This document shows positions 1 to 64,000 of a stretch of 64,000 nt of DNA, piece by piece. The stretch comes from Chitinophagales bacterium. Lineage in GTDB: Bacteria > Bacteroidota > Bacteroidia > Chitinophagales > Chitinophagaceae. Where the stretch lies: contig JAATGQ010000063.1 of NCBI GenBank assembly GCA_015654595.1, positions 1 to 64,000 of the forward strand. The letters run 5' to 3'. The notes under the pieces were generated by a model. The model worked only from the letters and a program-made list of their open reading frames with translations, did no database searches and was not told the DNA's origin. Position 1 is the stretch's first letter; every line of letters starts with the position of its first letter. Both the position numbers and the translations under genes were made by a program.

Positions 1-248
1 AAGTAGACGGTTTCGTCTTCGATCACAATATTGGTAATGATCCTGGCACCACCGGATTTACCCTTTCCTTTTGAAGCGATTGATAGTCTGATCTTATAGC
101 AATTATTACCCAAAGACGTTCCTTGTTCGGGATTTTCTTTCAACTCTTTAACCAGAGCCAGAAGCTCTTTTTGGAGAGAATGGTACTTTTTAATAAGACG
201 CTTTGCCTGCCGTTCAAAAGCAGATATAGTCTTAACTTTATAGGCCAT
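1..248 (-). CDS. RelE/ParE-family toxin, C-terminus cut by window edge
   Basis: Translation of the minus strand from the ATG at 248 gives a basic protein (MAYKVKTISAFERQAKRL...) rich in Lys/Arg that ends, at the window edge, in GGARIITNIVIEDETVYL. The pattern G-x-R-x-I/V-x-x-x-V-x-x-x-x-V-x-L is the core strand region of RelE/ParE-fold toxins, which act in the cytoplasm as ribosome-dependent mRNA endonucleases or gyrase poisons. The first 82 residues are present; RelE-type proteins are about 90-110 residues, so only a short tail is missing. The start overlaps the end of the upstream antitoxin-like gene by 11 bp, as expected for a translationally coupled toxin-antitoxin pair. The fold call is good; target and activity cannot be read from sequence. 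Confidence 0.8.
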   Translation of the reverse strand, partial: MAYKVKTISAFERQAKRLIKKYHSLQKELLALVKELKENPEQGTSLGNNCYKIRLSIASKGKGKSGGARIITNIVIEDETVY

Positions 249-450
249 TCAAAAAGTCCTCAGCGTTACGAGCTTTTTTCTTGCCTGCTTTTATAAGTTT
301 CATTTCTTCGACGGCATCTTTAATATCAGCCCTGATGTCATTTTTACCATGCTTTTTAGCTGGACTTACATTTTTAAGTCCAAGGCTTTTTACCAATTCC
401 ATAAAGAATGGGTACTTTTTATCAGGAATTTCAACTGTTACTTGTTTCAT
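238..450 (-). CDS. small antitoxin-like protein paired with the RelE-type toxin
   Basis: A 70-residue protein (MKQVTVEIPDKKYPFFMELV...) with an N-terminal beta strand, a central helix and a charged Lys/Glu tail ending in NAEDFLNGL. This resembles the small antitoxins encoded before RelE genes in Bacteroidota, whose C-terminal helix wraps the toxin. The ATG at 450 is preferred over an in-frame GTG at 456 because a promoter -7 box lies at 456-463, so the GTG would fall in the promoter. Its stop overlaps the toxin start by 11 bp. No classical DNA-binding motif was recognised, so autorepression is uncertain. Confidence 0.7.
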   Translation of the reverse strand: MKQVTVEIPDKKYPFFMELVKSLGLKNVSPAKKHGKNDIRADIKDAVEEMKLIKAGKKKARNAEDFLNGL

Positions 451-455
451 GTACA

Positions 456-487
456 CGAATTTACTACGTTTTTAAGAATTGTTCAAG
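456..487 (-). promoter_or_regulatory. promoter of the toxin-antitoxin pair
   Basis: Read on the minus strand, CTTG (487-484) is followed after 20 bases by TAAATTCG (463-456), close to the Bacteroidota pattern TTTG-N19/20-TAnnTTTG. The -7 box ends only five bases before the ATG at 450, so the transcript would be leaderless or nearly so. Confidence 0.5.
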
Positions 488-735
488 TTGCCTTTTAAAC
501 GAATATATCCCCCTTCACTGCATTTTAAAACCAATTCAACACTTGCAACAAATTGCTGACAATCAACATATTGAATATCGTATATATAATCTAACGAATA
601 CAAAATAAGATATAGATCTTTTCCTTAGGCTATCGGAATGAAAAGTTGCTTCGTTTTACTACATCCATCAACTTGTAAAGTCCGGCTAGATCTTCGAGGA
701 AAAGGTTCGATGTAAAAATCTGTTCTGGGCACCTG
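488..735. other. gene-free, AT-rich spacer
   Basis: No credible reading frame, tRNA or repeat was found in this stretch between the toxin-antitoxin promoter and the hairpin at 736. It is visibly AT-richer than the Sus region that follows, and short chance frames on both strands lack coding character. It may be the flank of an acquired toxin-antitoxin island, but no direct repeats or integrase were seen. Confidence 0.4.
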
Positions 736-768
736 AAAACCTTGAAAATCATTGATTTTCAAGGTTTT
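736..768 (+). terminator. perfect 16-bp inverted repeat with T-tract
   Basis: AAAACCTTGAAAATCA at 736-751 is followed by its exact reverse complement at 753-768, then a T-rich run (TTTCTTTTTT). The form is that of a rho-independent terminator reading plus, but no plus-strand gene ends just upstream, so it may end an unrecognised small transcript. Confidence 0.55.
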
Positions 769-797
769 TTTCTTTTTTAAAACTTTAAACGGTTACG

Positions 798-825
798 CAA
801 AGAGGGGACGAAAGCCCCCTCTTTG
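798..825 (-). terminator. terminator after the tlpA-like gene
   Basis: Inverted repeat CAAAGAGGGG (798-807) and CCCCTCTTTG (816-825) lies about 20 bases past the stop of the minus-strand thioredoxin gene. The following minus-strand bases are only moderately T-rich, so termination may be partial. Confidence 0.6.
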
Positions 826-844
826 TGTTTTAAATTCTCCTATG

Positions 845-2023
845 TTAATTCTTAAAAATCTCTTCCAATTTTGCATCGATTAGATCGGTGTCTCCGACAA
901 CACGGGCAATGACGCGTCCTTCCCGGTCCAGTAATACCTTTGAAGGGAAGGCTTCGACTTCATAGCTTTTTACGATATCAAAGTCTTTTATCCCATCGGC
1001 GTTCAATACCTGCACCCAGGGGAGGCCATCCTCGGTCACGGCTTGTTTCCATTTCTTTTTCATTGCTTCTATATCGCCTTGCAATTCCTGGTCGACGCCT
1101 ACGATCTCCAGTCCTTTGTCCTTGTATTTGGCATAGAGTGCTTTCAGGTGCGGGTGGCTTTGACGACAGGGATGACACCAGCTGCCCCAAAAATCGACAA
1201 GCACATACTTTCCATGAAAATCGGAAAGGTGGATTTGTTTCCCGTTGATATCGGTCCTTGTAAAGTCGGGAGCAACGGTGCCGGTCATTTTTGCCGCTTT
1301 TCTGACACGATCGATCCTATCGCCGATGCTCTTTGCCGTCGATAGGCTTTGAACGTCTGGCGAAAGCTGTTCAAACAGCGGGATGATCAGGGCCGTGTCC
1401 ATTTCTCCTCTGTAGTTGTCATAGATGAGGTTAGTCAGCAGGTAAGCGCCTACGGGCGATTGCCGATACTTCTTTACCATGGCGGGCATGACCTCGCGTT
1501 TTAGCAGCGTGTTCAGCGAATCTATGCTTTTATTGGCGGCCTGTTGATGTATGGTATCCTTTTGGCTGGCGTATTCTTTTGCCTCGGTAAAGAGGGCGGC
1601 CATTTGTTTACGGTAAGGGCCGATCTCGGTTTGGCTTGCCGCAAAGTCGTCGGAGATCGTCGAACCGGTCCGGACGGCGTCTTTCAACGATTTCTTTCCG
1701 GTTATGGTGATCTCTCCCGCCTGTAAATATAGTCTAAGAGAATTATCCTGGCTTGCTGCTGAGGACTTAAAGTCGGGGCCGGCATATAGGGTGGCAATAA
1801 ATGGTTCGCCTATCGTATCCTGGAATACGACGGATCCATGTTCCAGCTTGCGACGTTGATTCACCGGCTTTCTCTGAACCATATCGTAGTAGGACAACAC
1901 CACCGAATCCTGGGATTCTTCCAAGGTGACTTTGAGTGTCACGATGCCGCTGTATTTCGTCTGCGCCAATAAAGGCGCCGTGCCGACCAGCAACAGGAAT
2001 GTTAAACTTGCAATAGTCTTCAT
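845..2023 (-). CDS. TlpA-like thioredoxin-family protein with N-terminal DUF4369-like domain
   Basis: A 392-residue exported thiol-disulfide protein. Residues 1-20 form a signal peptide ending in LLAQ. The next roughly 100 residues are a beta-rich DUF4369-type domain, a linker follows, and from about 248 there is an AhpC/TSA-thioredoxin domain with WGSWCHPC, so the redox cysteines are Cys283 and Cys286. Family members reduce or protect exported proteins in the periplasm or at the outer membrane. The gene is last in the sigma/FecR/SusC/SusD locus, 22 bp after susD, and is followed by a terminator at 798-825. TlpA-like genes are common companions of SusCD loci in this phylum. The substrate is unknown; it may keep an exported partner of the import system reduced. 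Confidence 0.88.
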   Translation of the reverse strand: MKTIASLTFLLLVGTAPLLAQTKYSGIVTLKVTLEESQDSVVLSYYDMVQRKPVNQRRKLEHGSVVFQDTIGEPFIATLYAGPDFKSSAASQDNSLRLYLQAGEITITGKKSLKDAVRTGSTISDDFAASQTEIGPYRKQMAALFTEAKEYASQKDTIHQQAANKSIDSLNTLLKREVMPAMVKKYRQSPVGAYLLTNLIYDNYRGEMDTALIIPLFEQLSPDVQSLSTAKSIGDRIDRVRKAAKMTGTVAPDFTRTDINGKQIHLSDFHGKYVLVDFWGSWCHPCRQSHPHLKALYAKYKDKGLEIVGVDQELQGDIEAMKKKWKQAVTEDGLPWVQVLNADGIKDFDIVKSYEVEAFPSKVLLDREGRVIARVVGDTDLIDAKLEEIFKN

Positions 2024-2045
2024 ATAAATCGTTGATATGTTTTTA

Positions 2046-3452
2046 TTAATACCCGGTATTTTGAGTCAGGTTAGCGTCGTTGGATATTTCCAGCGAAGGG
2101 ATAGGATACAAGGCAGCGGTGGACTTCCATCCTGTTTTTTCAACACTCAGTACAGCATCGGCCCGATTGGTGCGTTTGAGATCGTACCAGCGGTGTCCGA
2201 GCTCACAGAAGAGCTCGATCCTCCTTTCCTGTTCTACGGCCAGTAACAGATCGGCCTGTGTTGCAGCGGTCGTATTACCAAGCCCTGCCCGGTTTCGGAT
2301 GACGTTGATGTCTGCCGCTGCGCCATCGGTATTGCCTTGCTCGGCCCGGGCTTCTGCGCGGATCAGGTATTGTTCTGCCAGCCGCAGATAGACATACGCT
2401 TCGGCGGAGCTGCCGGTGGTAGCATTCATATTCTTGTATTTGTAAGGGTAGTAACAGGTTGTGCCTCCATAGTTAAGGGAGCGTACCCAGGTAGTATACC
2501 TTGCATCGCCGGGCTCGAATGCATTTACCAGGTTATCGGTCATCACCATCCAGGGAGTCAGCAATAATGTATTGTAAAAGACATACTGCCAGGCCAGGTT
2601 GTTATACCCTAAATAGATACTGCCGCTGGCGGTGCCATCCATCTGGAAAATAGCTTCGGTATTGTCTTTTAGGAATACATTGCCAATATTGGCTGTGGAT
2701 TGCAGGGCATACAAAGAAGACTGGTTGATTACAGCGGTTGCCTGGGCTTCCGCGTCGCTCCACCGGCCAAGATAGAGATAAACTCTGGCCAGTAAGGCGG
2801 TTGCCGCAAATTTATTGGGCCGTACGCGGTCGTTGGTGGGGGAGGACCAGTAATCGCTGCGCAGCTTGGACTGCGCATCCTGGAGATCGGCGATGATCTG
2901 GGTATATACCTGGTCTTTTGCCGTTCTGGCTGCATTGGTGGTATTAATGGCGGCTGTCGTTAAAACCAACGGAACGTCGCCAAACAGGTTGACGAGATAG
3001 AAGTAACTGAATGCCCGCATAAATTTCGATTCGGCAATGGCTTTTGTCTGGATGGAATCGGTCAGGGATGCGCTGTTCGCCTGTACTCCTGCGATAATGG
3101 CATTGGCCATGTAAACGGTCTTGTAGAGGTTGGTCCAGGTCGTCTGCACTGTGCTGTTGTCGATGGCGATGTTGTTCAGATAAAATGGATCATAAGTCGT
3201 ATTGGTGGTATAGTAATGTGTCTCATCCGCCGAGTTTTCCGGACACACGGACATGTCTATCTGCCATGTCTGGTTGTTATTGACATAAGTTCTTATATAC
3301 ATGCCTGCCAGGGCTGCGACGACCGTATTGTCCGAAGTGAAGACGGTTTCCGTCGTGAGCTGGTTATTGGGCGGAGGCACATTGGCAAACTTTTTACACC
3401 CGCATAACAGGCTTATACCAATACAGACCGATAGCAATTTTATATATTTCAT
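2046..3452 (-). CDS. SusD/RagB-family outer-membrane lipoprotein
   Basis: A 468-residue surface lipoprotein that acts as the lid and substrate-binding partner of the SusC channel encoded just upstream. The N-terminus MKYIKLLSVCIGISLLCGC is a lipoprotein signal with the lipobox Cys in LLCGC. The body has the tetratricopeptide-like helices of the family, and the C-terminus (LFCELGHRWYDLKRTNR..., then YPIPSLEISNDANLTQN) is the characteristic SusD tail. The ATG at 3452 is chosen because the nine extra upstream residues of the longer frame overlap the SusC stop and would spoil the signal peptide. The ligand cannot be inferred; no glycan-degrading enzyme is encoded nearby. Confidence 0.93.
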   Translation of the reverse strand: MKYIKLLSVCIGISLLCGCKKFANVPPPNNQLTTETVFTSDNTVVAALAGMYIRTYVNNNQTWQIDMSVCPENSADETHYYTTNTTYDPFYLNNIAIDNSTVQTTWTNLYKTVYMANAIIAGVQANSASLTDSIQTKAIAESKFMRAFSYFYLVNLFGDVPLVLTTAAINTTNAARTAKDQVYTQIIADLQDAQSKLRSDYWSSPTNDRVRPNKFAATALLARVYLYLGRWSDAEAQATAVINQSSLYALQSTANIGNVFLKDNTEAIFQMDGTASGSIYLGYNNLAWQYVFYNTLLLTPWMVMTDNLVNAFEPGDARYTTWVRSLNYGGTTCYYPYKYKNMNATTGSSAEAYVYLRLAEQYLIRAEARAEQGNTDGAAADINVIRNRAGLGNTTAATQADLLLAVEQERRIELFCELGHRWYDLKRTNRADAVLSVEKTGWKSTAALYPIPSLEISNDANLTQNTGY

Positions 3453-3466
3453 GATGTGGGTGTGTT

Positions 3467-6400
3467 TTAAAATGAACATTTGATGCCAAAAACCACGGTG
3501 CGAAAGGGCGGAATGTTCGATGCCGCGCTTTCGGGGTCATATCCATTGAAGTGGGTTGCAGTAAAGAGGTTCTGCGCTCTTGCATAGAGAATGCAATTGG
3601 TCATCTGCATTTTCTTTGTCCAGGCTGAAGGCATGGTATAGGACAGGGATACGTTTTTCAAACGGGTGTAGGAGGCGTTACTGATCGTCGCGCTTGATTG
3701 CGAATACATATACCCTGCCATATAGGCCGACCCGGCACTGAAATCATATTTTGTAGTCGCGATCTTACCATTCGTTTTTTGGAACAGGTCATAGTAGCCT
3801 TTAGGCAGATTTACGGGAAGATAACCTGGCTCCGAAGAGGACGTGTAAAGCGTGTTCTGCAGGCCTGGCACCATTTTCTTGCCTACGAATTGAACAAAGA
3901 CGTCCAGTTGAAAGCCTTTGTATTGGAAGGTATTGCTAAAACCTCCAAAGAAATCAGGATCGCTTTTGCCTACTGTGACATAATCCCCCTTGCCATAGAC
4001 GCCCAAGCCGGTCTCGGGATAGTTGCTGATGCCGTCCTTGTTCGCATCGAGAAAGGTGGGCAGAGAGGTCGTAGCCGAAATCCCGGTGTATTTATACAAA
4101 TGTATCGAGCTCAGGGATTCTCCAACGATGCGGGTGCTGATATAACCTGTCCTGGTGATATCGGCGAATCTGGCCAGTTTATTCTGGGGAAAGCTGATAT
4201 TAAACGACGATCTCCAGCTAAAGGATCTGGTGCTGATGTTTCGCGTGTTTACCTCGAATTCCGGCCCCCAACTTTGTATGGTGGCTTTCATGTTGGCGGT
4301 GTAGGAACTAAAGCCGCTGAGGTTGGCCAGGGGATAGCTTACTAAAGGATTGTTTGTTTTGTTGATGAACCATGCCGCTGAAATAGCGATCCGGTCTTTA
4401 AGGAATCCGAGGTCGATCGCTCCTTCCAGTTTTTTGTTCACTTCCCAGGTAAGCTCGGGGTTGGGTGCCAGTGTCGGATATATGCCTGTTACCCCATCAT
4501 AGGTATACGTGCTGGCGCTATAGGTGTCGTAGAATTGGTAGTTTCCGATCTGGTCATTGCCGGTTTTGCCATAGCTGGCCCGCAGCTTGCCAAAACTCAA
4601 CCAGGAAAGGTTGTCTTTCAGGAGAGACTCTTCGGAAAAGATCCAGGCGCCGCCAATGGCCCAGAAACTGCCCTCCCGTTTATTCATCGCAAATTTTGAA
4701 GAGGCGTCCAGACGATAGCTGCCGTTGAAGATATATTTATTATCCCAGCTATAGTTCAACCGGCCAAACAGCGAGCTGTATTTATAGGCGGAGTTAAAGG
4801 AAGCCAAAGAATAGGCTCCCGCCGAAGTATAGTTGGTCAGAAGAAGATCTGACGAAAATTTGCTGGCAAAGATATAATATGGCTGATCATAGGTAGATCC
4901 CTGGAGAGTTGAGCCAACGAGCGCTGTCAGACGTCCCTTGCTGATATCGTGCGTGTATTCGGCTTGTGGTTCAAAGTTCCAGGAGCTGGTGTAGTTTTCC
5001 TGGAAATAAGAGGAAGGCAGCGTGCCGCTGTAGGGATTGATGGACTTGGAGTAGTTCAGGTTTTGCTGATAGATCATCGCGCGGTTATAGCTGCTGCTCG
5101 CCTTCAGGTTCAGGCCAGGAAACAGTGTATAGCGTACGGAGATATTACCAACCAGGTTATTGGTATTGGCAGTGTATCGTACGAATGTATAAGAAAGCGG
5201 ATTGGTATAGCCCAGAGCAGATGAGTTGAACCAATAGAGGTTTTTGCCTGTGCTGTCGTATAAGGGCATATCGGGCGCGGTAGTATTCGCTACGCCGCCC
5301 AGATCGACGGTCTGAAAGGGCCGGGCCGAACTATTGTTCCTGTCCAGGCTATAGTTGACGGCAACATTGATTGCCAGTCTGTGATCCAATGACTGGTGGC
5401 CCATGGTCAGATAGAACGCTCCACGCTGGTAGTCGTATGACCCCGGTATGACCTGCCCTTCTCGGTGGTAGGTACCGCTGAGAAGGAAATTCGTTTGAGC
5501 CGTGCCGCCGGAAAGAGATACGGAAGCGTCGGTTGTATGAGCCGTGCCGCCAAACAGCAGTTTCTGCCAATCGGTGGATTTGGTAGTGTCCCACGTAATC
5601 AGATCGGGCGCGGTGGTGGCTGTCGGTGTTGCTCCGGCATTTGCAAAGGCTGTTCTTCGAACGGTAAGATATTCGGGAAGGGTCATCATTTTGGCCCGGT
5701 GCAGATCGGGAACTGTGCTGACGCCCGTGCTTGCATTGATCTCAAGGACGGTTTTGCCTGCCTTCCCCTTTTTAGTGGTAATGAGGATGACGCCGTTCGC
5801 GCCCCTGCTTCCGAAGATGGCAGTGGCATCGGCGTCTTTCAGCACGCTGATGCTTTCGATATCAGAAGGATTAAGCATGTTGAGGGGGCTATTGCCATAG
5901 GAGGGACTGAGTGTTCCAACTGTATTGCCGCCCGCGGTATACAGTGGCTCGGAAGTAAATGGCACTCCGTCTACAATATACAGAGGGGCTGTTCCCGATA
6001 AAAGGGAGCCGGTAGCCCTGATATTGACGGTAACGCCAGAGCCAGGCTGACCGGATGTCTGGGAGATCAGCACGCCTGGGATTCGCCCTTCCAATGCTTC
6101 TATCACATTGGTTACTGGCTGCTTTTCGATGTCTTTGCTGGTAACGGTAGATACGTCTCCGGTACTCAGCCTTTTTGTCGTGGTGCCATAACCGATGATC
6201 ACTGTCTCATCCAGCCGGCTATCGGAACGTTTTAACTGTATAGTCAGGCTGGCGCCAGCTTCTTTTATTGTCAGTGATTGCTTTTCATAGCCGACACAGG
6301 AAATTTCAAGCACGTCGCCAACGGCTGCTTCCAGTGTAAAGCGGCCATTGGCATCGGTGGTTACACCGTGTTTGCCGCCTTTTATCGAGATGGTGACGCC

Positions 6401-6919
6401 AATCATTGTCTGCCCATCCTGGTTTCGTACGATTCCTGTGACGGGAGGTGCTTTGGGTTCCTGGACGGCCGGGGCAGAAGCGGGGGCTGTGGATGGCGCA
6501 GTGGATGGTTTGCGGGAAAGAAAGATCGTCTTGCCTCTGATTGCATATTGAAAGGGTTGATCCTTTAATACCAGGTCGAGAAATTCGGTGAGTGCAAGGT
6601 TATGAACAGCAATCGTGACAGGCTTTGTGCCCATCATCTGATCCTTCTTACTAAAGAATACATAACCCGTTTGGGTTTCGACGGCGGTAAACACCTGTTT
6701 CAGGCTGAGTTCCTTGCCTGAAAGGGTGATGTTTTGTGCCAGGCCCGAAGCGTTGGCGGAGAAAATAGAAATGAGCAGCAGCAGAACAGTCAACTTCATG
6801 AATAGCAGGGTTTTGGTTCTGGAACCAGGCAGCAGCCTTGACTTTTGCAGTTGGCGAAAGAGTCCAACTACGAATTGTCCGGGCATGGAAAACCTGGAAC
6901 CAATAGCAGTTTTTTGCAT
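3467..6919 (-). CDS. SusC/RagA TonB-dependent transporter with STN signalling domain
   Basis: An outer-membrane channel that imports bulky substrates with TonB energy. From the chosen ATG at 6919 the order is: signal peptide around MKLTVLLLLISIFSANAS; an STN (secretin/TonB N-terminal) domain starting at QNITLSGKELSLKQVF; a carboxypeptidase-regulatory-like domain (VTGIVRNQDGQTMIGV...); the plug with VIIGYGTT and the family motif ATAIFGSRGANGVILITTKK; and a 22-strand barrel ending in aromatic KCSF. An in-frame frame runs on to 7054, but those 45 residues have no signal character. The STN domain is what contacts FecR-type anti-sigma factors, and fecR and the ECF sigma gene lie directly upstream. 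This transporter therefore probably reports substrate binding to its own transcription. Confidence 0.93.
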   Translation of the reverse strand: MQKTAIGSRFSMPGQFVVGLFRQLQKSRLLPGSRTKTLLFMKLTVLLLLISIFSANASGLAQNITLSGKELSLKQVFTAVETQTGYVFFSKKDQMMGTKPVTIAVHNLALTEFLDLVLKDQPFQYAIRGKTIFLSRKPSTAPSTAPASAPAVQEPKAPPVTGIVRNQDGQTMIGVTISIKGGKHGVTTDANGRFTLEAAVGDVLEISCVGYEKQSLTIKEAGASLTIQLKRSDSRLDETVIIGYGTTTKRLSTGDVSTVTSKDIEKQPVTNVIEALEGRIPGVLISQTSGQPGSGVTVNIRATGSLLSGTAPLYIVDGVPFTSEPLYTAGGNTVGTLSPSYGNSPLNMLNPSDIESISVLKDADATAIFGSRGANGVILITTKKGKAGKTVLEINASTGVSTVPDLHRAKMMTLPEYLTVRRTAFANAGATPTATTAPDLITWDTTKSTDWQKLLFGGTAHTTDASVSLSGGTAQTNFLLSGTYHREGQVIPGSYDYQRGAFYLTMGHQSLDHRLAINVAVNYSLDRNNSSARPFQTVDLGGVANTTAPDMPLYDSTGKNLYWFNSSALGYTNPLSYTFVRYTANTNNLVGNISVRYTLFPGLNLKASSSYNRAMIYQQNLNYSKSINPYSGTLPSSYFQENYTSSWNFEPQAEYTHDISKGRLTALVGSTLQGSTYDQPYYIFASKFSSDLLLTNYTSAGAYSLASFNSAYKYSSLFGRLNYSWDNKYIFNGSYRLDASSKFAMNKREGSFWAIGGAWIFSEESLLKDNLSWLSFGKLRASYGKTGNDQIGNYQFYDTYSASTYTYDGVTGIYPTLAPNPELTWEVNKKLEGAIDLGFLKDRIAISAAWFINKTNNPLVSYPLANLSGFSSYTANMKATIQSWGPEFEVNTRNISTRSFSWRSSFNISFPQNKLARFADITRTGYISTRIVGESLSSIHLYKYTGISATTSLPTFLDANKDGISNYPETGLGVYGKGDYVTVGKSDPDFFGGFSNTFQYKGFQLDVFVQFVGKKMVPGLQNTLYTSSSEPGYLPVNLPKGYYDLFQKTNGKIATTKYDFSAGSAYMAGYMYSQSSATISNASYTRLKNVSLSYTMPSAWTKKMQMTNCILYARAQNLFTATHFNGYDPESAASNIPPFRTVVFGIKCSF

Positions 6920-7063
6920 AAATTCGCAAATGTTTGGTTGTTTAAAAAAAGAGATTACACGCTCGATTTGATCAGCTAAACAGTCCGCCGGGAGTGGTTC
7001 CAAGCACTTCCGGTTTTTTGTTTTCAGCCAAACTCTTTCATATTTTTGGCACAATGGTTAACC

Positions 7064-7112
7064 CTGGGAGCAGTCCCAGCACCGGCAATGAATGCGGCAC
7101 TATATATAGTGC
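7064..7112. repeat. hairpin and 16-bp palindrome between fecR and susC
   Basis: Two compact inverted repeats: CTGGGA-GCAG-TCCCAG at 7064-7079, and the perfect palindrome GCACTATATATAGTGC at 7097-7112. They sit just after the fecR stop (minus strand) and about 145-190 bases before the susC start. They could separate fecR from susC transcription, bind a regulator, or lie in the susC leader. No T-run follows, so a simple terminator is less likely. Confidence 0.45.
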
Positions 7113-7127
7113 GGGTGGGCTATAGCA

Positions 7128-8381
7128 TTAAGGTAATAAGGTTAGTTTTCTTCCTTCTAATTTATAATGTACACCGAATTCTTTAAATCCTTCGAGTAGC
7201 TGGTCCAGGGTTACGTCCCGGGTAAGCTTCCCCACGAATTCGCTGTTGCGAACTCCTTTATCGATCACGATCTCTATGTCATACCACCTTTCGATCTGCT
7301 GCATCACCTGATACAAGCCTGCTCCGTCGAAGTAGAAAAGTCCGTTCTTCCAGGCCATTGTCTTATCGATATCGGCTTCCATGACCTTTATAATTCCGTT
7401 GTCATCCGATGTGCCGGGGTCGCCGGATCCTGTCGTCTGTGCCTGCTGGCCAGGCTTGAGGATGACAGAGTGCCGGCGAATTGGGGAGGGCTGTCCGTTG
7501 GATAGAACAGAGATATTGACCGATCCTTCCAGCAGGGTGGTGCTGATTTTATCTTCGTTGGAATAGGCATCCACATTGAAGTGTGTACCGAGCACGTCTA
7601 CGCTGATCTTGTTATTGACGATTACGTGAAAGGGCATCCGGACATTTTTCGCGACTTCGAAATAGGCTTCTCCTGTTATATCTACCTGGCGCTGGTCGCC
7701 GGCAAATATCGTCGGATAACGCAGGGTGCTTGCCGCATCGAGCCATACCCGCGTTCCATCTGGCAGCACCAGGCTGAATTGACGTCCTTTGGGGGTGCTC
7801 ACCGTGTTGAATGCCGTTGTCCCGGCGTTTGTGCCCGTGGGGATATAGGAGAGTTGTCCGTTTTTTAATACTACCTGTGCGCCGCTCTGGGTGGCGATCA
7901 CGCCATTGCCTGCGCTGTCGAGCACTACCTGGCGGCCATCGGCCAAGGTGAGTATGCCGCCATTCCTGCCCGGCTTGATGTCGGACGCCTTTATCGAAAC
8001 GATGGAGGTCGGCTGATCTTTTTTGTTGATTATCCAGAGGTAAGCGCCAATGCCAGCAAGGAGGAAGACGGCGGCAGCGGCCCAGGCCCATTGGCGAGAG
8101 GGCGGTATGCGTCTGACAACAGCCGTTGGAATGTTTTTTTCCAATGAAGTTCTCAGGTCTTTATTGGACGATATGATGGCCTCCAGTATGGAATCGATGA
8201 CTATATCATCCGTTGTCTTCCCGGATTGGGGTATGGCGGTGACGGCCTCCTTTATAAAGACAATATGATCGTTGTCGTCGTCGCTTTTTATTTGTTCAAA
8301 CAAAGCGTTTACCTGGGCCGGCGTGGCTTGGTCCGATATATAAAGCTCCCAAAGTTCCTTTATGGATTCGCTGTTTTTCAT
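7128..8381 (-). CDS. FecR-family anti-sigma factor
   Basis: A 417-residue inner-membrane regulator. The N-terminal cytoplasmic part (1-95) is the anti-sigma region, one transmembrane segment lies at about 98-117 (WAWAAAAVFLLAGIGAYLWI), and the periplasmic part has the FecR domain (FSLVLPDGTRVWLDAASTL..., GEAYFEVAKN) and a C-terminal DUF4974-type STN-like domain (FYFDGAGLYQVMQQIERWYDIEI...). It relays a signal from the STN-bearing SusC to the ECF sigma factor encoded 59 bp upstream. Order and domain match mark it as the middle member of a cell-surface signalling system. Confidence 0.94.
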   Translation of the reverse strand: MKNSESIKELWELYISDQATPAQVNALFEQIKSDDDNDHIVFIKEAVTAIPQSGKTTDDIVIDSILEAIISSNKDLRTSLEKNIPTAVVRRIPPSRQWAWAAAAVFLLAGIGAYLWIINKKDQPTSIVSIKASDIKPGRNGGILTLADGRQVVLDSAGNGVIATQSGAQVVLKNGQLSYIPTGTNAGTTAFNTVSTPKGRQFSLVLPDGTRVWLDAASTLRYPTIFAGDQRQVDITGEAYFEVAKNVRMPFHVIVNNKISVDVLGTHFNVDAYSNEDKISTTLLEGSVNISVLSNGQPSPIRRHSVILKPGQQAQTTGSGDPGTSDDNGIIKVMEADIDKTMAWKNGLFYFDGAGLYQVMQQIERWYDIEIVIDKGVRNSEFVGKLTRDVTLDQLLEGFKEFGVHYKLEGRKLTLLP

Positions 8382-8440
8382 GCTTGGTTAGATAAAGGCG
8401 GATGAGAAAGAGGGGAGGACTAGTCAATTTTGATATTTTT

Positions 8441-9055
8441 TTAAAAAAAATACCAAAAGCTGAATAGCAGCAGGTAGAGCTCTCCTTTTCCCTGCAGATA
8501 AGATCTAATGGATTGAAGGTTTTTTACCATGTGATTGCGGACGGTATTCCGGGAGATGTTGAGGCGGGTGGAAATCTCCTGGTAGCTTAGTCCTTCGTCG
8601 CGGTGTAGTTCAAATACTCGTCTTCCTTGTTCTGGTAGCTGACAGATGGCTTCGCCGATCAATTTTTCTGCCTGGTCAAGATCGTATAAATTTTCCTGGA
8701 TGGTATCGGTTTCACTGTGGAGGGCCTTGCTGACAAGGTATTGCATTTTTATCTCCAGCTCCTGGCGGCGGATGCGATCGATACAGCGGTTGGAGGTCAT
8801 TTTGAAGAGATAGCCTTCTGGTGAGTCGATTGCCGCAAGTTGGTGACGGTTTGTCCAGAGCTGCATAAATACCTCCTGGACGACCTCTTCGGCCCAAAAT
8901 TCGGATTTCAGGAGCTTGAGGGCGTTCCATTTCACCTGTTCGAAATAGGTCCTGAACAGTTCTGTAAACGCTATACCATCTCCGTGAGCGATACGGATAA
9001 ACAGCTGTCTGCCATTATGTAAATCCTCATTATCCAAAATACCTTGCCTTAACAA
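8441..9055 (-). CDS. ECF-type RNA polymerase sigma factor (FecI/SusCD-associated)
   Basis: A 204-residue sigma-70-family factor. Region 2 is at about 27-95 (FTELFRTYFEQVKWNALKLL, WAEEVVQEVFMQLW, GYLFKMTSNRCIDRIRR). Region 4 is at about 137-190 (LPEQGRRVFELHRDEGLSY, then the helix-turn-helix YQEISTRLNISRNTVRNHM). It directs polymerase to the promoters of the linked susCD operon when released by FecR. The C-terminus ends in an unusual hydrophobic, aromatic tail (LYLLLFSFWYFF), which could be a membrane or FecR contact or simply run-on. No clear -7 box was found upstream. Confidence 0.94.
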   Translation of the reverse strand: MLRQGILDNEDLHNGRQLFIRIAHGDGIAFTELFRTYFEQVKWNALKLLKSEFWAEEVVQEVFMQLWTNRHQLAAIDSPEGYLFKMTSNRCIDRIRRQELEIKMQYLVSKALHSETDTIQENLYDLDQAEKLIGEAICQLPEQGRRVFELHRDEGLSYQEISTRLNISRNTVRNHMVKNLQSIRSYLQGKGELYLLLFSFWYFF

Positions 9056-9175
9056 TTCGCTGTAAACATATATAATTTCGGGATAAAATGATACATGTGA
9101 ATTGGCAGACCCGATAAAAATCCTTTTTTGCCCGGGTTGTGCCAGTTTTTCCCGTCTGCTCCTGCTTTTATAGAT

Positions 9176-10612
9176 CTACTCCGGTGGATTGACCAACGCA
9201 TTTTTATTCCTATTTCTCCTGAAGTAATAAATGGGTACGCCGATAAGCGTAATGATCAGGCCGGGCCAGGTGAATCCGGGTTTGTATACGATGAGCAGGC
9301 CGCAAAAAGCAAGACCCATCAGGATGTAGATGGCCGGCAAAACGGGGTAGCCGATTGCTTTGTAGGGTCGATCGTGGTTGGGATGTTTTACACGGAGTAT
9401 GAAAATTCCGAATATCGTCAGGATATAAAAGATAACTACGACAAAACTGATCATGTCGAGAAGATCGCCGTACTTCCCGCTGAGGCAAAGGACGGAGGCC
9501 ATGCCGGCCTGCAGCCAAAGCGCGAAACCTGGAACGGATTGCTCATTCAGCTCGCCCGTGCGTTTGAAGAAGAGTCCGTCTTTTGCCATGCTATAGTAGA
9601 CCCGCGCTCCAGCGAGTATCATCCCATTATTACAGCCAAAGGTGGCGATCATGATCATGACGGCGATGACGCCAGTGCCAACCGGGCCGAAAATAGCGTT
9701 GGCAGCAGCAATTCCTACCCTGTCCTTTTCGGCTGTAGCGATGCCTGATAAAGGCAGGACGGCGGTGAACATGAGATTGAGCAATACGTAAAGCAGGGTT
9801 ACAATCAGCGTTCCTAGCAGCAGGCTAAGACCGATATTGCGTTTTGGATTGGTGATCTCTCCTGCAACGAAAGTTACGTTGTTCCACGCATCATAACTGA
9901 CAATGGCGCCTACCAAAGCTGCAGCAACGGCTCCCCATAGTGCCGGCTTATCTGTATAGTTATGTAGGATACCATCGGGACTGATCTGGTGGATATCCCA
10001 TGCTTGAGTCCAGTTGGTCTGCCAGACATGGTTTTTCAACAATATGAACCCAAACAGGATAAGACCTATCATGCTTCCGACCTTTGTCAGTGTAAAGCTT
10101 GTCTGGATAATTTTGCCTTTCCGGATACCGCGGCTGTTGATCCAGGTTAGCAGGAAGATGGTGGCTATGGCCAGGACCTGTGCCGGGGAAACGCGGAAGC
10201 TGCCTAGCGACAGCAGGATCTTGTCTTCGCCGACTTCTGGTATGAAGTAGGCCAGGAATTTATAAAAAGATACGCCGACTGCCGCGATAGTTCCTGTCTG
10301 GATCACGGTAAACAGGCTCCAGCCATAAAGGAAGGCGATAGGCGGCCCATAGGCTTCCCGGAGATAGACATACTGGCCGCCGGCTTTTGGATACATGCCG
10401 CTAAGTTCTCAGTAGCTCAGGGCTGCGGTTAGGGTCATGAATCCGCCGATCAGCCAGACACCGATCAGCCATCCTGCCGAACCGATATGCCGGGTGATAT
10501 CGGCAGCGACGATAAATATCCCGGATCCGATCATGCTGCCGGCTACAAGCAGCGTGGCATCCAGTAAACCGAGTTCACGTTTTAGCGTTTTTGTTTGAAG
10601 TGTCTCAGGCAT
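9176..10612 (-). pseudogene. APC-family amino-acid permease interrupted by an in-frame TGA
   Basis: Two adjacent open stretches are one permease. The first (10612-10412) encodes TM1-2 of a LAT/SteT-like transporter (LLVAGSMIGSGIFIVAADIT...). The frame then meets TGA at 10411-10409 and continues in the same frame with ELSGMYPKAGGQYVYLREAYG. Relatives read SYGEL at this point, so a single change of a Gly codon (GGA to TGA) explains it. Everything downstream is intact, about 478 residues in all with around 12 membrane segments. The gene starts 8 bp after the flavin monooxygenase and closes the susCD operon. It may be a recent loss, a base-calling error, or reinitiated at the ATG at 10396, which would lack TM1-2. 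The substrate is probably a neutral or other amino acid. Confidence 0.85.
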
Positions 10613-10620
10613 AAGATGCT

Positions 10621-11787
10621 TTAGCGCAAAGGCGCGGTAGTTAAGGGAGTTGCGGGTTCGAGCGCTGGCGTTCTGTTTTGCAGATCGGATAAGGATGCAT
10701 TTGGCAGACGATGCAGCAGCAGCCGCGCAAATTCATTGGCCTCTTCGATCAAGGGAAAGCCGGAGAAAATAAAGGCCCGGAAGCCCATCTGCATGTAGCG
10801 ATGGAGCTTGTCCAGAATTTGATCCGGATCGCCGACGAGGGCGCCGCCGCATCCGGAGAACACCTTGCCGATACCGGTCCAGAGCAAGGGTTCGATATAG
10901 CCCTCTGCATCGGCCAGCTCATCCCTGAGCTTATCCTGGCGCAAGACACCCAGCGAACGGGAGTCCTCCGAACGTGCACGGATCTCCAGTCCCCGCTGCT
11001 CGTCGAATTTGGACATCAGCTTCTTTACGTAGGCTTTTGCCTGGCTTTCTGTATCGCGGGGGATCACATGGATACGCAGCCCGAAATCGAGTGTACGTCC
11101 GTATCGGGCGGCTCTTGCGCTCATGTCCTGCATGGTCGCATACATACTTTCTTCGGTCTCGGGCCACATAAGAAAGGTGTCGCAGTACTGCGCACATACT
11201 TCCCTTGCCCCTTCGCTGGTGCCTCCGAAATAAAGCAGGGGACCGCCGTTCTGCTGATAGGGTTTTGCGGGATCGGAGGGCATATCGATATTATACAGCT
11301 CGCCCTTGAAGTGGATATGATCCGATGTCCACGCCTGCTGGAGGATCTCGATCGTCTCTGCGCATCGCCGGTAGCGAAGCGCTGGATCTTCTCTGAGACC
11401 GGGCAGATCGGAGTTGATGATATTGATGGTCAGCCGGCCTTTCAGAATATGATCGAGGGTGGCGATCGTTCTTGCCAGCATCGGCGGATGCATCTCTCCT
11501 GTACGGACAGCTGTGAGGAGGTTGATACGGGTTGTCTTTGGACCAATACCCGCCGCAAAGGTCAGTACATCCTGCCCGACGGTATAAGCGCTGGGCAGTA
11601 AAACCTTACTAAAGCCAAGACGTTCGGCATTCAGCACGATGTCTCCGCTGTGATTGAAATTGGCGCGGCGGGTGTTGTCTAAAACCCCAAGATATTCTGT
11701 GTCGCCGCCGCAGAGATCGCTGAACCAGGATATCTCTGCTATGGGCTGTGGCGTGCGGATGGGAACGGTAGTTAGGGTGGTTAACAT
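10621..11787 (-). CDS. LLM-class flavin-dependent monooxygenase, SsuD-like
   Basis: A 388-residue luciferase-fold enzyme that uses FMNH2 and oxygen. The N-terminus (ISWFSDLCGGDTEYLG), AVRTGEMHPPMLARTIATLD, the FGLRIHVIPRDTE stretch and the C-terminal GALVGDPDQILDKLHRYMQ...FSGFPLIEEA match alkanesulfonate monooxygenases of about 380 residues. The Arg-x-His pair of SsuD is kept (LRIHVI). The Cys of the SsuD active site and the loop Arg in GLVRGGAG appear absent (here GKVFSGCGG). That argues for a different substrate, such as another organosulfur or N-containing compound. It is the fourth gene of a susC-susD-amidohydrolase-monooxygenase-permease run with gaps of 8-22 bp. No flavin reductase (SsuE) gene is next to it. 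Confidence 0.88.
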   Translation of the reverse strand: MLTTLTTVPIRTPQPIAEISWFSDLCGGDTEYLGVLDNTRRANFNHSGDIVLNAERLGFSKVLLPSAYTVGQDVLTFAAGIGPKTTRINLLTAVRTGEMHPPMLARTIATLDHILKGRLTINIINSDLPGLREDPALRYRRCAETIEILQQAWTSDHIHFKGELYNIDMPSDPAKPYQQNGGPLLYFGGTSEGAREVCAQYCDTFLMWPETEESMYATMQDMSARAARYGRTLDFGLRIHVIPRDTESQAKAYVKKLMSKFDEQRGLEIRARSEDSRSLGVLRQDKLRDELADAEGYIEPLLWTGIGKVFSGCGGALVGDPDQILDKLHRYMQMGFRAFIFSGFPLIEEANEFARLLLHRLPNASLSDLQNRTPALEPATPLTTAPLR

Positions 11788-11798
11788 ACCAGTAAGTG

Positions 11799-13538
11799 TT
11801 AGTTCTTTTTGTAAATGGTTTTACCTTCTTTTATCGTCTCGAGGACCTGGATGTCTTTGATCTTCACCGGATCGATGGTAGTGGGATCGTCCGATAGGAT
11901 CACGAGGTCCGCCAGCTTGCCTTTTTCCAGTGAGCCTTTTTCTTTTTCTTCAAAATACTCATAGGCGCCGTTGATCGTGATGGCTCTTAACCCTTCTGTT
12001 GGCGTCAGCCGTTCTTCGTGCCCGATGACCACTCCTGAGCGGGACAGGCGGTTGACCGAAGTCCACAACAGAAAGATCTGGCTCAGAGGCGTCACCCCGT
12101 AATCGGTATGGTTGGTAAAGACGATGCCTCGTTTCAAAGCGGATTTTACCGGGCTTTCGAAATAGGCCCTGTCCTTGCCCAGATTACGGACGTGAACGTC
12201 CCCCCAGAAAAAAGTATGGTTGGTGAAAAAAGTCGGCAGGATATTCAGCTCTTTATATTTGTCCAGCTGGTCGGCGCGCGCGAACTGCGAGTGAATGACT
12301 ACCGGTCTGCGGTTCTCGTTGGTGGTGTGCAGCTCCGCATCAGCGTTCTGGATCGCTTTTATATACATGTCGATCGTGGCGTCCCCGTTACAGTGTACAA
12401 AGAAGCGGATATTGTGTTTGAAATCATTGAGGACAGCGGCATTGAAATAGTCCTGCGTGACGGTTGGAATGCCCCGGCAGTCGTCATCTGTACAGCCTGG
12501 AACTTCTACCAGGTAGGGCTTGCTGAAATAAGCTGTCTTTCCTTGAGGGCTCCCATCCGCTACCAGTTTGGTGCCGGCGAGCTTCAGGTGATGTTCGTTC
12601 ACGCCAAAATGCCAGCGGTTGCTGTCGGCCAGCAGCTTGTCTACATAGGTATAGGCGGGCAAGGATTCGATATCGATAAAAAGCGCTCCTAAATCGGCTG
12701 CCTTTCGTAACTCTTCGAGTTGCGCAAAACCTGTAAGACCTTCCTGTGCTGTGGTTATGCCATTGCTGGCATAGAACTGTTCCTGGTCTTTGATGTCCTG
12801 CAGCTGTTCGTCCCAGCTCTGTTGCTTACGTTCGCGTTTCAGCAGATAGCCTGCATGTTCCTGCAGCAGGCCCGTGGGATCGTTGGTGCCAGGCTTGCGA
12901 ACGATCATACCGCCCGCTGGATTTTTTGTGGTACTGTCGATGCCGGATAGCCGCAATGCGTAGGAATTGACCAGCACCATATGTCCCGAGACATGCTGGA
13001 GTGCGACGGGGTTATTAGGAAAGGCCGCGTCGAGATCGTCTTTTGTTGGATGACGGCCCTCGGCCAGCTGATCCTGGTCATAGCCATAACCTGTTATCCA
13101 TTCTCCGTCCTTGATGCCGTTCTTTTCCTTGAAGGCTTTTAATACGGCAATGATATCGGGAATGCTTTTGACCGTGCCGACGGGCGGCGCATTCAGATTG
13201 GCAGCCTTTGCCTGTCCGAGACCCATGAAATGACTGTGCCCATCGATAAAGCCGGGAATGAGGGTCTTGCCCTGCAGATCGATTACTACGGTCTGCGGTC
13301 CTTTTAACTGGCCTATGGTCTTATCGCTGCCAGTAGCAAGGATGCGTCCGTCTTTTATAGCCAGCGCGGCGGTGATTGTATTGGCGGAGTCAATTGTATG
13401 AACACGGCCGTGGACATAGATGGTATCTGCTGTTGGTTTGCCTTCGCCTGGTTCGTTGCTGAGCCGGCCCTTGGTTCGGAACCCTAAGGGTAAGGTGAGT
13501 GCGACAAGCGCGGATATTGATAGAATGCTATTTTTCAT
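11799..13538 (-). CDS. exported amidohydrolase, YtcJ-like
   Basis: From the ATG at 13538 the protein has 579 residues. Residues 1-23 (MKNSILSISALVALTLPLGF) look like a signal peptide, so the enzyme likely works in the periplasm. The catalytic TIM barrel has metal ligands in LIPGFIDGHSHFMGLG, a central region with QHVSGHMVLVNSYALR and FFVHCNGDATIDMYIKAI, and the C-terminal beta-sandwich ending in GKLADLVILSDDPTTI. YtcJ/AepA-type amidohydrolases are metal-dependent hydrolases of mostly unknown amides or cyclic substrates. A longer frame to 13616 overlaps the susD gene. It begins 13 bp after susD and precedes the flavin monooxygenase by 11 bp, so its substrate is probably what the SusCD pair delivers. 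Confidence 0.9.
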   Translation of the reverse strand: MKNSILSISALVALTLPLGFRTKGRLSNEPGEGKPTADTIYVHGRVHTIDSANTITAALAIKDGRILATGSDKTIGQLKGPQTVVIDLQGKTLIPGFIDGHSHFMGLGQAKAANLNAPPVGTVKSIPDIIAVLKAFKEKNGIKDGEWITGYGYDQDQLAEGRHPTKDDLDAAFPNNPVALQHVSGHMVLVNSYALRLSGIDSTTKNPAGGMIVRKPGTNDPTGLLQEHAGYLLKRERKQQSWDEQLQDIKDQEQFYASNGITTAQEGLTGFAQLEELRKAADLGALFIDIESLPAYTYVDKLLADSNRWHFGVNEHHLKLAGTKLVADGSPQGKTAYFSKPYLVEVPGCTDDDCRGIPTVTQDYFNAAVLNDFKHNIRFFVHCNGDATIDMYIKAIQNADAELHTTNENRRPVVIHSQFARADQLDKYKELNILPTFFTNHTFFWGDVHVRNLGKDRAYFESPVKSALKRGIVFTNHTDYGVTPLSQIFLLWTSVNRLSRSGVVIGHEERLTPTEGLRAITINGAYEYFEEKEKGSLEKGKLADLVILSDDPTTIDPVKIKDIQVLETIKEGKTIYKKN

Positions 13539-13551
13539 TGCTGCAGGTTTA

Positions 13552-14988
13552 TTATTGTGGTGTGTCTGAATTATAAGCGGCTTCACTGCTTGGGATCGGC
13601 CATACGTAGTTGCCATCGGTTGGCAGGACCTGCGGGGCTGATCCGGCGTTGCCTGTCTTTGCAGGTAGGGGCTGGACGCGGCGCAGGAGATCCGGAGTGC
13701 GGAAGCCTTCGCCGAGAAGCTCTATACGCCGTTCGGTTAATATTGTGGAGATCAGCGTGGCGCCAGCCGTCAGACTTGACGGATCGAATACGTATCCGGG
13801 ATTGCTGCGCTGACGGACGGCATTCAGCAGGGCGATCGCCGTCGCCGTATTGTTGTCCTGGGCCGCCGCCTCTGCGTAGTTCAGCAGGACCTCTGCATAG
13901 CGGATCACGGGAACATAGTCGCTATACGGGACGGAGTTATGCGGAAATTTATTCAACAAACGCTGGCCGCTGGTATTCGAAATGATCAGTCCATTGCGGG
14001 CGTCGGTTGAACCGGTTGCAAAGGCCGGGTCGGCGACGATCGCCGATGTGTTGAGGTAAAGGATAGGGTAGAGGTAGTTGTAAGCGAGGGCAGCCTGGTT
14101 GCCTGGCGTTTCTGCCGCGGTGGCAAAGGGCAGGAAGAAGATCGCTTCCGGGCCGCTGTAGGCGCCGCTCCAGATCGTTGCAAAACTGGTTTCGAGCTTA
14201 TGTGTCGTTGTGCCGGCAGTATATTGGTAGGGTAGAGACGCCGGAACCAGCTTGGCGGCCTCCGCTTCTACTTTTTGATAGTTCCCCTGAGCCAGGTAAA
14301 CACGGGTCTTCAGCGCAATGGCGCTGGCCTTATGCGCTCGGGAGGCGGTAAGGATAGCCGTGCTGTAGCCATTGGGCAGACCGGCTTCGGCATCGTTCAG
14401 ATCGGCAATGATCTGCGCATATACTTCCGATACCTTACTAAAAGGAAAGGTATTGTTACCGCCGGAGGTAACAGGTGTAAGCCGCAGGGGCAAAGCCAGC
14501 GAAGTACTGTCTTGCAGGTAGGGCCGGGCGTAGGCGGTTACAAGGTTGAAATAATTAAAGGCACGCACAAACTTTGCTTCCGCGAGATAATTCGTCCGAA
14601 GGGAGTCGCTGATCACCGTGGTATTCGTGATGTTGGCGATCAGGATGTTGGCTGCGTTGATGGAAGAATAGGCTGCGGTCCACACGCCATTGACAAAATC
14701 GCCGGAAGCGGTGATGCTTTGATTCCAGACATTGGCGCCCGTGGCATTGTTGCCGTCATTCTGGCTGAACTCGTCGCCGCGCTGCTCGTTGAAGATCAGG
14801 TCGCGGCCTCCATAATAATAGGTGTTCTCCAGCTTGGAATACAGGTTGTTGACGGCTGCCAGTATCTTGTCAGAAGTGGTAAACGCTGTGGCGTCCGACA
14901 GGCTGGTGGCGGGTACCGTATTCAGCAGGTTCTTGGTGCAGGATGAAAAGGCCAGCAGGGTGAGTGCGACCAGTATTTTATTACGCAT
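13552..14988 (-). CDS. SusD/RagB-family outer-membrane lipoprotein (second locus)
   Basis: A 478-residue surface lipoprotein, the substrate-capture partner of the SusC encoded 22 bp upstream. The signal MRNKILVALTLLAFSSC ends in lipobox FSSC. The SusD-like body is followed by the family C-terminus: YAEVLLNYAEAAAQ, TERRIELLGEGFRTPDLLR and VWPIPSSEAAYN. Short and regular spacing to the downstream amidohydrolase places it in a catabolic operon. The ligand is unknown, but the absence of glycoside hydrolases argues against a polysaccharide. Confidence 0.94.
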   Translation of the reverse strand: MRNKILVALTLLAFSSCTKNLLNTVPATSLSDATAFTTSDKILAAVNNLYSKLENTYYYGGRDLIFNEQRGDEFSQNDGNNATGANVWNQSITASGDFVNGVWTAAYSSINAANILIANITNTTVISDSLRTNYLAEAKFVRAFNYFNLVTAYARPYLQDSTSLALPLRLTPVTSGGNNTFPFSKVSEVYAQIIADLNDAEAGLPNGYSTAILTASRAHKASAIALKTRVYLAQGNYQKVEAEAAKLVPASLPYQYTAGTTTHKLETSFATIWSGAYSGPEAIFFLPFATAAETPGNQAALAYNYLYPILYLNTSAIVADPAFATGSTDARNGLIISNTSGQRLLNKFPHNSVPYSDYVPVIRYAEVLLNYAEAAAQDNNTATAIALLNAVRQRSNPGYVFDPSSLTAGATLISTILTERRIELLGEGFRTPDLLRRVQPLPAKTGNAGSAPQVLPTDGNYVWPIPSSEAAYNSDTPQ

Positions 14989-15010
14989 AGATGATTACTT
15001 CTGAGTGTTT

Positions 15011-18000
15011 TTAAAATCCAACATTTAAGCCGATGGTCAAAGACCGGGAATTAGGCGGAACGTTCTGATCCTTGCCGCCATTGATGGAATTGCCATTGAT
15101 AGAAACTTCCGGGTCAGAGCCTTTGTATCGGGTGATCGTAAAAATATTGCCCGCCTGTACATACACATGCGCGGAGCTGATCTTCGAACGGATATCCTCG
15201 GGAAGCGGGATGGTATACCCCAGCGCAGCGGTCTTCAGCTTTACATAGGATCCATTTTCTACACGGGCACTGTTGGAAGAGCTGAAACCATTGGTGAAAT
15301 TGTCTCCCCAAACGAGTTTGGGAACGTTAGTCACCTGTCCTGCCTTTGTCCATCGGTTGAGGATAAAAGTGCCGTTGTTGAAATAGCGTTGGTCGGCGAT
15401 CGTGGCGATCGTTCCGTCATAGATCTTATTTCCGCCGGAGAAGTTGACGCCAAGGTTGAGATCAAATCCTTTATAGCTGAAGGTGTTGTTCAGACCGCCA
15501 AACCACGTCGGCAATGAAGGCCCCATGATACGGCCGTCTGCATAGTTATCAATGGCGGTAGCTGTCGCCCCATCCAGGGTGGACCAGGCCTTTTTCACCG
15601 CGTCGTATTGGACCTTTACGTTGTTCCTGTTCAGGTAGATGCGGTTGCCATTGGCAGGATTGACGCCGGTTGTTGGAACGGCGTAGATGGATCCGATCGA
15701 ATAGCCAACCCTGGTCATATTCTGGATGCCAAAGGTGGTAAGCGAAGTAGGATAGATATCACCGCCGGTTCCGAGATTGGTCACTTTGTTCTTAAGGGTC
15801 GAAAAATTAAAGCTCAGATCCCATCGGAAATCGCCCGTGTTCAATACGTGAGCATTGATGCCCAGTTCGACGCCCTTGTTGTAAAGCGAGCCGACGTTAG
15901 CGGCGATGCTGTTGCCGGGGATACCCTGGGAAGAGGATTGCGGTGCATTCAGGATCAGGCCGTCGGTGAGGTTATAATAGTAGTCGGCGTCGAGCGTGAC
16001 CCGACCCTGCCAAAAACCTGCTGTCAGACCGACGTCTGTCTTTTTGCTGGTTTCCCATTTGAGGCTCTTGTTGCCTGCCTGTGAGAAGTACAGGGTGGCT
16101 AACCCGTCATAGGTGGCCGAACTATACGTAGATAGCGCCGCATAGTCGGAGATCGAGCTGTTGCCGACCACTCCGTAACTGCCGCGTATTTTCAGGTCGC
16201 TGAGGACCTCGGAAAGTGAGGAGTTTTTATAGAACTTTTCTTCGGAAATATTCCAGCCCGCGCTTCCGCCGCCAAAGTTTCCCCATTTGTGACCCATAGC
16301 TAATGCCGAGAGTCCGTCTCTACGGAAGTTGAAACTAAAAAGATAACGACGATCATAGTCGTAGTCGATTCCGCTGAATAAAGAGATCAGGCCGCTTTCT
16401 GACTGGATATTCCCGGTCGCCGAAATGTTGGACCAGCCGCCCTGGTAGCTGGTGTAATAGGGATCGGTGATGCCCGTCCGGACGGCGCCCCAGCCATTGA
16501 TCGTCTTATGCAGCTGTTCGTAGCCTGCAAGGATCTTCAGGTGATTTTTGCCGCCGATCGTAGGATTGTAGATCAGGGTATTGGCCCAGTCGGTATTCTT
16601 TAACGCATTGGTGGTATTGGTGGCCGAACCGCCGCCGATGATATTGGGGCGGGCAGTAGCGCCGTCGCCGCTATAGGGATTTAAAAAGGCGGTGTTGTTG
16701 ATGCTAAGGTTATCATAGCCATAAGAGAGCTTTGCCTTTAAATGGGGAATGATCTCCCACTCGCCGTAGATATTGCCGACAAAAGCATTGTTCTCCGAGG
16801 TGTTCTTGTCCAGATCCAGAACCGTTTTCAGGTTCCAGGCATTGAATACCCCAAGCGCAGAGCTGTTGGCGCCATAGCCGATCGTGCCGTTGGCTGCATT
16901 GATGTTATACGAACCGTCGGGATTGACTGCCCGAACATTGGGAGGCAGGATATAGGTTAGACGGGCAAGCGGCTCTGTACCGATATATTGCGTATTGACG
17001 CTGTTGCCTGTAGCGGCATTGATGGAGTTGGGAGCGATGGCGCCCGTATTGGGGCCGCTGTTAAGCGAATTGCTGTAGGATATATTTGCTCCGACATGGA
17101 CGGTATTCAACAGCCGGTGATCGATATTAAAGCGGACAACCTTGCGGGTATAGTTGTTGTTTCGGATAAAGGAGTTCTGATCCGTATAGCCGGTCGAAAA
17201 ATAGTAGTTCGTTGCATCGGTAGAACCTGCTACGCTGACGTTATGACTCTGGGAAGTGCCTGTATGATAGGCTACATCGTACCAGTTGGTATTGACGGTG
17301 CTGCTGTCTGCGTTCTTTTGTAAGGCAAAGCCAGCGCTGAGTCCGGCATTGACGCGGGCTTCATTTTTTATGGCGACGTATTGTTCCGCGTTGAGCAGCT
17401 TGGGCAGGTTGTAAGGTCTTGCAAATCCTACCCACCCGTCATAGGTGACTCTGGCCTTGCCTTTCCGGCCCTTTTTAGTGGTAATGACCAGCACCCCGTT
17501 GGCTGCCCTGGATCCATAGATAGCTGTCGCTGACGCGTCTTTCAACACATCGATGGTGGCAATGTCTGCGGGATTGATATCCGAAAGCGGATCGTTACCG
17601 ACTGCGCCGCCTGCCGATCCGGTAAACACGGTTACCCCGTCGACCACAACGAGCGGATAGATACCGCTGGAAATAGAGTTGACCCCGCGAATGCGCAGCA
17701 CCGGCGGGTTATTTAATGCGCTGCTGGGCTGGATGATGTCGACGCCGGCGGCCTGGCCGCCCAAAAGCTGGGTAAAACTTTGAGCCGGCTTGTTTTCAAG
17801 GCTGGCCGCGCCGATCTGGGACGCGGCTCCCGTATATTGTTTTTTGCTAAGCGTGGCATAGCCAGAGGAAACGACTACATCCGTGAGATTGGAAGACGAG
17901 GTTTTTAAAAGGACGCGGATATTCTGGCTTTCGCTGGTTGGCCATTCTACCGTCTGGTAGCCCACGTATGATACTACCAGGGTGACAGGCGGGTGCTGGC

Positions 18001-18193
18001 CTGTGACAAATTTAAATTCTCCTTTTTCGTTGGTCAGTACTTCATGGGTTGTCCCTTTGATATGGACAGTAGCGCCGGACAACGGCTCGTGATTGTGCTC
18101 GTCCTGGACGACGCCGCTGATAGAAACGTTTGTCTGGCCGAAACCGGCCAACACCCATAGCAGCAACACAAGGACGGGAAGAGATCGTCTCAT
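15011..18193 (-). CDS. SusC/RagA TonB-dependent transporter (second locus, no STN domain)
   Basis: An outer-membrane TonB-dependent channel of about 1060 residues. Signal peptide MRRSLPVLVLLLWVLAGFGQ, carboxypeptidase-regulatory-like domain (SISGVVQDEHNHEPLSGATV...), plug with VVVSSGYATLSKKQYTGAAS and the family motif ATAIYGSRAANGVLVITTKKG, then the long barrel ending in GLNVGF. The ATG at 18193 is preferred because the signal peptide begins there; an in-frame ATG at 18232 adds 13 basic residues. Unlike the transporter at 3467-6919 it has no STN domain, so it is not coupled to a FecR/ECF switch. A promoter with standard spacing lies at 18376-18406, leaving a leader of roughly 180 bases. Confidence 0.93.
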   Translation of the reverse strand: MRRSLPVLVLLLWVLAGFGQTNVSISGVVQDEHNHEPLSGATVHIKGTTHEVLTNEKGEFKFVTGQHPPVTLVVSYVGYQTVEWPTSESQNIRVLLKTSSSNLTDVVVSSGYATLSKKQYTGAASQIGAASLENKPAQSFTQLLGGQAAGVDIIQPSSALNNPPVLRIRGVNSISSGIYPLVVVDGVTVFTGSAGGAVGNDPLSDINPADIATIDVLKDASATAIYGSRAANGVLVITTKKGRKGKARVTYDGWVGFARPYNLPKLLNAEQYVAIKNEARVNAGLSAGFALQKNADSSTVNTNWYDVAYHTGTSQSHNVSVAGSTDATNYYFSTGYTDQNSFIRNNNYTRKVVRFNIDHRLLNTVHVGANISYSNSLNSGPNTGAIAPNSINAATGNSVNTQYIGTEPLARLTYILPPNVRAVNPDGSYNINAANGTIGYGANSSALGVFNAWNLKTVLDLDKNTSENNAFVGNIYGEWEIIPHLKAKLSYGYDNLSINNTAFLNPYSGDGATARPNIIGGGSATNTTNALKNTDWANTLIYNPTIGGKNHLKILAGYEQLHKTINGWGAVRTGITDPYYTSYQGGWSNISATGNIQSESGLISLFSGIDYDYDRRYLFSFNFRRDGLSALAMGHKWGNFGGGSAGWNISEEKFYKNSSLSEVLSDLKIRGSYGVVGNSSISDYAALSTYSSATYDGLATLYFSQAGNKSLKWETSKKTDVGLTAGFWQGRVTLDADYYYNLTDGLILNAPQSSSQGIPGNSIAANVGSLYNKGVELGINAHVLNTGDFRWDLSFNFSTLKNKVTNLGTGGDIYPTSLTTFGIQNMTRVGYSIGSIYAVPTTGVNPANGNRIYLNRNNVKVQYDAVKKAWSTLDGATATAIDNYADGRIMGPSLPTWFGGLNNTFSYKGFDLNLGVNFSGGNKIYDGTIATIADQRYFNNGTFILNRWTKAGQVTNVPKLVWGDNFTNGFSSSNSARVENGSYVKLKTAALGYTIPLPEDIRSKISSAHVYVQAGNIFTITRYKGSDPEVSINGNSINGGKDQNVPPNSRSLTIGLNVGF

Positions 18194-18315
18194 TAGTTTG
18201 GTTTTGTGGCGAATGGGCAATACCATGCGCACAGGCCAGGGAATAACTCCTGTTACCTCGATGATTAAAATAAGATTAAAGAAGGTAAGGCGTAACGGTT
18301 GATGGGAGCTTCTAA

Positions 18316-18333
18316 CGGCTGTAAAAACAGCCG
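18316..18333. repeat. small hairpin in the susC leader
   Basis: CGGCTGT (18316-18322) and ACAGCCG (18327-18333) form a 7-bp stem with a four-base A loop. It lies in the predicted untranslated leader of the minus-strand susCD-amidohydrolase operon, 43 bases downstream of the -7 box and about 120 before the start codon. It has no T-run, so a structural or regulatory role is more likely than termination. Confidence 0.35.
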
Positions 18334-18375
18334 AGAGGTACGAGTTTGCGCATGTCGTAGTGATTTAACTGGACG

Positions 18376-18406
18376 TAAAGATAGGATTGGATTATTAGTC
18401 TACAAA
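18376..18406 (-). promoter_or_regulatory. promoter of the susCD-amidohydrolase-monooxygenase operon
   Basis: On the minus strand TTTG (18406-18403) is followed after exactly 19 bases by TATCTTTA (18383-18376), a close match to the Bacteroidota housekeeping promoter TTTG-N19-TAnnTTTG. This fits expression by the major sigma factor rather than an ECF factor. Confidence 0.6.
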
Positions 18407-18531
18407 AATAATGGACTAAAATTTTAAAACAGAAAATTCTCTTGCTTTCGGATATTGGTCAGGCACGGCATGTTTTGTGCACTATTATAGCCATTCGGGT
18501 ATTGATTTTTTTCGATATTTTTAATATATCG

Positions 18532-18690
18532 ATGGCCATGAAAGAGATTTACGATATTATAAAGGCATTTGAAGCCGCGCGGCGGGAGGGCAGACCAACC
18601 GCCCTGGCTACGGTGGTGCATGTAGAAGGCTCTGCTTATCGTAGACAGCGGCTTAAGAAAATATGAATCCGGCCAGTTTACCGCTGCGGG
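18532..18690 (+). pseudogene. 5' remnant of an xdhC-like gene
   Basis: The frame from 18532 or 18538 reads MKEIYDIIKAFEAARREGRP then TALATVVHVEGSAYRR. This is the conserved N-terminus of XdhC/CoxI, the chaperone that inserts molybdenum cofactor into xanthine dehydrogenase-type enzymes. After Tyr-Arg-Arg the frame is lost. The next conserved piece, ESGQFT, is found in another frame at 18665-18682, and the following GAISGGCLEGD block of the family is gone. The remnant ends only some 40 bases before a ModE-like gene, which supports a former molybdenum-enzyme locus. It is almost certainly non-functional. Confidence 0.7.
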
Positions 18691-18728
18691 TGCTACGGAT
18701 ATGGGAATAGAAAAAGCTAAATTGCGGT

Positions 18729-19094
18729 ATGGAAAAGAAGGTTAACAGGCAGTTGAAAAAAGCTGCTTTCAGCGTGAATGGAAGCCTTTGGCTTGAAGGG
18801 GACGGGCTGCGTTTTTTTGGGCCGGGACCGGTAGAGCTGTTGGAACTGATCGAAAAAACGGGGTCTATCAGCAAGGCGGCAAAGGGTATGGGAATGTCGT
18901 ATAAAAAAGCCTGGGATATCGTCACCCGGATCAACGGGATGGCGGCTGAGCCCTTTGTCGTAACGAGCGTAGGAGGTGAAGACGGAGGCGGGTCTACCAT
19001 CTCCCAGGGCGCCAAGGAAATGATTGCCTGGTATAAAGGTGTCCGGGAGCGGTTCAGGTTATTTCTTGAAAAGGAGTCGGCGGCGTTACAATAG
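18729..19094 (+). CDS. ModE-like winged-helix regulator lacking the molybdate-binding domain
   Basis: A 121-residue protein matching the N-terminal DNA-binding domain of ModE: LWLEGDGLRFFGPGPVELLE, then the helix-turn-helix region LIEKTGSISKAAKGMGMSYKKAWDIV, and a dimerising C-terminal helix. Full ModE carries two molybdate-binding (Mop/TOBE) domains after this; here the protein stops, as in the short LysR-type ModE homologues common in Bacteroidota. It probably controlled molybdate uptake or a molybdoenzyme. Only a decayed xdhC fragment lies upstream, so its present target may be elsewhere in the genome. It is followed by a strong terminator at 19165-19183. Confidence 0.87.
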   Translation: MEKKVNRQLKKAAFSVNGSLWLEGDGLRFFGPGPVELLELIEKTGSISKAAKGMGMSYKKAWDIVTRINGMAAEPFVVTSVGGEDGGGSTISQGAKEMIAWYKGVRERFRLFLEKESAALQ

Positions 19095-19164
19095 TGGGCG
19101 CGGCGAAGGAGTATATAAAACATTGATCTGTAAAAGGCATCCTTTCCTGTTCTGGGCGCAACCC

Positions 19165-19183
19165 CCCCGACGAGTAGTCGGGG
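19165..19183 (+). terminator. terminator after the ModE-like gene
   Basis: CCCCGAC (19165-19171), loop GAGTA, GTCGGGG (19177-19183), then ATTTTGCTTTT: a GC-rich hairpin with a T-rich tail 70 bases after the ModE-like stop. Confidence 0.75.
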
Positions 19184-19228
19184 ATTTTGCTTTTGGCAGC
19201 GCAGTGTACTTGCCCGCGAAAGCGTCCG

Positions 19229-19669
19229 TTACATTTTCACGCTATAATTTGGATCAAATTCTATAATCCATTCAATGCCGTATTTGTCTCTGAACATTCC
19301 GGCGTATGAACCCCAAGGGCTGTCACCAATTGGCCCTTCAATATTTCCACCTGCTGACAGGCCATTAAATATTTTGTCTGCTTCTTCACGGCTTTCTGCA
19401 CTAACTAATATTTTAGATCTGTTTTCGTTTTCGTTTGTCCGACCCATGAATTCGGGAACGTCATTGGCCATTAAGACATTATTTTTCCCAATAGGAAAAG
19501 CAATGTGCATTATTTTATTCGCTTCCTTATCCGGTACTTGAAATTCAGGGCTTGAAATGTCCTTAAAACGAACAATCCTTGAGAACTCTCCGCCAAAAAC
19601 TGATTTGTAAAAAGTAAATGCTTCTTCGGCATTTCCATTGAAGTTAATCCAGGGATTAATTGCTCTCAT
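19229..19669 (-). CDS. VOC-superfamily protein, PhnB/YjdN-like
   Basis: A 146-residue vicinal-oxygen-chelate protein: MRAINPWINFNGNAEEAFTF...YKSVFGGEFSRIVRFKD at the N-terminus and SPWGSYAGMFRDKYGIEWII at the C-terminus, the signature of the PhnB-like (formerly 3-demethylubiquinone methyltransferase) group. The paired beta-alpha-beta-beta-beta modules usually bind a metal or small molecule; catalytic activity is rarely known. It is the last gene of the ArsR/SRPBCC/VOC operon, 38 bp after the SRPBCC gene. The trio is frequent in Bacteroidota and often linked to stress or xenobiotic sensing. The region is visibly AT-richer than its surroundings, which could mean acquisition. Confidence 0.88.
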   Translation of the reverse strand: MRAINPWINFNGNAEEAFTFYKSVFGGEFSRIVRFKDISSPEFQVPDKEANKIMHIAFPIGKNNVLMANDVPEFMGRTNENENRSKILVSAESREEADKIFNGLSAGGNIEGPIGDSPWGSYAGMFRDKYGIEWIIEFDPNYSVKM

Positions 19670-19707
19670 AATTTTTGTTTTAAATTGTTATTTTTTACTT
19701 AGCCACT

Positions 19708-20208
19708 TTATGATTTCTTCGATAAAGTCAACAATAGTTTTTCCAGGTTTTCCAATGACATGGTAAACCCTTTCGTAAAGCCCCCCAATAAGCTTTCCAT
19801 TCGTTCAAAAGATTCATTAAAAATGGTGATAGTCACTTTTGTTATACCATTTTGTTCGATAAAATTGTGGTCCCATTCAGAACCCGGCAGTTCAGGGTTT
19901 TCGTCTTTGTCTGCAAAAGCGTTATACAGTTTGAAATTTGTTTTTGGAGTAATGGAGGTATATTCCTGAATTGCCCAACGCTCTTGCCCTTCGGGGCTTA
20001 TCATCGCATAAAATCTTCGCCCGCCAACTTTGAAATCCATGTATTTCGATTTGCATCGCATAGGTGCAGGCGCTATCCACTGGTCCAATAGTTCCTGTTT
20101 AGTGAAAGCATCCCATACCAAAGAAAGTTCGGCATCGAATTCTCTTGTTATATATATCGTTTTCGCTGCCTTATCAACTGTAAAATCAAATAGCAAGCCG
20201 TTGTTCAT
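19708..20208 (-). CDS. SRPBCC/AHSA1-domain protein
   Basis: A 166-residue START/Bet v1-like protein: [20 protein letters not shown] near the N-terminus, [21 protein letters not shown], and the C-terminal helix [17 protein letters not shown]. This is the AHSA1-type hydrophobic-cavity fold, which binds small lipophilic ligands or assists Hsp90-like partners. Its ATG overlaps the ArsR stop by four bases (ATGA), so translation is coupled to the regulator. The usual role in such operons is as a ligand-binding effector under ArsR control; the ligand is unknown. Confidence 0.9.
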
Positions 20209-20525
20209 TTTTTTTGTTTTTTTATTGTTGATAATACTTTGTCAAGCTGATTAAATTGAGTTTCCCAGTTTTTCCTGAATTGGGCTAACCAATTGTCAAA
20301 TTCCTGCATTTTTTTTGCATTCAGGTGATAATATATCTCTCTGCCGGATTGCTCCGGTTTGATCAATTCACATTCGTGTAACACTTTAATATGTTTCGAT
20401 ACGGCCTGACGGCTCATATCAAATTTCTCCGCCATTGCATTGGGTGTTAATGCCTGGACAGCAATTAATGTTAAAATAGCCCTACGTGTCGGATCTGCTA
20501 TGGCCTGGAATATGTCTTGCTTCAT
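20205..20525 (-). CDS. ArsR-family winged-helix regulator
   Basis: From the ATG at 20525 the protein has 106 residues: [20 protein letters not shown], a helix-turn-helix around [20 protein letters not shown], and the wing [20 protein letters not shown]. No metal-binding Cys pair is present, so it belongs to the SRPBCC-linked, non-metal ArsR group. The longer frame to 20573 runs through its own operator and is rejected. Two inverted repeats of GCAACC/GGTTGC lie in the promoter just upstream, giving direct grounds for autorepression. It is first of three minus-strand genes. Confidence 0.92.
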
Positions 20526-20543
20526 TTTGCCGTATTTAGATAA

Positions 20544-20590
20544 GCAACCTGCTGGTTGCAAATATATGTGCAACTTTTTGGTTGCGCAAA
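20544..20590 (-). promoter_or_regulatory. ArsR-operon promoter with two inverted-repeat operators
   Basis: On the minus strand TTTG (20590-20587) and TATATTTG (20566-20559) are 20 bases apart, an exact fit to the Bacteroidota consensus. One inverted repeat, GCAAC-TTTTT-GGTTGC written on plus (20570-20585), fills the spacer. A second, GCAACC-TGCT-GGTTGC (20544-20559), starts at the last base of the -7 box and runs to about 20 bases before the ATG. Their centres are 26 bp apart. Binding of ArsR at both would block polymerase. Confidence 0.75.
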
Positions 20591-20875
20591 TTTATTATAA
20601 CTATTTTTATCGGGGTAAATTTATGGGCTGCTTTAGTGGTTTAAGGACTCTGCTTCCGGTATAAAGGCCGCCGGCGAATACTGGAGGTCCTTTGCATTAA
20701 GTCTTGGCCGAACCGGAAAGATAAACTTGCATTTCGCGAAATAAAGCGTATCTTACACGGGTTATTTGAGTCTGCATTAGTGCAAATTAATTATCCAGTT
20801 ATCTTTCTTCTGCTAGTTAGTCTCTGCTGTTTGCCTTCTCATTATTTTTCATCTACATACTGAAAAGTTTTCAAT

Positions 20876-21121
20876 ATGACCGTCGAACAGATAGAGCGTA
20901 TCATTGGCACAGAACCGGACCGTTCCCTCAAGATCTTTCTTAAAGCAAGAACAGTCGAAGGTATATTTATCAAAGCCCCTGATTTTTTGGAATTGAAGAA
21001 AAAGAACTTCTGGCGTATCGTATCTGTATACAGGCTGCAGGAATACCAGGAATCGAAAGACATCAATCTATCCCGGATCTTTAATGGCCAGGAATTTGTT
21101 AAGCTTTCTTCAAAAGGTTAA
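20876..21121 (+). CDS. short conserved hypothetical protein
   Basis: An 81-residue soluble protein (MTVEQIERIIGTEPDRSLKI...). Features are a short N-terminal helix, beta strands (FLKARTVEGIFIKAPDF), a Lys-rich turn (LELKKKNFWRIVS) and a C-terminal RIFNGQEFVKLSS. The length, start and small single-domain look are typical of short conserved proteins of Bacteroidota, and I have no function for it. It stands alone: ArsR operon upstream on the other strand, the KAS III gene converging downstream, with a hairpin between. Lower GC than its neighbours. Confidence 0.65.
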   Translation: MTVEQIERIIGTEPDRSLKIFLKARTVEGIFIKAPDFLELKKKNFWRIVSVYRLQEYQESKDINLSRIFNGQEFVKLSSKG

Positions 21122-21127
21122 CCAAAC

Positions 21128-21149
21128 GAGAATGGTCGGTGCCATTCTC
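21128..21149. terminator. hairpin between convergent genes
   Basis: GAGAATGG (21128-21135) and CCATTCTC (21142-21149) form a perfect 8-bp stem just after the plus-strand hypothetical and just before the end of the minus-strand KAS III gene. It could serve both; T-runs are weak on both sides. Confidence 0.5.
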
Positions 21150-21156
21150 CAGATAT

Positions 21157-22239
21157 TTAGTGATAGCCGTAGCATACGGCATTGATGTTCATCCCGGCGC
21201 CAACCGATGCAAACAGGACCAGGTCTCCTCTTTTTAATTCATACCCTGCCAATGCTGATTTCCTTACGAGGTCGAATAGAGTAGGGATCGTAGCAACCGA
21301 ACTGTTACCTGTCCACTGAATGCACATGGGCATGATATTCTCAGGCGGTTCTGCAATATCGTATAGGCCGTAAAAGGCTTTTACTATCGCTTCGTCCATT
21401 TTTTCATTGGCCTGGTGAATAAATATGGCCTTCAGAGATTCGATGCGATGACCAGTCTTGTCCAGACTTTCTTTCATGGCTGCAGACACATGGCGCAATG
21501 CATATTCGTATACTTTACGGCCTTTCATTTTCAGGTATTTTGGCTGGCCGTCGCTGTCGGGAGAAAGAGAGCTGCCTATATAGATATAATCCGTTTCTTC
21601 TCCGCAGTCTGAACGGACACTCGCAGATAACAAACCCGCGGCTGGATCGTCTACTTTTTCATAGCTGAGGACAATCGCTCCGGCCCCATCCGAAAAGATC
21701 ATGCTATCGCGATCGTGCGGATCGAGAACACGGGACAAGGTATCGGCGCCGATTATCAATGCTCTTTTCGCCATCCCCGCCTTAAAGAAAGCGTCGGCCT
21801 GTATCATGCCCTGAACCCAGCCCGGACAACCAAAGATCAGATCGTAAGGCACGCAGGAAGTATTGGATATTCCCAACCGCCTTTTCACTCGTGACGCCAG
21901 CGTTGGAACCATGTCAGGGGAGGAAAGACCGCTTTTTATGTCGCCGAAGTTATGTGCTACTATGATCTGGTCGAGTGATTCCTTGTCGATACCGCTGTCT
22001 GATATGGCCTTTAATGCAGCTTCTGCGGCCAGATCGGAAGCTGAGAGTTGATCCGGGGCGTAGCGCCGTTCAAGGATACCGGTAATCCTGGCGAATTTTT
22101 CTATGATCCTCGCCGGTGTGTTCCCTTCGAGGACACTGTTTTCTGTGTAAAACCTGTTTGACAAAAAATCGCTGTTGCTGATGATGTTTTCGGGGATGCA
22201 GGAGCCGGAACCAATGATAATTGATCTATACATATCCAT
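21157..22239 (-). CDS. 3-oxoacyl-ACP synthase III-like ketosynthase
   Basis: A 360-residue FabH-type condensing enzyme. The catalytic triad is visible: Cys138 in DLIFGCPGWVQGM, His in AIFIHQANEKMDEA, and Asn in QWTGNSSVATIPTLF. The thiolase-fold core includes DGAGAIVLSYEK. KAS III enzymes start fatty-acid synthesis by condensing acyl-CoA with malonyl-ACP; divergent copies like this, outside a fab cluster, also serve in polyketide, flexirubin or long-chain lipid synthesis. It is monocistronic by layout. Its ATG lies only a few bases beyond the terminator hairpin of the upstream RRM gene, so how it is transcribed is a puzzle; an internal ATG at 22233 is an alternative start. Confidence 0.88.
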   Translation of the reverse strand: MDMYRSIIIGSGSCIPENIISNSDFLSNRFYTENSVLEGNTPARIIEKFARITGILERRYAPDQLSASDLAAEAALKAISDSGIDKESLDQIIVAHNFGDIKSGLSSPDMVPTLASRVKRRLGISNTSCVPYDLIFGCPGWVQGMIQADAFFKAGMAKRALIIGADTLSRVLDPHDRDSMIFSDGAGAIVLSYEKVDDPAAGLLSASVRSDCGEETDYIYIGSSLSPDSDGQPKYLKMKGRKVYEYALRHVSAAMKESLDKTGHRIESLKAIFIHQANEKMDEAIVKAFYGLYDIAEPPENIMPMCIQWTGNSSVATIPTLFDLVRKSALAGYELKRGDLVLFASVGAGMNINAVCYGYH

Positions 22240-22245
22240 AGTTAA

Positions 22246-22276
22246 AAAGCCTCCGAAACTTTAATTCAGAGGCTTT
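22246..22276 (-). terminator. terminator of the RRM gene, abutting the KAS III start
   Basis: Minus strand: AAAGCCTC (22276-22269), a 15-base spacer, GAGGCTTT (22253-22246), then TTTTT overlapping 22248-22244. The form is a standard rho-independent terminator. The start codon at 22239 follows within five bases, so it could also act as an attenuator for KAS III. Confidence 0.75.
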
Positions 22277-22307
22277 GGTATTGTTGTCTTAAGGGGTCTC
22301 TTTCAGC

Positions 22308-22589
22308 TTACCAGCGATTGCCGCGGTCACGCTGGAAAGAACCACTCTCCGATTTTGGCTTGGCTTTGGAGACAGAAATGGTTCTGCCGTCGGCCTGAGT
22401 TCCGTCGAGTTCCTTCATCGCTTTTTCGGCGGCCTCATCAGCCATTTCTACGAATGCAAATCCCCTGGATCTTCCGGTTTCCCGGTCGGAGATCACCTTT
22501 GCGGAAGCAACTTCACCGTATTTGCTAAACATAGATTTCAGATCTTCTTCTGTTACCTGAAAACCCAGGTTCGATACATACATGTTCAT
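22308..22589 (-). CDS. RRM-domain RNA-binding protein
   Basis: A 93-residue single RNA-recognition-motif protein. The RNP2 strand is MYVSNLGF (residues 3-10), RNP1 is RGFAFVEM (about 44-51), and the fold runs beta-alpha-beta-beta-alpha-beta through GRTISVSKAKPK. A short Gly/Ser/Arg tail (GSFQRDRGNRW) follows. Such small RRM proteins in Bacteroidota bind A/U-rich RNA as cold-shock or RNA-chaperone proteins. The ATG at 22589 follows an AT-rich leader; a longer frame to 22703 is rejected because it reads through that leader. A leader of about 115 bases suggests post-transcriptional control. Confidence 0.92.
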   Translation of the reverse strand: MNMYVSNLGFQVTEEDLKSMFSKYGEVASAKVISDRETGRSRGFAFVEMADEAAEKAMKELDGTQADGRTISVSKAKPKSESGSFQRDRGNRW

Positions 22590-22718
22590 GATAAAAAAAT
22601 TAAATAGATTAAAATTAACTGAGCAATGCAATAAAAAGTAGAGGAAACGAAACGATGTAGCGAAGAAAGAAGCGAATCGAATACTTGATGCTGTATATCT
22701 CAATACACACTAAAGGTA
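22590..22718 (-). promoter_or_regulatory. long leader and -7 box of the RRM gene
   Basis: A TACCTTTA box on the minus strand (22718-22711) would start a leader of about 115 bases before the ATG at 22589. The leader is rich in repeated TTCG/TTTC pyrimidine units (around 22630-22680) and ends in a T-rich stretch. No clear -33 TTTG was found. Long pyrimidine-rich leaders suit autoregulation by an RNA-binding product. Confidence 0.4.
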
Positions 22719-22862
22719 GTCTTTTAAGTCGGAAGCGCCTAAATTATTTATGGGTCCGGTCATATCGGTATGGAAAACAGCTCCCGTTTCGGCTATGACT
22801 AACCCGGTTTTGGCTAACGAAAACAATATCGCATTCGGGTACTTTGCATAAAAGAAAAAGAA

Positions 22863-23747
22863 ATGAAAATTGTATTGACAGGCTCATTGGGACATATCAG
22901 CAAACCCCTGGCAGAACAACTGGTCCGGGAAGGGCATGAAATAACCGTGATCAGCAGCAATGCGGAAAAACAAAAGGAAATAGAGAGCCTTGATGCTAGC
23001 GCGGCGATAGGTTCGGTATTGGACACGGACTTCCTGCAAGCAGCGTTTACAAATGCTGACGCCGTGTACTGTATGATCCCGCCGAATTTTATGGCGCCGG
23101 ATCCCAGGGCTTATTACCAGTCCGTTGGACACAGCTATAAAAACGCTATTCAGGCGGCAGGGGTGAAACGTGTTGTACATCTCAGCAGCTGGGGCGCACA
23201 TTTGCCGGAGGGCACGGGTATTATTACCGGTTCGCATGACGTGGAGCAGATCCTGAACGAATTATCGGATGTGAATGTGACGCATCTGCGTCCGGGTTCT
23301 TTCTATTATAATCTTTACGGGTTTGTGGACATGATCAGGAGTGCGGGCTTTATCGGTCTGAACTATGGCGGCGAGGATAAGATCGTAATGGCCGCCCCGG
23401 CCGATATTGCCGATGCCGCAGCCGAAGAGCTGACCAGTCCAGGCAGCGGAAGGGTACGGTATATTGCCAGCGAAGACATCACAGCTACGGCAGCAGCTGC
23501 CATCCTTGGAGAGGCGATAGGCAAACCCGATCTGAAATGGATCATTTTTACCGACCAGCAGGTACTCGATCGCATGCTTCAGGCCGGCATTCCAACGACT
23601 ATGGCCGAAAAACTGGTTGAATTGAATGCCGCCATTCACAGCGGCGCCATGCGCGAAGACTACGATAAGCACCCGCCTGTGACCTTCGGAAAAGTAAAAC
23701 TGACCGAGTTTGCAAAGGAATTTGCTGCCGAATATTTCAAAAAATAA
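22863..23747 (+). CDS. NmrA-like NAD(P)-binding protein
   Basis: A 294-residue atypical short-chain dehydrogenase. The dinucleotide motif TGSLGHISKPLAEQL is at residues 6-20, followed by ADAVYCMIPPNF, VKRVVHLSSWGAHLPEGTG and the NmrA-type THLRPGSFYYNLYG. Members often sense the NADPH/NADP balance or reduce quinones (QOR2 type). A TACTTTG box lies seven bases before the start, and the AraC-type regulator follows after 12 bp, so the pair is likely one unit in which the regulator controls the reductase. Confidence 0.88.
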   Translation: MKIVLTGSLGHISKPLAEQLVREGHEITVISSNAEKQKEIESLDASAAIGSVLDTDFLQAAFTNADAVYCMIPPNFMAPDPRAYYQSVGHSYKNAIQAAGVKRVVHLSSWGAHLPEGTGIITGSHDVEQILNELSDVNVTHLRPGSFYYNLYGFVDMIRSAGFIGLNYGGEDKIVMAAPADIADAAAEELTSPGSGRVRYIASEDITATAAAAILGEAIGKPDLKWIIFTDQQVLDRMLQAGIPTTMAEKLVELNAAIHSGAMREDYDKHPPVTFGKVKLTEFAKEFAAEYFKK

Positions 23748-23759
23748 CGAAATTAGACA

Positions 23760-24680
23760 ATGCCGGCAAAGGAACCACAGCGTATCAGATCCATCAGCGA
23801 ATTTCACCGGGTCAAGGGGTTGCCCATGCCCGAACACCCGCTGATCAGCGTCGTGAATTTTGACGATCTGAAAGCCTTTGCCGGCGGCGATGAGCTGCAT
23901 CGTGTCTATGACTTTTACAGCATTGCGCTAAAGAGGGATTTTGAGGGTAAGTTTCAGTATGGGCAGCAGCAGTATGACTATGACGAAGGGATGATGTCCT
24001 TCATGTCTCCCGGACAAACCCTGCGTATCGAACTACCGGATGGCCGGCCGCCGCGGCACTCGGGATTGCTGTTGCTTTTCCATCCTGATCTTTTATGGCA
24101 TACTCCTTTAGCCTCCTGCATCAAACAGTATCGTTTCTTTGACTACGCGGTCAACGAGGCCTTGTTCTTATCCGAAAACGAAGAGTCGACGATTACAGGC
24201 ATCCTCCTTCAAATACAGCAGGAGTACCGTAAAAACATCGACAGGCTCAGCCAGAAGATCATAGTCGCTCAGCTGGACCTGTTGTTATCCTACTCGGAAC
24301 GATTTTATCAGCGGCAGTTTATCACCCGTAAAGCTGGCAATCACCAGCTCCTTGACCGGCTGGAAAATCTTCTTACCGACTATTTCGATGGTGCGGATAT
24401 CCTGAACAAAGGGCTGCCGACAGTACGTTTTATAGCGGACAGCCTGCATACCTCGCCCGACTATCTCAGCGGTCTGCTGAAAGAACTGACCGGTCTCAAT
24501 ACACAGCAGCATATTCATCAAAAACTGATTGAAAAAGCAAAGGAAAAACTATCCACGACCAATTTGTCTGTTGCTGAAATAGCCTACCTGATGGGCTTTG
24601 AACATCCTCCTTCGTTCAGCAAATTATTCAAGGCCAAGACCAGCCAGTCTCCGCTGGAGTTCAGGCAGTCATTCGGTTGA
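23760..24680 (+). CDS. AraC-family transcriptional regulator
   Basis: A 306-residue regulator with an N-terminal cupin-like sensor (about 35-150; MMSFMSPGQTLRIELPDG) and a C-terminal double helix-turn-helix (about 205-306). The domain shows VRFIADSLHTSPDYLSGLLK, then SVAEIAYLMGFEHPPSFSKL and FKAKTSQSPLEFRQ, the classical AraC end. It is encoded 12 bp after the NmrA-like gene and probably controls it. The effector is unknown. Confidence 0.93.
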   Translation: MPAKEPQRIRSISEFHRVKGLPMPEHPLISVVNFDDLKAFAGGDELHRVYDFYSIALKRDFEGKFQYGQQQYDYDEGMMSFMSPGQTLRIELPDGRPPRHSGLLLLFHPDLLWHTPLASCIKQYRFFDYAVNEALFLSENEESTITGILLQIQQEYRKNIDRLSQKIIVAQLDLLLSYSERFYQRQFITRKAGNHQLLDRLENLLTDYFDGADILNKGLPTVRFIADSLHTSPDYLSGLLKELTGLNTQQHIHQKLIEKAKEKLSTTNLSVAEIAYLMGFEHPPSFSKLFKAKTSQSPLEFRQSFG

Positions 24681-24711
24681 TGGATGACCGCTTTGAGATA
24701 AGAATAGCCGT

Positions 24712-25815
24712 CTACCACTCGGCCCGTGCCGTCGCGCTTGTCGAGAGCGGGGAGAACTCGCCGTTCATGTATTTGTAATGAGCGGTCATTGCAATCATTG
24801 CCGCGTTATCGGAGCAATATTCAAAAGGAGGGATAAACGTTCTCCAACCCATGTTCCTGCCCATTTCCTGCAGCGCATTCCGCAAACCGCTGTTGGCGGA
24901 AACGCCGCCGGCGATACAGAGGTCGGTGACGCCGGTTTGACGAGCAGCTTTCTTTAGTTTGTTGAGCAGGATGGAAATGATCCGGCCCTGGATGCTCGCG
25001 CAGATATCGGGCAGGTTTTCGGTGATAAAGCCGGGATTCTCTGCGGTATGGTTTTGCAGAAAATAAAGGATAGCTGTTTTCAGACCGCTAAAGCTGAAGT
25101 TGAGATCGGGGATCTGCGGCTCGGGAAAGCTGAAGCGGTCGGGGTTGCCCTGACGCGCGTATTTATCGATCAACGGACCGCCGGGATAGGGCAGACCTAA
25201 TAGTTTGGCAGATTTATCAAAAGCTTCTCCTGCTGCGTCGTCGAGCGTTTCGCCGATAACTTCCATTTTTAACGGGGAGTGACAAAGTACGATCTGGGTG
25301 TGGCCGCCGCTGACGGTCAGACAGAGGAAGGGAAAATCGGGATTAGCAGGGTTGGCAGCAGCGCTTGTCGAGGTTTCAGCGCCCGGCGCGGCGGCGCCGG
25401 AAGCCCTGGCAGCACCGTCGGCTGCACGCGGTGGAATCAGGTTGGCGATTACATGCGCCTGCATGTGATGAACAGCCAGCAACGGGATGTCGAGGGACTG
25501 AGCCAGGGACTTCGCAAACTGCGACCCTACCAACAAGGATCCGATCAAACCAGGGCTTTGCGTAAAGGCGATAGCGCTGAGTCCGGCAGGGGTGACACCG
25601 GCTTTTTTCAAAGCGGCATCGACAACCGGTACGATGTTCTGCATATGCGCGCGGCTGGCCAGTTCGGGGACGACCCCGCCATATTGCTCGTGGATGGCTT
25701 GCGTAGCGATAACATTCGAAAGTATCTGACCATCACGGCTGATGGCGCAGCTGGTCTCATCGCAGGAAGATTCTATAGCCAGAATTGTCACCGGCCCTTT
25801 GCTCGTTGCTAACAT
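24712..25815 (-). CDS. tsaD: tRNA N6-adenosine threonylcarbamoyltransferase TsaD
   Basis: TsaD transfers the threonylcarbamoyl group to A37 of ANN-decoding tRNAs (t6A), an essential step shared with TsaB, TsaE and TsaC. Visible family motifs: LAIESSCDETSCAI at 12-25, GGVVPELASRAHM, SPGLIGSLLVG, the metal-binding His pair in VHHMQAHVIA (His117, His121), LTVSGGHTQIV, GEAFDKSAKLLGLPYPGG and CIAGGVSANSGLR. The start at 25815 is chosen because a TACCTTTG box sits at 25827-25820; the longer frame to 25833 would begin upstream of it. Odd feature: an Ala/Pro-rich stretch at about 129-160 lies between the metal-site helix and the next strand, roughly 30 residues where other bacteria have a short loop. 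Confidence 0.96.
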   Translation of the reverse strand: MLATSKGPVTILAIESSCDETSCAISRDGQILSNVIATQAIHEQYGGVVPELASRAHMQNIVPVVDAALKKAGVTPAGLSAIAFTQSPGLIGSLLVGSQFAKSLAQSLDIPLLAVHHMQAHVIANLIPPRAADGAARASGAAAPGAETSTSAAANPANPDFPFLCLTVSGGHTQIVLCHSPLKMEVIGETLDDAAGEAFDKSAKLLGLPYPGGPLIDKYARQGNPDRFSFPEPQIPDLNFSFSGLKTAILYFLQNHTAENPGFITENLPDICASIQGRIISILLNKLKKAARQTGVTDLCIAGGVSANSGLRNALQEMGRNMGWRTFIPPFEYCSDNAAMIAMTAHYKYMNGEFSPLSTSATARAEW

Positions 25816-25819
25816 CGCG

Positions 25820-25827
25820 CAAAGGTA
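25820..25827 (-). promoter_or_regulatory. -7 box directly before the tsaD start
   Basis: TACCTTTG on the minus strand ends four bases before the ATG at 25815. It matches TAnnTTTG exactly, though no strong -33 TTTG was found at 19-21 bases. A transcript from here would be leaderless. Confidence 0.45.
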
Positions 25828-25894
25828 AACCAATTAGACCGATCGGGAGAAGGGAAGACCGGCAGCGGAGCGAAAACGCCGCCTTCGTCCCCAC

Positions 25895-27172
25895 TTATTT
25901 ACTCCGGATGGCCACAACCGGATCGAGCCGGGCAGCAACAAAGGCCGGGATAATCCCCGCCGATACTCCTGTAAAAACGCAGATAAATATAGCTAAGATT
26001 ATGATATTCAGTGGAATGAACACCGAGAAGCCAATGGCGGAAGAAAGCGCTAACGTAAGTAACCAGACGGCTAAAAGACCAATCAACCCTCCAATAACAC
26101 ACAAGAAAGCCGACTCCAGCAGGAACTCGGTGAGGATGACCCCCTTCCTGGCGCCGATGGCTTTTTTCAGTCCGATCTGCGGCGTACGTTCCCTGACGGT
26201 GACAAACATGATATTGGCGACGCCAAACATCCCTACGATCAAGGACAGGGTCGCGATGGCCCATCCGCCGATGTTCATGCCGCGAAAGATCGGGTCAAAG
26301 AACTTGCTGAAATTATCGATATTGTTGAGCGAGAAATTGTCATCCTGGGTGGGGCTCAGCTTTCGGATGGACCGCATGGCCCCGCGCAGTTCTTCGGTCA
26401 GTTCGTCCATCGAAATATTGGCTCCTGCCTGCGCCAGTATCGTGGGATTGCCGTTTTCTTCGCGGATGAGCTGGGTCATAAAAGAATGGGTCAGCAGGAT
26501 ACAGTTGTCATAATCCCAGCCCCCCAAAAGGCTTTGCCCCTGTTTTTCGATCACGCCGATCACGACGGCGGTCTTTCCGTCCTTTAGCTTTACCTGTTTG
26601 CCAAGGCTGTGTTCGGGGATGCCGAAGAGCTTTTCTGCGATCTTATACCCCATAACGATATAGGGCGATCCATGGTCGAAGTCGGCTTGTTGAAAATATC
26701 GTCCTGAACCGATACCGAACTGCTGGATCTTATCAAAGTCTTCCGTGTTGCCATAGTAGGTAACGCCCGTCAGGGAGTTGTCGCCGTAATCGACATTGGA
26801 AGTAATGTTCATCTGAAAAGCGATATGGGCCGCATCGGGAACCTTCTGCTTTAGCAGCAGCATCTCCTGGTACCGGGCATTTGGCCGCTTGACATACTTC
26901 CACCAAGGATAGTCAGGACCGGCCGTATATTGCCATTTGTCGATGTAAATGGACTTATTGCCCATTTGTTTCAGGTCATTGTTGACGGCCAGCTGCATGC
27001 TGCTGATAGTAGACAGCACGCTGATGATACAAAATATGCCAAAGGTGATGCCCAATAACGAAAGAAAGGTCCGAAGTTTATTCGACTTCAATTCCTGTAA
27101 GGCCATTTTCAGGCTGGTCCAGACAATTTCCCAATAGCGAGACATATCCCGAATGTACGGATTCGCATTCAT
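25895..27172 (-). CDS. MacB/FtsX-type ABC transporter permease
   Basis: A 425-residue membrane protein with one N-terminal transmembrane helix (about 34-58, FLSLLGITFGIFCIISVL), a large periplasmic MacB_PCD domain (about 60-290), and three C-terminal helices (IATLSLIVGMFGVANIMFV, ESAFLCVIGGLIGLLAVWL, IIILAIFICVFTGVSAG). This is the layout of MacB-type mechanotransmission permeases that export or extract lipoproteins, siderophores or antibiotics. No ATPase or membrane-fusion gene is adjacent, so the partner must lie elsewhere. The frame offers starts at 27172 and 27145 (MSRYWEIVW); the second gives a shorter cytoplasmic end. Confidence 0.9.
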   Translation of the reverse strand: MNANPYIRDMSRYWEIVWTSLKMALQELKSNKLRTFLSLLGITFGIFCIISVLSTISSMQLAVNNDLKQMGNKSIYIDKWQYTAGPDYPWWKYVKRPNARYQEMLLLKQKVPDAAHIAFQMNITSNVDYGDNSLTGVTYYGNTEDFDKIQQFGIGSGRYFQQADFDHGSPYIVMGYKIAEKLFGIPEHSLGKQVKLKDGKTAVVIGVIEKQGQSLLGGWDYDNCILLTHSFMTQLIREENGNPTILAQAGANISMDELTEELRGAMRSIRKLSPTQDDNFSLNNIDNFSKFFDPIFRGMNIGGWAIATLSLIVGMFGVANIMFVTVRERTPQIGLKKAIGARKGVILTEFLLESAFLCVIGGLIGLLAVWLLTLALSSAIGFSVFIPLNIIILAIFICVFTGVSAGIIPAFVAARLDPVVAIRSK

Positions 27173-27244
27173 CCGTACAACGTGAATGGGACGAACGGGG
27201 GATAGTGGGCTATAAATTCGTTAAATTGCCCAAAAATCAATAGC

Positions 27245-28117
27245 ATGTATTACATCGAAAACCAGCAGATCAAGGCAGGGATCCATCCGAAAGGCGCAGA
27301 ATTACAATCGCTCTATCACAAGGGTTATCAGCAGGAATACATGTGGAGCGGGGATCCGGCTTTTTGGGGTAAGCATTCGCCTTTGCTTTTCCCGATCGTT
27401 GGAACGCTGAAGGCCAATACTTATATCTACCAGGATAAAGCCTACACGCTTTCCCGTCATGGGTTTGCCCGGGACAGGGAGTTCACGGTTGAAGCCAATG
27501 CCGCGCCGGACGCCATTACGTTTGTGCTGCATAGTGACGAGGAGACGAAAAAGGTTTTTCCGTTCGATTTCGAATTGCGGGTGATCTATCGACTCGTGGC
27601 GGATGGGTTAAAGGTTTCTTACCGGGTGAACAATCCGGGATCCGATAAGCTTTATTTTTCCGTTGGCGGGCATCCGGCCTTCAAAGTTCCTATGACTGCC
27701 GGCACTTCCTATACCGACTACTATCTCGAATTCAATGCAACCGAAAATACGCCTCGCTGGCCGATCTCCAAGGATGGCCTGATCGAGGCTCAGCCGCAGG
27801 CTTTGCTGGACAATACCAACAAATTGCCGCTGACTAAGGAGCTTTTTGCAAAGGATGCGCTGGTATTGAAGCATCCGGCATCTACCAGCGTCGCGCTCAG
27901 GTCTTCGACAACCGAACGGGGGCTGAAGTTTGATTTTCCGGGTTTCCCTTTCCTGGGTATCTGGGCTGCCCCGGGCGCAGATTTCGTCTGTATCGAGCCC
28001 TGGTGCGGGATTGCAGATTCTGTCAACAGCAGCCAGCAGTGGACGGAAAAGGAAGGGATCAATGTCCTTGAGGCCGCAGCTGTATTCGAACGGACCTGGA
28101 CCGTCTCCCTGTTTTAA
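27245..28117 (+). CDS. aldose 1-epimerase family protein, LacX/YphB-like
   Basis: A 290-residue galactose-mutarotase-fold enzyme that interconverts alpha and beta anomers of hexoses or hexose phosphates in the cytoplasm. Visible family blocks: FWGKHSPLLFPIVGTL, LSRHGFARDREF with the first catalytic His, FSVGGHPAFKVP with the second, and FVCIEPWCGIADS near the C-terminus where the base Glu lies. No signal peptide. Its last codons overlap by a few bases the end of a broken minus-strand gene. The particular sugar is not clear. Confidence 0.92.
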   Translation: MYYIENQQIKAGIHPKGAELQSLYHKGYQQEYMWSGDPAFWGKHSPLLFPIVGTLKANTYIYQDKAYTLSRHGFARDREFTVEANAAPDAITFVLHSDEETKKVFPFDFELRVIYRLVADGLKVSYRVNNPGSDKLYFSVGGHPAFKVPMTAGTSYTDYYLEFNATENTPRWPISKDGLIEAQPQALLDNTNKLPLTKELFAKDALVLKHPASTSVALRSSTTERGLKFDFPGFPFLGIWAAPGADFVCIEPWCGIADSVNSSQQWTEKEGINVLEAAAVFERTWTVSLF

Positions 28118-28487
28118 TACTCGAATTCCATAACGGAAGGATCACGCATCAGTTCGTGGATGACGTGCCGGTGGTTTTGTTCTGAACCCTGAACCACCCA
28201 TTCGCCGGTGACAATATTGGCGGAGGTTGATTTTGTCTGCCTGCTGCGTTTGAACTTCAGATGGTGGCTTTCGAAGAGCAGTTCCTATTGACGAAGTGAT
28301 TCTTTTCCGCAGGAGCAGATGATCTTGTACACGCGGATCTGGTTGACGCGATCGATCCAGCCTTCCAGCAGGTGAAAGGTCAGGAGGATCGCCAGGACAA
28401 GTCCGCAGGCAAAAACGGCGATCAGTAAATACCCGGCGCCTATAGCCATTCCAAGGGCAGCTTCCAGATGATTTCCTGTGTAAGCAT
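28114..28487 (-). pseudogene. small membrane protein gene with in-frame TAG and probable frameshift
   Basis: The minus frame from the ATG at 28449 reads MAIGAGYLLIAVFACGLVLA, a strong membrane segment, then EGWIDRVNQIRVYKIICSCG. A TAG follows at 28287-28285, and the same frame continues without another stop for 56 codons (ELLFESHHLKFKRSRQTKST..., ending HVIHELMRDPSVMEFEY). A Gln codon (CAG to TAG) would restore a continuous protein. Just upstream, another frame starts at an ATG at 28487 (MLTQEIIWKLPLEWL) and could join the first after one base was lost. The gene follows the DUF2252 gene by about 16 bases and converges on the epimerase gene. I do not recognise its family. Confidence 0.6.
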
Positions 28488-28502
28488 AGTTCAGGATAAA
28501 AG

Positions 28503-29708
28503 TTATGAAAAATAACCAGCCTTAAAATCTTTGAAGAAGGAGTGATAGTCTTTTACGGTCTGGCCGGCATAGGAAATGGCGTAGTCCAGCAGCCCCTTTT
28601 GCCAGTGATCGTCCTTGCCAAAGGCGATCATTTCATCGGGAAGAGCGGCGCCCTGACGGCCGGCACTGCGCAGTTGAGCGCTTGCTGTCAGAAAGGCCAT
28701 GTCCTCCATGACGCAGGCCAAATCCTTGTAGCGGTCGCGGATCACGAGAAAATCGAGTTTGTCTGCCGTTGGCTGCATTTCTTTCAGGACATAATGATCT
28801 CCCTCGAATTCGGTGGTGCTCAGCAGGGCCGGGCAGTTGTTCTGCATCCGGTCCTGTATCGCCACGACGCGTTCGGCTTCCGAAGCCCAGGCTGGCTGAG
28901 GGTTGGAAAGAAAGGGCTGCAGGGAGGAGGGCAGCGCCTGTTTCATATCGATCAGCAGGTGCTTTTTAGGCTCTTTTATATTCCGGATCAGGAAAACATA
29001 ACGCTTAACGCCAAGGCTTCCGGTGCCTGCAACCCGGAACGCGACATCCAGTACTTCGAATTTACCTTTTAGCATAGGATAGTGCTGCATCCATTGGGCC
29101 AGGTGTGCCTTCAGACTTTTTCTCAGGGCAGGGGCGATCGCAAAGAGCCTGATCTTGTCGATTCGCAGCCGGAGACGGTTATTCTTTCCTTCCACTGTGC
29201 GCTGACGGATCAGGTCTTTTTGTTTTCTCTCAGTGATCTTTTCAAGGAAGATCCGGACGATCCCATTGGCGGTTGCGGACTCCAGGTAACGGCTTTTGCC
29301 CTTGGCAAGGGTATTGGAATAGACGCGTAAAAAGAGCTGTGCAATGTCGACCGCTTCCCTTTTTTTAATGCCCAGCGAATCGCAGCCGGTAAAGATGCTG
29401 GTAACCATCCTGGCTATTTCCCAGGTGGCCGGCGCAAGGATCCCTTCGTCAAAGTCATTGATGTCGAAATAGACCAGCCGGTTGTCGCCCTTATAGGTCC
29501 CGAAATTCTCGAGGTGCAGATCTCCGCAGACCCAGCTGAGGGGGTAGGCGGGGAGGGCGTTGCTTTTGTTAAGATCCTCATAAAAAAGGTGGCAGGCGCC
29601 CCGAAAAAAACGGAAAGGATTTTCAGCCATCAACTGATACTTCAGCCAGGTGTAGGCTGGGAGGCGATTGCTATTGAAATCTTTTATTCGTTCGGCAATG
29701 GAAGACAC
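28503..29708 (-). CDS. DUF2252 family protein
   Basis: A 401-residue cytoplasmic protein of the DUF2252 family. Diagnostic stretches are FRFFRGACHLFYEDL, WVCGDLHLENFGTYKGDNRL, YFDINDFDEGILAPATWEIARM and HYVLKEMQPTADKLD. The GDLHLENFG/DFDE signature resembles the catalytic and metal-binding loops of protein-kinase-like phosphotransferases, which suggests an ATP-dependent phosphotransferase, but no substrate is established for the family. It is divergent from the lipoprotein/flippase pair, with 64 bases between starts, and is followed by the broken membrane gene. Confidence 0.88.
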   Translation of the reverse strand: MSSIAERIKDFNSNRLPAYTWLKYQLMAENPFRFFRGACHLFYEDLNKSNALPAYPLSWVCGDLHLENFGTYKGDNRLVYFDINDFDEGILAPATWEIARMVTSIFTGCDSLGIKKREAVDIAQLFLRVYSNTLAKGKSRYLESATANGIVRIFLEKITERKQKDLIRQRTVEGKNNRLRLRIDKIRLFAIAPALRKSLKAHLAQWMQHYPMLKGKFEVLDVAFRVAGTGSLGVKRYVFLIRNIKEPKKHLLIDMKQALPSSLQPFLSNPQPAWASEAERVVAIQDRMQNNCPALLSTTEFEGDHYVLKEMQPTADKLDFLVIRDRYKDLACVMEDMAFLTASAQLRSAGRQGAALPDEMIAFGKDDHWQKGLLDYAISYAGQTVKDYHSFFKDFKAGYFS

Positions 29709-29772
29709 AGCTTTTCTTTCGAGAAAGATATGTAATATTCCGGAAATCCTAAATGCCCCTTATCTTGCAGGT

Positions 29773-30312
29773 ATGCAACACGTTAAAAAATCGATGCGCG
29801 GGGATTTCGGGATGACGCTGAACAGGATTCTCAGCCGGGGAAAAAGCGGCCTGGTTAGTTCGCTGCTGCTTCTTGCCGCAATGTGGCTGACCGGTTGTCA
29901 TCAACCCGATCCTCCTGAATATTACGGTTATCAGAACCTGCAGTTCGTAAAGGGCGAAGGCTCTACGGCAAAAGTTTCCGCCCTTGTTAAAATGTATAAC
30001 CCCAACCCGTATAATCTGAAGCTGAAACGTGCCGAGCTGGAGGTGAAGGTCAATGGAAAACATGCGGGCCACTCGCTGCTGGATTCTACGATCTTTATTC
30101 CTGGAAAGGATACCTTTTATGTTCCCGTTTCTGTGGACGTTGATCTGAAGGCCGTTCTTAGCAATGCATTGCAGCTGCTGGTCGACCCCAAAGCCAATGT
30201 AAGCCTCGATGGCCGCGTAAAGGTTCAAAAGGGGATACTGACCTTTAACAGGGGCTTTCATTATGACGGCAAACAGGATATTCGCGCTTTACTGGACGGA
30301 GGGGGATTATGA
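29773..30312 (+). CDS. LEA14-type (WHy domain) lipoprotein
   Basis: From the ATG at 29773 a 179-residue lipoprotein with an N-terminal signal ending in lipobox LTGC (MWLTGC). One LEA_2/WHy domain follows: VKMYNPNPYNLKLKRAELEV..., then FIPGKDTFYVPVSVDVDL. Such domains form a beta-sandwich associated with desiccation tolerance or with folding at membranes. Internal Met codons at 29794 and 29812 would shorten the signal; the 29668 frame start overlaps the divergent DUF2252 gene and is rejected. Its stop overlaps the flippase start as ATGA, so the two are translationally coupled. Confidence 0.8.
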   Translation: MQHVKKSMRGDFGMTLNRILSRGKSGLVSSLLLLAAMWLTGCHQPDPPEYYGYQNLQFVKGEGSTAKVSALVKMYNPNPYNLKLKRAELEVKVNGKHAGHSLLDSTIFIPGKDTFYVPVSVDVDLKAVLSNALQLLVDPKANVSLDGRVKVQKGILTFNRGFHYDGKQDIRALLDGGGL

Positions 30313-31802
30313 GTACGATCCGTCGTCAAAGCATCATTTCTTCTTTGATCGTCTATATCGGATTTGGGTTGGGCGGGATCAACACCCTGCTGTTTGCCAG
30401 GTTCCTTACCCTGGATGAGAACGGTCTGACGGGTATGTTCGTTTCGATCGGCAGTATCATGTTTGCGTTTGCAAACGTAGGCACACCGTCTTTTATCAAC
30501 AAATTCTATCCTTATTACCGGGACAATCTGCCGGATAAAAAAAATGATATGATGACCCTTTCCCTGTTGGGGACAGGGATCGCTTTTTTACTGGTTATCG
30601 TGGGAGGGATCGTTTTTAAACCGCTGGTCATCCAGAAGTTCGGCAACAACTCCGCCGGAGTGGTAAAATATTATTACTGGATATTTCCGTTCGGGCTTGG
30701 GCAAAGCCTTTTTACGGTGCTCGAAGCATACGGGTGGCAACGGAACCGCGCGGTCCTGACCAGCTTTCTGCGCGAATGCCAGTGGCGACTGCTGAACCTG
30801 CTGCTGATCCTCGGGCTGGCGCTTGGGATACTGCGCGGGTTCGATCTTTTTGTCAAACTTTATTCCTTTACCTACCTCTTGATCGCGCTGATCATGACGG
30901 TTGCGTTGATGGCCAGAAAACAACTGCATTTCACCTTTTCGATCAGCAGGGTTACGCGAAAATTTGCATCCCGGATAAAGTCCATGATCCTGCTGGCATG
31001 GACAGGCAGCGTGATGTTCAATCTGTCCTTTTATTTTGCGCAGATCGTCATCGCCTCTGTAGTTCCGGGCGGGTTGGATGCGGTGGCCGTGTTTACTTTT
31101 GGACAATTTGTTGCCAGCCTGATCATGGCGCCGCAGCGGGGTGTGGCTGCAGCCGCGATAGGACCCTTGTCGCAGGCCTGGAAGGACAAGGATTATGGAA
31201 GGATCGGCCGGATCTATACGCGCTCTTCGATCAATCAGCTGGTCTTTTCCATCGTTATATTCATCCTCGTCGCGCTCAATTTCCGGGATGCCATCCTGTT
31301 CTTTGGAATACCGCATAAATACCTGGCGGGAGAGAGCGTCTTCCTGATAATCGGCCTCAACCGGGTCATCGATATGGGTACGGGGCTGAACACGCAGATC
31401 ATCGGCACCTCGACCTACTGGCGGTTCGACTTTGTGACCGGTATGATCCTCGTCGCGTTCACGATCCCGCTGAACTACTGGCTGGCAAAACACTATGGTA
31501 TTATGGGGCCGGCGATCGCAGATATTCTTACTTTTTCGCTCTATAATGCGATCCGCTGTATCTTCCTGTACCGCAAATTTCACATGCAGCCTTTCAACAG
31601 CAGGACGATCTATACTTTACTGTTAGGAGCAGGGACCTATGCCCTGGCCTATTTCTGTTTCCGGTCACAGACCGGATTCCTATGGATGATCATCCGGTCG
31701 GTGTCGATCCTGGCGCTGTATGGCGGGGGCGCCGTTTTACTGCGGCTTTCCGAAGATTCAGATGCCCTGTGGCTGGCGATCCGGAAAAAGCTGCGTCTGT
31801 AA
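30309..31802 (+). CDS. oligosaccharide flippase (Wzx/MATE-like)
   Basis: A 497-residue inner-membrane protein with about 12-14 transmembrane helices and the MviN/MATE-type fold of polysaccharide exporters (RQSIISSLIVYIGFGLGGIN at the start, AAIGPLSQAWKDKDYGRIGR in the middle, LAKHYGIMGPAIADILTF). Such proteins move lipid-linked oligosaccharides across the inner membrane. No polymerase or glycosyltransferase gene is adjacent; the glycan operon at 41.8 kb contains none of its own flippase, so this gene could serve it, by inference only. Coupled by ATGA to the LEA-type lipoprotein. Confidence 0.87.
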   Translation: MSTIRRQSIISSLIVYIGFGLGGINTLLFARFLTLDENGLTGMFVSIGSIMFAFANVGTPSFINKFYPYYRDNLPDKKNDMMTLSLLGTGIAFLLVIVGGIVFKPLVIQKFGNNSAGVVKYYYWIFPFGLGQSLFTVLEAYGWQRNRAVLTSFLRECQWRLLNLLLILGLALGILRGFDLFVKLYSFTYLLIALIMTVALMARKQLHFTFSISRVTRKFASRIKSMILLAWTGSVMFNLSFYFAQIVIASVVPGGLDAVAVFTFGQFVASLIMAPQRGVAAAAIGPLSQAWKDKDYGRIGRIYTRSSINQLVFSIVIFILVALNFRDAILFFGIPHKYLAGESVFLIIGLNRVIDMGTGLNTQIIGTSTYWRFDFVTGMILVAFTIPLNYWLAKHYGIMGPAIADILTFSLYNAIRCIFLYRKFHMQPFNSRTIYTLLLGAGTYALAYFCFRSQTGFLWMIIRSVSILALYGGGAVLLRLSEDSDALWLAIRKKLRL

Positions 31803-31818
31803 ATCCGCTGTTTAATCG

Positions 31819-31826
31819 TACCTTTG
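31819..31826 (+). promoter_or_regulatory. -7 box before prfC
   Basis: TACCTTTG, an exact TAnnTTTG, ends ten bases before the prfC ATG at 31837. A weak -33 (TCTG) lies 19 bases upstream. The leader would be a few bases at most. Confidence 0.45.
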
Positions 31827-31836
31827 CCCCCATTTT

Positions 31837-33423
31837 ATGAAGTACAACAACGAGATCAACAAGCGTAAAACCTTTGCGATTATCTCTCACCCCGATGCTG
31901 GTAAGACGACCCTGACCGAGAAGTTCCTGCTTTTCGGCGGCGCCATCCAGACGGCCGGGGCGGTAAAGAGCAATAAAATAAAAAAGCACGCGACCAGCGA
32001 CTTTATGGAAATCGAGCGGCAAAGAGGTATCTCCGTGGCGACTTCGGTCATGAGCTTTGAATATAAGGGGATGCTGATCAACCTGCTGGATACTCCGGGT
32101 CACAAAGACTTTGCGGAGGATACCTACAGGACGCTGACAGCCGTAGACAGCGTTATCCTGGTCGTGGACAGCGTCAATGGGGTAGAAGCCCAGACCAGAA
32201 GACTGATGGAGGTTTGCCGGATGCGGGATACGCCGGTCATCGTCTTTATCAATAAGATGAACCGCGACGGAAAGAACAGGTTTGACCTGCTGGAAGAGAT
32301 CGAAAAGGAGTTGAATATCGCATTGCATCCAATGACCTGGCCGATCAACAGCGGCAAGGATTTTAAAGGAGTCTACAACCTCTACGACAAGAACCTGGTC
32401 TTGTTCACCGCCAATACAAAGGCGGCGGACGAGGATACCATTTCATTTGACCGCCTCGATGTTCCGGCGCTGGACGAAAAGCTTGGAGAGAAGGATGCGG
32501 CTACACTTCGCGAGGACATAGAACTGGTAGACGGCGTACATGGCGAACTGAATGTCGAAGACTACCTGGCCGGAAAAGTGGCCCCCGTATTCTTTGGCAG
32601 TGCCATCAATAACTTTGGCGTCCGGGAAATGCTCGATACCTTTATCCGCATCGCTCCCACACCGCGCAGCCGGGAGACTTCGACCCGGCACCTGGACGTC
32701 GAAGAGGATAAGTTCAGCGGATTCATCTTTAAGATACACGCTAACCTTGATCCCAAACATCGGGACCGGATCGCGTTCCTGCGGGTTTGCAGCGGCAAAT
32801 TCGAACGCAACAAATACTTTCACCACGTCCGTCTGGACAAGGAAGTCCGGTTCAGCAACCCCTACACCTTCCTGGCCCGGGATAAGGACGTCATCGACGA
32901 GGCCTTCCCGGGAGATGTTGTCGGTCTGTTTGATACCGGCAACTTCAAGATCGGGGATACGCTTACCGAAGGCGAAGACTTCTATTTCACCGGAATTCCC
33001 TCTTTTTCCCCTGAGATCTTTAAAGAGGTAGTCAATAAAGATCCGATGAAAACCAAGCAGTTGGAGAAGGGTTTGCTGCAATTGACCGACGAAGGGGTTG
33101 CCCAGCTGTTTACCCAGTATGGCGGGAATAAAAAGATCATTGGCTGTGTGTGTGAACTCCAATTCGAAGTGATCCAATACCGGCTGCTGCATGAGTATTG
33201 GGCTTCCGTTCAGTTCAATGCACTGCCTTTTTATAAAGCCTGCTGGATTACGAGCAAGGACCCCAAAAAGCTCGATGAGTTTACCCGCTTCAAACATGCC
33301 AATATAGCCGAAGACAAGGACGGGTACCTGGTTTACCTGGCGCAAAGCGAATGGTTCCTCAACACCGAGCGGACGAATAACCCCGATATCGAGTTCCATT
33401 TTACATCGGAAATTCACAAATAA
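31837..33423 (+). CDS. prfC: peptide chain release factor 3
   Basis: RF3 is the GTPase that removes RF1/RF2 from the ribosome after termination. The 528-residue length is normal. Residues: P-loop [20 protein letters not shown] (about 18-37), switch [32 protein letters not shown], and the C-terminal domain with [15 protein letters not shown] and [19 protein letters not shown]. It follows the flippase by 34 bases but has its own TACCTTTG box close to the start, so it is probably separately transcribed. A bidirectional terminator follows at 33451-33492. Confidence 0.97.
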
Positions 33424-33450
33424 AACTATTATTTGACTCGGATTTGAGCC

Positions 33451-33492
33451 AAAAAAGGAGTGTGTCTCAATATTGAAACACACTCCTTTTTT
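33451..33492. terminator. bidirectional terminator between prfC and a lipoprotein gene
   Basis: AAAAAAGGAGTGTGT (33451-33465) and its exact complement ACACACTCCTTTTTT (33478-33492) form a 15-bp stem with A- and T-runs at the ends, usable from both convergent genes. Confidence 0.9.
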
Positions 33493-33511
33493 ATGTCCGG
33501 CGGGTATTTTA

Positions 33512-33985
33512 CTATTCTACACGCTTCAGATTGAAATACCCGGAAGTACTGGTACCCGCATTTTGATAAGTGCCGATCAAAGTACCTGCTGTACTATCGT
33601 AAGTGGCGGTAATCGATTGCTTGAGACCAGATGTTCCATAAACGCCGGTTGTTAAAGCGGTGAAATTGGTGCCACTCAAAGCCCAGGTTCCGGTTGCAAA
33701 CTCGCCTCCCGGGCTTGATTGTGTAACGATCCTATTTGCGGTGCTGATATAAAATACATAAGCAGACGTATCGGTAATGGAGCCTCCCGTGACGCCGTAA
33801 GTGCCAGCCCATGTACCTGTAATGGGGTTTTTGGCATCGACCACGACGATCGTGTCTCTCTGAATGATGAAGGTAGTGTCGTTGTTAATGACTGTTTTGG
33901 TCTCGTGTTTTGTACAGGATGTTAGCATTGTCATACAATAAACGGATGACAATCCTAATGCAGTCAATAAAAATAGTTTTTTCAT
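33512..33985 (-). CDS. small beta-rich lipoprotein of unknown function
   Basis: A 157-residue lipoprotein: signal peptide MKKLFLLTALGLSSVYCMTM, lipobox LTSC with the acylated Cys at about residue 24, a coiled Thr-rich linker, then a repeated Gly-x-Trp pattern (ITGTWAGTYGV..., ATGTWALSGTNFTA, GTLIGTYQNAGT). The pattern is that of a small lipocalin-like or avidin-like beta barrel with alternating strands. Such proteins may bind hydrophobic ligands at the cell envelope. No close family name is certain. It is monocistronic, between prfC and purB. Confidence 0.7.
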   Translation of the reverse strand: MKKLFLLTALGLSSVYCMTMLTSCTKHETKTVINNDTTFIIQRDTIVVVDAKNPITGTWAGTYGVTGGSITDTSAYVFYISTANRIVTQSSPGGEFATGTWALSGTNFTALTTGVYGTSGLKQSITATYDSTAGTLIGTYQNAGTSTSGYFNLKRVE

Positions 33986-34067
33986 GTGTTAAATTACGGG
34001 TTTACTGGCCTACGTTTATAGTTACGCGAAGAAACGAACTATAAATTATATACACAAAAACCTGTAA

Positions 34068-35411
34068 CTAATATTTAGAAGCAACACCGGTATAATTAAA
34101 TGGAGTTATACGCTTGAGCTCCCTTTTAATCGAAGCCGAAATTTTCAACCCATCGATAAACTCATGAATCGCCTGTTTGTCGATACCGCCTTTTCCGCGG
34201 GTCAGTTCCTTGAGCGCTTCATAGGGCTTGGGGTAGTTTTCCCGGCGGAGGATGGTTTGGATGGCTTCGGCAACGACGGCCCAGTTGTTGTCCAGGTCCT
34301 GTTCGAGTTTTGGTTTGTTGAGTACGAGTTTGTCGAGGCCTTTTCCGATGGATTTCATCGCCAGGATGGTGTGCGCAAAGGGTACGCCCGTATTACGTAA
34401 CACGGTGCTGTCGGTGAGGTCGCGCTGAAGACGGGAGATCGGCAGCTTCTCCGAGAAAAAGCCAAAGATTGCGTTGGCGATACCCAGGTTGCCTTCGGCG
34501 TTTTCAAAGTCGATCGGGTTTACCTTGTGCGGCATGGCCGAGGAGCCGACTTCGCCTTTCTTTGTCTTCTGTTTGAAATAGTCCATGGATACATAGGACC
34601 AGATATCGCGGCAAAGGTCGATAAGGATGGTGTTGATCCGGCGGATGGCGTCAAAATGTGCCGCCAGGTTATCGTAGTGCTCGATCTGTGTCGTATACTG
34701 CTGGCGTTGCAATCCCAGGGTCCCTTCTACAAATTCGTTGCCCAGCTTGACCCAGTCTTTTGTCGGGAAAGCCACGTGATGGGCGTTGAAGTTGCCGGTA
34801 GCGCCGCCGAACTTTGCGGTAAAGGGGACCTGGATCAGCAGCTCGATCTGGTTTTCGATCCGCTCGATAAAGACGAGCAGTTCTTTGCCGAGCCGGGTTG
34901 GACTGGCGGGCTGTCCGTGCGTACGGGCGAGCATGGGAATATCCTGCCAGTCTCTGGCCAGTACTTCCAGCTGTCTTTTCAGGTTCAGCAGACCGGGCAG
35001 GTATTCGAATTCCATGGCGTGTTTCCAGAGCAGGGGGATGGCCGTATTATTGACATCCTGGGAGGTCAGACCAAAGTGGATCCATTCGGCAATGGAGGCA
35101 TGGGCTTCGCCCAGCTTATCTTTCAGATAGTATTCTACGGCCTTTACGTCATGGTTGGTCTCTTTCTCCTTTGTCTTTATCCATTGGGCGTCTTCGAGAC
35201 CAAACTGTTCCATGGCGGTCTGGAGCTTGCGTTTTGCGGACGCGTCGACAGGGAATAAACGTTTTTTACCAAGGAAGAGAAAGTATTCTACTTCTACCAG
35301 CACCCGGTACCGAATAAGGGCATATTCCGAAAAATAGTCATCCAGGTGCTGTACCTGGTGGCGATAGCGGCCGTCGATAGGGGAGATGGCGGTAAGTGCG
35401 TTTAATTCCAT
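34068..35411 (-). CDS. purB: adenylosuccinate lyase
   Basis: PurB catalyses two steps of purine synthesis, releasing fumarate from SAICAR and from adenylosuccinate. The 447-residue protein (start at 35411, MELNALTAISPIDGRYRHQV) carries WIHFGLTSQDVNNTAIPLLW with the active-site Ser/Thr region, RTHGQPASPTRLGKELL, and the fumarase/aspartase signature GSSAMPHKVNPIDFENAEGN. The frame extends to 35474 but those residues overlap the mqnA promoter region. It is divergent from mqnA, whose TTG start is 79 bases away. Purine and menaquinone genes side by side have no stated functional link. Confidence 0.97.
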   Translation of the reverse strand: MELNALTAISPIDGRYRHQVQHLDDYFSEYALIRYRVLVEVEYFLFLGKKRLFPVDASAKRKLQTAMEQFGLEDAQWIKTKEKETNHDVKAVEYYLKDKLGEAHASIAEWIHFGLTSQDVNNTAIPLLWKHAMEFEYLPGLLNLKRQLEVLARDWQDIPMLARTHGQPASPTRLGKELLVFIERIENQIELLIQVPFTAKFGGATGNFNAHHVAFPTKDWVKLGNEFVEGTLGLQRQQYTTQIEHYDNLAAHFDAIRRINTILIDLCRDIWSYVSMDYFKQKTKKGEVGSSAMPHKVNPIDFENAEGNLGIANAIFGFFSEKLPISRLQRDLTDSTVLRNTGVPFAHTILAMKSIGKGLDKLVLNKPKLEQDLDNNWAVVAEAIQTILRRENYPKPYEALKELTRGKGGIDKQAIHEFIDGLKISASIKRELKRITPFNYTGVASKY

Positions 35412-35460
35412 GATAGATGGTTGAGTTGAAAATGCTTTTTTGGTCAAAATGCCAAATGCG

Positions 35461-35500
35461 TAACTTCGCCGCAAATTTAACGCAAAGGAATTGGACCAAA
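35461..35500. promoter_or_regulatory. divergent purB/mqnA promoter region
   Basis: Plus strand: TAACTTCG (35461-35468) preceded by a TTTG 18 bases upstream, for mqnA. Minus strand: TAAATTTG (35479-35472), with TTTG (35500-35497) 17 bases upstream, for purB. Both are near the Bacteroidota consensus though spacing is one or two bases short; they overlap, so the genes may compete for polymerase. Confidence 0.4.
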
Positions 35501-36282
35501 AAATACGAGTAGGTGCTGTAAGCTACCTGAATACAAAGCCGTTACTCTACGGAATAGACCGAGCCCCGCTAAGGGAAAGGATGGAATTGATCATCGATTA
35601 CCCTGCCAGCATCGCCGAAATGCTGCTAAAAGACGAGATTGACATGGGATTGGTGCCGGTGGCGATCATCCCGCGAATGAAAGAATATTATATCAATGGG
35701 GAGTATTGTATCGCCAGCGACGGAAATGTAGCTTCCGTATGTCTGTTCAGCGAAGTGCCGATCAGCGAAGTAAAGACGGTGCTGCTGGACTACCAGAGCC
35801 GGACCTCGGTTCAGTTGGCCAGGGTGCTGCTGAAAGAATACTGGAAAGTGGAAGTGGAGCTAGTCGACGCCGGAAAAGATTACCGCGGGCAGATAAAAGG
35901 TACGACCGCCGGTGTCGTGATCGGGGACAGAGCCTTGGAACAACGACTGATCTCTCCCTATGTTTATGATCTGGCCGAAGGCTGGAAAGCGCTGACAGGG
36001 CTTCCTTTTGTCTTTGCAGCCTGGATCAGCAACAAGCCGCTGGATCCTGATTTTATACAGGCTTTTGACGCCGCCAACCACCTGGGAATTCAGCATATAG
36101 AGGAAGTTATTGAGGAGAATCCTTATTCCATCTTCTCTTTACATGATTATTACACCATTCATCTCGACTACAGGCTGGATGCTGAAAAGCGAAAAGGATT
36201 GGAGCGGTTTATCCAATACCTTACCGGATCAGCATCACCACTCCGTTTTTCGTCACCGGTCCGCAATACGTCATTGCTTTGA
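35491..36282 (+). CDS. mqnA: chorismate dehydratase MqnA
   Basis: MqnA converts chorismate to 3-enolpyruvoyl-benzoate, the first step of the futalosine route to menaquinone. The 263-residue protein starts at TTG (no ATG upstream in frame; AAAGGA precedes it) with VGAVSYLNTKPLLYGID, then DEIDMGLVPVAIIPRM, YCIASDGNVASVCLFSE, the Ser/Thr-rich LDYQSRTSVQLARVLL, and GLPFVFAAWISNKPLD. The periplasmic-binding-protein fold is complete by about residue 245. Its last codons overlap the end of the convergent giant gene by 62 bp. The TTG start may mean low translation. Confidence 0.92.
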   Translation: MDQKIRVGAVSYLNTKPLLYGIDRAPLRERMELIIDYPASIAEMLLKDEIDMGLVPVAIIPRMKEYYINGEYCIASDGNVASVCLFSEVPISEVKTVLLDYQSRTSVQLARVLLKEYWKVEVELVDAGKDYRGQIKGTTAGVVIGDRALEQRLISPYVYDLAEGWKALTGLPFVFAAWISNKPLDPDFIQAFDAANHLGIQHIEEVIEENPYSIFSLHDYYTIHLDYRLDAEKRKGLERFIQYLTGSASPLRFSSPVRNTSLL

Positions 36283-39200
36283 TGACATATACATAGGCAC
36301 CGGCGGGCTGGAGTTTTCCTTTGAAGGTTCCGTCCCAGCAATCTGATGGGTTGCGGGACGAGAATACTCTTGCTCCCCAGCGATCATATACTGCCATTTC
36401 TTCCAATTGTACATCCCCCCAGCGGGTAACGCCAAAACAATCGTTGTGCCCGTCTCCATTGGGTGTAAATGCATTAGGTACAACAAAAGTATTGGCTCCT
36501 GTCGCCTTTACCAGTATGCGTAAGGTATAGGAGGCTTTACAGCCATCGGGAGCTGTACCGATCACGATGTAGGTGGTAGAGCTATCGGTCGTGGCGATCG
36601 GGTCGGGAGAATAGATATTATCCAATCCTGCCGGCGGCATCCAGACATAACTGATACCACCCGTAGCATGCAATTGTGCGCTGTGAATCGTACAGTCGAG
36701 ATCATTGTCTTTTGTAGCCGTAATGACGGGGCTTTCCTTGACTGTTACTTTTACGTCGAAGGTGCTGGTATAGGCCGGGCAGATGCTATCCGTGATATTG
36801 ACGGTATAGGTGGTCGTTGCTGTAGGATCGGCGACGGGATAGGCCGCAGTTGGATCATCCAGTCCTATAGAGGGCGTCCACATATAAACATAGCCGGGAT
36901 TGTTGTCGTGTACATTCAGCTTGGTAGAAAAGCCGGTACAGATGCTATCATCTGCGGGTTTCTGGAAGACGGCGACAGGCCTTACGTCAACGGTTTGAGA
37001 ATCGATCTCGGTACAATGATTGACGTCTGTCAGCGTTAAATAGAATTTCGTGTCAACCGTTGGGCTGGCAAGCGGAGTGGCACTACCGGGATTGTCAAGC
37101 GGCGCCGCCGGTGTCCAGGAATAGCTTCCGGATCCGCCATTGGCGTTGAGTTGGGCTGCATCGCCTTTACAGATCAGCGTGTCTTTCGACAGCATGCTCA
37201 GCAGGTGCGGGTACTGGTTGACGGTCGCGGATGAGCTGGCCGTACAGCCTCGGGCGGACGTCCCCGTGACGGTATATTGAATGGAAACACCATCCGGATT
37301 GCCTGGCAATTGTACGACAGGATTGGCGATATCCGGGTTGGATAGTCCGTCTGCCGGTGTCCATTGGTAATTGAGTGATCCGCTTGCCTGTAGCTGTACA
37401 GGCAGACCAGGGCATGCTGTAACGGTCGGAGCTATCGACACAGAAGGGATCTCCACATCGATGGTCGCCGAATCTGTTTCTACACTGACGGGTGCAAAGG
37501 ACAGGTCATCTAGACCGAAGTCATTACCGGAAGAGGTGGTGTTCTGGTCGACGATCGCAATATCTGCGGATAGAACGTTACCTGAGTTCCACAAAAGATG
37601 ATAGGTCTGCCATCCGCAGGTTGTTGTGCCTGCTGTGATAAGCGCGCCGATGGGGTGGCCGTTGATATAAACCTTTAACTGTGCCGGGTTAGCGGTTGCA
37701 AAAGGGGAGAGCCAGAAGGAGAAGGCGTAGTTCGTATATTGCTGTACGTTTACCCTCTCCGTCCATACGGTGTCTCCGGGTTGTTCCGAGCCATTGACCA
37801 GTAACATGAGTCCTTGTCCGGTTGTATGGTCGACACAGGGAGAGGCGCCGGGCAGCCAGCCATTGGGGGAGGCGGCTACGCTATAATTGCCGGATAAATA
37901 ACCCACTGTATTATTGAAATAGTCAGAATAAAAACCAGTATTCCCTTTTGAGAAATCGCCATTGACGAGCAGATTGGTCCCGAGGGTGTGACCTGTAAAA
38001 TGGTACTTGGTGGTGGTGGTTGGCGTTACAACTGGTGATGTCGACGAAGAGTTATCCATATAGTCGGTCGGATTCCAGCAGAAATCAAGAACGGGCAAAG
38101 TGCGTAGTGTGACGGACTGGCCGACGCAGATACCGGTGTCGGCGGTTTGCAGGATATCGGCTGGCGTAATGCCGATGAACAGGATCTTTTGAGTAGAAGA
38201 GTTGCAGCTTCCGGAGTTTCCTGTCAGGGTGACGAAATAGTTGGCCGGATTAGGGGCGGTATAAGTGAGCGAGGGGTCGCTGCCGCCTGCGGAATAGGTC
38301 GTGCCATTGATATCCCAGCTATAGGTAACACCGGCAGAGCTGTTGGCATCAAATTCGACCTGCATGGGATTGCAGGGATCCTGCTGATAAGTGAAATCCG
38401 TGTTGACCTCCGGCTGCCAGGTGAGTTGGACATTCGCGCTGACTGCGCATCCATGGGGAGTCGACCCGGTCACCGTATAGCTAATGGAAGTGCTGGTTGT
38501 GGACAGGGGGGCAAGGGCCGTTGGGTTGGCAATCGTCGAGTCTGAAAGATCTGTGGAGGGCGACCATTTCCAGACAAGCGATGGATCGCTTCCTGCAGCC
38601 TGCAATTGCTGGGGCACATTGGGGCATAATGTAGCGGTGGCGGGAGTTGCCGTCACTGTAGGCGGCTGGTCCACGGTGATGATTACAGAATCCTGTTCCA
38701 GTACCTCCTGGGAGAAATAAATATCATCGAGAGCGAAATCATTTCCACTGAAATTTGTATTCTGGTTGAGGATCGAGATGATGGCAGACGTGGCGCTTCC
38801 CGAGTTCCAGACTGTATAGAACTGATCCCATTTGCAGCTGGCGGCATTGGCAGAGAACGGGGTGCTCAATGGCTGACCGTTGATCGAGAATTGCAGTTGG
38901 GCCGGATTGATCGTTGTAATGGTCTCCAGCCAGCAGGAAAAGATATAATTTGTATAAGGCTTTACAGGGACCGTTTCGGACCAGACGTTCACATTGGGTT
39001 GATCGGATCCATTTATCATCAGCATATTGCCTGACCCTGTGGTATGATCGACACAAGGCGTAAAACCAGAATACCAGCTGGTGGGGCTGGGCCCCACAGA
39101 GTAAACGCCCGCATTAAAACCACTGCTGTTGTTGGTGTATGCCGAAGTAAAACCGGTATTCCCGGCAGAAAAGTCACCGTTTACGACGAGATTATCGCCT

Positions 39201-41608
39201 GGAACATGCGCTGTAAAATAATATTTGGTCGTGACGGATGGGGTTGCAACCGGGTTAGCAGAGGCTGGATTGTCGAGGTAAGTGGTCGGAGACCAGCAGA
39301 AATCAAGAACGGGCTTTGTCGTCAGCGTAACGGATTTTCCCAGGCAGATGCCGGTATCGGGTTGAATGATCAGGTCTGCGGGAGTAACTTCGATGTCGAC
39401 GGTTTTTGTCGTAGTTGCCTGGCAGACCGAGCCGCTGGCCGATAGGGTTACAGGGTAGGAGCCAGTCGCAGGGAAAATATGTGTCAACGATGCTCCTCCG
39501 GTTGTTGTCGAGGGATAATCGACGCCGGCGATGGTCCAGCTATAGTTTGCTCCGGTATTGAGCGGACCTGTAAAATCAAGCGTTAACGGATTACAGGTTT
39601 CCTGCACAAAATCAAAATCATAAGCAGGCGGGACGTTGACGGTGACGACTACATTATTGGAGGTAACCCGGCATTTCACCGACTGGATATTGCCGCCTTC
39701 GGCGGATAACATCCGATAGTAATAGTCGATAGATTGAGTGGCATCGGTCGGAGTGACCGTTAACTGGGTGGAATTGGATGAAGGGATGTCCGTCCAGGTC
39801 TTGCCGCTGTCGGTGCTGACCTGCCATAAATATTCCGGGTTGGTATAGCCGGTAGTAACCGATCCATTGAGCGTAATGGCAGTCCCGGAACAAAGCGGTG
39901 TCGGCGCCGTAGCGGCTGCTGTTGTGGTCGGGCCGCAAGGACGGAACGTGATATCATCGATGGCAAAGTCGTTGCCGACGGCATTGGGTCCTGAGCCAAT
40001 GACCGTATTGTCCTGGATACTCACGATGACCGAACTGAGACCTGCGGGAAGTTCGAACATGAATCCGTAATGATTCCATGTCATGACTGCGCTTTGGGGA
40101 ATGGGCCCGGAATTGTAGGTGGCCAGTACGGTTCCATCCAACGTCTGTACTATAAATGTCAGATTGGGCAGCAAGTTGACCCCCAGATTAGGAAGATCTG
40201 TGTTTGCGAACCAGGCTGCATACTCATATTTGACGCCCCCGCAAAGATTGTCGATCTGTTGGCGGTAAAACTCACCGGTTGTCGACAGGGGATTCTCATA
40301 CAGCATATAGCCATTAGGATCACCTGTATGATCTGTACTGCCGGAATGCCAGACCGAGCCGGTGTAGTTATTGGGGACATTGTTGGTAATGGTGTATTGC
40401 CCATCCAGCGGTGTCGGTGTTGCGGGGTTGCCGCTGACGGCAACATAGGTCAGACTGGTGCTGGCGCCGGGCACAACCGTTGGAAGATCCGGAGAATTTC
40501 CGGGACCGCTTCCAAAAGTAATATTGAGGATCGGGTCTCCCAGGCTGCCCGTACAAAGCGTACAGTTATTCGGATTGACCGAAGCGGATACTCCCGTCAC
40601 AGGTGTTGAGGTCGAGCAGTCGGCGCCCGCTTGAATCGTCAGCAAGGTATAGGTCGTGGAGACCGCGGGCTGTACCTGGACATTGAAGGGGACACCGTCC
40701 ATTACGTTGGTCTGGGTATAGGTGGTGGTCCCATCGGTGTAAGTGATGGTGAATGGTCCTGATCCGCCGCTGGTCGAATGATAGGTCAGCATCCCCGGTG
40801 CACCATTACAGGTATTGCTCCCCGTGAGTGTGCCTGCCAGCGTTGCCGGTGTATTGCAATAGGGGTTATTCTGGTTGACCTGCGATCCATTGACCAGCGT
40901 TCCATTCCAGGTTGAATTACCTTGCTTATTGGAAAGATTGTCAAAATAATAATAGGCCAGCAACCCCGTCTGTGTTGTCGGGCTGGGTAGTGGAACGCTC
41001 ATGTATTGCTGTATCTGAGCCTGTGTACGAACGACATTCCAGATACGCACGTTATTGACATAGCCCTCGAAACTTTCGTTCGGTGTGGCGGCGTCATACA
41101 TGCCGATCTTCGCGTTGTAATCATTCTGGACAAGATTGCCGCTGGCAGCTGTTTGAGCGACAAGAACTCCATTGCGGTAGAACTTAAGGGAGGCCCCGTC
41201 ATAGGTCATCGCTACGTGGTAAACCCGGTTCAGCTGGATGTCGCAGGACGCCGACGCGGAAGCATAGCCGTGGGTCGTAGTGATCTCGGCGTCGTCGGGT
41301 CGAAGCAGGTAGTTGACAGTGTTTGGGTCGATATGTTTTGATACGAGATCTCCGGCATAAAACATTCCCCCCGAATAAGGAGTTGTCCTGCAAAATTCAG
41401 CCTCGACCGTAATCTGTGTTCCCGGGACGTCCAGATCGCCCAGTTTCACGGCAGACTCCAGACCAGGAGGTAGATATAGCCAGTTGGAACAGGTTTGGCC
41501 AGCGCCGAGGAAAGGCAGCAGCAAGAAAACAAAAGAAAGTATTCGCGCGAATTGGGTCAGTTTGGTCACGGTTAGGGTGATAGGGAGTTCGTCGTGCAAA
41601 ATATGCAA
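36221..41608 (-). CDS. giant secreted protein with T9SS type B (gliding-motility-associated) sorting domain
   Basis: A 1795-residue surface or secreted protein. The signal peptide lies in LSFVFLLLPFLGAGQ; a GTG at 41569 is a plausible alternative start that gives a cleaner signal. Next is a LamG/concanavalin-like domain (about 55-205), Ig-like and PKD-like repeats, and two copies of a block whose core reads VNGDFSxGNTGF...PCVDHTTGxG...GNDFxLDD (roughly residues 805-970 and 1210-1370). Further PKD/Ig repeats follow (DTLICKGDAAQL, VDVRPVAVFQKP). The last 90 residues (VPNAFTPNGDGHNDCFGV ... GAYVYVIKA) are the CHU_C domain that directs type IX secretion and surface retention. The gene stands alone between mqnA and the glycan operon. 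Likely an adhesin or large binding protein; no catalytic domain was recognised. Confidence 0.93.
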   Translation of the reverse strand: MHILHDELPITLTVTKLTQFARILSFVFLLLPFLGAGQTCSNWLYLPPGLESAVKLGDLDVPGTQITVEAEFCRTTPYSGGMFYAGDLVSKHIDPNTVNYLLRPDDAEITTTHGYASASASCDIQLNRVYHVAMTYDGASLKFYRNGVLVAQTAASGNLVQNDYNAKIGMYDAATPNESFEGYVNNVRIWNVVRTQAQIQQYMSVPLPSPTTQTGLLAYYYFDNLSNKQGNSTWNGTLVNGSQVNQNNPYCNTPATLAGTLTGSNTCNGAPGMLTYHSTSGGSGPFTITYTDGTTTYTQTNVMDGVPFNVQVQPAVSTTYTLLTIQAGADCSTSTPVTGVSASVNPNNCTLCTGSLGDPILNITFGSGPGNSPDLPTVVPGASTSLTYVAVSGNPATPTPLDGQYTITNNVPNNYTGSVWHSGSTDHTGDPNGYMLYENPLSTTGEFYRQQIDNLCGGVKYEYAAWFANTDLPNLGVNLLPNLTFIVQTLDGTVLATYNSGPIPQSAVMTWNHYGFMFELPAGLSSVIVSIQDNTVIGSGPNAVGNDFAIDDITFRPCGPTTTAAATAPTPLCSGTAITLNGSVTTGYTNPEYLWQVSTDSGKTWTDIPSSNSTQLTVTPTDATQSIDYYYRMLSAEGGNIQSVKCRVTSNNVVVTVNVPPAYDFDFVQETCNPLTLDFTGPLNTGANYSWTIAGVDYPSTTTGGASLTHIFPATGSYPVTLSASGSVCQATTTKTVDIEVTPADLIIQPDTGICLGKSVTLTTKPVLDFCWSPTTYLDNPASANPVATPSVTTKYYFTAHVPGDNLVVNGDFSAGNTGFTSAYTNNSSGFNAGVYSVGPSPTSWYSGFTPCVDHTTGSGNMLMINGSDQPNVNVWSETVPVKPYTNYIFSCWLETITTINPAQLQFSINGQPLSTPFSANAASCKWDQFYTVWNSGSATSAIISILNQNTNFSGNDFALDDIYFSQEVLEQDSVIITVDQPPTVTATPATATLCPNVPQQLQAAGSDPSLVWKWSPSTDLSDSTIANPTALAPLSTTSTSISYTVTGSTPHGCAVSANVQLTWQPEVNTDFTYQQDPCNPMQVEFDANSSAGVTYSWDINGTTYSAGGSDPSLTYTAPNPANYFVTLTGNSGSCNSSTQKILFIGITPADILQTADTGICVGQSVTLRTLPVLDFCWNPTDYMDNSSSTSPVVTPTTTTKYHFTGHTLGTNLLVNGDFSKGNTGFYSDYFNNTVGYLSGNYSVAASPNGWLPGASPCVDHTTGQGLMLLVNGSEQPGDTVWTERVNVQQYTNYAFSFWLSPFATANPAQLKVYINGHPIGALITAGTTTCGWQTYHLLWNSGNVLSADIAIVDQNTTSSGNDFGLDDLSFAPVSVETDSATIDVEIPSVSIAPTVTACPGLPVQLQASGSLNYQWTPADGLSNPDIANPVVQLPGNPDGVSIQYTVTGTSARGCTASSSATVNQYPHLLSMLSKDTLICKGDAAQLNANGGSGSYSWTPAAPLDNPGSATPLASPTVDTKFYLTLTDVNHCTEIDSQTVDVRPVAVFQKPADDSICTGFSTKLNVHDNNPGYVYMWTPSIGLDDPTAAYPVADPTATTTYTVNITDSICPAYTSTFDVKVTVKESPVITATKDNDLDCTIHSAQLHATGGISYVWMPPAGLDNIYSPDPIATTDSSTTYIVIGTAPDGCKASYTLRILVKATGANTFVVPNAFTPNGDGHNDCFGVTRWGDVQLEEMAVYDRWGARVFSSRNPSDCWDGTFKGKLQPAGAYVYVIKAMTYCGPVTKNGVVMLIR
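37480..39190 (-). repeat. intragenic duplication of a PKD plus carbohydrate-binding-like block
   Basis: Two long similar stretches inside the giant gene, about 39190-38700 and 37975-37490 for the best part, each preceded by a matching PVLDFCWxPT...TTTKYxFT segment and a PKD domain. At protein level about half the residues agree over some 160 residues, including PCVDHTTG, NPAQL and GNDF-LDD. This shows an old tandem duplication of about 400 residues. Confidence 0.8.
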
Positions 41609-41641
41609 ATTTCTGTATTTCCCCGGTTAAAATGTATTATG

Positions 41642-41665
41642 GTGTGCCCACTCCGATGGGCATAC
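41642..41665. repeat. hairpin upstream of the glycan operon
   Basis: GTGTGCCCA (41642-41650) and TGGGCATAC (41657-41665) pair as a 9-bp stem with one G-U and a six-base loop. It lies between the giant gene (minus) and rfbF (plus), upstream of the predicted -7 box. Function unknown; a regulator site is possible. Confidence 0.35.
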
Positions 41666-41817
41666 GCTGTAGATCGCCTTCTCCTTTTGAGAAGTATGCG
41701 GAAGGACGATGAGGGAGTTGCCTACACGAGGGCCAATCCCTGCAGGGGTTGATAAGGGCTTATAATTCAGCTGAAAGGAATAAGGCTGCAGAAGGCCTGA
41801 TTGTTGCCGAAATAAAC

Positions 41818-41825
41818 TAGATTTG
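41818..41825 (+). promoter_or_regulatory. -7 box of the glycan operon
   Basis: TAGATTTG is an exact TAnnTTTG, 24 bases before the rfbF ATG. No canonical TTTG at 19-21 bases upstream was found, so recognition may need an activator or an alternative sigma factor. Confidence 0.45.
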
Positions 41826-41849
41826 CGACAATCAGAATAAATATCCCGG

Positions 41850-42629
41850 ATGAAAGTAGTCATTTTTGCAGGGGGAATGGGTACACGGATTGCAGAAGAG
41901 ACCGGTACACGCCCCAAACCAATGGTTGAGATCGGAGGTAAACCCATTCTTTGGCATATTATGAAAATTTATAATGCCCAGGGATTTAATGAGTTTGTCA
42001 TCTGCCTTGGATACAAAGGTTACCTCATAAAGGAGTACTTTATGCATTATTACCTCCACAACTCGGACCTTACGATCGAATTGGGTAATAACAAGATCGA
42101 TGTCCATTCTTCCAATACAGAAACATTCAAGGTTACGCTAGTGGATACCGGCCAGGAAACAAAGACAGCCGGTCGTCTGCAGCGTGTAAGAGCTTTTCTC
42201 ACTCCAGGGGAAGACTTTATGCTGACCTATGGCGATGGGGTCGCTGACATTGATCTGAAGTCGTTGCTGCAGTTTCATCAGTCACACGGAAAGACCGCCA
42301 CAGTAACAGCAGTACAGCCGGAGGCCCGATTTGGCGGTTTGGAAATGACGGATAACGGGCAGGTCAATCGATTTAAGGAAAAGCCAAAAGGGGATGGCAA
42401 GTGGGTTAATGGCGGTTTCTTTGTGCTGGGTCCCAAGGTGTTTGATTATCTGAAGGACGATATGACCAATACGATGTGGGAAGATGAGCCGCTGGAGCGT
42501 CTTTCTCATGACAGCCAACTGATGGCCTACAAACATACCGGCTTCTGGAAACCAATGGATGCGATGCGTGACAAGATCGAGCTGGAAACCATGTGGCAAA
42601 AAAATGAGGCAAAGTGGAAGATATGGTAA
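41850..42629 (+). CDS. rfbF: glucose-1-phosphate cytidylyltransferase
   Basis: RfbF makes CDP-glucose from glucose-1-phosphate and CTP, the entry to CDP-6-deoxysugars. The 259-residue enzyme has the nucleotidyltransferase signature AGGMGTRIAEETGTRPKPMV at 8-27, GGKPILWHIMKIY, and the conserved RLQRVRAFLTPGEDFMLTYGDGVADID and KEKPKGDGKWVNGGFF blocks. First gene of the ten-gene glycan operon. Its stop lies past the rfbG start, so the two are coupled. Confidence 0.95.
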   Translation: MKVVIFAGGMGTRIAEETGTRPKPMVEIGGKPILWHIMKIYNAQGFNEFVICLGYKGYLIKEYFMHYYLHNSDLTIELGNNKIDVHSSNTETFKVTLVDTGQETKTAGRLQRVRAFLTPGEDFMLTYGDGVADIDLKSLLQFHQSHGKTATVTAVQPEARFGGLEMTDNGQVNRFKEKPKGDGKWVNGGFFVLGPKVFDYLKDDMTNTMWEDEPLERLSHDSQLMAYKHTGFWKPMDAMRDKIELETMWQKNEAKWKIW

Positions 42630-43690
42630 ACCTGGTTGAAACATATAAGGGCAAACGTATTTTCCTGACGGGGCATACCGGTTTCAAAGGGGCCTGGTTA
42701 TCCGCAATGCTGCATCAATTGGGCGCAAGGGTAAAAGGCTATTCTCTGCCGCCGGAACATGAACAGGGACTCTTTATGGTCCTGGGTGGTGAAGGAGTGG
42801 AGGAGAGTGTGCTGGCCGATATCCGTGACCGACAGCGTCTGGAACAGGAAATACTGGCTTTTGCTCCCGATTTCATCTTTCATCTGGCCGCGCAGCCGCT
42901 GGTGCGTCGTTCATACGAGATTCCCGCCGAGACGTTTGACGTCAATGTGACGGGTACGGCCAATGTGCTGGAAGCAGCCACGCGATTAAAAAAAGACTGT
43001 GTCATGGTGATGATCACCACCGACAAGGTCTATGAAAATAAAGAAAAGGCCGAATTGCTCTATAAAGAGGGCGATGTATTGGGGGGATATGACCCCTATA
43101 GCGCCAGTAAGGCTTGTGCCGAACTGGTGGTCAGCTCGTTCCGCAATTCATTTTTCCTGTCTGCTGCGGGACGACCCGTCAAATCTTTAGCCAGCACCCG
43201 GGCGGGGAATGTAATTGGCGGCGGCGACTGGAGTCGTGACCGCATCATCCCGGATATCGTTCGCTCGCTGATGGCCGGCAGGACGATCGACGTGCGCAAT
43301 CCCGCGGCGGTAAGACCCTGGCAGCATGTACTGGAGCCCCTGACGGGCTATCTTGTGCTCGGAGCGAAACTGCAGGAGTCGCCCAAAGTATACTCGAACG
43401 CGTTTAATTTTGGACCCTTGCCGGAGGGGCATCTGCCGGTGAGCGAAGTGGTAAAGACGGCGATCGACGTGTGGGGCAACGGGGACTGGCGGGATGCTTC
43501 TACACCAGGAGCGCCGCATGAGGCCGGGCTTCTCAAACTGGACATACAAAAAGCGCAGGAACAGCTGTCCTGGCGTCCAAAGCTCGATGCCCGGGAAGCG
43601 ATCCGGTGGACGCTGGAATGGTATAAACAGCCATTATCCGAGCAGCGTCGTTTTACATTTGAACAAATCAACCACTATTTTTCGCTATGA
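42623..43690 (+). CDS. rfbG: CDP-glucose 4,6-dehydratase
   Basis: RfbG converts CDP-glucose to CDP-4-keto-6-deoxyglucose. Rossmann motif TGHTGFKGAWLSAML near the N-terminus, HLAAQPLVRRSYEIPAET, MITTDKVYENKE, and the catalytic YDPYSASKACAELV (Tyr-x-x-x-Lys), all typical of extended short-chain dehydrogenases. About 355 residues, normal length. The ATG at 42623 overlaps the rfbF stop; a GTG at 42614 adds three residues. Its end overlaps the epimerase start as ATGA. Confidence 0.95.
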   Translation: MVNLVETYKGKRIFLTGHTGFKGAWLSAMLHQLGARVKGYSLPPEHEQGLFMVLGGEGVEESVLADIRDRQRLEQEILAFAPDFIFHLAAQPLVRRSYEIPAETFDVNVTGTANVLEAATRLKKDCVMVMITTDKVYENKEKAELLYKEGDVLGGYDPYSASKACAELVVSSFRNSFFLSAAGRPVKSLASTRAGNVIGGGDWSRDRIIPDIVRSLMAGRTIDVRNPAAVRPWQHVLEPLTGYLVLGAKLQESPKVYSNAFNFGPLPEGHLPVSEVVKTAIDVWGNGDWRDASTPGAPHEAGLLKLDIQKAQEQLSWRPKLDAREAIRWTLEWYKQPLSEQRRFTFEQINHYFSL

Positions 43691-44232
43691 GGTTTACCGA
43701 AACCAGGCTGTCGGGGAGCTTTGCCATCGACCTCGAAGTATATAGCGATGACCGCGGCTGGTTCGCGCGCACCTATGACAAACAGCGTTTTAAGGAGATC
43801 GGTCACGATAAAGAATGGGTTCAGCTAAACCATTCCTTTACCAGTAAGCCGGGTGCGCTGCGAGGCATGCATTTTCAATTTGCGCCTTATCGGGAGATCA
43901 AACTAGTCCGGTGTGTTGCCGGCGCAGTTTTTGATGTTATCGTCGACTTGCGGCATGGCTCGCCAACGTTTCTTCAATGGGAAGGGGTGGAATTGTCAGC
44001 GGCCAACAGAAAGATGCTGTATATCCCTGAAGGGTTTGCGCATGGTTTCCAGGTATTGCAGCAGAACAGCGAGCTGATCTACCATCATAGCGAGCCCTAT
44101 ACGCCGCAGGCTGAAGCTGGATTGCGGTACGACGATCCCCGGATCGGTATTCAATGGCCGCTGCCTGTCAGTGTCATCTCCAAACGGGACGACCAACACC
44201 CTTTTCTCACGGATAAATTCAATGGACTATAA
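43687..44232 (+). CDS. RfbC-like NDP-4-keto-6-deoxyhexose 3,5-epimerase
   Basis: A 181-residue cupin-fold epimerase of the RmlC/RfbC type: DDRGWFARTYDKQRFKEIGH, QLNHSFTSKPGALRGMHFQF with the substrate Arg and catalytic His, VFDVIVDLRHGSPTF, and LYIPEGFAHGFQVL. Such enzymes epimerise C3 and/or C5 of 4-keto-6-deoxysugars. Placed after rfbF-rfbG it probably acts on the CDP-sugar (or its C-methylated form) rather than dTDP-sugar, so an rmlC name would mislead. Overlaps neighbours on both sides. Confidence 0.93.
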   Translation: MRFTETRLSGSFAIDLEVYSDDRGWFARTYDKQRFKEIGHDKEWVQLNHSFTSKPGALRGMHFQFAPYREIKLVRCVAGAVFDVIVDLRHGSPTFLQWEGVELSAANRKMLYIPEGFAHGFQVLQQNSELIYHHSEPYTPQAEAGLRYDDPRIGIQWPLPVSVISKRDDQHPFLTDKFNGL

Positions 44233-45463
44233 TATGCAATGCAGATTTTGTAAGACGGAGTTAACGCATGTATTCATCAATCTGGTCAATTCGCCTGCTT
44301 CCAATTCTTTTTTGACGGCCGAACAGCTAAACGAGCCGGAAACGTTTTATCCGCTGAAAGTATATACTTGCAGCCATTGTTTCTTGGTCCAGGTGGATGA
44401 GTATAAAAAGTCCGACGCCATCTTCAACCACGAATATGTCTATTTTTCATCCTACTCGACCAGCTGGCTCGAGCATTCGAAGAAATACACCCAGATGATG
44501 ACCCAACGCTTTGAGCTCAATGCCGGTTCACTGGTAGTGGAAGTTGCTTCGAATGATGGCTATCTACTGCAATACTTTAAAGAACAGGGGGTGCCTGTAT
44601 TAGGCGTGGAACCGACCTCCAACACCGCAGACGTGGCAAGGAAGAAGGGCGTGGACACCGTCGTCGACTTCTTTGGCGTCAGACTGGCAAAGCAGCTGGT
44701 CGCAGAAGGCAGGAAAGCAGATGTGCTGCTTGGCAATAATGTTTTGGCGCACGTTCCCGATATCGTGGATTTTGTTGGCGGGATGAAGATCCTGTTGAAG
44801 GACCAGGGGGTGATCACGATGGAATTCCCGCATCTGATGCAGCTGGTCGATAATAATCAATTCGATACGATTTATCACGAGCATTTTTCTTATCTCTCTT
44901 TTTATACGGTTGAGCAGATCTTTCGCAGCCAGGGATTGGTATTGTTTGATGTCGAAGAGCTACCGACCCACGGCGGTTCCCTTCGTATCTACGGCCGTCA
45001 TGCGGAAGACAGGTCAAAGCCTGTTGGCCCTCGCGTAAAGGCCCTGCTGGAAAAAGAAGAGGCCAAAGGCATGACTTCGCTGGGCTATTATGATAACTTC
45101 CAGGCAAAAGCGCTGGAAGTAAAATATGCGCTTACAGAATTTTTGATCCAACAGAAAAAAGCCGGCAAGAAAGTCGCCGCTTATGGCGCTGCGGCCAAGG
45201 GCAATACGCTGCTCAATTATTGTGGTATAAAGAACGATCTGCTGGAATTTGTCGTCGACGCAAATCCCAATAAGCAGGGGAAATATTTACCTGCCAGCCA
45301 TGTTCCGGTAGTGGCAGAGTCTGTATTGAAGGAACAGAAACCCGACTATGTACTGATCCTGCCCTGGAACCTCCGGCAAGAGATTGGACAACAGCTCTCC
45401 TATATTCGTGAATGGGAAGGCCAACTGGTCATCCCGATCCCTCAACTGGAAATTCTTACCTGA
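44222..45463 (+). CDS. sugar C-methyltransferase, TylC3/NovU-like
   Basis: A SAM-dependent methyltransferase of about 413 residues with the three-part layout of sugar C-methyltransferases. The N-terminal four-Cys zinc site (CRFC..., CSHC) is followed by the SAM domain (GSLVVEVASNDGYLLQYF, VLGVEPTSNTADVARKKG, VLLGNNVLAHVPDIVDFV) and a C-terminal domain with VAAYGAAAKGNTLLNYCGI. TylC3-type enzymes methylate C3 of NDP-4-keto-6-deoxysugars. This predicts a branched sugar made from the RfbG product. Start 44222 overlaps the epimerase by 11 bp; 44234 is possible. The stop shares one base with the next start (TGATG). Confidence 0.9.
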   Translation: MDYNMQCRFCKTELTHVFINLVNSPASNSFLTAEQLNEPETFYPLKVYTCSHCFLVQVDEYKKSDAIFNHEYVYFSSYSTSWLEHSKKYTQMMTQRFELNAGSLVVEVASNDGYLLQYFKEQGVPVLGVEPTSNTADVARKKGVDTVVDFFGVRLAKQLVAEGRKADVLLGNNVLAHVPDIVDFVGGMKILLKDQGVITMEFPHLMQLVDNNQFDTIYHEHFSYLSFYTVEQIFRSQGLVLFDVEELPTHGGSLRIYGRHAEDRSKPVGPRVKALLEKEEAKGMTSLGYYDNFQAKALEVKYALTEFLIQQKKAGKKVAAYGAAAKGNTLLNYCGIKNDLLEFVVDANPNKQGKYLPASHVPVVAESVLKEQKPDYVLILPWNLRQEIGQQLSYIREWEGQLVIPIPQLEILT

Positions 45464-46314
45464 TGAGTAGTATCTTGGTCACTGGCTCAACGGGTTTTAT
45501 CGGCCGATATGTGATTGAGGCTCTGTTGGCCGCCGGGCATACGGTGATTGCCAGCTCGGGTAACGAGACGCATGCCCGTCTGCAGTCCTGGTTCGACAAG
45601 GTGCGCTATATCCCTCTGGATCTTTCGACGGTCCGCGCAGATACGGACTATTACGTTTTCTTTGGAAAACCGGACAAGGCGATCCATCTGGCATGGGAAG
45701 GACTACCGAATTACAAAAGCGATTTTCATCTGACCGACAATCTTCCCCGTCACCAGTTGTTTTTGCATAGCCTGGTCCGGGGCGGACTTTCGGATCTGAC
45801 GGTCTCTGGCACTTGTCTGGAGTATGGGATGCAGGAAGGTTGTCTATCTGAAGACCAGCCGGTACGGCCGGATAACGCCTACGCGATCGCAAAAGACCGG
45901 CTTCGTCAGTACGTGGAAACATTGAGTACACAGTTTCGGCTGGATTGGAAATGGGTCAGATTGTTTTATATGTATGGGGAGGGGCAAAACCCGAAATCCT
46001 TATTTTCGCAGCTGGATAAAGCGCTGGATGCGGGTGAGCCGGCCTTCAATATGAGCGGCGGTCAGCAGGTGCGTGATTTTCTGCCGGTGAAAGAAGTAGC
46101 GCGACTGCTGGTAAAAATAGCCAGTCAGCAGCAAGTAACCGGAATCATCAATTGCTGTAGCGGAAGAGCAATTACTCTACAACAAATGGTGGAAGAATAT
46201 CTATTGTCAAAACAGCGCGTCATTACCTTGAATTTGGGGGTCTATCCCTATCCGGATTATGAACCGTTCCGTTTTTGGGGAGATCCTTCGAAATTAAAAA
46301 TCATTGATCGATGA
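45463..46314 (+). CDS. NAD-dependent epimerase/reductase for the 4-keto sugar
   Basis: A 283-residue extended short-chain dehydrogenase: LVTGSTGFIGRYVIEALLAA at 5-24, LTVSGTCLEYGMQEGCLSED, and the catalytic DNAYAIAKDRLRQYVE (Tyr-x-x-x-Lys), with a SGGQQVRDFLPVKEVARLL segment in the C-terminal part. In sugar pathways such an enzyme performs the last 4-keto reduction. It follows rfbF, rfbG, epimerase and C-methyltransferase, which completes a route to a CDP-3-C-methyl-6-deoxyhexose. The start is chosen by the TGATG junction; the frame to 45412 runs back into the methyltransferase. Confidence 0.9.
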   Translation: MSSILVTGSTGFIGRYVIEALLAAGHTVIASSGNETHARLQSWFDKVRYIPLDLSTVRADTDYYVFFGKPDKAIHLAWEGLPNYKSDFHLTDNLPRHQLFLHSLVRGGLSDLTVSGTCLEYGMQEGCLSEDQPVRPDNAYAIAKDRLRQYVETLSTQFRLDWKWVRLFYMYGEGQNPKSLFSQLDKALDAGEPAFNMSGGQQVRDFLPVKEVARLLVKIASQQQVTGIINCCSGRAITLQQMVEEYLLSKQRVITLNLGVYPYPDYEPFRFWGDPSKLKIIDR

Positions 46315-47357
46315 GTACGCCGTGGGCTAGTTTTTGTATGACGACTTACAAGAGGCCGGGTTTTCTGAAAAAGGCCTTGTCCTACATTCAGGCGCAGACC
46401 TTTATGGACTTTGAGGTCGTCATTTCCGATAATGATCCTGAGCGAAGCGCGGAAGCCGTCGTTCAGGGCATGAAGGACGATCGATTTCTTTACTTTCCCA
46501 ATGAGACCAATCTGGGGATGGTACGCAGTTTTAACAAAAGTATCGAGCGCAGCAAAGGGAACTATATTGTGATGGTTACGGATGACGATCCTGTCTATCC
46601 GCATATGCTCCAGACACTTTATGATTTGTCTGTTCAGTATCCGGGCTATGGCCTCTATAATGGCGGACACGATACATTTTTTCATGGCATGCTGCAGGCA
46701 CAAATATCAAAAGCCCGCATTGGGACGAATTCAAGTCTGGCGAATTTTGAACTGGATGCTGTGCATGCCTTTTCCGCTGAACAGTTTCCAACCGCTTTTC
46801 TCGACGGAACGATCTTCCCCGGCGGCTTTCTTTGGTCTGTTGGCGCGGTAAGAAGAGATATCGCATTGTCTATAGGAGGTTTCCCCGATTATGATACGCC
46901 GCATCTGGCGGATTGTGCATTTTCACTCCTGAGCGGCGCCGCTGGCGGATGTGTATTTGTTAATACAGAGTTGGGTTATAGGGCTATTCATAACGAAAAC
47001 TACAGTTATTCTGAAGCTAATTATGAAAAGATATATACAGCTCCGGATGGCTTTTATAACTGGGTAAAGTCCCGGATGCCGCCGGCTTTGCTGACGTCGG
47101 CTTTTGAAGAGCAGCTTAGACATTATATCGGAAGGGATATGTCTTTTTATGTTATTTCTATCAAGAGGATGTTGGCGATACAGCGGATAGACAGCCCTGT
47201 ATTCGAATCTTTCCGCAAGCGTTTTTTTGAATTGCCGCTGCTGAAAAAGTGGAAGACCAAATACAATCTTAATATTCATTTTCCCCGCACTTTTGAACTA
47301 TACCTGGCTTTCCGCAACTTGTTCTCGTCTCCATTCAAAAACATTCCCGGTAAATGA
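46311..47357 (+). CDS. family 2 glycosyltransferase
   Basis: A 348-residue inverting GT-A enzyme: ASFCMTTYKRPGFLKKALSY, FEVVISDNDPERSAEAVV, LGMVRSFNKSIERSKGNYIV and the metal-binding MVTDDDPVYP. It would transfer a sugar from an NDP-donor onto a growing lipid-linked glycan at the inner face of the membrane. The C-terminal 100 residues are less typical. Starts at ATGA overlap with the reductase gene and ends in the same overlap with the next transferase. Donor and linkage cannot be assigned. Confidence 0.9.
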   Translation: MSTPWASFCMTTYKRPGFLKKALSYIQAQTFMDFEVVISDNDPERSAEAVVQGMKDDRFLYFPNETNLGMVRSFNKSIERSKGNYIVMVTDDDPVYPHMLQTLYDLSVQYPGYGLYNGGHDTFFHGMLQAQISKARIGTNSSLANFELDAVHAFSAEQFPTAFLDGTIFPGGFLWSVGAVRRDIALSIGGFPDYDTPHLADCAFSLLSGAAGGCVFVNTELGYRAIHNENYSYSEANYEKIYTAPDGFYNWVKSRMPPALLTSAFEEQLRHYIGRDMSFYVISIKRMLAIQRIDSPVFESFRKRFFELPLLKKWKTKYNLNIHFPRTFELYLAFRNLFSSPFKNIPGK

Positions 47358-48262
47358 AAAAGCCGCTCGTCTCGATCATAACCGTAGTCTTCAACGGGGA
47401 GCGTACGCTGGAAGCAACGATCCGGAGCGTGGAGTCGCAAACCCTTGCCGACCGGGAATATATCGTTGTCGACGGCGGTTCAAAGGACGCTACGGTGTCC
47501 ATTCTGAAAAGACACACGGACACGGTTACCCGCTGGATTAGCGAACCTGATAAAGGGATCTATGACGCGATGAACAAAGGGATCCGGATGGCGGAAGGAG
47601 AGTGGCTTTATTTTCTGGGCAGCGACGATTGTTTTGAAAATGCCGCTGTGCTGGCGGATATATTTTCCGGTTCCGTTCCGGATGTAGATCTTTTGTATGG
47701 GGATGTGATCAGTCCCAGCTATCGCGGACGCTATGACGGCGAATTCACAAGGGATAAACTTCTTGGTAGGAATATCTCTCACCAGGCGGCTTTTTACCGG
47801 AAACGCATATTTGATCGGTTGGGAGAATACGACCTTCGTTTCCGGACGCATGCCGATTGGGATTTTAATCTGCGCTGCTTTGGCGATCCTGCGTTCCGCG
47901 CACATTATACCGGTGTATTGGTCGCATCATTTGGCGCCGATGGCGCCAGTGCGGGACATGATCTCACCTTTTTGCGCGAGCGGTTGATCCCGTTGAAGCT
48001 GGACAGGCTGGAGCAGACGGGGACAGGCGTATTGCGGAGGATCCGTTTCTACGACGAGTGGTGGCGATTCCTGCGCAATGCCGGTTTGAGGGACAGAGCG
48101 CTTTTGGCGCAGTCGATGCCTGGCCGTGTGCTGCCGCGCGCGTTGAGACGTATGCTGGGCTGGCAGCGGGCTGTACCGGAATCACTTTTGAAGAACAGTT
48201 TTTTTTCCAAGGGCTGGATGTTTGGCAGCTATCTTACAAATCTTATAACCGGATCACTATAA
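47354..48262 (+). CDS. family 2 glycosyltransferase
   Basis: A 302-residue GT2 enzyme with the compact WcaA-like layout: VSIITVVFNGERTLEATIRS, EYIVVDGGSKDATVSILKRH, RWISEPDKGIYDAMNKGIRM, and the metal site WLYFLGSDDCFENAAV. It belongs with the other two transferases of this operon in building an extracellular glycan. It overlaps its neighbours by four bases upstream (ATGA) and by one base downstream (TAATG). Confidence 0.92.
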   Translation: MKKPLVSIITVVFNGERTLEATIRSVESQTLADREYIVVDGGSKDATVSILKRHTDTVTRWISEPDKGIYDAMNKGIRMAEGEWLYFLGSDDCFENAAVLADIFSGSVPDVDLLYGDVISPSYRGRYDGEFTRDKLLGRNISHQAAFYRKRIFDRLGEYDLRFRTHADWDFNLRCFGDPAFRAHYTGVLVASFGADGASAGHDLTFLRERLIPLKLDRLEQTGTGVLRRIRFYDEWWRFLRNAGLRDRALLAQSMPGRVLPRALRRMLGWQRAVPESLLKNSFFSKGWMFGSYLTNLITGSL

Positions 48263-49263
48263 TGCCATTGTCGATCATCATTGTCAATTACAAATCGGCA
48301 GGGCTGCTTCTCGATTGTCTGGAGCGGCTCTGGCAGCATCCCGCTGCCCGGACCTTTGAGGTCATCGTCTGTGACAATGCGTCCGGCGACGATAGCGAGG
48401 AAAGGGTGATGAAGCGATTTCCCGGGACCGTCTGGATACAGATCGGGGAGAACGCCGGTTTTGCCCGTGCCAATAATGCCGGTATCCGTCAGGCAAAAGG
48501 GGAGGTTGTGCTGCTGCTCAATGCCGATACGCTTCCCGATGCCCAGGTGGTCGATGAATGTTACCAACGATTGCGGCAGAGCGATTTTATCGCCGCCGGT
48601 GTACAGCTGCTGAACGCCGATGGCAGCCCGCAGATATCGGGCATGTATGTTATGAAGGGGGGGCTGAACTACCTGCTTCCTTTGCCTATCCTTGGGAAGG
48701 TCCTGAAGAAGCTGGGAGAGTCGGCCAGGGTAAAGAAGCCCCATGTCGCGGACTCGGAGACCCTGGTTGAAGTGGATTGGATCAACGGCGCTTTCCTGAT
48801 GGTCAAACAAAGCGCGATCGAAAAGGCCGGTCTGTTGGATCCGGATTTCTTTCTTTATGCAGAAGAGGCAGAATGGTGCTCGCGTCTTAAAAAGACCGGC
48901 CGGCTTTGTATATATGGCGATCTGAAAGTGATCCATCTGCAGGGAGAAACAGCTAACCAGGAATTTGGTTCCGAAGGGAAGGGCTATCATAGCCTGTTCG
49001 ACCGGAAAGGACTTCAGATCATGCTGTCTAACTTTGTACGTATCAGAAAGCAGTTTGGAGCGGTTTGGTTCCTGGTACAGCTGCTCTTTTATTTGTCAGA
49101 AATACCTTTATTTCTGGTGAGTATATGCCTTAATACTTTGTTAAAAAAGAAGCCGCGTTACCGAATGACCCAATTCTGCGGGTACTGCAAAAATATCTTT
49201 TACATTTTACGGCTAAGCCCGGTTATCCTTCGAAATAAGCCTTATTTTTATAAGGTGTTATGA
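48262..49263 (+). CDS. family 2 glycosyltransferase, rhamnosyltransferase-like
   Basis: From the ATG at 48262 the protein has 333 residues and the WbbL/rhamnosyltransferase-type blocks: SIIIVNYKSAGLLLDCLERL, EVIVCDNASGDDSEERVM, ENAGFARANNAGIRQAKGEV, LLLNADTLPDA (Asp-x-Asp-like), VEVDWINGAFLMVKQSAIEK and DPDFFLYAEEAEWCSRLK. A hydrophobic stretch near the C-terminus (AVWFLVQLLFYLSEIPLFLV) may attach it to the membrane. The longer frame to 48058 overlaps the previous transferase and is rejected. Ends in ATGA overlap with the sensor kinase. Confidence 0.93.
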   Translation: MPLSIIIVNYKSAGLLLDCLERLWQHPAARTFEVIVCDNASGDDSEERVMKRFPGTVWIQIGENAGFARANNAGIRQAKGEVVLLLNADTLPDAQVVDECYQRLRQSDFIAAGVQLLNADGSPQISGMYVMKGGLNYLLPLPILGKVLKKLGESARVKKPHVADSETLVEVDWINGAFLMVKQSAIEKAGLLDPDFFLYAEEAEWCSRLKKTGRLCIYGDLKVIHLQGETANQEFGSEGKGYHSLFDRKGLQIMLSNFVRIRKQFGAVWFLVQLLFYLSEIPLFLVSICLNTLLKKKPRYRMTQFCGYCKNIFYILRLSPVILRNKPYFYKVL

Positions 49264-52220
49264 GGACACTGCTGCTGACCACTGTATTTATACTGTTATC
49301 CTTATGCGTATTTGCCCAGGAGTATAGCTATACGCATTATGATCTATCCGATGGACTCGCCGGATCTACCGTTTATTGCACTGCACAGGATAGGGATGGC
49401 TTTATGTGGTTTGGCACGGAAACCGGAGTCAGCAGGTTTGACGGAACGCATTTCCACAATTATAGTACCAGTGACGGATTACCGGATGTGGAGATCATCC
49501 AGATGTTCGGTGATTCCAAAAACCGTCTGTGGATGGCGCCTTTCCGCAAGTCCATTTGTTATTACTACAAGGGGAAGATCCACAACCCGGATAATGATTC
49601 GGTTCTCCGCAAGATGCACTTCAGGAACTATGTCGAAAATTTTGCCGAGGATTCGAAGGGGAATATCCTGATCCAGGAAGGACGGAGTTTATTGGTGCTG
49701 GATACGACAGGACATGTCACGGAGATCGATACGGCGGAAGGAAAACCTTTTGATCGCTGTCATGCCTGCACCAAAAGTATTGACGGTAATTTCCTCGTCC
49801 AGATCGATCTTAAAGTGTATGAACTGATCAGGGGAAAACTTTATCTGAAGGCTAAACTGCATGGAGACAGCAAGGCCAGGTCCTTTATTGATCTCAATTA
49901 CATTGCCGTCAGCCGGCGGGCGGTGGTTTATCGCTCCGGGATGGGGAAGGCCTGTATCCTGGACCTGAAGACGGGCAAGGAAAGCCCGATCGTCTTTAAT
50001 GGATATCGTTATCAGCACGTAAATTATGGGATTGTATCCGATTCGATCGTCTGCGCAAACGAATCGATTGGTTCCTGTCAATACACCACACATGGCAAAC
50101 TGGTCCGTCATTTTCTGCCGGGTGTGGAGATCACGCGGACCTTTATGGACGACGAGGGCAATAATTGGTTTACAACCATGGGACAGGGGATCTATCGGCT
50201 CAACTCCGATGAATTTCGCACTATCCGTATCGATCAGCCAAAGTATCCCGGCTGTGCGGCGCTCAGCATTGTACGCAGCGGTAATGGACTGTTGGTGGGG
50301 ACCAACCGCAACGGGTTGTTCCGGTATGAACTGCCTTCCCTGACCAGGTGTAGTATGAAAGTAGTCAGCCAGGAGGAGGTTCGCCGTATATTTTTCGTCG
50401 CTCCTGTCCCCGGCGGTAACGTTTTATATGGAACGGGATCGAATGTCGAACTGCACGACGCAGCCGGCGTCCTCCTGAACTCTATCTTCCAAAACGTAAA
50501 GAAGGCGGTGATGAAGAACGATCATGAGATGATCTTCGCCAGCAGCAATGGCTGCTTCCTGCTGAATATACCACAGTGGCGTATAACCGATACCTTATGG
50601 CATGAAAGAACGACCACCGTTTATTATAAGGACGGCATTACGTATATCGGTACGCTCAACGGGTTATACGCGCTGGGGAAGGACGGGGATACTACCTTTC
50701 TTGGGAAGACTATCCCTTTTTTACGGAAACGGATAGCGGCTATCGTACAGACACAGGATGGATTGCTGTGGATAGCTTCTTACGATGATGCCGGTATCAT
50801 CGCTATCCGGAATGGGCGGGTCGTCGCTTCGCTTACAAAAAAAGACGGGCTGGCCAGCGATATATGCCGGGTACTTGCGCAGCAGGGCGATTGTCTATGG
50901 GTAGGGACTGACAGAGGGCTCAATCGTGTCGATCTGAAACGACCGGGATATCCGATCACACAGTATACGGCAAATGATGGGCTTGGGTCCAATGCGATCA
51001 ATACGATATATGTTGATAATCCTATGGTTTACGTTGGTACGCCGGCGGGGCTTAGCTACTTTGATGAAACGAAGGTCAATACGAGCTCGGGCTGCCGGTT
51101 TTACTGGCTGGATATATCCAGTTCGGGGAAAAGCAGGATGGCGGACACCAATCTCCTTTTCCTGCCTTACCGTAACAACGATATTCATTTCGAATATGTC
51201 GGGATATCTTACCGGTCGGTCGGCAACATCCTCTATAAGTACCGGCTGCTGGGGCTGGATACGGCCTGGAAGACAACCCACGAAACCTTTCTGGACTATC
51301 CTGCGCTTCCTTCCGGCAGCTATGAGCTGCAGGTAATAGCCGTCAATAAGTTCGGGACTGAAAGTGTGCCTCGGTCTTTGCATTTCGAGGTGGCGACGCC
51401 ATTCTGGCGGACAGGATGGTTCTATGCGGCGCTGGTTGCTGCTTTTCTTTTGTCCGTCTGGTTTACGACTGCAATTTGGATGCGAACCATCCGGCGGCGG
51501 CAGCGCGAAGAAAGACAGCTAAGCCGGCGGGTTGCTGAAATGGAACATATGGCGCTGCGTGCCCAGATGAATCCACATTTTATTTTTAACTGTCTTAACT
51601 CCATCCAGCAATATATCTTCGACCAGGACGTGCTGGCCGCCAATAAATACATCACCGGCTTTTCCCGGCTCATCCGGGAGACGCTGCAAAATTCCAGCCG
51701 TTCATACATTACGATTGGAGATGAAGTTCGATATTTGTCCTCTTATCTTGCACTGGAGAAACTTCGGTTCAAACAGAAGATGGACTATAGTATCGGGTTT
51801 GATCCCGATATCCGGCTCAACCGGCCGGTGATACCGCCGATGATCATCCAACCCTATGTTGAAAACAGTATGCGTCATGGCCTCCGGCATAAGCCGGATG
51901 GAAAAGGGGTTATCCGGATTGTTTTTGCGCAGGAAGGGGAGACATTGACGGTTACGGTTGAGGACAATGGTATCGGACGCGAAAAGGCCGCCAGTTATAA
52001 GACGCGGGAACATATCGAATATCAATCGAGGGGCATGCAGTTGACAGCGGAACGCATCGGGTTGATCAACGAATTAAAAGGAAGGGGAGGGATTGAAGTA
52101 GAGGTGATCGACCTGAAGGATCCCAACGGCGTAGCAGAAGGTACGCGTGTCATTATCCGGTTTATACTAAACAGCTTACCGACACAAAACGAAATGTATG
52201 ATCAGGACCGTATTAATTGA
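49260..52220 (+). CDS. LytS-type sensor histidine kinase with two-component-regulator propeller
   Basis: A 986-residue membrane sensor. Signal peptide (1-20, ending VFAQ), then a periplasmic beta-propeller of reg_prop repeats (about 25-640; YTHYDLSDGLAGSTV, GFMWFGTETGVSRFDG, ending AGLSYFDETK), a Y_Y_Y domain (about 650-720; YRLLGLDTAWKTTHETFLDY), one transmembrane helix (WFYAALVAAFLLSVWFTTAI), and a cytoplasmic His_kinase domain with MNPHFIFNCLNSIQQYIF and the ATPase part PPMIIQPYVENSMRHGL, VEDNGIGREKA. Its ATG overlaps the last glycosyltransferase as ATGA and its end overlaps the regulator by 23 bases. It likely senses a glycan or envelope signal at the surface. Confidence 0.95.
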   Translation: MRTLLLTTVFILLSLCVFAQEYSYTHYDLSDGLAGSTVYCTAQDRDGFMWFGTETGVSRFDGTHFHNYSTSDGLPDVEIIQMFGDSKNRLWMAPFRKSICYYYKGKIHNPDNDSVLRKMHFRNYVENFAEDSKGNILIQEGRSLLVLDTTGHVTEIDTAEGKPFDRCHACTKSIDGNFLVQIDLKVYELIRGKLYLKAKLHGDSKARSFIDLNYIAVSRRAVVYRSGMGKACILDLKTGKESPIVFNGYRYQHVNYGIVSDSIVCANESIGSCQYTTHGKLVRHFLPGVEITRTFMDDEGNNWFTTMGQGIYRLNSDEFRTIRIDQPKYPGCAALSIVRSGNGLLVGTNRNGLFRYELPSLTRCSMKVVSQEEVRRIFFVAPVPGGNVLYGTGSNVELHDAAGVLLNSIFQNVKKAVMKNDHEMIFASSNGCFLLNIPQWRITDTLWHERTTTVYYKDGITYIGTLNGLYALGKDGDTTFLGKTIPFLRKRIAAIVQTQDGLLWIASYDDAGIIAIRNGRVVASLTKKDGLASDICRVLAQQGDCLWVGTDRGLNRVDLKRPGYPITQYTANDGLGSNAINTIYVDNPMVYVGTPAGLSYFDETKVNTSSGCRFYWLDISSSGKSRMADTNLLFLPYRNNDIHFEYVGISYRSVGNILYKYRLLGLDTAWKTTHETFLDYPALPSGSYELQVIAVNKFGTESVPRSLHFEVATPFWRTGWFYAALVAAFLLSVWFTTAIWMRTIRRRQREERQLSRRVAEMEHMALRAQMNPHFIFNCLNSIQQYIFDQDVLAANKYITGFSRLIRETLQNSSRSYITIGDEVRYLSSYLALEKLRFKQKMDYSIGFDPDIRLNRPVIPPMIIQPYVENSMRHGLRHKPDGKGVIRIVFAQEGETLTVTVEDNGIGREKAASYKTREHIEYQSRGMQLTAERIGLINELKGRGGIEVEVIDLKDPNGVAEGTRVIIRFILNSLPTQNEMYDQDRIN

Positions 52221-52944
52221 CGATGAGATCGACAGCATCCGGGTATTACAGAAGTTATTGGAAACCGTATGTCCGGAGGTAGAGATCGTAGGCCTGGCCG
52301 ATGGCGTTGAGAATGGTTTCAAGGTCATCCGGGAAACAGATCCCGACCTTGTGCTGCTGGATATCGAAATGGCGCAGGGAAATGCGTTCGATCTGCTCAA
52401 CCGGCTGCAGCCGGTGGAATTCAAGGTGATCTTTGTTACAGCCTTCGACAACTATGCTATTCGGGCATTCAAATACAGCGCGATGGACTATCTGTTGAAA
52501 CCCGTCGACGCAGAAGAGTTGAGAGACGCTATTGCCAGAATGCCTGCCCGGCAAAAAGGCGGCGACCTGGTTGGACAAATGCGGATGCTGATGGAAAATA
52601 TGGGCATGATCAATCTTGCCCAGCAAAAGATCGCGATCCCCACTATTACCGGCTTGATGTTCGTCCCGATGAACGATGTGATCCGGCTAAAGGGCAACGG
52701 CAGCTATACCACGCTCTGTCTTGCATCCGGCGAAGAGATCGTTGCCACCCGCAGCATAAAGGACTATGAGGATATGCTTCCGGAAACCATTTTTTACCGT
52801 ATACACAATTCTCAGATCATCAACCTCAACAGGATACAGACCTATAATAAGGGCAGAGGGGGATCTGTTACGATGGAAGACGGCAGTGTCGTCGAAGTGG
52901 CGACAAGAAGAAGGGAGGATTTTCTGCGTCGGCTGATGAAGTAA
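52198..52944 (+). CDS. LytTR-family response regulator
   Basis: A 248-residue regulator: receiver domain 1-120 (MIRTVLIDDEIDSIRVLQ, phosphoacceptor in DLVLLDIEMAQGNAFDLL, AFDNYAIRAFKYSAMDYLLK) and a LytTR DNA-binding domain at about 145-248 (IRLKGNGSYTTL, YRIHNSQIINLNRIQTY). It pairs with the LytS-type kinase whose gene it overlaps. Being the last gene of the glycan operon, it may control that operon itself. No LytTR-type direct repeats were identified upstream of rfbF by eye. Confidence 0.95.
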   Translation: MIRTVLIDDEIDSIRVLQKLLETVCPEVEIVGLADGVENGFKVIRETDPDLVLLDIEMAQGNAFDLLNRLQPVEFKVIFVTAFDNYAIRAFKYSAMDYLLKPVDAEELRDAIARMPARQKGGDLVGQMRMLMENMGMINLAQQKIAIPTITGLMFVPMNDVIRLKGNGSYTTLCLASGEEIVATRSIKDYEDMLPETIFYRIHNSQIINLNRIQTYNKGRGGSVTMEDGSVVEVATRRREDFLRRLMK

Positions 52945-53029
52945 AGCCAGGGCAAAATTTAGCTGCGGTTTTAGCTATCCGGTGTAATCTAGTCAAAAGG
53001 ATTTACCTTCGGCGCCAAAAATACCAGCC

Positions 53030-54598
53030 ATGTCTTCCACTCCCTTCCATTATGGTCAGGATTCGCTAACGATCGCCGCTGCCCTGGATCTGGCCGCAGG
53101 AGCCCGCAAAGGTATTCTGTCGCCTGCAGTAGTGGAAAAGGTACTGGCAAGTCAGCGGCAGGTGGAAGCTATCGTCAGCCAGGGAAAGACTGTTTACGGC
53201 GTTAATACGGGGTTTGGCATCCTGGCCAATACGCCGATATCCGAACAGGATACCCGCACTTTACAATACAAGATCTTACAGAGTCATAGCGTCGGCGTTG
53301 GAGCCCCGGTTCCGCGGGATATTGCCCGCATCATGCTGATCACCAAAGTCCAGGCTTTGGCGCAGGGGTTTTCGGGCATCCGGCTGGAGACGCTGGAACG
53401 TATTCTCTGGCATCTGGACGAAGATGTGATCCCCGTTGTCCCTGAAAAGGGTTCGGTCGGCGCTTCTGGCGACCTGGCGCCGCTGGCGCATCTCTTCCTG
53501 CCGCTGATCGGTCTGGGAGAGGTCTATTTCAAAGGGCAGCGCAGACCGGCAAAGGAGGTATTGGAGCAATTTGGACTAGGTCCGGTACAATTGGGACCCA
53601 AGGAAGGACTGGCGCTGATCAATGGAACGCAATTCATCCTTTCCTATGCGGTAAAGGCGGTCGAACGCTTTCACTTTTGTCTGGAGGCGGCCGATATTAT
53701 CGGGGCGATGAGCCTGGAAGCCCTGACGGGAACAAAGGCGCCCTATGACGAGCGCCTGCACGCGCTGCGACCCTATGCCGGAAGCCGGCTGGTGGCACAG
53801 CGGCTCAGGACCCTGCTCCACGATAGCGCGATCATGCAAAGCCACGTCGACTGCGGACGGGTTCAGGATCCATACTCGTTGAGATGCATGCCCCAGGTAC
53901 ACGGCGCATCCCGGAATGCCTGGCTGCACCTCAAACAGCTGACAGATATCGAATTGAATGCTGTAACGGACAATCCGATCATACTGGGCGAGAACGATAC
54001 GATCAGCGGCGGAAACTTCCACGGCCAGCCTTTAGCGCTGCCACTTGATTATGCCTGTCTCGCTGCCGCCGAAGTGGGCAATATTTCCGATCGTCGCTGT
54101 TACCTGCTCCTGGAGGGCAAATGGGGGCTGCCGATGCTGCTGATGAGCAATGTCGGGCTGAACAGCGGGTTTATGATCCCCCAATACACGACAGCCGCCC
54201 TGGTCACCGAAAACAAGACCCTTTGCTTCCCGGCCAGCGCCGACAGCATTCCGACCTCCCTTGGCCAGGAAGACCACGTCAGCATGGGCAGCATCAGCGG
54301 TCGCAAACTGAACCAGGTGCTTGATAATCTGGAATATATACTGGCGATCGAGCTGATGAGCGCCTGCCAGGCCATCGAATTCCGCCGCCCCCTCAAGAGC
54401 AGCCCCATCCTCGAAGCCGCGCATCAATACGTGCGTAATTTTGTCGGATTTGCCAGCGAAGACCGGATCTTTGCCGACGATATCCAGCAATTGCACCGGA
54501 TCATCCGGGATTTTTCCTTTGTCCGTCACTGCGATGAGGTTGCAGACAACAATGGGGTGGCCCTGAATCAAGGTTTCAACATCGATTTTCAGCTTTGA
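53030..54598 (+). CDS. hutH: histidine ammonia-lyase
   Basis: HutH removes ammonia from L-histidine to give urocanate. The 522-residue protein shows the MIO-forming Ala-Ser-Gly at 145-147 in KGSVGASGDLAPLAHL, the catalytic TVYGVNTGFG around Tyr56, and QDRTSL-like SLGQEDHVSMGSISGRKL and CMPQVHGASRNA blocks typical of the family. A TACCTTCG box lies at 53004-53011, 18 bases before the ATG. First gene of the hut group. Note the gap of about 300 bases to hutU. Confidence 0.96.
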   Translation: MSSTPFHYGQDSLTIAAALDLAAGARKGILSPAVVEKVLASQRQVEAIVSQGKTVYGVNTGFGILANTPISEQDTRTLQYKILQSHSVGVGAPVPRDIARIMLITKVQALAQGFSGIRLETLERILWHLDEDVIPVVPEKGSVGASGDLAPLAHLFLPLIGLGEVYFKGQRRPAKEVLEQFGLGPVQLGPKEGLALINGTQFILSYAVKAVERFHFCLEAADIIGAMSLEALTGTKAPYDERLHALRPYAGSRLVAQRLRTLLHDSAIMQSHVDCGRVQDPYSLRCMPQVHGASRNAWLHLKQLTDIELNAVTDNPIILGENDTISGGNFHGQPLALPLDYACLAAAEVGNISDRRCYLLLEGKWGLPMLLMSNVGLNSGFMIPQYTTAALVTENKTLCFPASADSIPTSLGQEDHVSMGSISGRKLNQVLDNLEYILAIELMSACQAIEFRRPLKSSPILEAAHQYVRNFVGFASEDRIFADDIQQLHRIIRDFSFVRHCDEVADNNGVALNQGFNIDFQL

Positions 54599-54896
54599 TA
54601 TTGCACACTTATTGTCGAAAACCGCACGGTTTCCTCCCATTTTTGCACGCCTGTTAAGTCTCCCCTTGTCCAATGGTAAAATGGTCTATTTTGTAAAGGC
54701 CTATCAATTTTAAGGGACCCCTAAACCTGAATTGTCCCTAGCTGATTATCTGCTGGTATTTAACCGTTGGACCTATCTTATGATTTTTAGGAATGTTGAT
54801 CCTGCTCGTTTTTTCATGGCTGGTTAAGACGTCTGGTCCGTCCTGTTTTATTTATTATTTTTAGTATCCCGGGTCATATCCCGGGATACTAATTTT
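54599..54896 (+). promoter_or_regulatory. structured leader upstream of hutU
   Basis: No gene is seen in these 298 bases between hutH and hutU. They include a possible promoter, TTG (54666-54668) with 18 bases to TATTTTG (54687-54693); a stem AGGGAC/GTCCCT (54713-54718 with 54734-54739); and a strong hairpin at 54863-54890 ending six bases before the hutU ATG. Such an arrangement suggests control of hutU by attenuation or by hiding the ribosome-binding region. Confidence 0.45.
54863..54890 (+). terminator. 11-bp perfect hairpin directly before hutU
   Basis: AGTATCCCGGG (54863-54873), loop TCATAT, CCCGGGATACT (54880-54890), then AATTTT and the ATG at 54897. Each arm holds a CCCGGG. It may be an attenuator terminator with a short T-tail, an operator, or an element that masks the ribosome-binding site. 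Confidence 0.5.
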
Positions 54897-56570
54897 ATGG
54901 GTACCAAAACATCTCCTCACTACCAGATTCCTAAGACTCCCACGGGTACAGCCCTTCAATGTAAGGGATGGATTCAGGAAGCCGCTTTGCGCATGCTGCT
55001 GAACAATCTTGATCCGGCGGTCGCCGAAAGGCCGGAAGAGCTGATCGTCTATGGAGGCAGGGGCAAGGCCGCCCGTGATTTTGAATCACTGGAACTGATC
55101 CTCAAGGCTTTAAAAGACCTTGAGAACGATGAGACCCTTCTTATCCAAAGCGGCAAGCCGGTTGGTATCCTGCGCACCCACCCGGATTCGCCCCGCATTC
55201 TGTTGTCCAATTCCCAGCTGGTACCGCGCTGGGCGGACTGGGCGCATTTCGACGAGCTGGAAAAAAAGGGCCTGATGATGTATGGGCAGATGACGGCAGG
55301 GTCCTGGATCTATATCGGCTCACAGGGTATCGTACAGGGTACTTATGAAACATACGCTGCGGCAGCTGGTAAGCATTTCAACGGCACGCTTCGCGGAACG
55401 CTGAATGTCACCGCCGGTCTGGGTGGGATGGGCGGCGCTCAGCCGCTGGCCATTACGATGAATGAAGGCGTTGCGCTGATCGCGGAAGTAGAGGAATGGA
55501 GGATTGATAAGAGACTGGAAACGCGCTACCTCGACATAAAAATGACCGACATCGACGCGGCGATCGACCGGGCGCTGGAAGCAAAGGCTGCCAGGGAGGT
55601 TTTGTCGATCGGCGTGCTTTGCAACGCTGTCCACCTGCTGGAACGGATGATCCAACGGAAATGTATACCCGATACATTGACGGATCAGACTTCGGCACAT
55701 GATCCCCTGATCGGTTACTGGCCGCATGAGCTCTCTTACGAGCAGGCAAAGGCGCTGCGGCAAAGCAATCCCAAGGAGTATACCGGCTATGCGTACCGGT
55801 CGATGTACCGGCATGTGGAATGTATGCTGGAACTGCAGAACCTGGGGGCAGTTGTGTTTGACTATGGCAACAATATCCGGGCGAGAGCGAAGGAGCACGG
55901 ACTGAAAAACGCGTTTGACTTTCCTGGATTTGTACCGGCCTACATCCGTCCGCTGTTTTGCGAGGGCAAAGGGCCTTTCCGTTGGGCGGCTCTTAGCGGC
56001 GACCCTGCCGATATCGCGGTAACCGATGAAGTGGTGGCTGGTCTGTTCCCGGAAAATACTTCTTTACAACGCTGGCTCAAGCTGGCCAGAGAAAAGATCG
56101 CGTTTCAGGGACTGCCCGCGAGGATCTGCTGGCTGGGGCAGGGTGAACGGGAAAAAGCTGGTCTTGCCTTTAACGAACTGGTTCGTACCGGCAAAGTAAG
56201 GGCCCCCATCGTGATCGGCAGAGATCATCTGGATACGGGTTCTGTCGCTTCGCCCAACCGTGAGACGGAAGCGATGCTGGACGGGAGCGATGCGGTAGCG
56301 GACTGGCCGATCCTCAATGCGCTGGTCAATACGGCAGGCGGTGCCAGTTGGGTAAGTCTGCATCATGGAGGCGGCGTCGGAATGGGGTATAGTATCCATG
56401 CAGGGATGGTTATTGTTGCCGACGGTACGGCTGAAGCGGAAGCCCGTCTGAGCCGCGTGCTCCGGAATGACCCGGGACTTGGGGTAATCCGGCATGCCGA
56501 TGCGGGGTATGATGTGGCCAGGGATACGGCCAGAAAATATGGGTTGTCGCTGGAGGGCCGGTTAAAATAG
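54897..56570 (+). CDS. hutU: urocanate hydratase
   Basis: HutU adds water to urocanate to give imidazolonepropionate, using tightly bound NAD+. The 557-residue protein carries [31 protein letters not shown], the dinucleotide-binding [14 protein letters not shown] (about 172-185), the catalytic region [16 protein letters not shown] with the active Cys, and the C-terminal [19 protein letters not shown]. Length is normal. A hairpin stands just before the start, and a rho-independent terminator (56591-56616) follows, so it seems to be its own transcript within the hut group. Confidence 0.97.
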
Positions 56571-56590
56571 ATTTTAATTCTAAGTGATTC

Positions 56591-56616
56591 AAAAAGGGCC
56601 TTTTAGGGCCCTTTTT
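56591..56616 (+). terminator. terminator after hutU
   Basis: AAAAAGGGCC (56591-56600), short loop, GGCCCTTTTT (56607-56616), with a run of Ts continuing. It lies 20 bases past the hutU stop and 37 before otsAB. Confidence 0.85.
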
Positions 56617-56652
56617 TCTTGGCTCCGGCACGGTATTGGACAGAGAAAGGAC

Positions 56653-58956
56653 ATGGGCCGTTTAATTATTATTTCGAATCGACTTCCCTTTTCCCTGGAC
56701 AAAGATGGGGACAAGGTTAGCCTTCGGCAAAGTTCTGGAGGCCTCGTTTCTGCGATCAAGAGCTACTTTGAGAATACTGCTGCACAGCGAGGCGATCTGA
56801 CTGAAAAGTTGTGGATGGGTGTAGCGGATTTTCCCCAGGAAGACTGGGACCAGGTCGTTGCCGCCCATGCGGAGGAACAGGACTTTGGCCTCCTGCCGGT
56901 CTTTGTGGACAAGGAGGCTTATGACAACTACTACAATGGTTTTTCCAACTCTGTGCTTTGGCCGTTGTTTCACTACTTCTCCAATCTGGCGAACTACGAA
57001 AATCAATACTTTGACGCATATGTGCAGGTCAACCAGCAATTTGCCGAGCAGCTGGTGCCATTGCTCGAGCCGGGAGACCAGATATGGGTACATGACTATC
57101 AGCTGATGCTCCTGCCGCACCTGATCCGGAGCAAGAAACCGGAAGCCACGATCGGCTTCTTCCTGCATATTCCTTTCCCCTCTTACGAGATCTTCCGGCT
57201 GATGCCGACGGAATGGAAGAAGACACTGCTGCATGGTGTGATGGGCGCCGATCTGATCGGCTTCCATACTTACGACTACGTTCAGCATTTCTTACAGTCG
57301 GTAAAAATGCTGCTGGGTGTCGATAACTATTTTCATAATCTTCAGTACCAGAACCGGCTTATCCGGATCGATCTGTTCCCCATAGGGATCGATTACAATA
57401 AATTTCACCAGGAAGCCAATGATCCAGAGGTAGAAGAGATCCGGAACAAGATAAGGGAGAGCCTGGATGATAAAAAGATGATCTTCTCTGTTGACCGGCT
57501 GGATTATACCAAGGGATTGATGCAGCGGCTCAGCGGGTTTGAATACTTCCTGGAGCGCTACCCGGAATGGAGAGAAAAGATGGTGTTTATTCTGAACATC
57601 GTTCCTTCGAGGGATAGTATTCCCGCCTACAATGACAGAAAGAAGATGATCGAGGAAAAGATCGGCACGATCAACGGCCGGTTTTCTACGATCAGCTGGC
57701 AGCCATTGATCTATCGGTATAATCATCTTCCTTTCAAGGACCTGGTTGCTTTATACCAGGCCGCAGATGCCGCGTTGATCACGCCTTTGCGGGACGGAAT
57801 GAACCTGGTTGCAAAGGAATATGTCGCCAGCAGTCTGGGTAGGGGAGTGCTGATTCTCAGTGAATTTGCGGGAGCCGCCAGCGAATTGAGCGAAGCCATC
57901 CTGGTCAACCCAACGGATACGGCGGATGTTGCCTCTTCCATTACGCGTGCGCTGGCTATGCCGCTGTACGAGCAGCGGAACCGCATCTCGCTGATGCAGC
58001 GTCGCCTTCAGGAATACGACGTATTCAAGTGGGTCAATGATTTTATGGATCAGCTGGCGCAGGTCAAACAGGAGCAGTTGAAGCAGCAGGTAAAAGTGCT
58101 GGACGACAAGGCTGTTCAGGGTATCCGCCGGCATTATCAGCGTTCGCGTAATCGCTGTCTGTTGCTGGATTATGATGGTACGCTGGTGCCCTTCTCACGC
58201 ATCCCTTCCGAGGCAGCGCCTGACAACGCGGTAAAAGAACTGCTGACCCGGCTTTCTTCGGATGAGAAGAATCATGTGGCCGTCATCAGCGGCCGGGATA
58301 TATCATCGCTGGATCGCTGGCTGGGCACATTCCCGATCACGCTGGTCGCCGAACACGGCGCCAGCTTCCGGCCGCGCAATGGTTCCTGGCAGCAGATGGT
58401 GTCGGTATCCGACCTTTGGAAGGAAGAGATCCGCCGTGTCATGCAGCTGTTTGTCATCCGATGCGCGGGATCCTTTATCGAGGAAAAGACCAATACCATC
58501 GCCTGGCATTATCGCAATACTCAAGGCGGCCTGGGCTTCTCGAGAAGCCGGGAACTGCTCAATACGCTTTCTCAGCTGATACAGAATACTTCGCTGCAGG
58601 TTATCGATGGCAATAAGGTCGTCGAAGTGCGTACCGCGGGTTTTGACAAGGGCGCGACAGCATTGAAGATCGTTGGTGAAATGGACCCCGACTTTGTACT
58701 GTGTATGGGAGATGACACCACCGATGAAGACATGTTCAAGGCGCTCGATGGCGAAGCGTATACAATAAAAGTCAATAATGGCGCCTCTTCGGCTCACTAT
58801 ACAATACTGTCACAACAACAGGTCGTTCCGCTGCTCAACTCGTTGACGCAGCCGGTGGCGGAGACCGCGTCGCATAACGAGGGCGCCTCGCTGCCGTCGA
58901 CGGCTGCAGGTACTTCTTCCCTTACAAGTCCTGCCGCTCAGAATGAAACCTTATAA
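56653..58956 (+). CDS. fused trehalose-6-phosphate synthase/phosphatase (OtsA-OtsB)
   Basis: A bifunctional enzyme of 767 residues that makes trehalose from UDP-glucose and glucose-6-phosphate. Residues 1-480 are the OtsA/GT20 domain (LIIISNRLPFSLDKDG, VHDYQLMLLPHLIR, FFLHIPFPSYEIFR, DRLDYTKGLMQRL, LREGMN-like PLRDGMNLVAKEY); about 500-735 is the OtsB HAD phosphatase (LLLDYDGTLVPFSRIP, GDDTTDEDMFKAL). A Ser/Ala/Thr-rich tail of about 35 residues follows. The ATG at 56653 follows AGAGAAAGGAC, a strong ribosome-binding site; the frame to 56584 runs into the hutU terminator and is rejected. Fusion of both activities in one chain occurs in Bacteroidota. Confidence 0.94.
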   Translation: MGRLIIISNRLPFSLDKDGDKVSLRQSSGGLVSAIKSYFENTAAQRGDLTEKLWMGVADFPQEDWDQVVAAHAEEQDFGLLPVFVDKEAYDNYYNGFSNSVLWPLFHYFSNLANYENQYFDAYVQVNQQFAEQLVPLLEPGDQIWVHDYQLMLLPHLIRSKKPEATIGFFLHIPFPSYEIFRLMPTEWKKTLLHGVMGADLIGFHTYDYVQHFLQSVKMLLGVDNYFHNLQYQNRLIRIDLFPIGIDYNKFHQEANDPEVEEIRNKIRESLDDKKMIFSVDRLDYTKGLMQRLSGFEYFLERYPEWREKMVFILNIVPSRDSIPAYNDRKKMIEEKIGTINGRFSTISWQPLIYRYNHLPFKDLVALYQAADAALITPLRDGMNLVAKEYVASSLGRGVLILSEFAGAASELSEAILVNPTDTADVASSITRALAMPLYEQRNRISLMQRRLQEYDVFKWVNDFMDQLAQVKQEQLKQQVKVLDDKAVQGIRRHYQRSRNRCLLLDYDGTLVPFSRIPSEAAPDNAVKELLTRLSSDEKNHVAVISGRDISSLDRWLGTFPITLVAEHGASFRPRNGSWQQMVSVSDLWKEEIRRVMQLFVIRCAGSFIEEKTNTIAWHYRNTQGGLGFSRSRELLNTLSQLIQNTSLQVIDGNKVVEVRTAGFDKGATALKIVGEMDPDFVLCMGDDTTDEDMFKALDGEAYTIKVNNGASSAHYTILSQQQVVPLLNSLTQPVAETASHNEGASLPSTAAGTSSLTSPAAQNETL

Positions 58957-58986
58957 TTGAAGAAACTGAAACAGCAGAGAAAAAGC

Positions 58987-60765
58987 ATGCCGGTTCACAA
59001 ATACAACATGGGGGTTATAGGTAACTGCTCTTACCTTGCCTATATCGATATGAAAGCGGACGTCAAATGGATGTGTTTGCCGCGATTCGACAGCAGCTTT
59101 CTTTTTGGATCCTTACTGGATGAAGAAGAAGGCGGCCATTTCTATATCCGGCCCGCCGGAGAAGACTATACGGCCCGCCAATACTATCTTGCCAACACCA
59201 ATGTGCTTTGCACTGAATTTACATGTACAGATGGACGCTTCGTCGTAAAGGATTGTGCTCCGCGGATGCGTATCCATGAACGCCAGTTCCGGCCCTTGAT
59301 GCTGGTACGCAAGGTGGAACTGCTCGAAGGCGAACCCGCAGTCATAGTCTGTTGTCAGCCAAGAGGCGACTATGGCAAGGTCATACCGGAATCGGTGATG
59401 GCCAGCAACCATATCCGTTACCTCAACCTCGATCAGCAGGTGCGGCTGACGACAGACGTGCCGCTGACCTATGTGCAGAAGGAGAAGTCTTTTGTCCTCG
59501 ACCAGGATCGTTATCTCGTTCTTACTTATGGCGAACCCCTGGAGGCCCCGTTAAAGGAGACGGCGGAAGAATTCCTTCGCAAAACCATTGAATACTGGCA
59601 AAGCTGGGTCAAGAGCTGTTATCTGCCCGATATCTACCAGGATGCCATCATCCGGAGCGCGCTGGTGCTGAAGCTGCATCAATACGAGGATACGGGCGGA
59701 ATAATAGCCTCCGGATCGACCAGTCTTCCCGAATTTCATGACAGCACCCGCAACTGGGACTATCGCTATTGCTGGTTCCGCGACGCGCACTATACGCTTC
59801 GGGCCTTCAACCAGATCGGTCACTTCGAAGAGCTGGAAAAATACTTTGATTTTCTTTACAACATCCTGCAGAGCGCTACCGAGTCACTGCAGCCTTTGTA
59901 TTCGATCGGAGGAGATCGCAAGCTGTTTGAGATCACCCTGGATCTCCCGGGCTATCTGGGCAATAAACCTGTCCGGGTCGGCAACAAGGCTTATATCCAG
60001 TCGCAGCACGACGTGTATGGCCAGGTACTGGTGAGCCTGCTGCCCCTGTATTGCGATAAACGGCTCAACTTTCAGAAGAAAAGTAGTTTTCATAAGATCG
60101 TGCCCTGGCTGTTGTCTCAGATCGAGCGAACGTTGTCGCTGCCCGACTCCGGTTTGTGGGAGTTCCGAAAGGCAGAACAGGTGCATACTTATACGCTGTT
60201 GTTTCATTGGGCTGGCGCCAAGGCTGCCTATAAGATAGCCGCGTTGTTTGGAGAAGAAGCGTTGATGAACAAAGCCCGCCGTCTGGCGCAGGCTGCACAC
60301 GAGATGATCGAAAAGACCTATGATCCGGTGCGTAAGTTATATACGCAGGCGATCGGGACGGCTAACCTGGACGCCAGTACGCTGACGATGATCACGATGG
60401 ACTACCTGGATCACCGGTCGGATGCGGCGAAAGATCATATCGCCGGACTGGAAAGCGAGCTGCTGACGGAAAAGGGCCTCTTTTACCGGTATAAACACTA
60501 TGATGATTTTGGGTTCCCGGAGAGTACCTTCCTGGTTTGCGCCTTTTGGTATGTCGATGCGCTGGCCTGTGTCGGCCGCGTAGACGATGCGATCCGTCAC
60601 CTGGATCAATTGCTGGAGTTCAGCAATCACCTTGGGATCTTCAGCGAGGATGCGACGCCTGATGGGTCGCAATGGGGGAATTTCCCGCAGACCTACAGCC
60701 ATGTGGGACTGATCAATGCGGCTTGCAGGATTGCGCGAAAACTGGATAAGGCGGATTTTTTGTAG
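58987..60765 (+). CDS. glycoside hydrolase family 15 protein
   Basis: A GH15 enzyme of 592 residues, in the bacterial branch related to trehalases and glucoamylases. N-terminal beta-sandwich (MGVIGNCSYLAYIDMKADVK, WMCLPRFDSSFLFGSLL) followed by the (alpha/alpha)6 barrel with NWDYRYCWFRDAHYTLRAF and, near the end, EDATPDGSQWGNFPQTYSHV, where the catalytic Glu pair is expected. No signal peptide, so it acts in the cytoplasm. It begins just after otsAB: TTG at 58957 abuts the otsAB stop and the ATG at 58987 has an AGAGAAAAAGC ribosome site. Next to a trehalose synthase it may regulate trehalose level, as a trehalase or an alpha-glucosidase. Confidence 0.9.
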   Translation: MPVHKYNMGVIGNCSYLAYIDMKADVKWMCLPRFDSSFLFGSLLDEEEGGHFYIRPAGEDYTARQYYLANTNVLCTEFTCTDGRFVVKDCAPRMRIHERQFRPLMLVRKVELLEGEPAVIVCCQPRGDYGKVIPESVMASNHIRYLNLDQQVRLTTDVPLTYVQKEKSFVLDQDRYLVLTYGEPLEAPLKETAEEFLRKTIEYWQSWVKSCYLPDIYQDAIIRSALVLKLHQYEDTGGIIASGSTSLPEFHDSTRNWDYRYCWFRDAHYTLRAFNQIGHFEELEKYFDFLYNILQSATESLQPLYSIGGDRKLFEITLDLPGYLGNKPVRVGNKAYIQSQHDVYGQVLVSLLPLYCDKRLNFQKKSSFHKIVPWLLSQIERTLSLPDSGLWEFRKAEQVHTYTLLFHWAGAKAAYKIAALFGEEALMNKARRLAQAAHEMIEKTYDPVRKLYTQAIGTANLDASTLTMITMDYLDHRSDAAKDHIAGLESELLTEKGLFYRYKHYDDFGFPESTFLVCAFWYVDALACVGRVDDAIRHLDQLLEFSNHLGIFSEDATPDGSQWGNFPQTYSHVGLINAACRIARKLDKADFL

Positions 60766-60807
60766 CCGCGGCGCGATAAGAATAAGCCCAATTACTTATC
60801 TTGAGGT

Positions 60808-62115
60808 ATGTCCTCCCGTCTCCTTTATAATATTCGTCAGCTGGTCAATGTCCGAATGGAATCGGCATTGCTGCGCGGCCCGGCGCTGGCCGATCTGCCC
60901 TGTATTGATCATGCCTGGCTGCACCTGGAAGATGACCGGATCTTTTCGTTTGGAAAGATGGATGACCTGCCGGAGGAATGGCGGCACAGATTGAAAGCCG
61001 GGGCTTCGGAACAAAGTCACTCGGGCGAAGACCAGGTTCGGGTGCCCGAGCCTGACGTGGAAGGGATCGATGCACGCGGCGGGTTGGTTTTGCCGGCCTG
61101 GTGCGACAGTCATACTCACCTGGTTTTTGCCGGCAGCAGGGAGTCGGAATTTGTCGACAAGATAAAAGGGCTGAGCTATGCGGAGATCAATGCAAAAGGA
61201 GGGGGGATACTGAATTCGGCGCGAAAGCTGGCTGCTACGCCGGAAGGCGACTTGTTCAAAAGCGCCTGGCTGCGGCTGCAGGAGCTGACAAGATTGGGAA
61301 CGGGCGCCATAGAGATAAAAAGCGGCTATGGATTATCGGTAGATGGCGAACTGAAGATGCTTCGTGTGATCAGACAGCTGAAAGAGCGTTCGGCTTTGCC
61401 GGTAAAAGCTACTTTTTTAGGAGCGCATACCTATCCCGCGGAATACCGGGACAATCACCAGGGATATATCCGGCTCATCGTCGAAGAAATGCTGCCCGTC
61501 ATTGCAGAAGAAGGGCTGGCCGATTATATCGACGTCTTTTGCGAGCATGGTTTTTTCAGCCCGGCGGAAACCGAACAGATCCTGACCGCCGGGTTGGGAT
61601 ATGGGCTGATACCCAAAATACACGCCAATCAGTTGAACCTTTCAGGGGGTGTCGAAACTGGCGTACGACTGGGAGCATTATCGGTCGATCACCTCGAAAC
61701 AATGAGCGAAGAAACGATACGGGTGCTGGCGGCTTCGCATACGATAGGAACCTTACTGCCCACGGCGGCCTTCTTTCTGCGAATGCCCTTTCAGCCGGCG
61801 CGCGCGCTGATCGATGCCGGCTGCGCCATCGCGCTGGCTTCGGATTTCAACCCTGGTTCTTCGCCAAGCGGAAACATGAACCTGGTAGTGGCGATGAGCT
61901 GTATACAAATGAAGATGCTGCCGGAAGAGGCGATCAACGCCGCAACGCTCAATGGCGCTTTTGCCATGGGGCTGGGCAATCAATGCGGCAGTATTACGCC
62001 CGGGAAAAAAGCTAATCTTATTATTACAAAGCCGGTTCCTTCGCTGGCCTATCTGCCTTATGCGTTTGGCTCTGACCTGATCGAGGCCGTTTTGATCGAC
62101 GGACAGAAAATTTAA
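60808..62115 (+). CDS. hutI: imidazolonepropionase
   Basis: HutI opens the imidazolone ring to give formiminoglutamate, the third step of histidine breakdown. The 435-residue amidohydrolase has the metal-binding LPAWCDSHTHLVFAGSRESEF, TGAIEIKSGYGLSVDGELKM, FCEHGFFSPAETEQIL, IPKIHANQLNLSGG and the loop SDFNPGSSPSGNMNLVVA. The length is slightly above the usual 400-420, because of an insert of about 20 residues (RLKAGASEQSHSGEDQVRVP) in the N-terminal sandwich. A TATCTTG box lies four bases before the start region. hutG or ftcD, the next step, is not in the window. Confidence 0.96.
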   Translation: MSSRLLYNIRQLVNVRMESALLRGPALADLPCIDHAWLHLEDDRIFSFGKMDDLPEEWRHRLKAGASEQSHSGEDQVRVPEPDVEGIDARGGLVLPAWCDSHTHLVFAGSRESEFVDKIKGLSYAEINAKGGGILNSARKLAATPEGDLFKSAWLRLQELTRLGTGAIEIKSGYGLSVDGELKMLRVIRQLKERSALPVKATFLGAHTYPAEYRDNHQGYIRLIVEEMLPVIAEEGLADYIDVFCEHGFFSPAETEQILTAGLGYGLIPKIHANQLNLSGGVETGVRLGALSVDHLETMSEETIRVLAASHTIGTLLPTAAFFLRMPFQPARALIDAGCAIALASDFNPGSSPSGNMNLVVAMSCIQMKMLPEEAINAATLNGAFAMGLGNQCGSITPGKKANLIITKPVPSLAYLPYAFGSDLIEAVLIDGQKI

Positions 62116-62147
62116 GCAGGTTAAACGGTACATTTAAAAACAGCACT

Positions 62148-64000
62148 ATGTTTGGACGCAGGAAAAAGGTCAGACCGGATTTTATCGAAACGGTATCAAC
62201 CAGCAGCACAGTGCTCCCGATCACGGACACGGCGGCGGGGCAGGATTTTTTGGTGTCGTTCTTTTCAGCCGTTCGCCCCGCAAAGGGGCATCGTGATGCA
62301 GCCGCAAATCTTCGGCGGTTGACGACCCTATTACAGGAGACACCGATCCTGTTGAGCAACCTGCAGCATGCTGTATTGTCGCAGCTGATCCGTACCGATC
62401 TTTCATCGGCGCTGACGGAAAGCGGCATCCCGCTGGCCAGAGGTTTCTGGCAGGAGTTCTTTGGCCGGCTTCGGCATAAAGTGCTGCCGGCATTGAGAGA
62501 CGAGAACGATTTCCTGTATGTATTGAACCGGATCTTTTTTCGCAAAACGGATTATCGTTGGGTAGAAACGATTCCCCGTGCGGACTGGATCTCATTTTTT
62601 GAAAGTCTTGGACTGGCGCTGCATATCGATGACCGGCGAATCCTGGCGCAGCTGCTTCAATCGATCCGGACGCTTACTTTTCAGATCGCGCAGCTGGGGC
62701 TGGAAAAAGAGATCCTGTTGTATCTGCCGGAGAAGGATCAGGAGCAAAATCCTTTTGTCCAGCAAAGCTACCTGGTACGGCAGCTGGAGCTGGAAGTGAT
62801 GTATGGCGAGAGGGATGCGGCTTCTGCCAGGACAGCGAATGAACCTGGAAGGGGGGCTGACACGGAGGAAGGGCGAACAATTATTTCGCAGGCGGTTAGG
62901 ATGCCGGGGGAGGGACAAACCAGGATCAACAGGCAGGTGCAATTGTTGGACGAATTGATCGTTCGCTGCCAGGATGCCATCATTTTTATACGGGACAACC
63001 ATTCAAAGCACGGCGCCAGTCTCCATCAAACCTATATGCTGTTATTACTGGCCAATCGGCTGGAACGAATGTCGATCCTGCTGGACGTGGTCGACAGAGA
63101 TGACGGGCTTGATACGGGAAAGTTTGTCGATTTCTTCCGGATGCTGGTCCGCAATGAGAACCGAAAGAACAGCTTGCGGGAGTTTCTTTCCCAGTCTATC
63201 GCTTACCTGGCTTACCAGATCGCCGAACACAAGGGAGCGAAAGGCAACAAATACATCACGTCGACCTGGGCGGATTACCGGGCGATGGTCAGCAGTGCCA
63301 TGGGCGGCGGCGCCTGGGTTTGTCTGATGGTGCTGATCAAAAACCTGTTGATCCGGACGCATATGGCCATCTTCTGGCATGGGTTTGCCTATAGCGTCAA
63401 TTACAGCGTGGGGTTTATCCTGATCGAAGAAACGCATACCACGCTTGCGACCAAGCAGCCCGCGTTTACGGCCAGCGCGGTGGCAAGCTCGCTGGATACA
63501 AGGAAAGGCAGCAATCAGCCCAACCTTTATAACCTGGCGGTTACGGTGGCCAAGGTATCGCGGAGTCAGATCGCTTCTTTTGCCGGCAATCTCCTCATTG
63601 TTTTTCCGGGTATGTGGCTGCTGGCCTGGGGGTATGATGAAGTGTCCGGCAGGAAGCTGGTTTCGGGAGCGGCGGCGCTTCAGATGCTGAAAGACCAGCA
63701 TCCCTGGCAAAGTCTTTCGCTGCTGTATGCCTGCAATACCGGCGTGTTCCTGTTTTTAAGCGGGATCATTGCGGGGTATGTACAGAACAAGATCCAGTTT
63801 GGGAATATAGGGCGGCGGCTGGAGCGGCATCCCATCTTACGTGCATCAATACCTGCAGAAAGACTTCGGCGGATGGCGGGATATATAGAACATCATGCCG
63901 GTTCGCTGATCGGCAATATCTGTCTTGGCTTTTTCCTGGGAATGGCGGGTTTCTTTGGCGAGATCTTCGGTATCCATTTCGATATCCGGCATATAACCAT
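62148..64000 (+). CDS. SpecificRecomb/Gcr-family membrane protein, cut by window end
   Basis: The frame opens at the ATG at 62148 (MFGRRKKVRPDFIETVSTSS) and is still open at 64000, 617 codons. The N-terminal 400 residues are soluble and helical (LHQTYMLLLLANRLERMSIL, RNENRKNSLREFLSQSIAYL). Hydrophobic segments begin at about residue 385 (WVCLMVLIKNLLIRTHMAIF, GNLLIVFPGMWLLAW, LYACNTGVFLFLSGIIAGYV, GNICLGFFLGMAGFFGEIF). This is the layout of the family named site-specific recombinase Gcr (PF10136), although it has no recognisable recombinase catalytic motif and looks like a membrane protein; the name comes from an early pilin-variation report. Function is unknown. It follows hutI by 32 bases. 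Confidence 0.8.
   Translation, partial: MFGRRKKVRPDFIETVSTSSTVLPITDTAAGQDFLVSFFSAVRPAKGHRDAAANLRRLTTLLQETPILLSNLQHAVLSQLIRTDLSSALTESGIPLARGFWQEFFGRLRHKVLPALRDENDFLYVLNRIFFRKTDYRWVETIPRADWISFFESLGLALHIDDRRILAQLLQSIRTLTFQIAQLGLEKEILLYLPEKDQEQNPFVQQSYLVRQLELEVMYGERDAASARTANEPGRGADTEEGRTIISQAVRMPGEGQTRINRQVQLLDELIVRCQDAIIFIRDNHSKHGASLHQTYMLLLLANRLERMSILLDVVDRDDGLDTGKFVDFFRMLVRNENRKNSLREFLSQSIAYLAYQIAEHKGAKGNKYITSTWADYRAMVSSAMGGGAWVCLMVLIKNLLIRTHMAIFWHGFAYSVNYSVGFILIEETHTTLATKQPAFTASAVASSLDTRKGSNQPNLYNLAVTVAKVSRSQIASFAGNLLIVFPGMWLLAWGYDEVSGRKLVSGAAALQMLKDQHPWQSLSLLYACNTGVFLFLSGIIAGYVQNKIQFGNIGRRLERHPILRASIPAERLRRMAGYIEHHAGSLIGNICLGFFLGMAGFFGEIFGIHFDIRHIT

Follow-up and report, generated by a model that had tools for sequence, protein, structure and literature searches.

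A SusC/SusD operon with a flavin monooxygenase in Bacteroidota: a candidate sulfur-scavenging system

Introduction

What does a SusC/SusD pair import when the genes that follow it encode an amidohydrolase, a flavin-dependent monooxygenase and an amino-acid permease? The question is raised by a stretch of 64,000 nucleotides from a Chitinophagales bacterium (assembly GCA_015654595.1, contig JAATGQ010000063.1), hereafter the window. A sequence-only reading had assigned the pair to an operon for a small organic molecule rather than a glycan, possibly an amide, a sulfonate or a heterocycle. Here the gene families, their order in other genomes, the active site of the monooxygenase and the region upstream of susC are analysed, and the alternatives are weighed.

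A five-gene operon with a SusC/SusD pair

The operon comprises the following genes, in order of transcription:

15011-18232, minus strand: SusC/RagA TonB-linked transporter (TIGR04056, 716.6 bits against a cut-off of 368.25)
13552-14988, minus strand: SusD-like lipoprotein (PF07980, 80.5 bits; PF14322, 70.5 bits)
11799-13538, minus strand: Amidohydro_3 metal-dependent hydrolase with a hydrophobic N-terminus (PF07969, 325 bits)
10621-11787, minus strand: luciferase-like FMNH2-dependent monooxygenase of the sulfoquinovose-monooxygenase family, KVF/SGFP clade (from structures, tree and alignment)
9176-10612 (ATG at 10612), minus strand: APC-family amino-acid permease (Pfam score above the cut-off)

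The match to the SusC/RagA model and the SusD domains on the adjoining gene identify a SusC/SusD pair. Read directly from the sequence, a signal-peptide-like stretch suggests a SusC start at 18193, and the SusD-like protein carries a lipobox-like LLAFSSC. The intergenic gaps from susC to the permease are 22, 13, 11 and 8 bp, in agreement with the series of closely spaced genes first proposed. The fifth gene is indeed an APC permease, but its frame is broken by an in-frame TGA at 10409-10411; the permease is uninterrupted and in a single frame in all four same-genus orthologues (L072-L075). A Pfam scan of the five window genes found no glycoside hydrolase domain, as had been claimed, none of the glycan-degrading enzymes that mark a polysaccharide utilisation locus, and no flavin reductase domain; a single PF01613 match (41.2 bits, above the cut-off) lies elsewhere in the same genome. 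Residues H101, H103, H382, H416 and D479 of the amidohydrolase, which we take to be the metal-ligand positions of an Amidohydro_3 enzyme, are invariant or nearly so in the alignment, as is characteristic of family 3. The structure model of this protein, with a mean pLDDT of 55, was set aside. An Rfam search at gathering scores was negative for the window and for seven loci. A ModE-like gene at 18729-19094 was considered as a regulator and set aside, with 73.6 bits against a cut-off of 98.5 and no counterpart match in four orthologous loci.

Conservation of the gene order

Among 33 genomes of the same genus, the window's own included, four SusD relatives were found (68-79% identity), and all four loci contain the five genes in identical order. 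One of these loci (L073) has two amidohydrolase genes. In a wider scan of named genomes against the monooxygenase alignment, in which 80 of 587 relatives were kept, the full order was also found in three Pedobacter, Dyadobacter luteus, two Flavobacterium and two Runella genomes, while a metagenome-assembled Chitinophagaceae genome (L133) contains only the amidohydrolase (in two frames), the monooxygenase and the permease. The five-gene order is thus present in at least 13 genomes, the window counted, and the last three genes in at least 14; L152, on a contig as long as that of L075 and taken to be a copy of its operon, was left out of this count. The pairing of an amidohydrolase and a monooxygenase beside susCD, put forward from the window alone, therefore recurs in other Bacteroidota.

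The 14 operon monooxygenases form one clade (support 96/93) in a tree of 88 rows, which was midpoint-rooted and whose bootstrap values had not fully settled. This single clade, together with the full order in 13 genomes, indicates that the operon is more than a chance arrangement, and the conserved order, with enzymes beside susCD, supports its assignment to a small organic molecule. More distant monooxygenase relatives (51-63% identity) occur in nine of 395 genomes of the class besides the window's own. Their neighbourhoods lack an amidohydrolase match, any SusC match there stays at or below 31% identity, and an APC match of 22-24% appears in two loci. Scattered enzymes had been named as evidence against such a system and are in part found here, but these relatives lie outside the operon clade. 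A second tier of SusCD relatives seemed, from gene lengths, to stand beside sulfate-assimilation genes; Pfam searches on a sample of the neighbours gave other, largely housekeeping functions.

Altered active-site residues in the monooxygenase clade

The nearest solved structures of the monooxygenase are sulfoquinovose monooxygenases, whose PDB titles refer to oxidative desulfurization. SmoC (PDB 7oh2, 7olf) has the same fold, belongs to the same family (51-52% identity) and, like the window enzyme, retains the positions of SsuD Arg226 and His228. SsuD and MsuD also share the fold and this pair, at only 30-32% identity, and the score against the SsuD equivalog TIGR03565 (234.9 bits) is well under its cut-off of 518.2; the earlier label of SsuD-like is loose. 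The solved sulfoquinovose enzymes have RAR and SGYP motifs, whereas all 14 rows of the operon clade have KVF and SGFP, with Phe at the positions aligned with SsuD Arg297 and Tyr331, so that cleavage of a sulfonate is not assured. The gene context differs as well from that of SmoC, since the operon monooxygenases stand beside SusCD and an amino-acid permease, without an aldo/keto reductase gene: no SmoB-type match was found among the genes contiguous with the 14 monooxygenases, and no SmoA-type flavin reductase domain in the five window genes.

A promoter, a palindrome and short cysteine-rich ORFs upstream of susC

Three features precede susC in the window:

18397-18417, no strand assigned: palindromic operator-like site, AGTCCATTATTTTTGTAGACT on the minus strand, two mismatches to AGTCTAC-N7-GTAGACT
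18376-18383, minus strand: -7-like promoter box TATCTTTA, read by its position against the orthologues
18312-18353, minus strand: short leader ORF MRKLVPLGCFYSR with one Cys, unnoticed in the sequence-only reading

The Bacteroidota promoter consensus is TAnnTTTG. The promoter first proposed, TATTTTTG (18403-18410), lies inside the palindrome and gives way to the box at 18376-18383, which is matched in the four orthologues by TATCTTTG, TATATTTG, TATATTTA and TATATTTG.

All five same-genus operons have the palindrome AGTCTAC-N7-GTAGACT, or a close variant of it, over their promoter, and the pre-susC sites of the four orthologues show 0-1 mismatch to the degenerate pattern. A stricter form yields 6, 4, 10 and 10 sites (n=30) in the four same-genus genomes and none with the reversed pattern, while a loose form yields 26 sites in the window's genome against 11 for the control, so that the two-mismatch site of the window carries little weight by itself. 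Across 395 genomes of the class, four contain the exact palindrome, one of them the window's own, so that it is largely a genus-level element. By eye, palindrome-like sites were also seen in Pedobacter and Flavobacterium.

Seven of the 17 sites examined in the window's genome adjoin clear sulfur or cysteine genes, this operon among them. Two are at tRNA-Cys; the others are at a family 2A encapsulin with a cysteine desulfurase (two small genes further on), at a SusC-SusD-sulfatase set with the leader MVKRSCCCCTC, at a lone sulfatase, and at a SusC-like gene with a TauE/siroheme gene adjoining sulfite reductase and CysN/CysD-like genes. An eighth, ambiguous in direction, is near a cysteine-synthase-like and ThiF/ThiS gene pair. 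In the four relatives 21 sites were read: three before tRNA-Cys, one before a SusCD-sulfatase set that has its own poly-Cys leader (G549), three that adjoin a PhyH-type dioxygenase gene and 14 that adjoin ECF, SusC or unassigned genes. Altogether, tRNA-Cys lies downstream of the palindrome in four genomes.

Directly after the promoter, the same-genus orthologues have short ORFs ending in CCCCSC, RRCCC, CCRC and SCCC. The Flavobacterium leaders contain FCCMCFCC and FCYMCFCC, and Cys-rich leaders also precede APC-monooxygenase pairs in Hymenobacter and Solirubrum. Under a fixed rule (at least three Cys in the last eight residues of an ORF of at most 45 aa, within 450 nt upstream), a cluster of Cys codons was found ahead of 10 of 20 related operons, that is, six of 12 SusC-first operons and four of eight APC-first sets of the sister clade, as compared to 20 of 1427 control ORFs (Fisher p 4.5e-13, a value that overstates independence, given the common ancestry of the related operons). 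The expectation from dinucleotide shuffling is 0.43 (0.15 of the 12 and 0.28 of the 8). Several of the 20 control leaders look genuine, as in a SusC-SusD-sulfatase set, Flavobacterium hydrophilum cysE, a Mucilaginibacter SusC and L152. The rule gave no leader for the window, whose short ORF has the one Cys, nor for the Dyadobacter, both Runella and two Pedobacter operons and four of the eight sister-clade sets; by eye, the two Pedobacter operons have only MMC or MC mini-ORFs. Pedobacter HMWF019, with a leader MRCCCI, was excluded from the count for its short upstream sequence. The folds of 13 leaders were not clearly more stable than those of shuffled sequence (z-scores from -2.28 to 1.2, mono-nucleotide shuffle), with no consistent attenuator structure.

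Proposed function and alternatives

Sulfur scavenging is very probably the role of this operon, and on balance we favour a set induced when cysteine is short. SusC/SusD would carry an organosulfur compound with an amide linkage, a conjugated aminosulfonate being the likeliest, through the outer membrane; the amidohydrolase, exported to the periplasm, would hydrolyse the amide there; the APC permease would bring the amino-organosulfur part through the inner membrane; and the FMNH2-dependent monooxygenase would cut the C-S bond, releasing sulfite for cysteine synthesis. In the relatives, ribosome stalling on the poly-Cys leader ORF is the probable sensor of charged tRNA-Cys, and a regulator that binds the palindrome could provide a second sulfur signal. 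The aminosulfonate is a tentative choice, made because of the class of the permease, the conserved metal-ligand positions of the amidohydrolase and a gene for an M28 or S51 peptidase next to two of the sister clade's APC-monooxygenase pairs (L144, L145); the amide rests on a broad enzyme family. Of the three substrates suggested from the sequence alone, the sulfur-containing one is backed by the poly-Cys leaders and by a palindrome common to sulfur genes, and no sign of C-N cleavage or of a heterocycle was found. That the substrate is no glycan is likely, with a sulfonated sugar as the possible exception, since the monooxygenase groups with the sulfoquinovose monooxygenases.

Such a sugar is the core of an unlikely alternative, in which SusCD would import sulfoquinovose or a sulfoquinovosyl conjugate, the monooxygenase would convert it to sulfite and 6-oxo-glucose, and side roles would be left to the amidohydrolase and permease. 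Against it stand the replacement of RAR/SGYP throughout the clade, an amino-acid permease in the place of the transporter, the lack of an aldo/keto reductase or SSF match among genes contiguous with the 14 operon-clade monooxygenases and of a glycosidase among the five window genes, the ones scanned for it. In a further alternative the operon would, like RutA, break a C-N bond or a ring, so as to obtain nitrogen or carbon from an amide or a heterocycle. Such a role would account for an amidohydrolase next to a luciferase-like monooxygenase, RutA being a member of the same superfamily. This is very improbable, given that the RutA match is far weaker (E 4.8e-7 vs 9.8e-132) and that the poly-Cys leaders and a palindrome found at tRNA-Cys, sulfatase and encapsulin genes indicate sulfur.

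The upstream elements could also serve other ends, such as a metal or redox regulator with sulfur genes as minor targets, as might be expected from a palindrome with only seven of 17 sites in the window's genome (an eighth ambiguous) and four of 21 in the relatives beside sulfur or cysteine genes, three more beside PhyH genes and ECF-FecR-SusC loci common among the rest. The recurrence of tRNA-Cys after the palindrome, and leaders that are specifically Cys-rich, one of them preceding cysE and cysK, make this quite improbable. More weight, although still on the doubtful side, attaches to the operon being a non-working remnant in the window's genome, where the permease is interrupted and both the leader and the palindrome are degenerate; however, the four other frames are open, the monooxygenase motifs are those of the clade, and the stop could be an error in a draft assembly of 265 contigs. 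A wider joint reading of sulfur scavenging is possible, more as a conjecture than as an expectation: Bacteroidota may have a sulfur-starvation regulon that includes SusCD importers under cysteine-sensing poly-Cys leaders, and in it a descendant of the sulfoquinovose monooxygenases, with Arg297 and Tyr331 changed to Phe, may desulfurate an amide-derived amino-organosulfur compound.

Relation to known systems

In a Sus-type polysaccharide utilisation locus, SusC and SusD are likewise adjacent, but the present operon has a monooxygenase and an amino-acid permease and lacks a glycoside hydrolase. The usual reading of a SusCD pair is that of a glycan importer, so that some loci annotated as 'starch-binding' may instead acquire sulfur. 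In mycobacteria, poly-Cys attenuators in leaderless short ORFs have been described (Canestrari et al. 2020, as related in PMC9094748 and PMC9031893); to judge from these, they resemble the leaders reported here in being short, upstream and rich in contiguous Cys codons, and differ in phylum and in context, the present ones, with attenuation putative, preceding SusCD, APC-monooxygenase and cysE-cysK sets. In the open-licence literature, no polycysteine leaders of Bacteroidota were among the matches listed, which did include the mycobacterial ones, and a paper on F. psychrophilum speaks of leaders for amino-acid biosynthesis in general. Searches of the same literature found no report of SusC/SusD with an alkanesulfonate monooxygenase and nothing related on sulfoquinovose with SusC/SusD, absences of little weight. 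The parts are of known kinds, and SusCD, an altered clade of sulfoquinovose monooxygenases and poly-Cys leaders in Bacteroidota were not found together in that literature, where a paper on sulfoquinovose degraders did turn up. If the leaders act as proposed, a short signature would mark sulfur-acquisition genes across several Bacteroidota families and hint at the substrates of uncharacterised transporters and enzymes, including the monooxygenase clade with the altered active site.

A further link to sulfur comes from F. hydrophilum (L128), where a second poly-Cys leader comes after the operon; behind this leader lie cysE (174.5 bits, under the cut-off of 210.65) and cysK, and then the genes of a family 2A encapsulin and of the cysteine desulfurase that is its cargo. 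In Synechococcus such an encapsulin is induced by sulfur starvation (PMC8049743); it forms a sulfur-starvation compartment, whereas the operon would be an uptake system. The encapsulin and cysteine desulfurase genes share their upstream elements with the operon, the poly-Cys leader in F. hydrophilum and the palindrome in the window's genome.

Genes beside the palindrome

The window's genome, like three of the four same-genus relatives, has a PhyH-type dioxygenase gene next to the operator-like palindrome (AGTCTAC-N7-GTAGACT or a near copy), and the gene found in this position is a candidate organosulfur dioxygenase. One of these loci (a single case) carries the leader MHQQSTSYARNILQQPPCCCCC.

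L107 1380-2213, PhyH-type dioxygenase gene at the palindrome
L222 6213-7049, PhyH-type dioxygenase gene at the palindrome
L224 4554-5429, PhyH-type dioxygenase at the palindrome, second gene from the site
L235 762-1604, PhyH-type dioxygenase gene at the palindrome

The window's genome also has two tRNA-Cys genes, and shortly before each of them lie the palindrome and a promoter-like box.

L111 5997-6068, tRNA-Cys gene, palindrome close before
L119 6015-6086, tRNA-Cys gene, palindrome close before

In the same genome, another SusC-SusD pair (L114 6121-12376) has a sulfatase as its third gene, together with the palindrome and a poly-Cys leader, a short upstream ORF with clustered Cys codons.

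Neighbouring genes and other settings

Directly downstream of the main operon, the window (845-9055) encodes an ECF sigma factor and a FecR-like protein, along with a further SusC-SusD pair and a thioredoxin-like protein; a set resembling this one, with the palindrome, occurs at L116 (identities of 38% for SusC and 40% for SusD). Upstream of the orthologous operon of the same-genus locus L074, three genes (4007-7694; 436, 491 and 278 aa) without a Pfam match at 1e-8 are flanked by a related SusCD pair and by rhodanese and LysE genes.

Peptidases of the S51 or M28 families adjoin APC-monooxygenase pairs, or lie downstream of a SusC gene that has a poly-Cys leader.

L145 7745-8683, peptidase (S51 or M28)
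L144 7019-8686, peptidase (S51 or M28)
L134 1111-2064, peptidase (S51 or M28)

Finally, SQ-monooxygenase relatives at two further loci (L034 9245-12174 and L036) are flanked by an SSF symporter on one side and a sulfite-oxidase-like molybdoprotein on the other.
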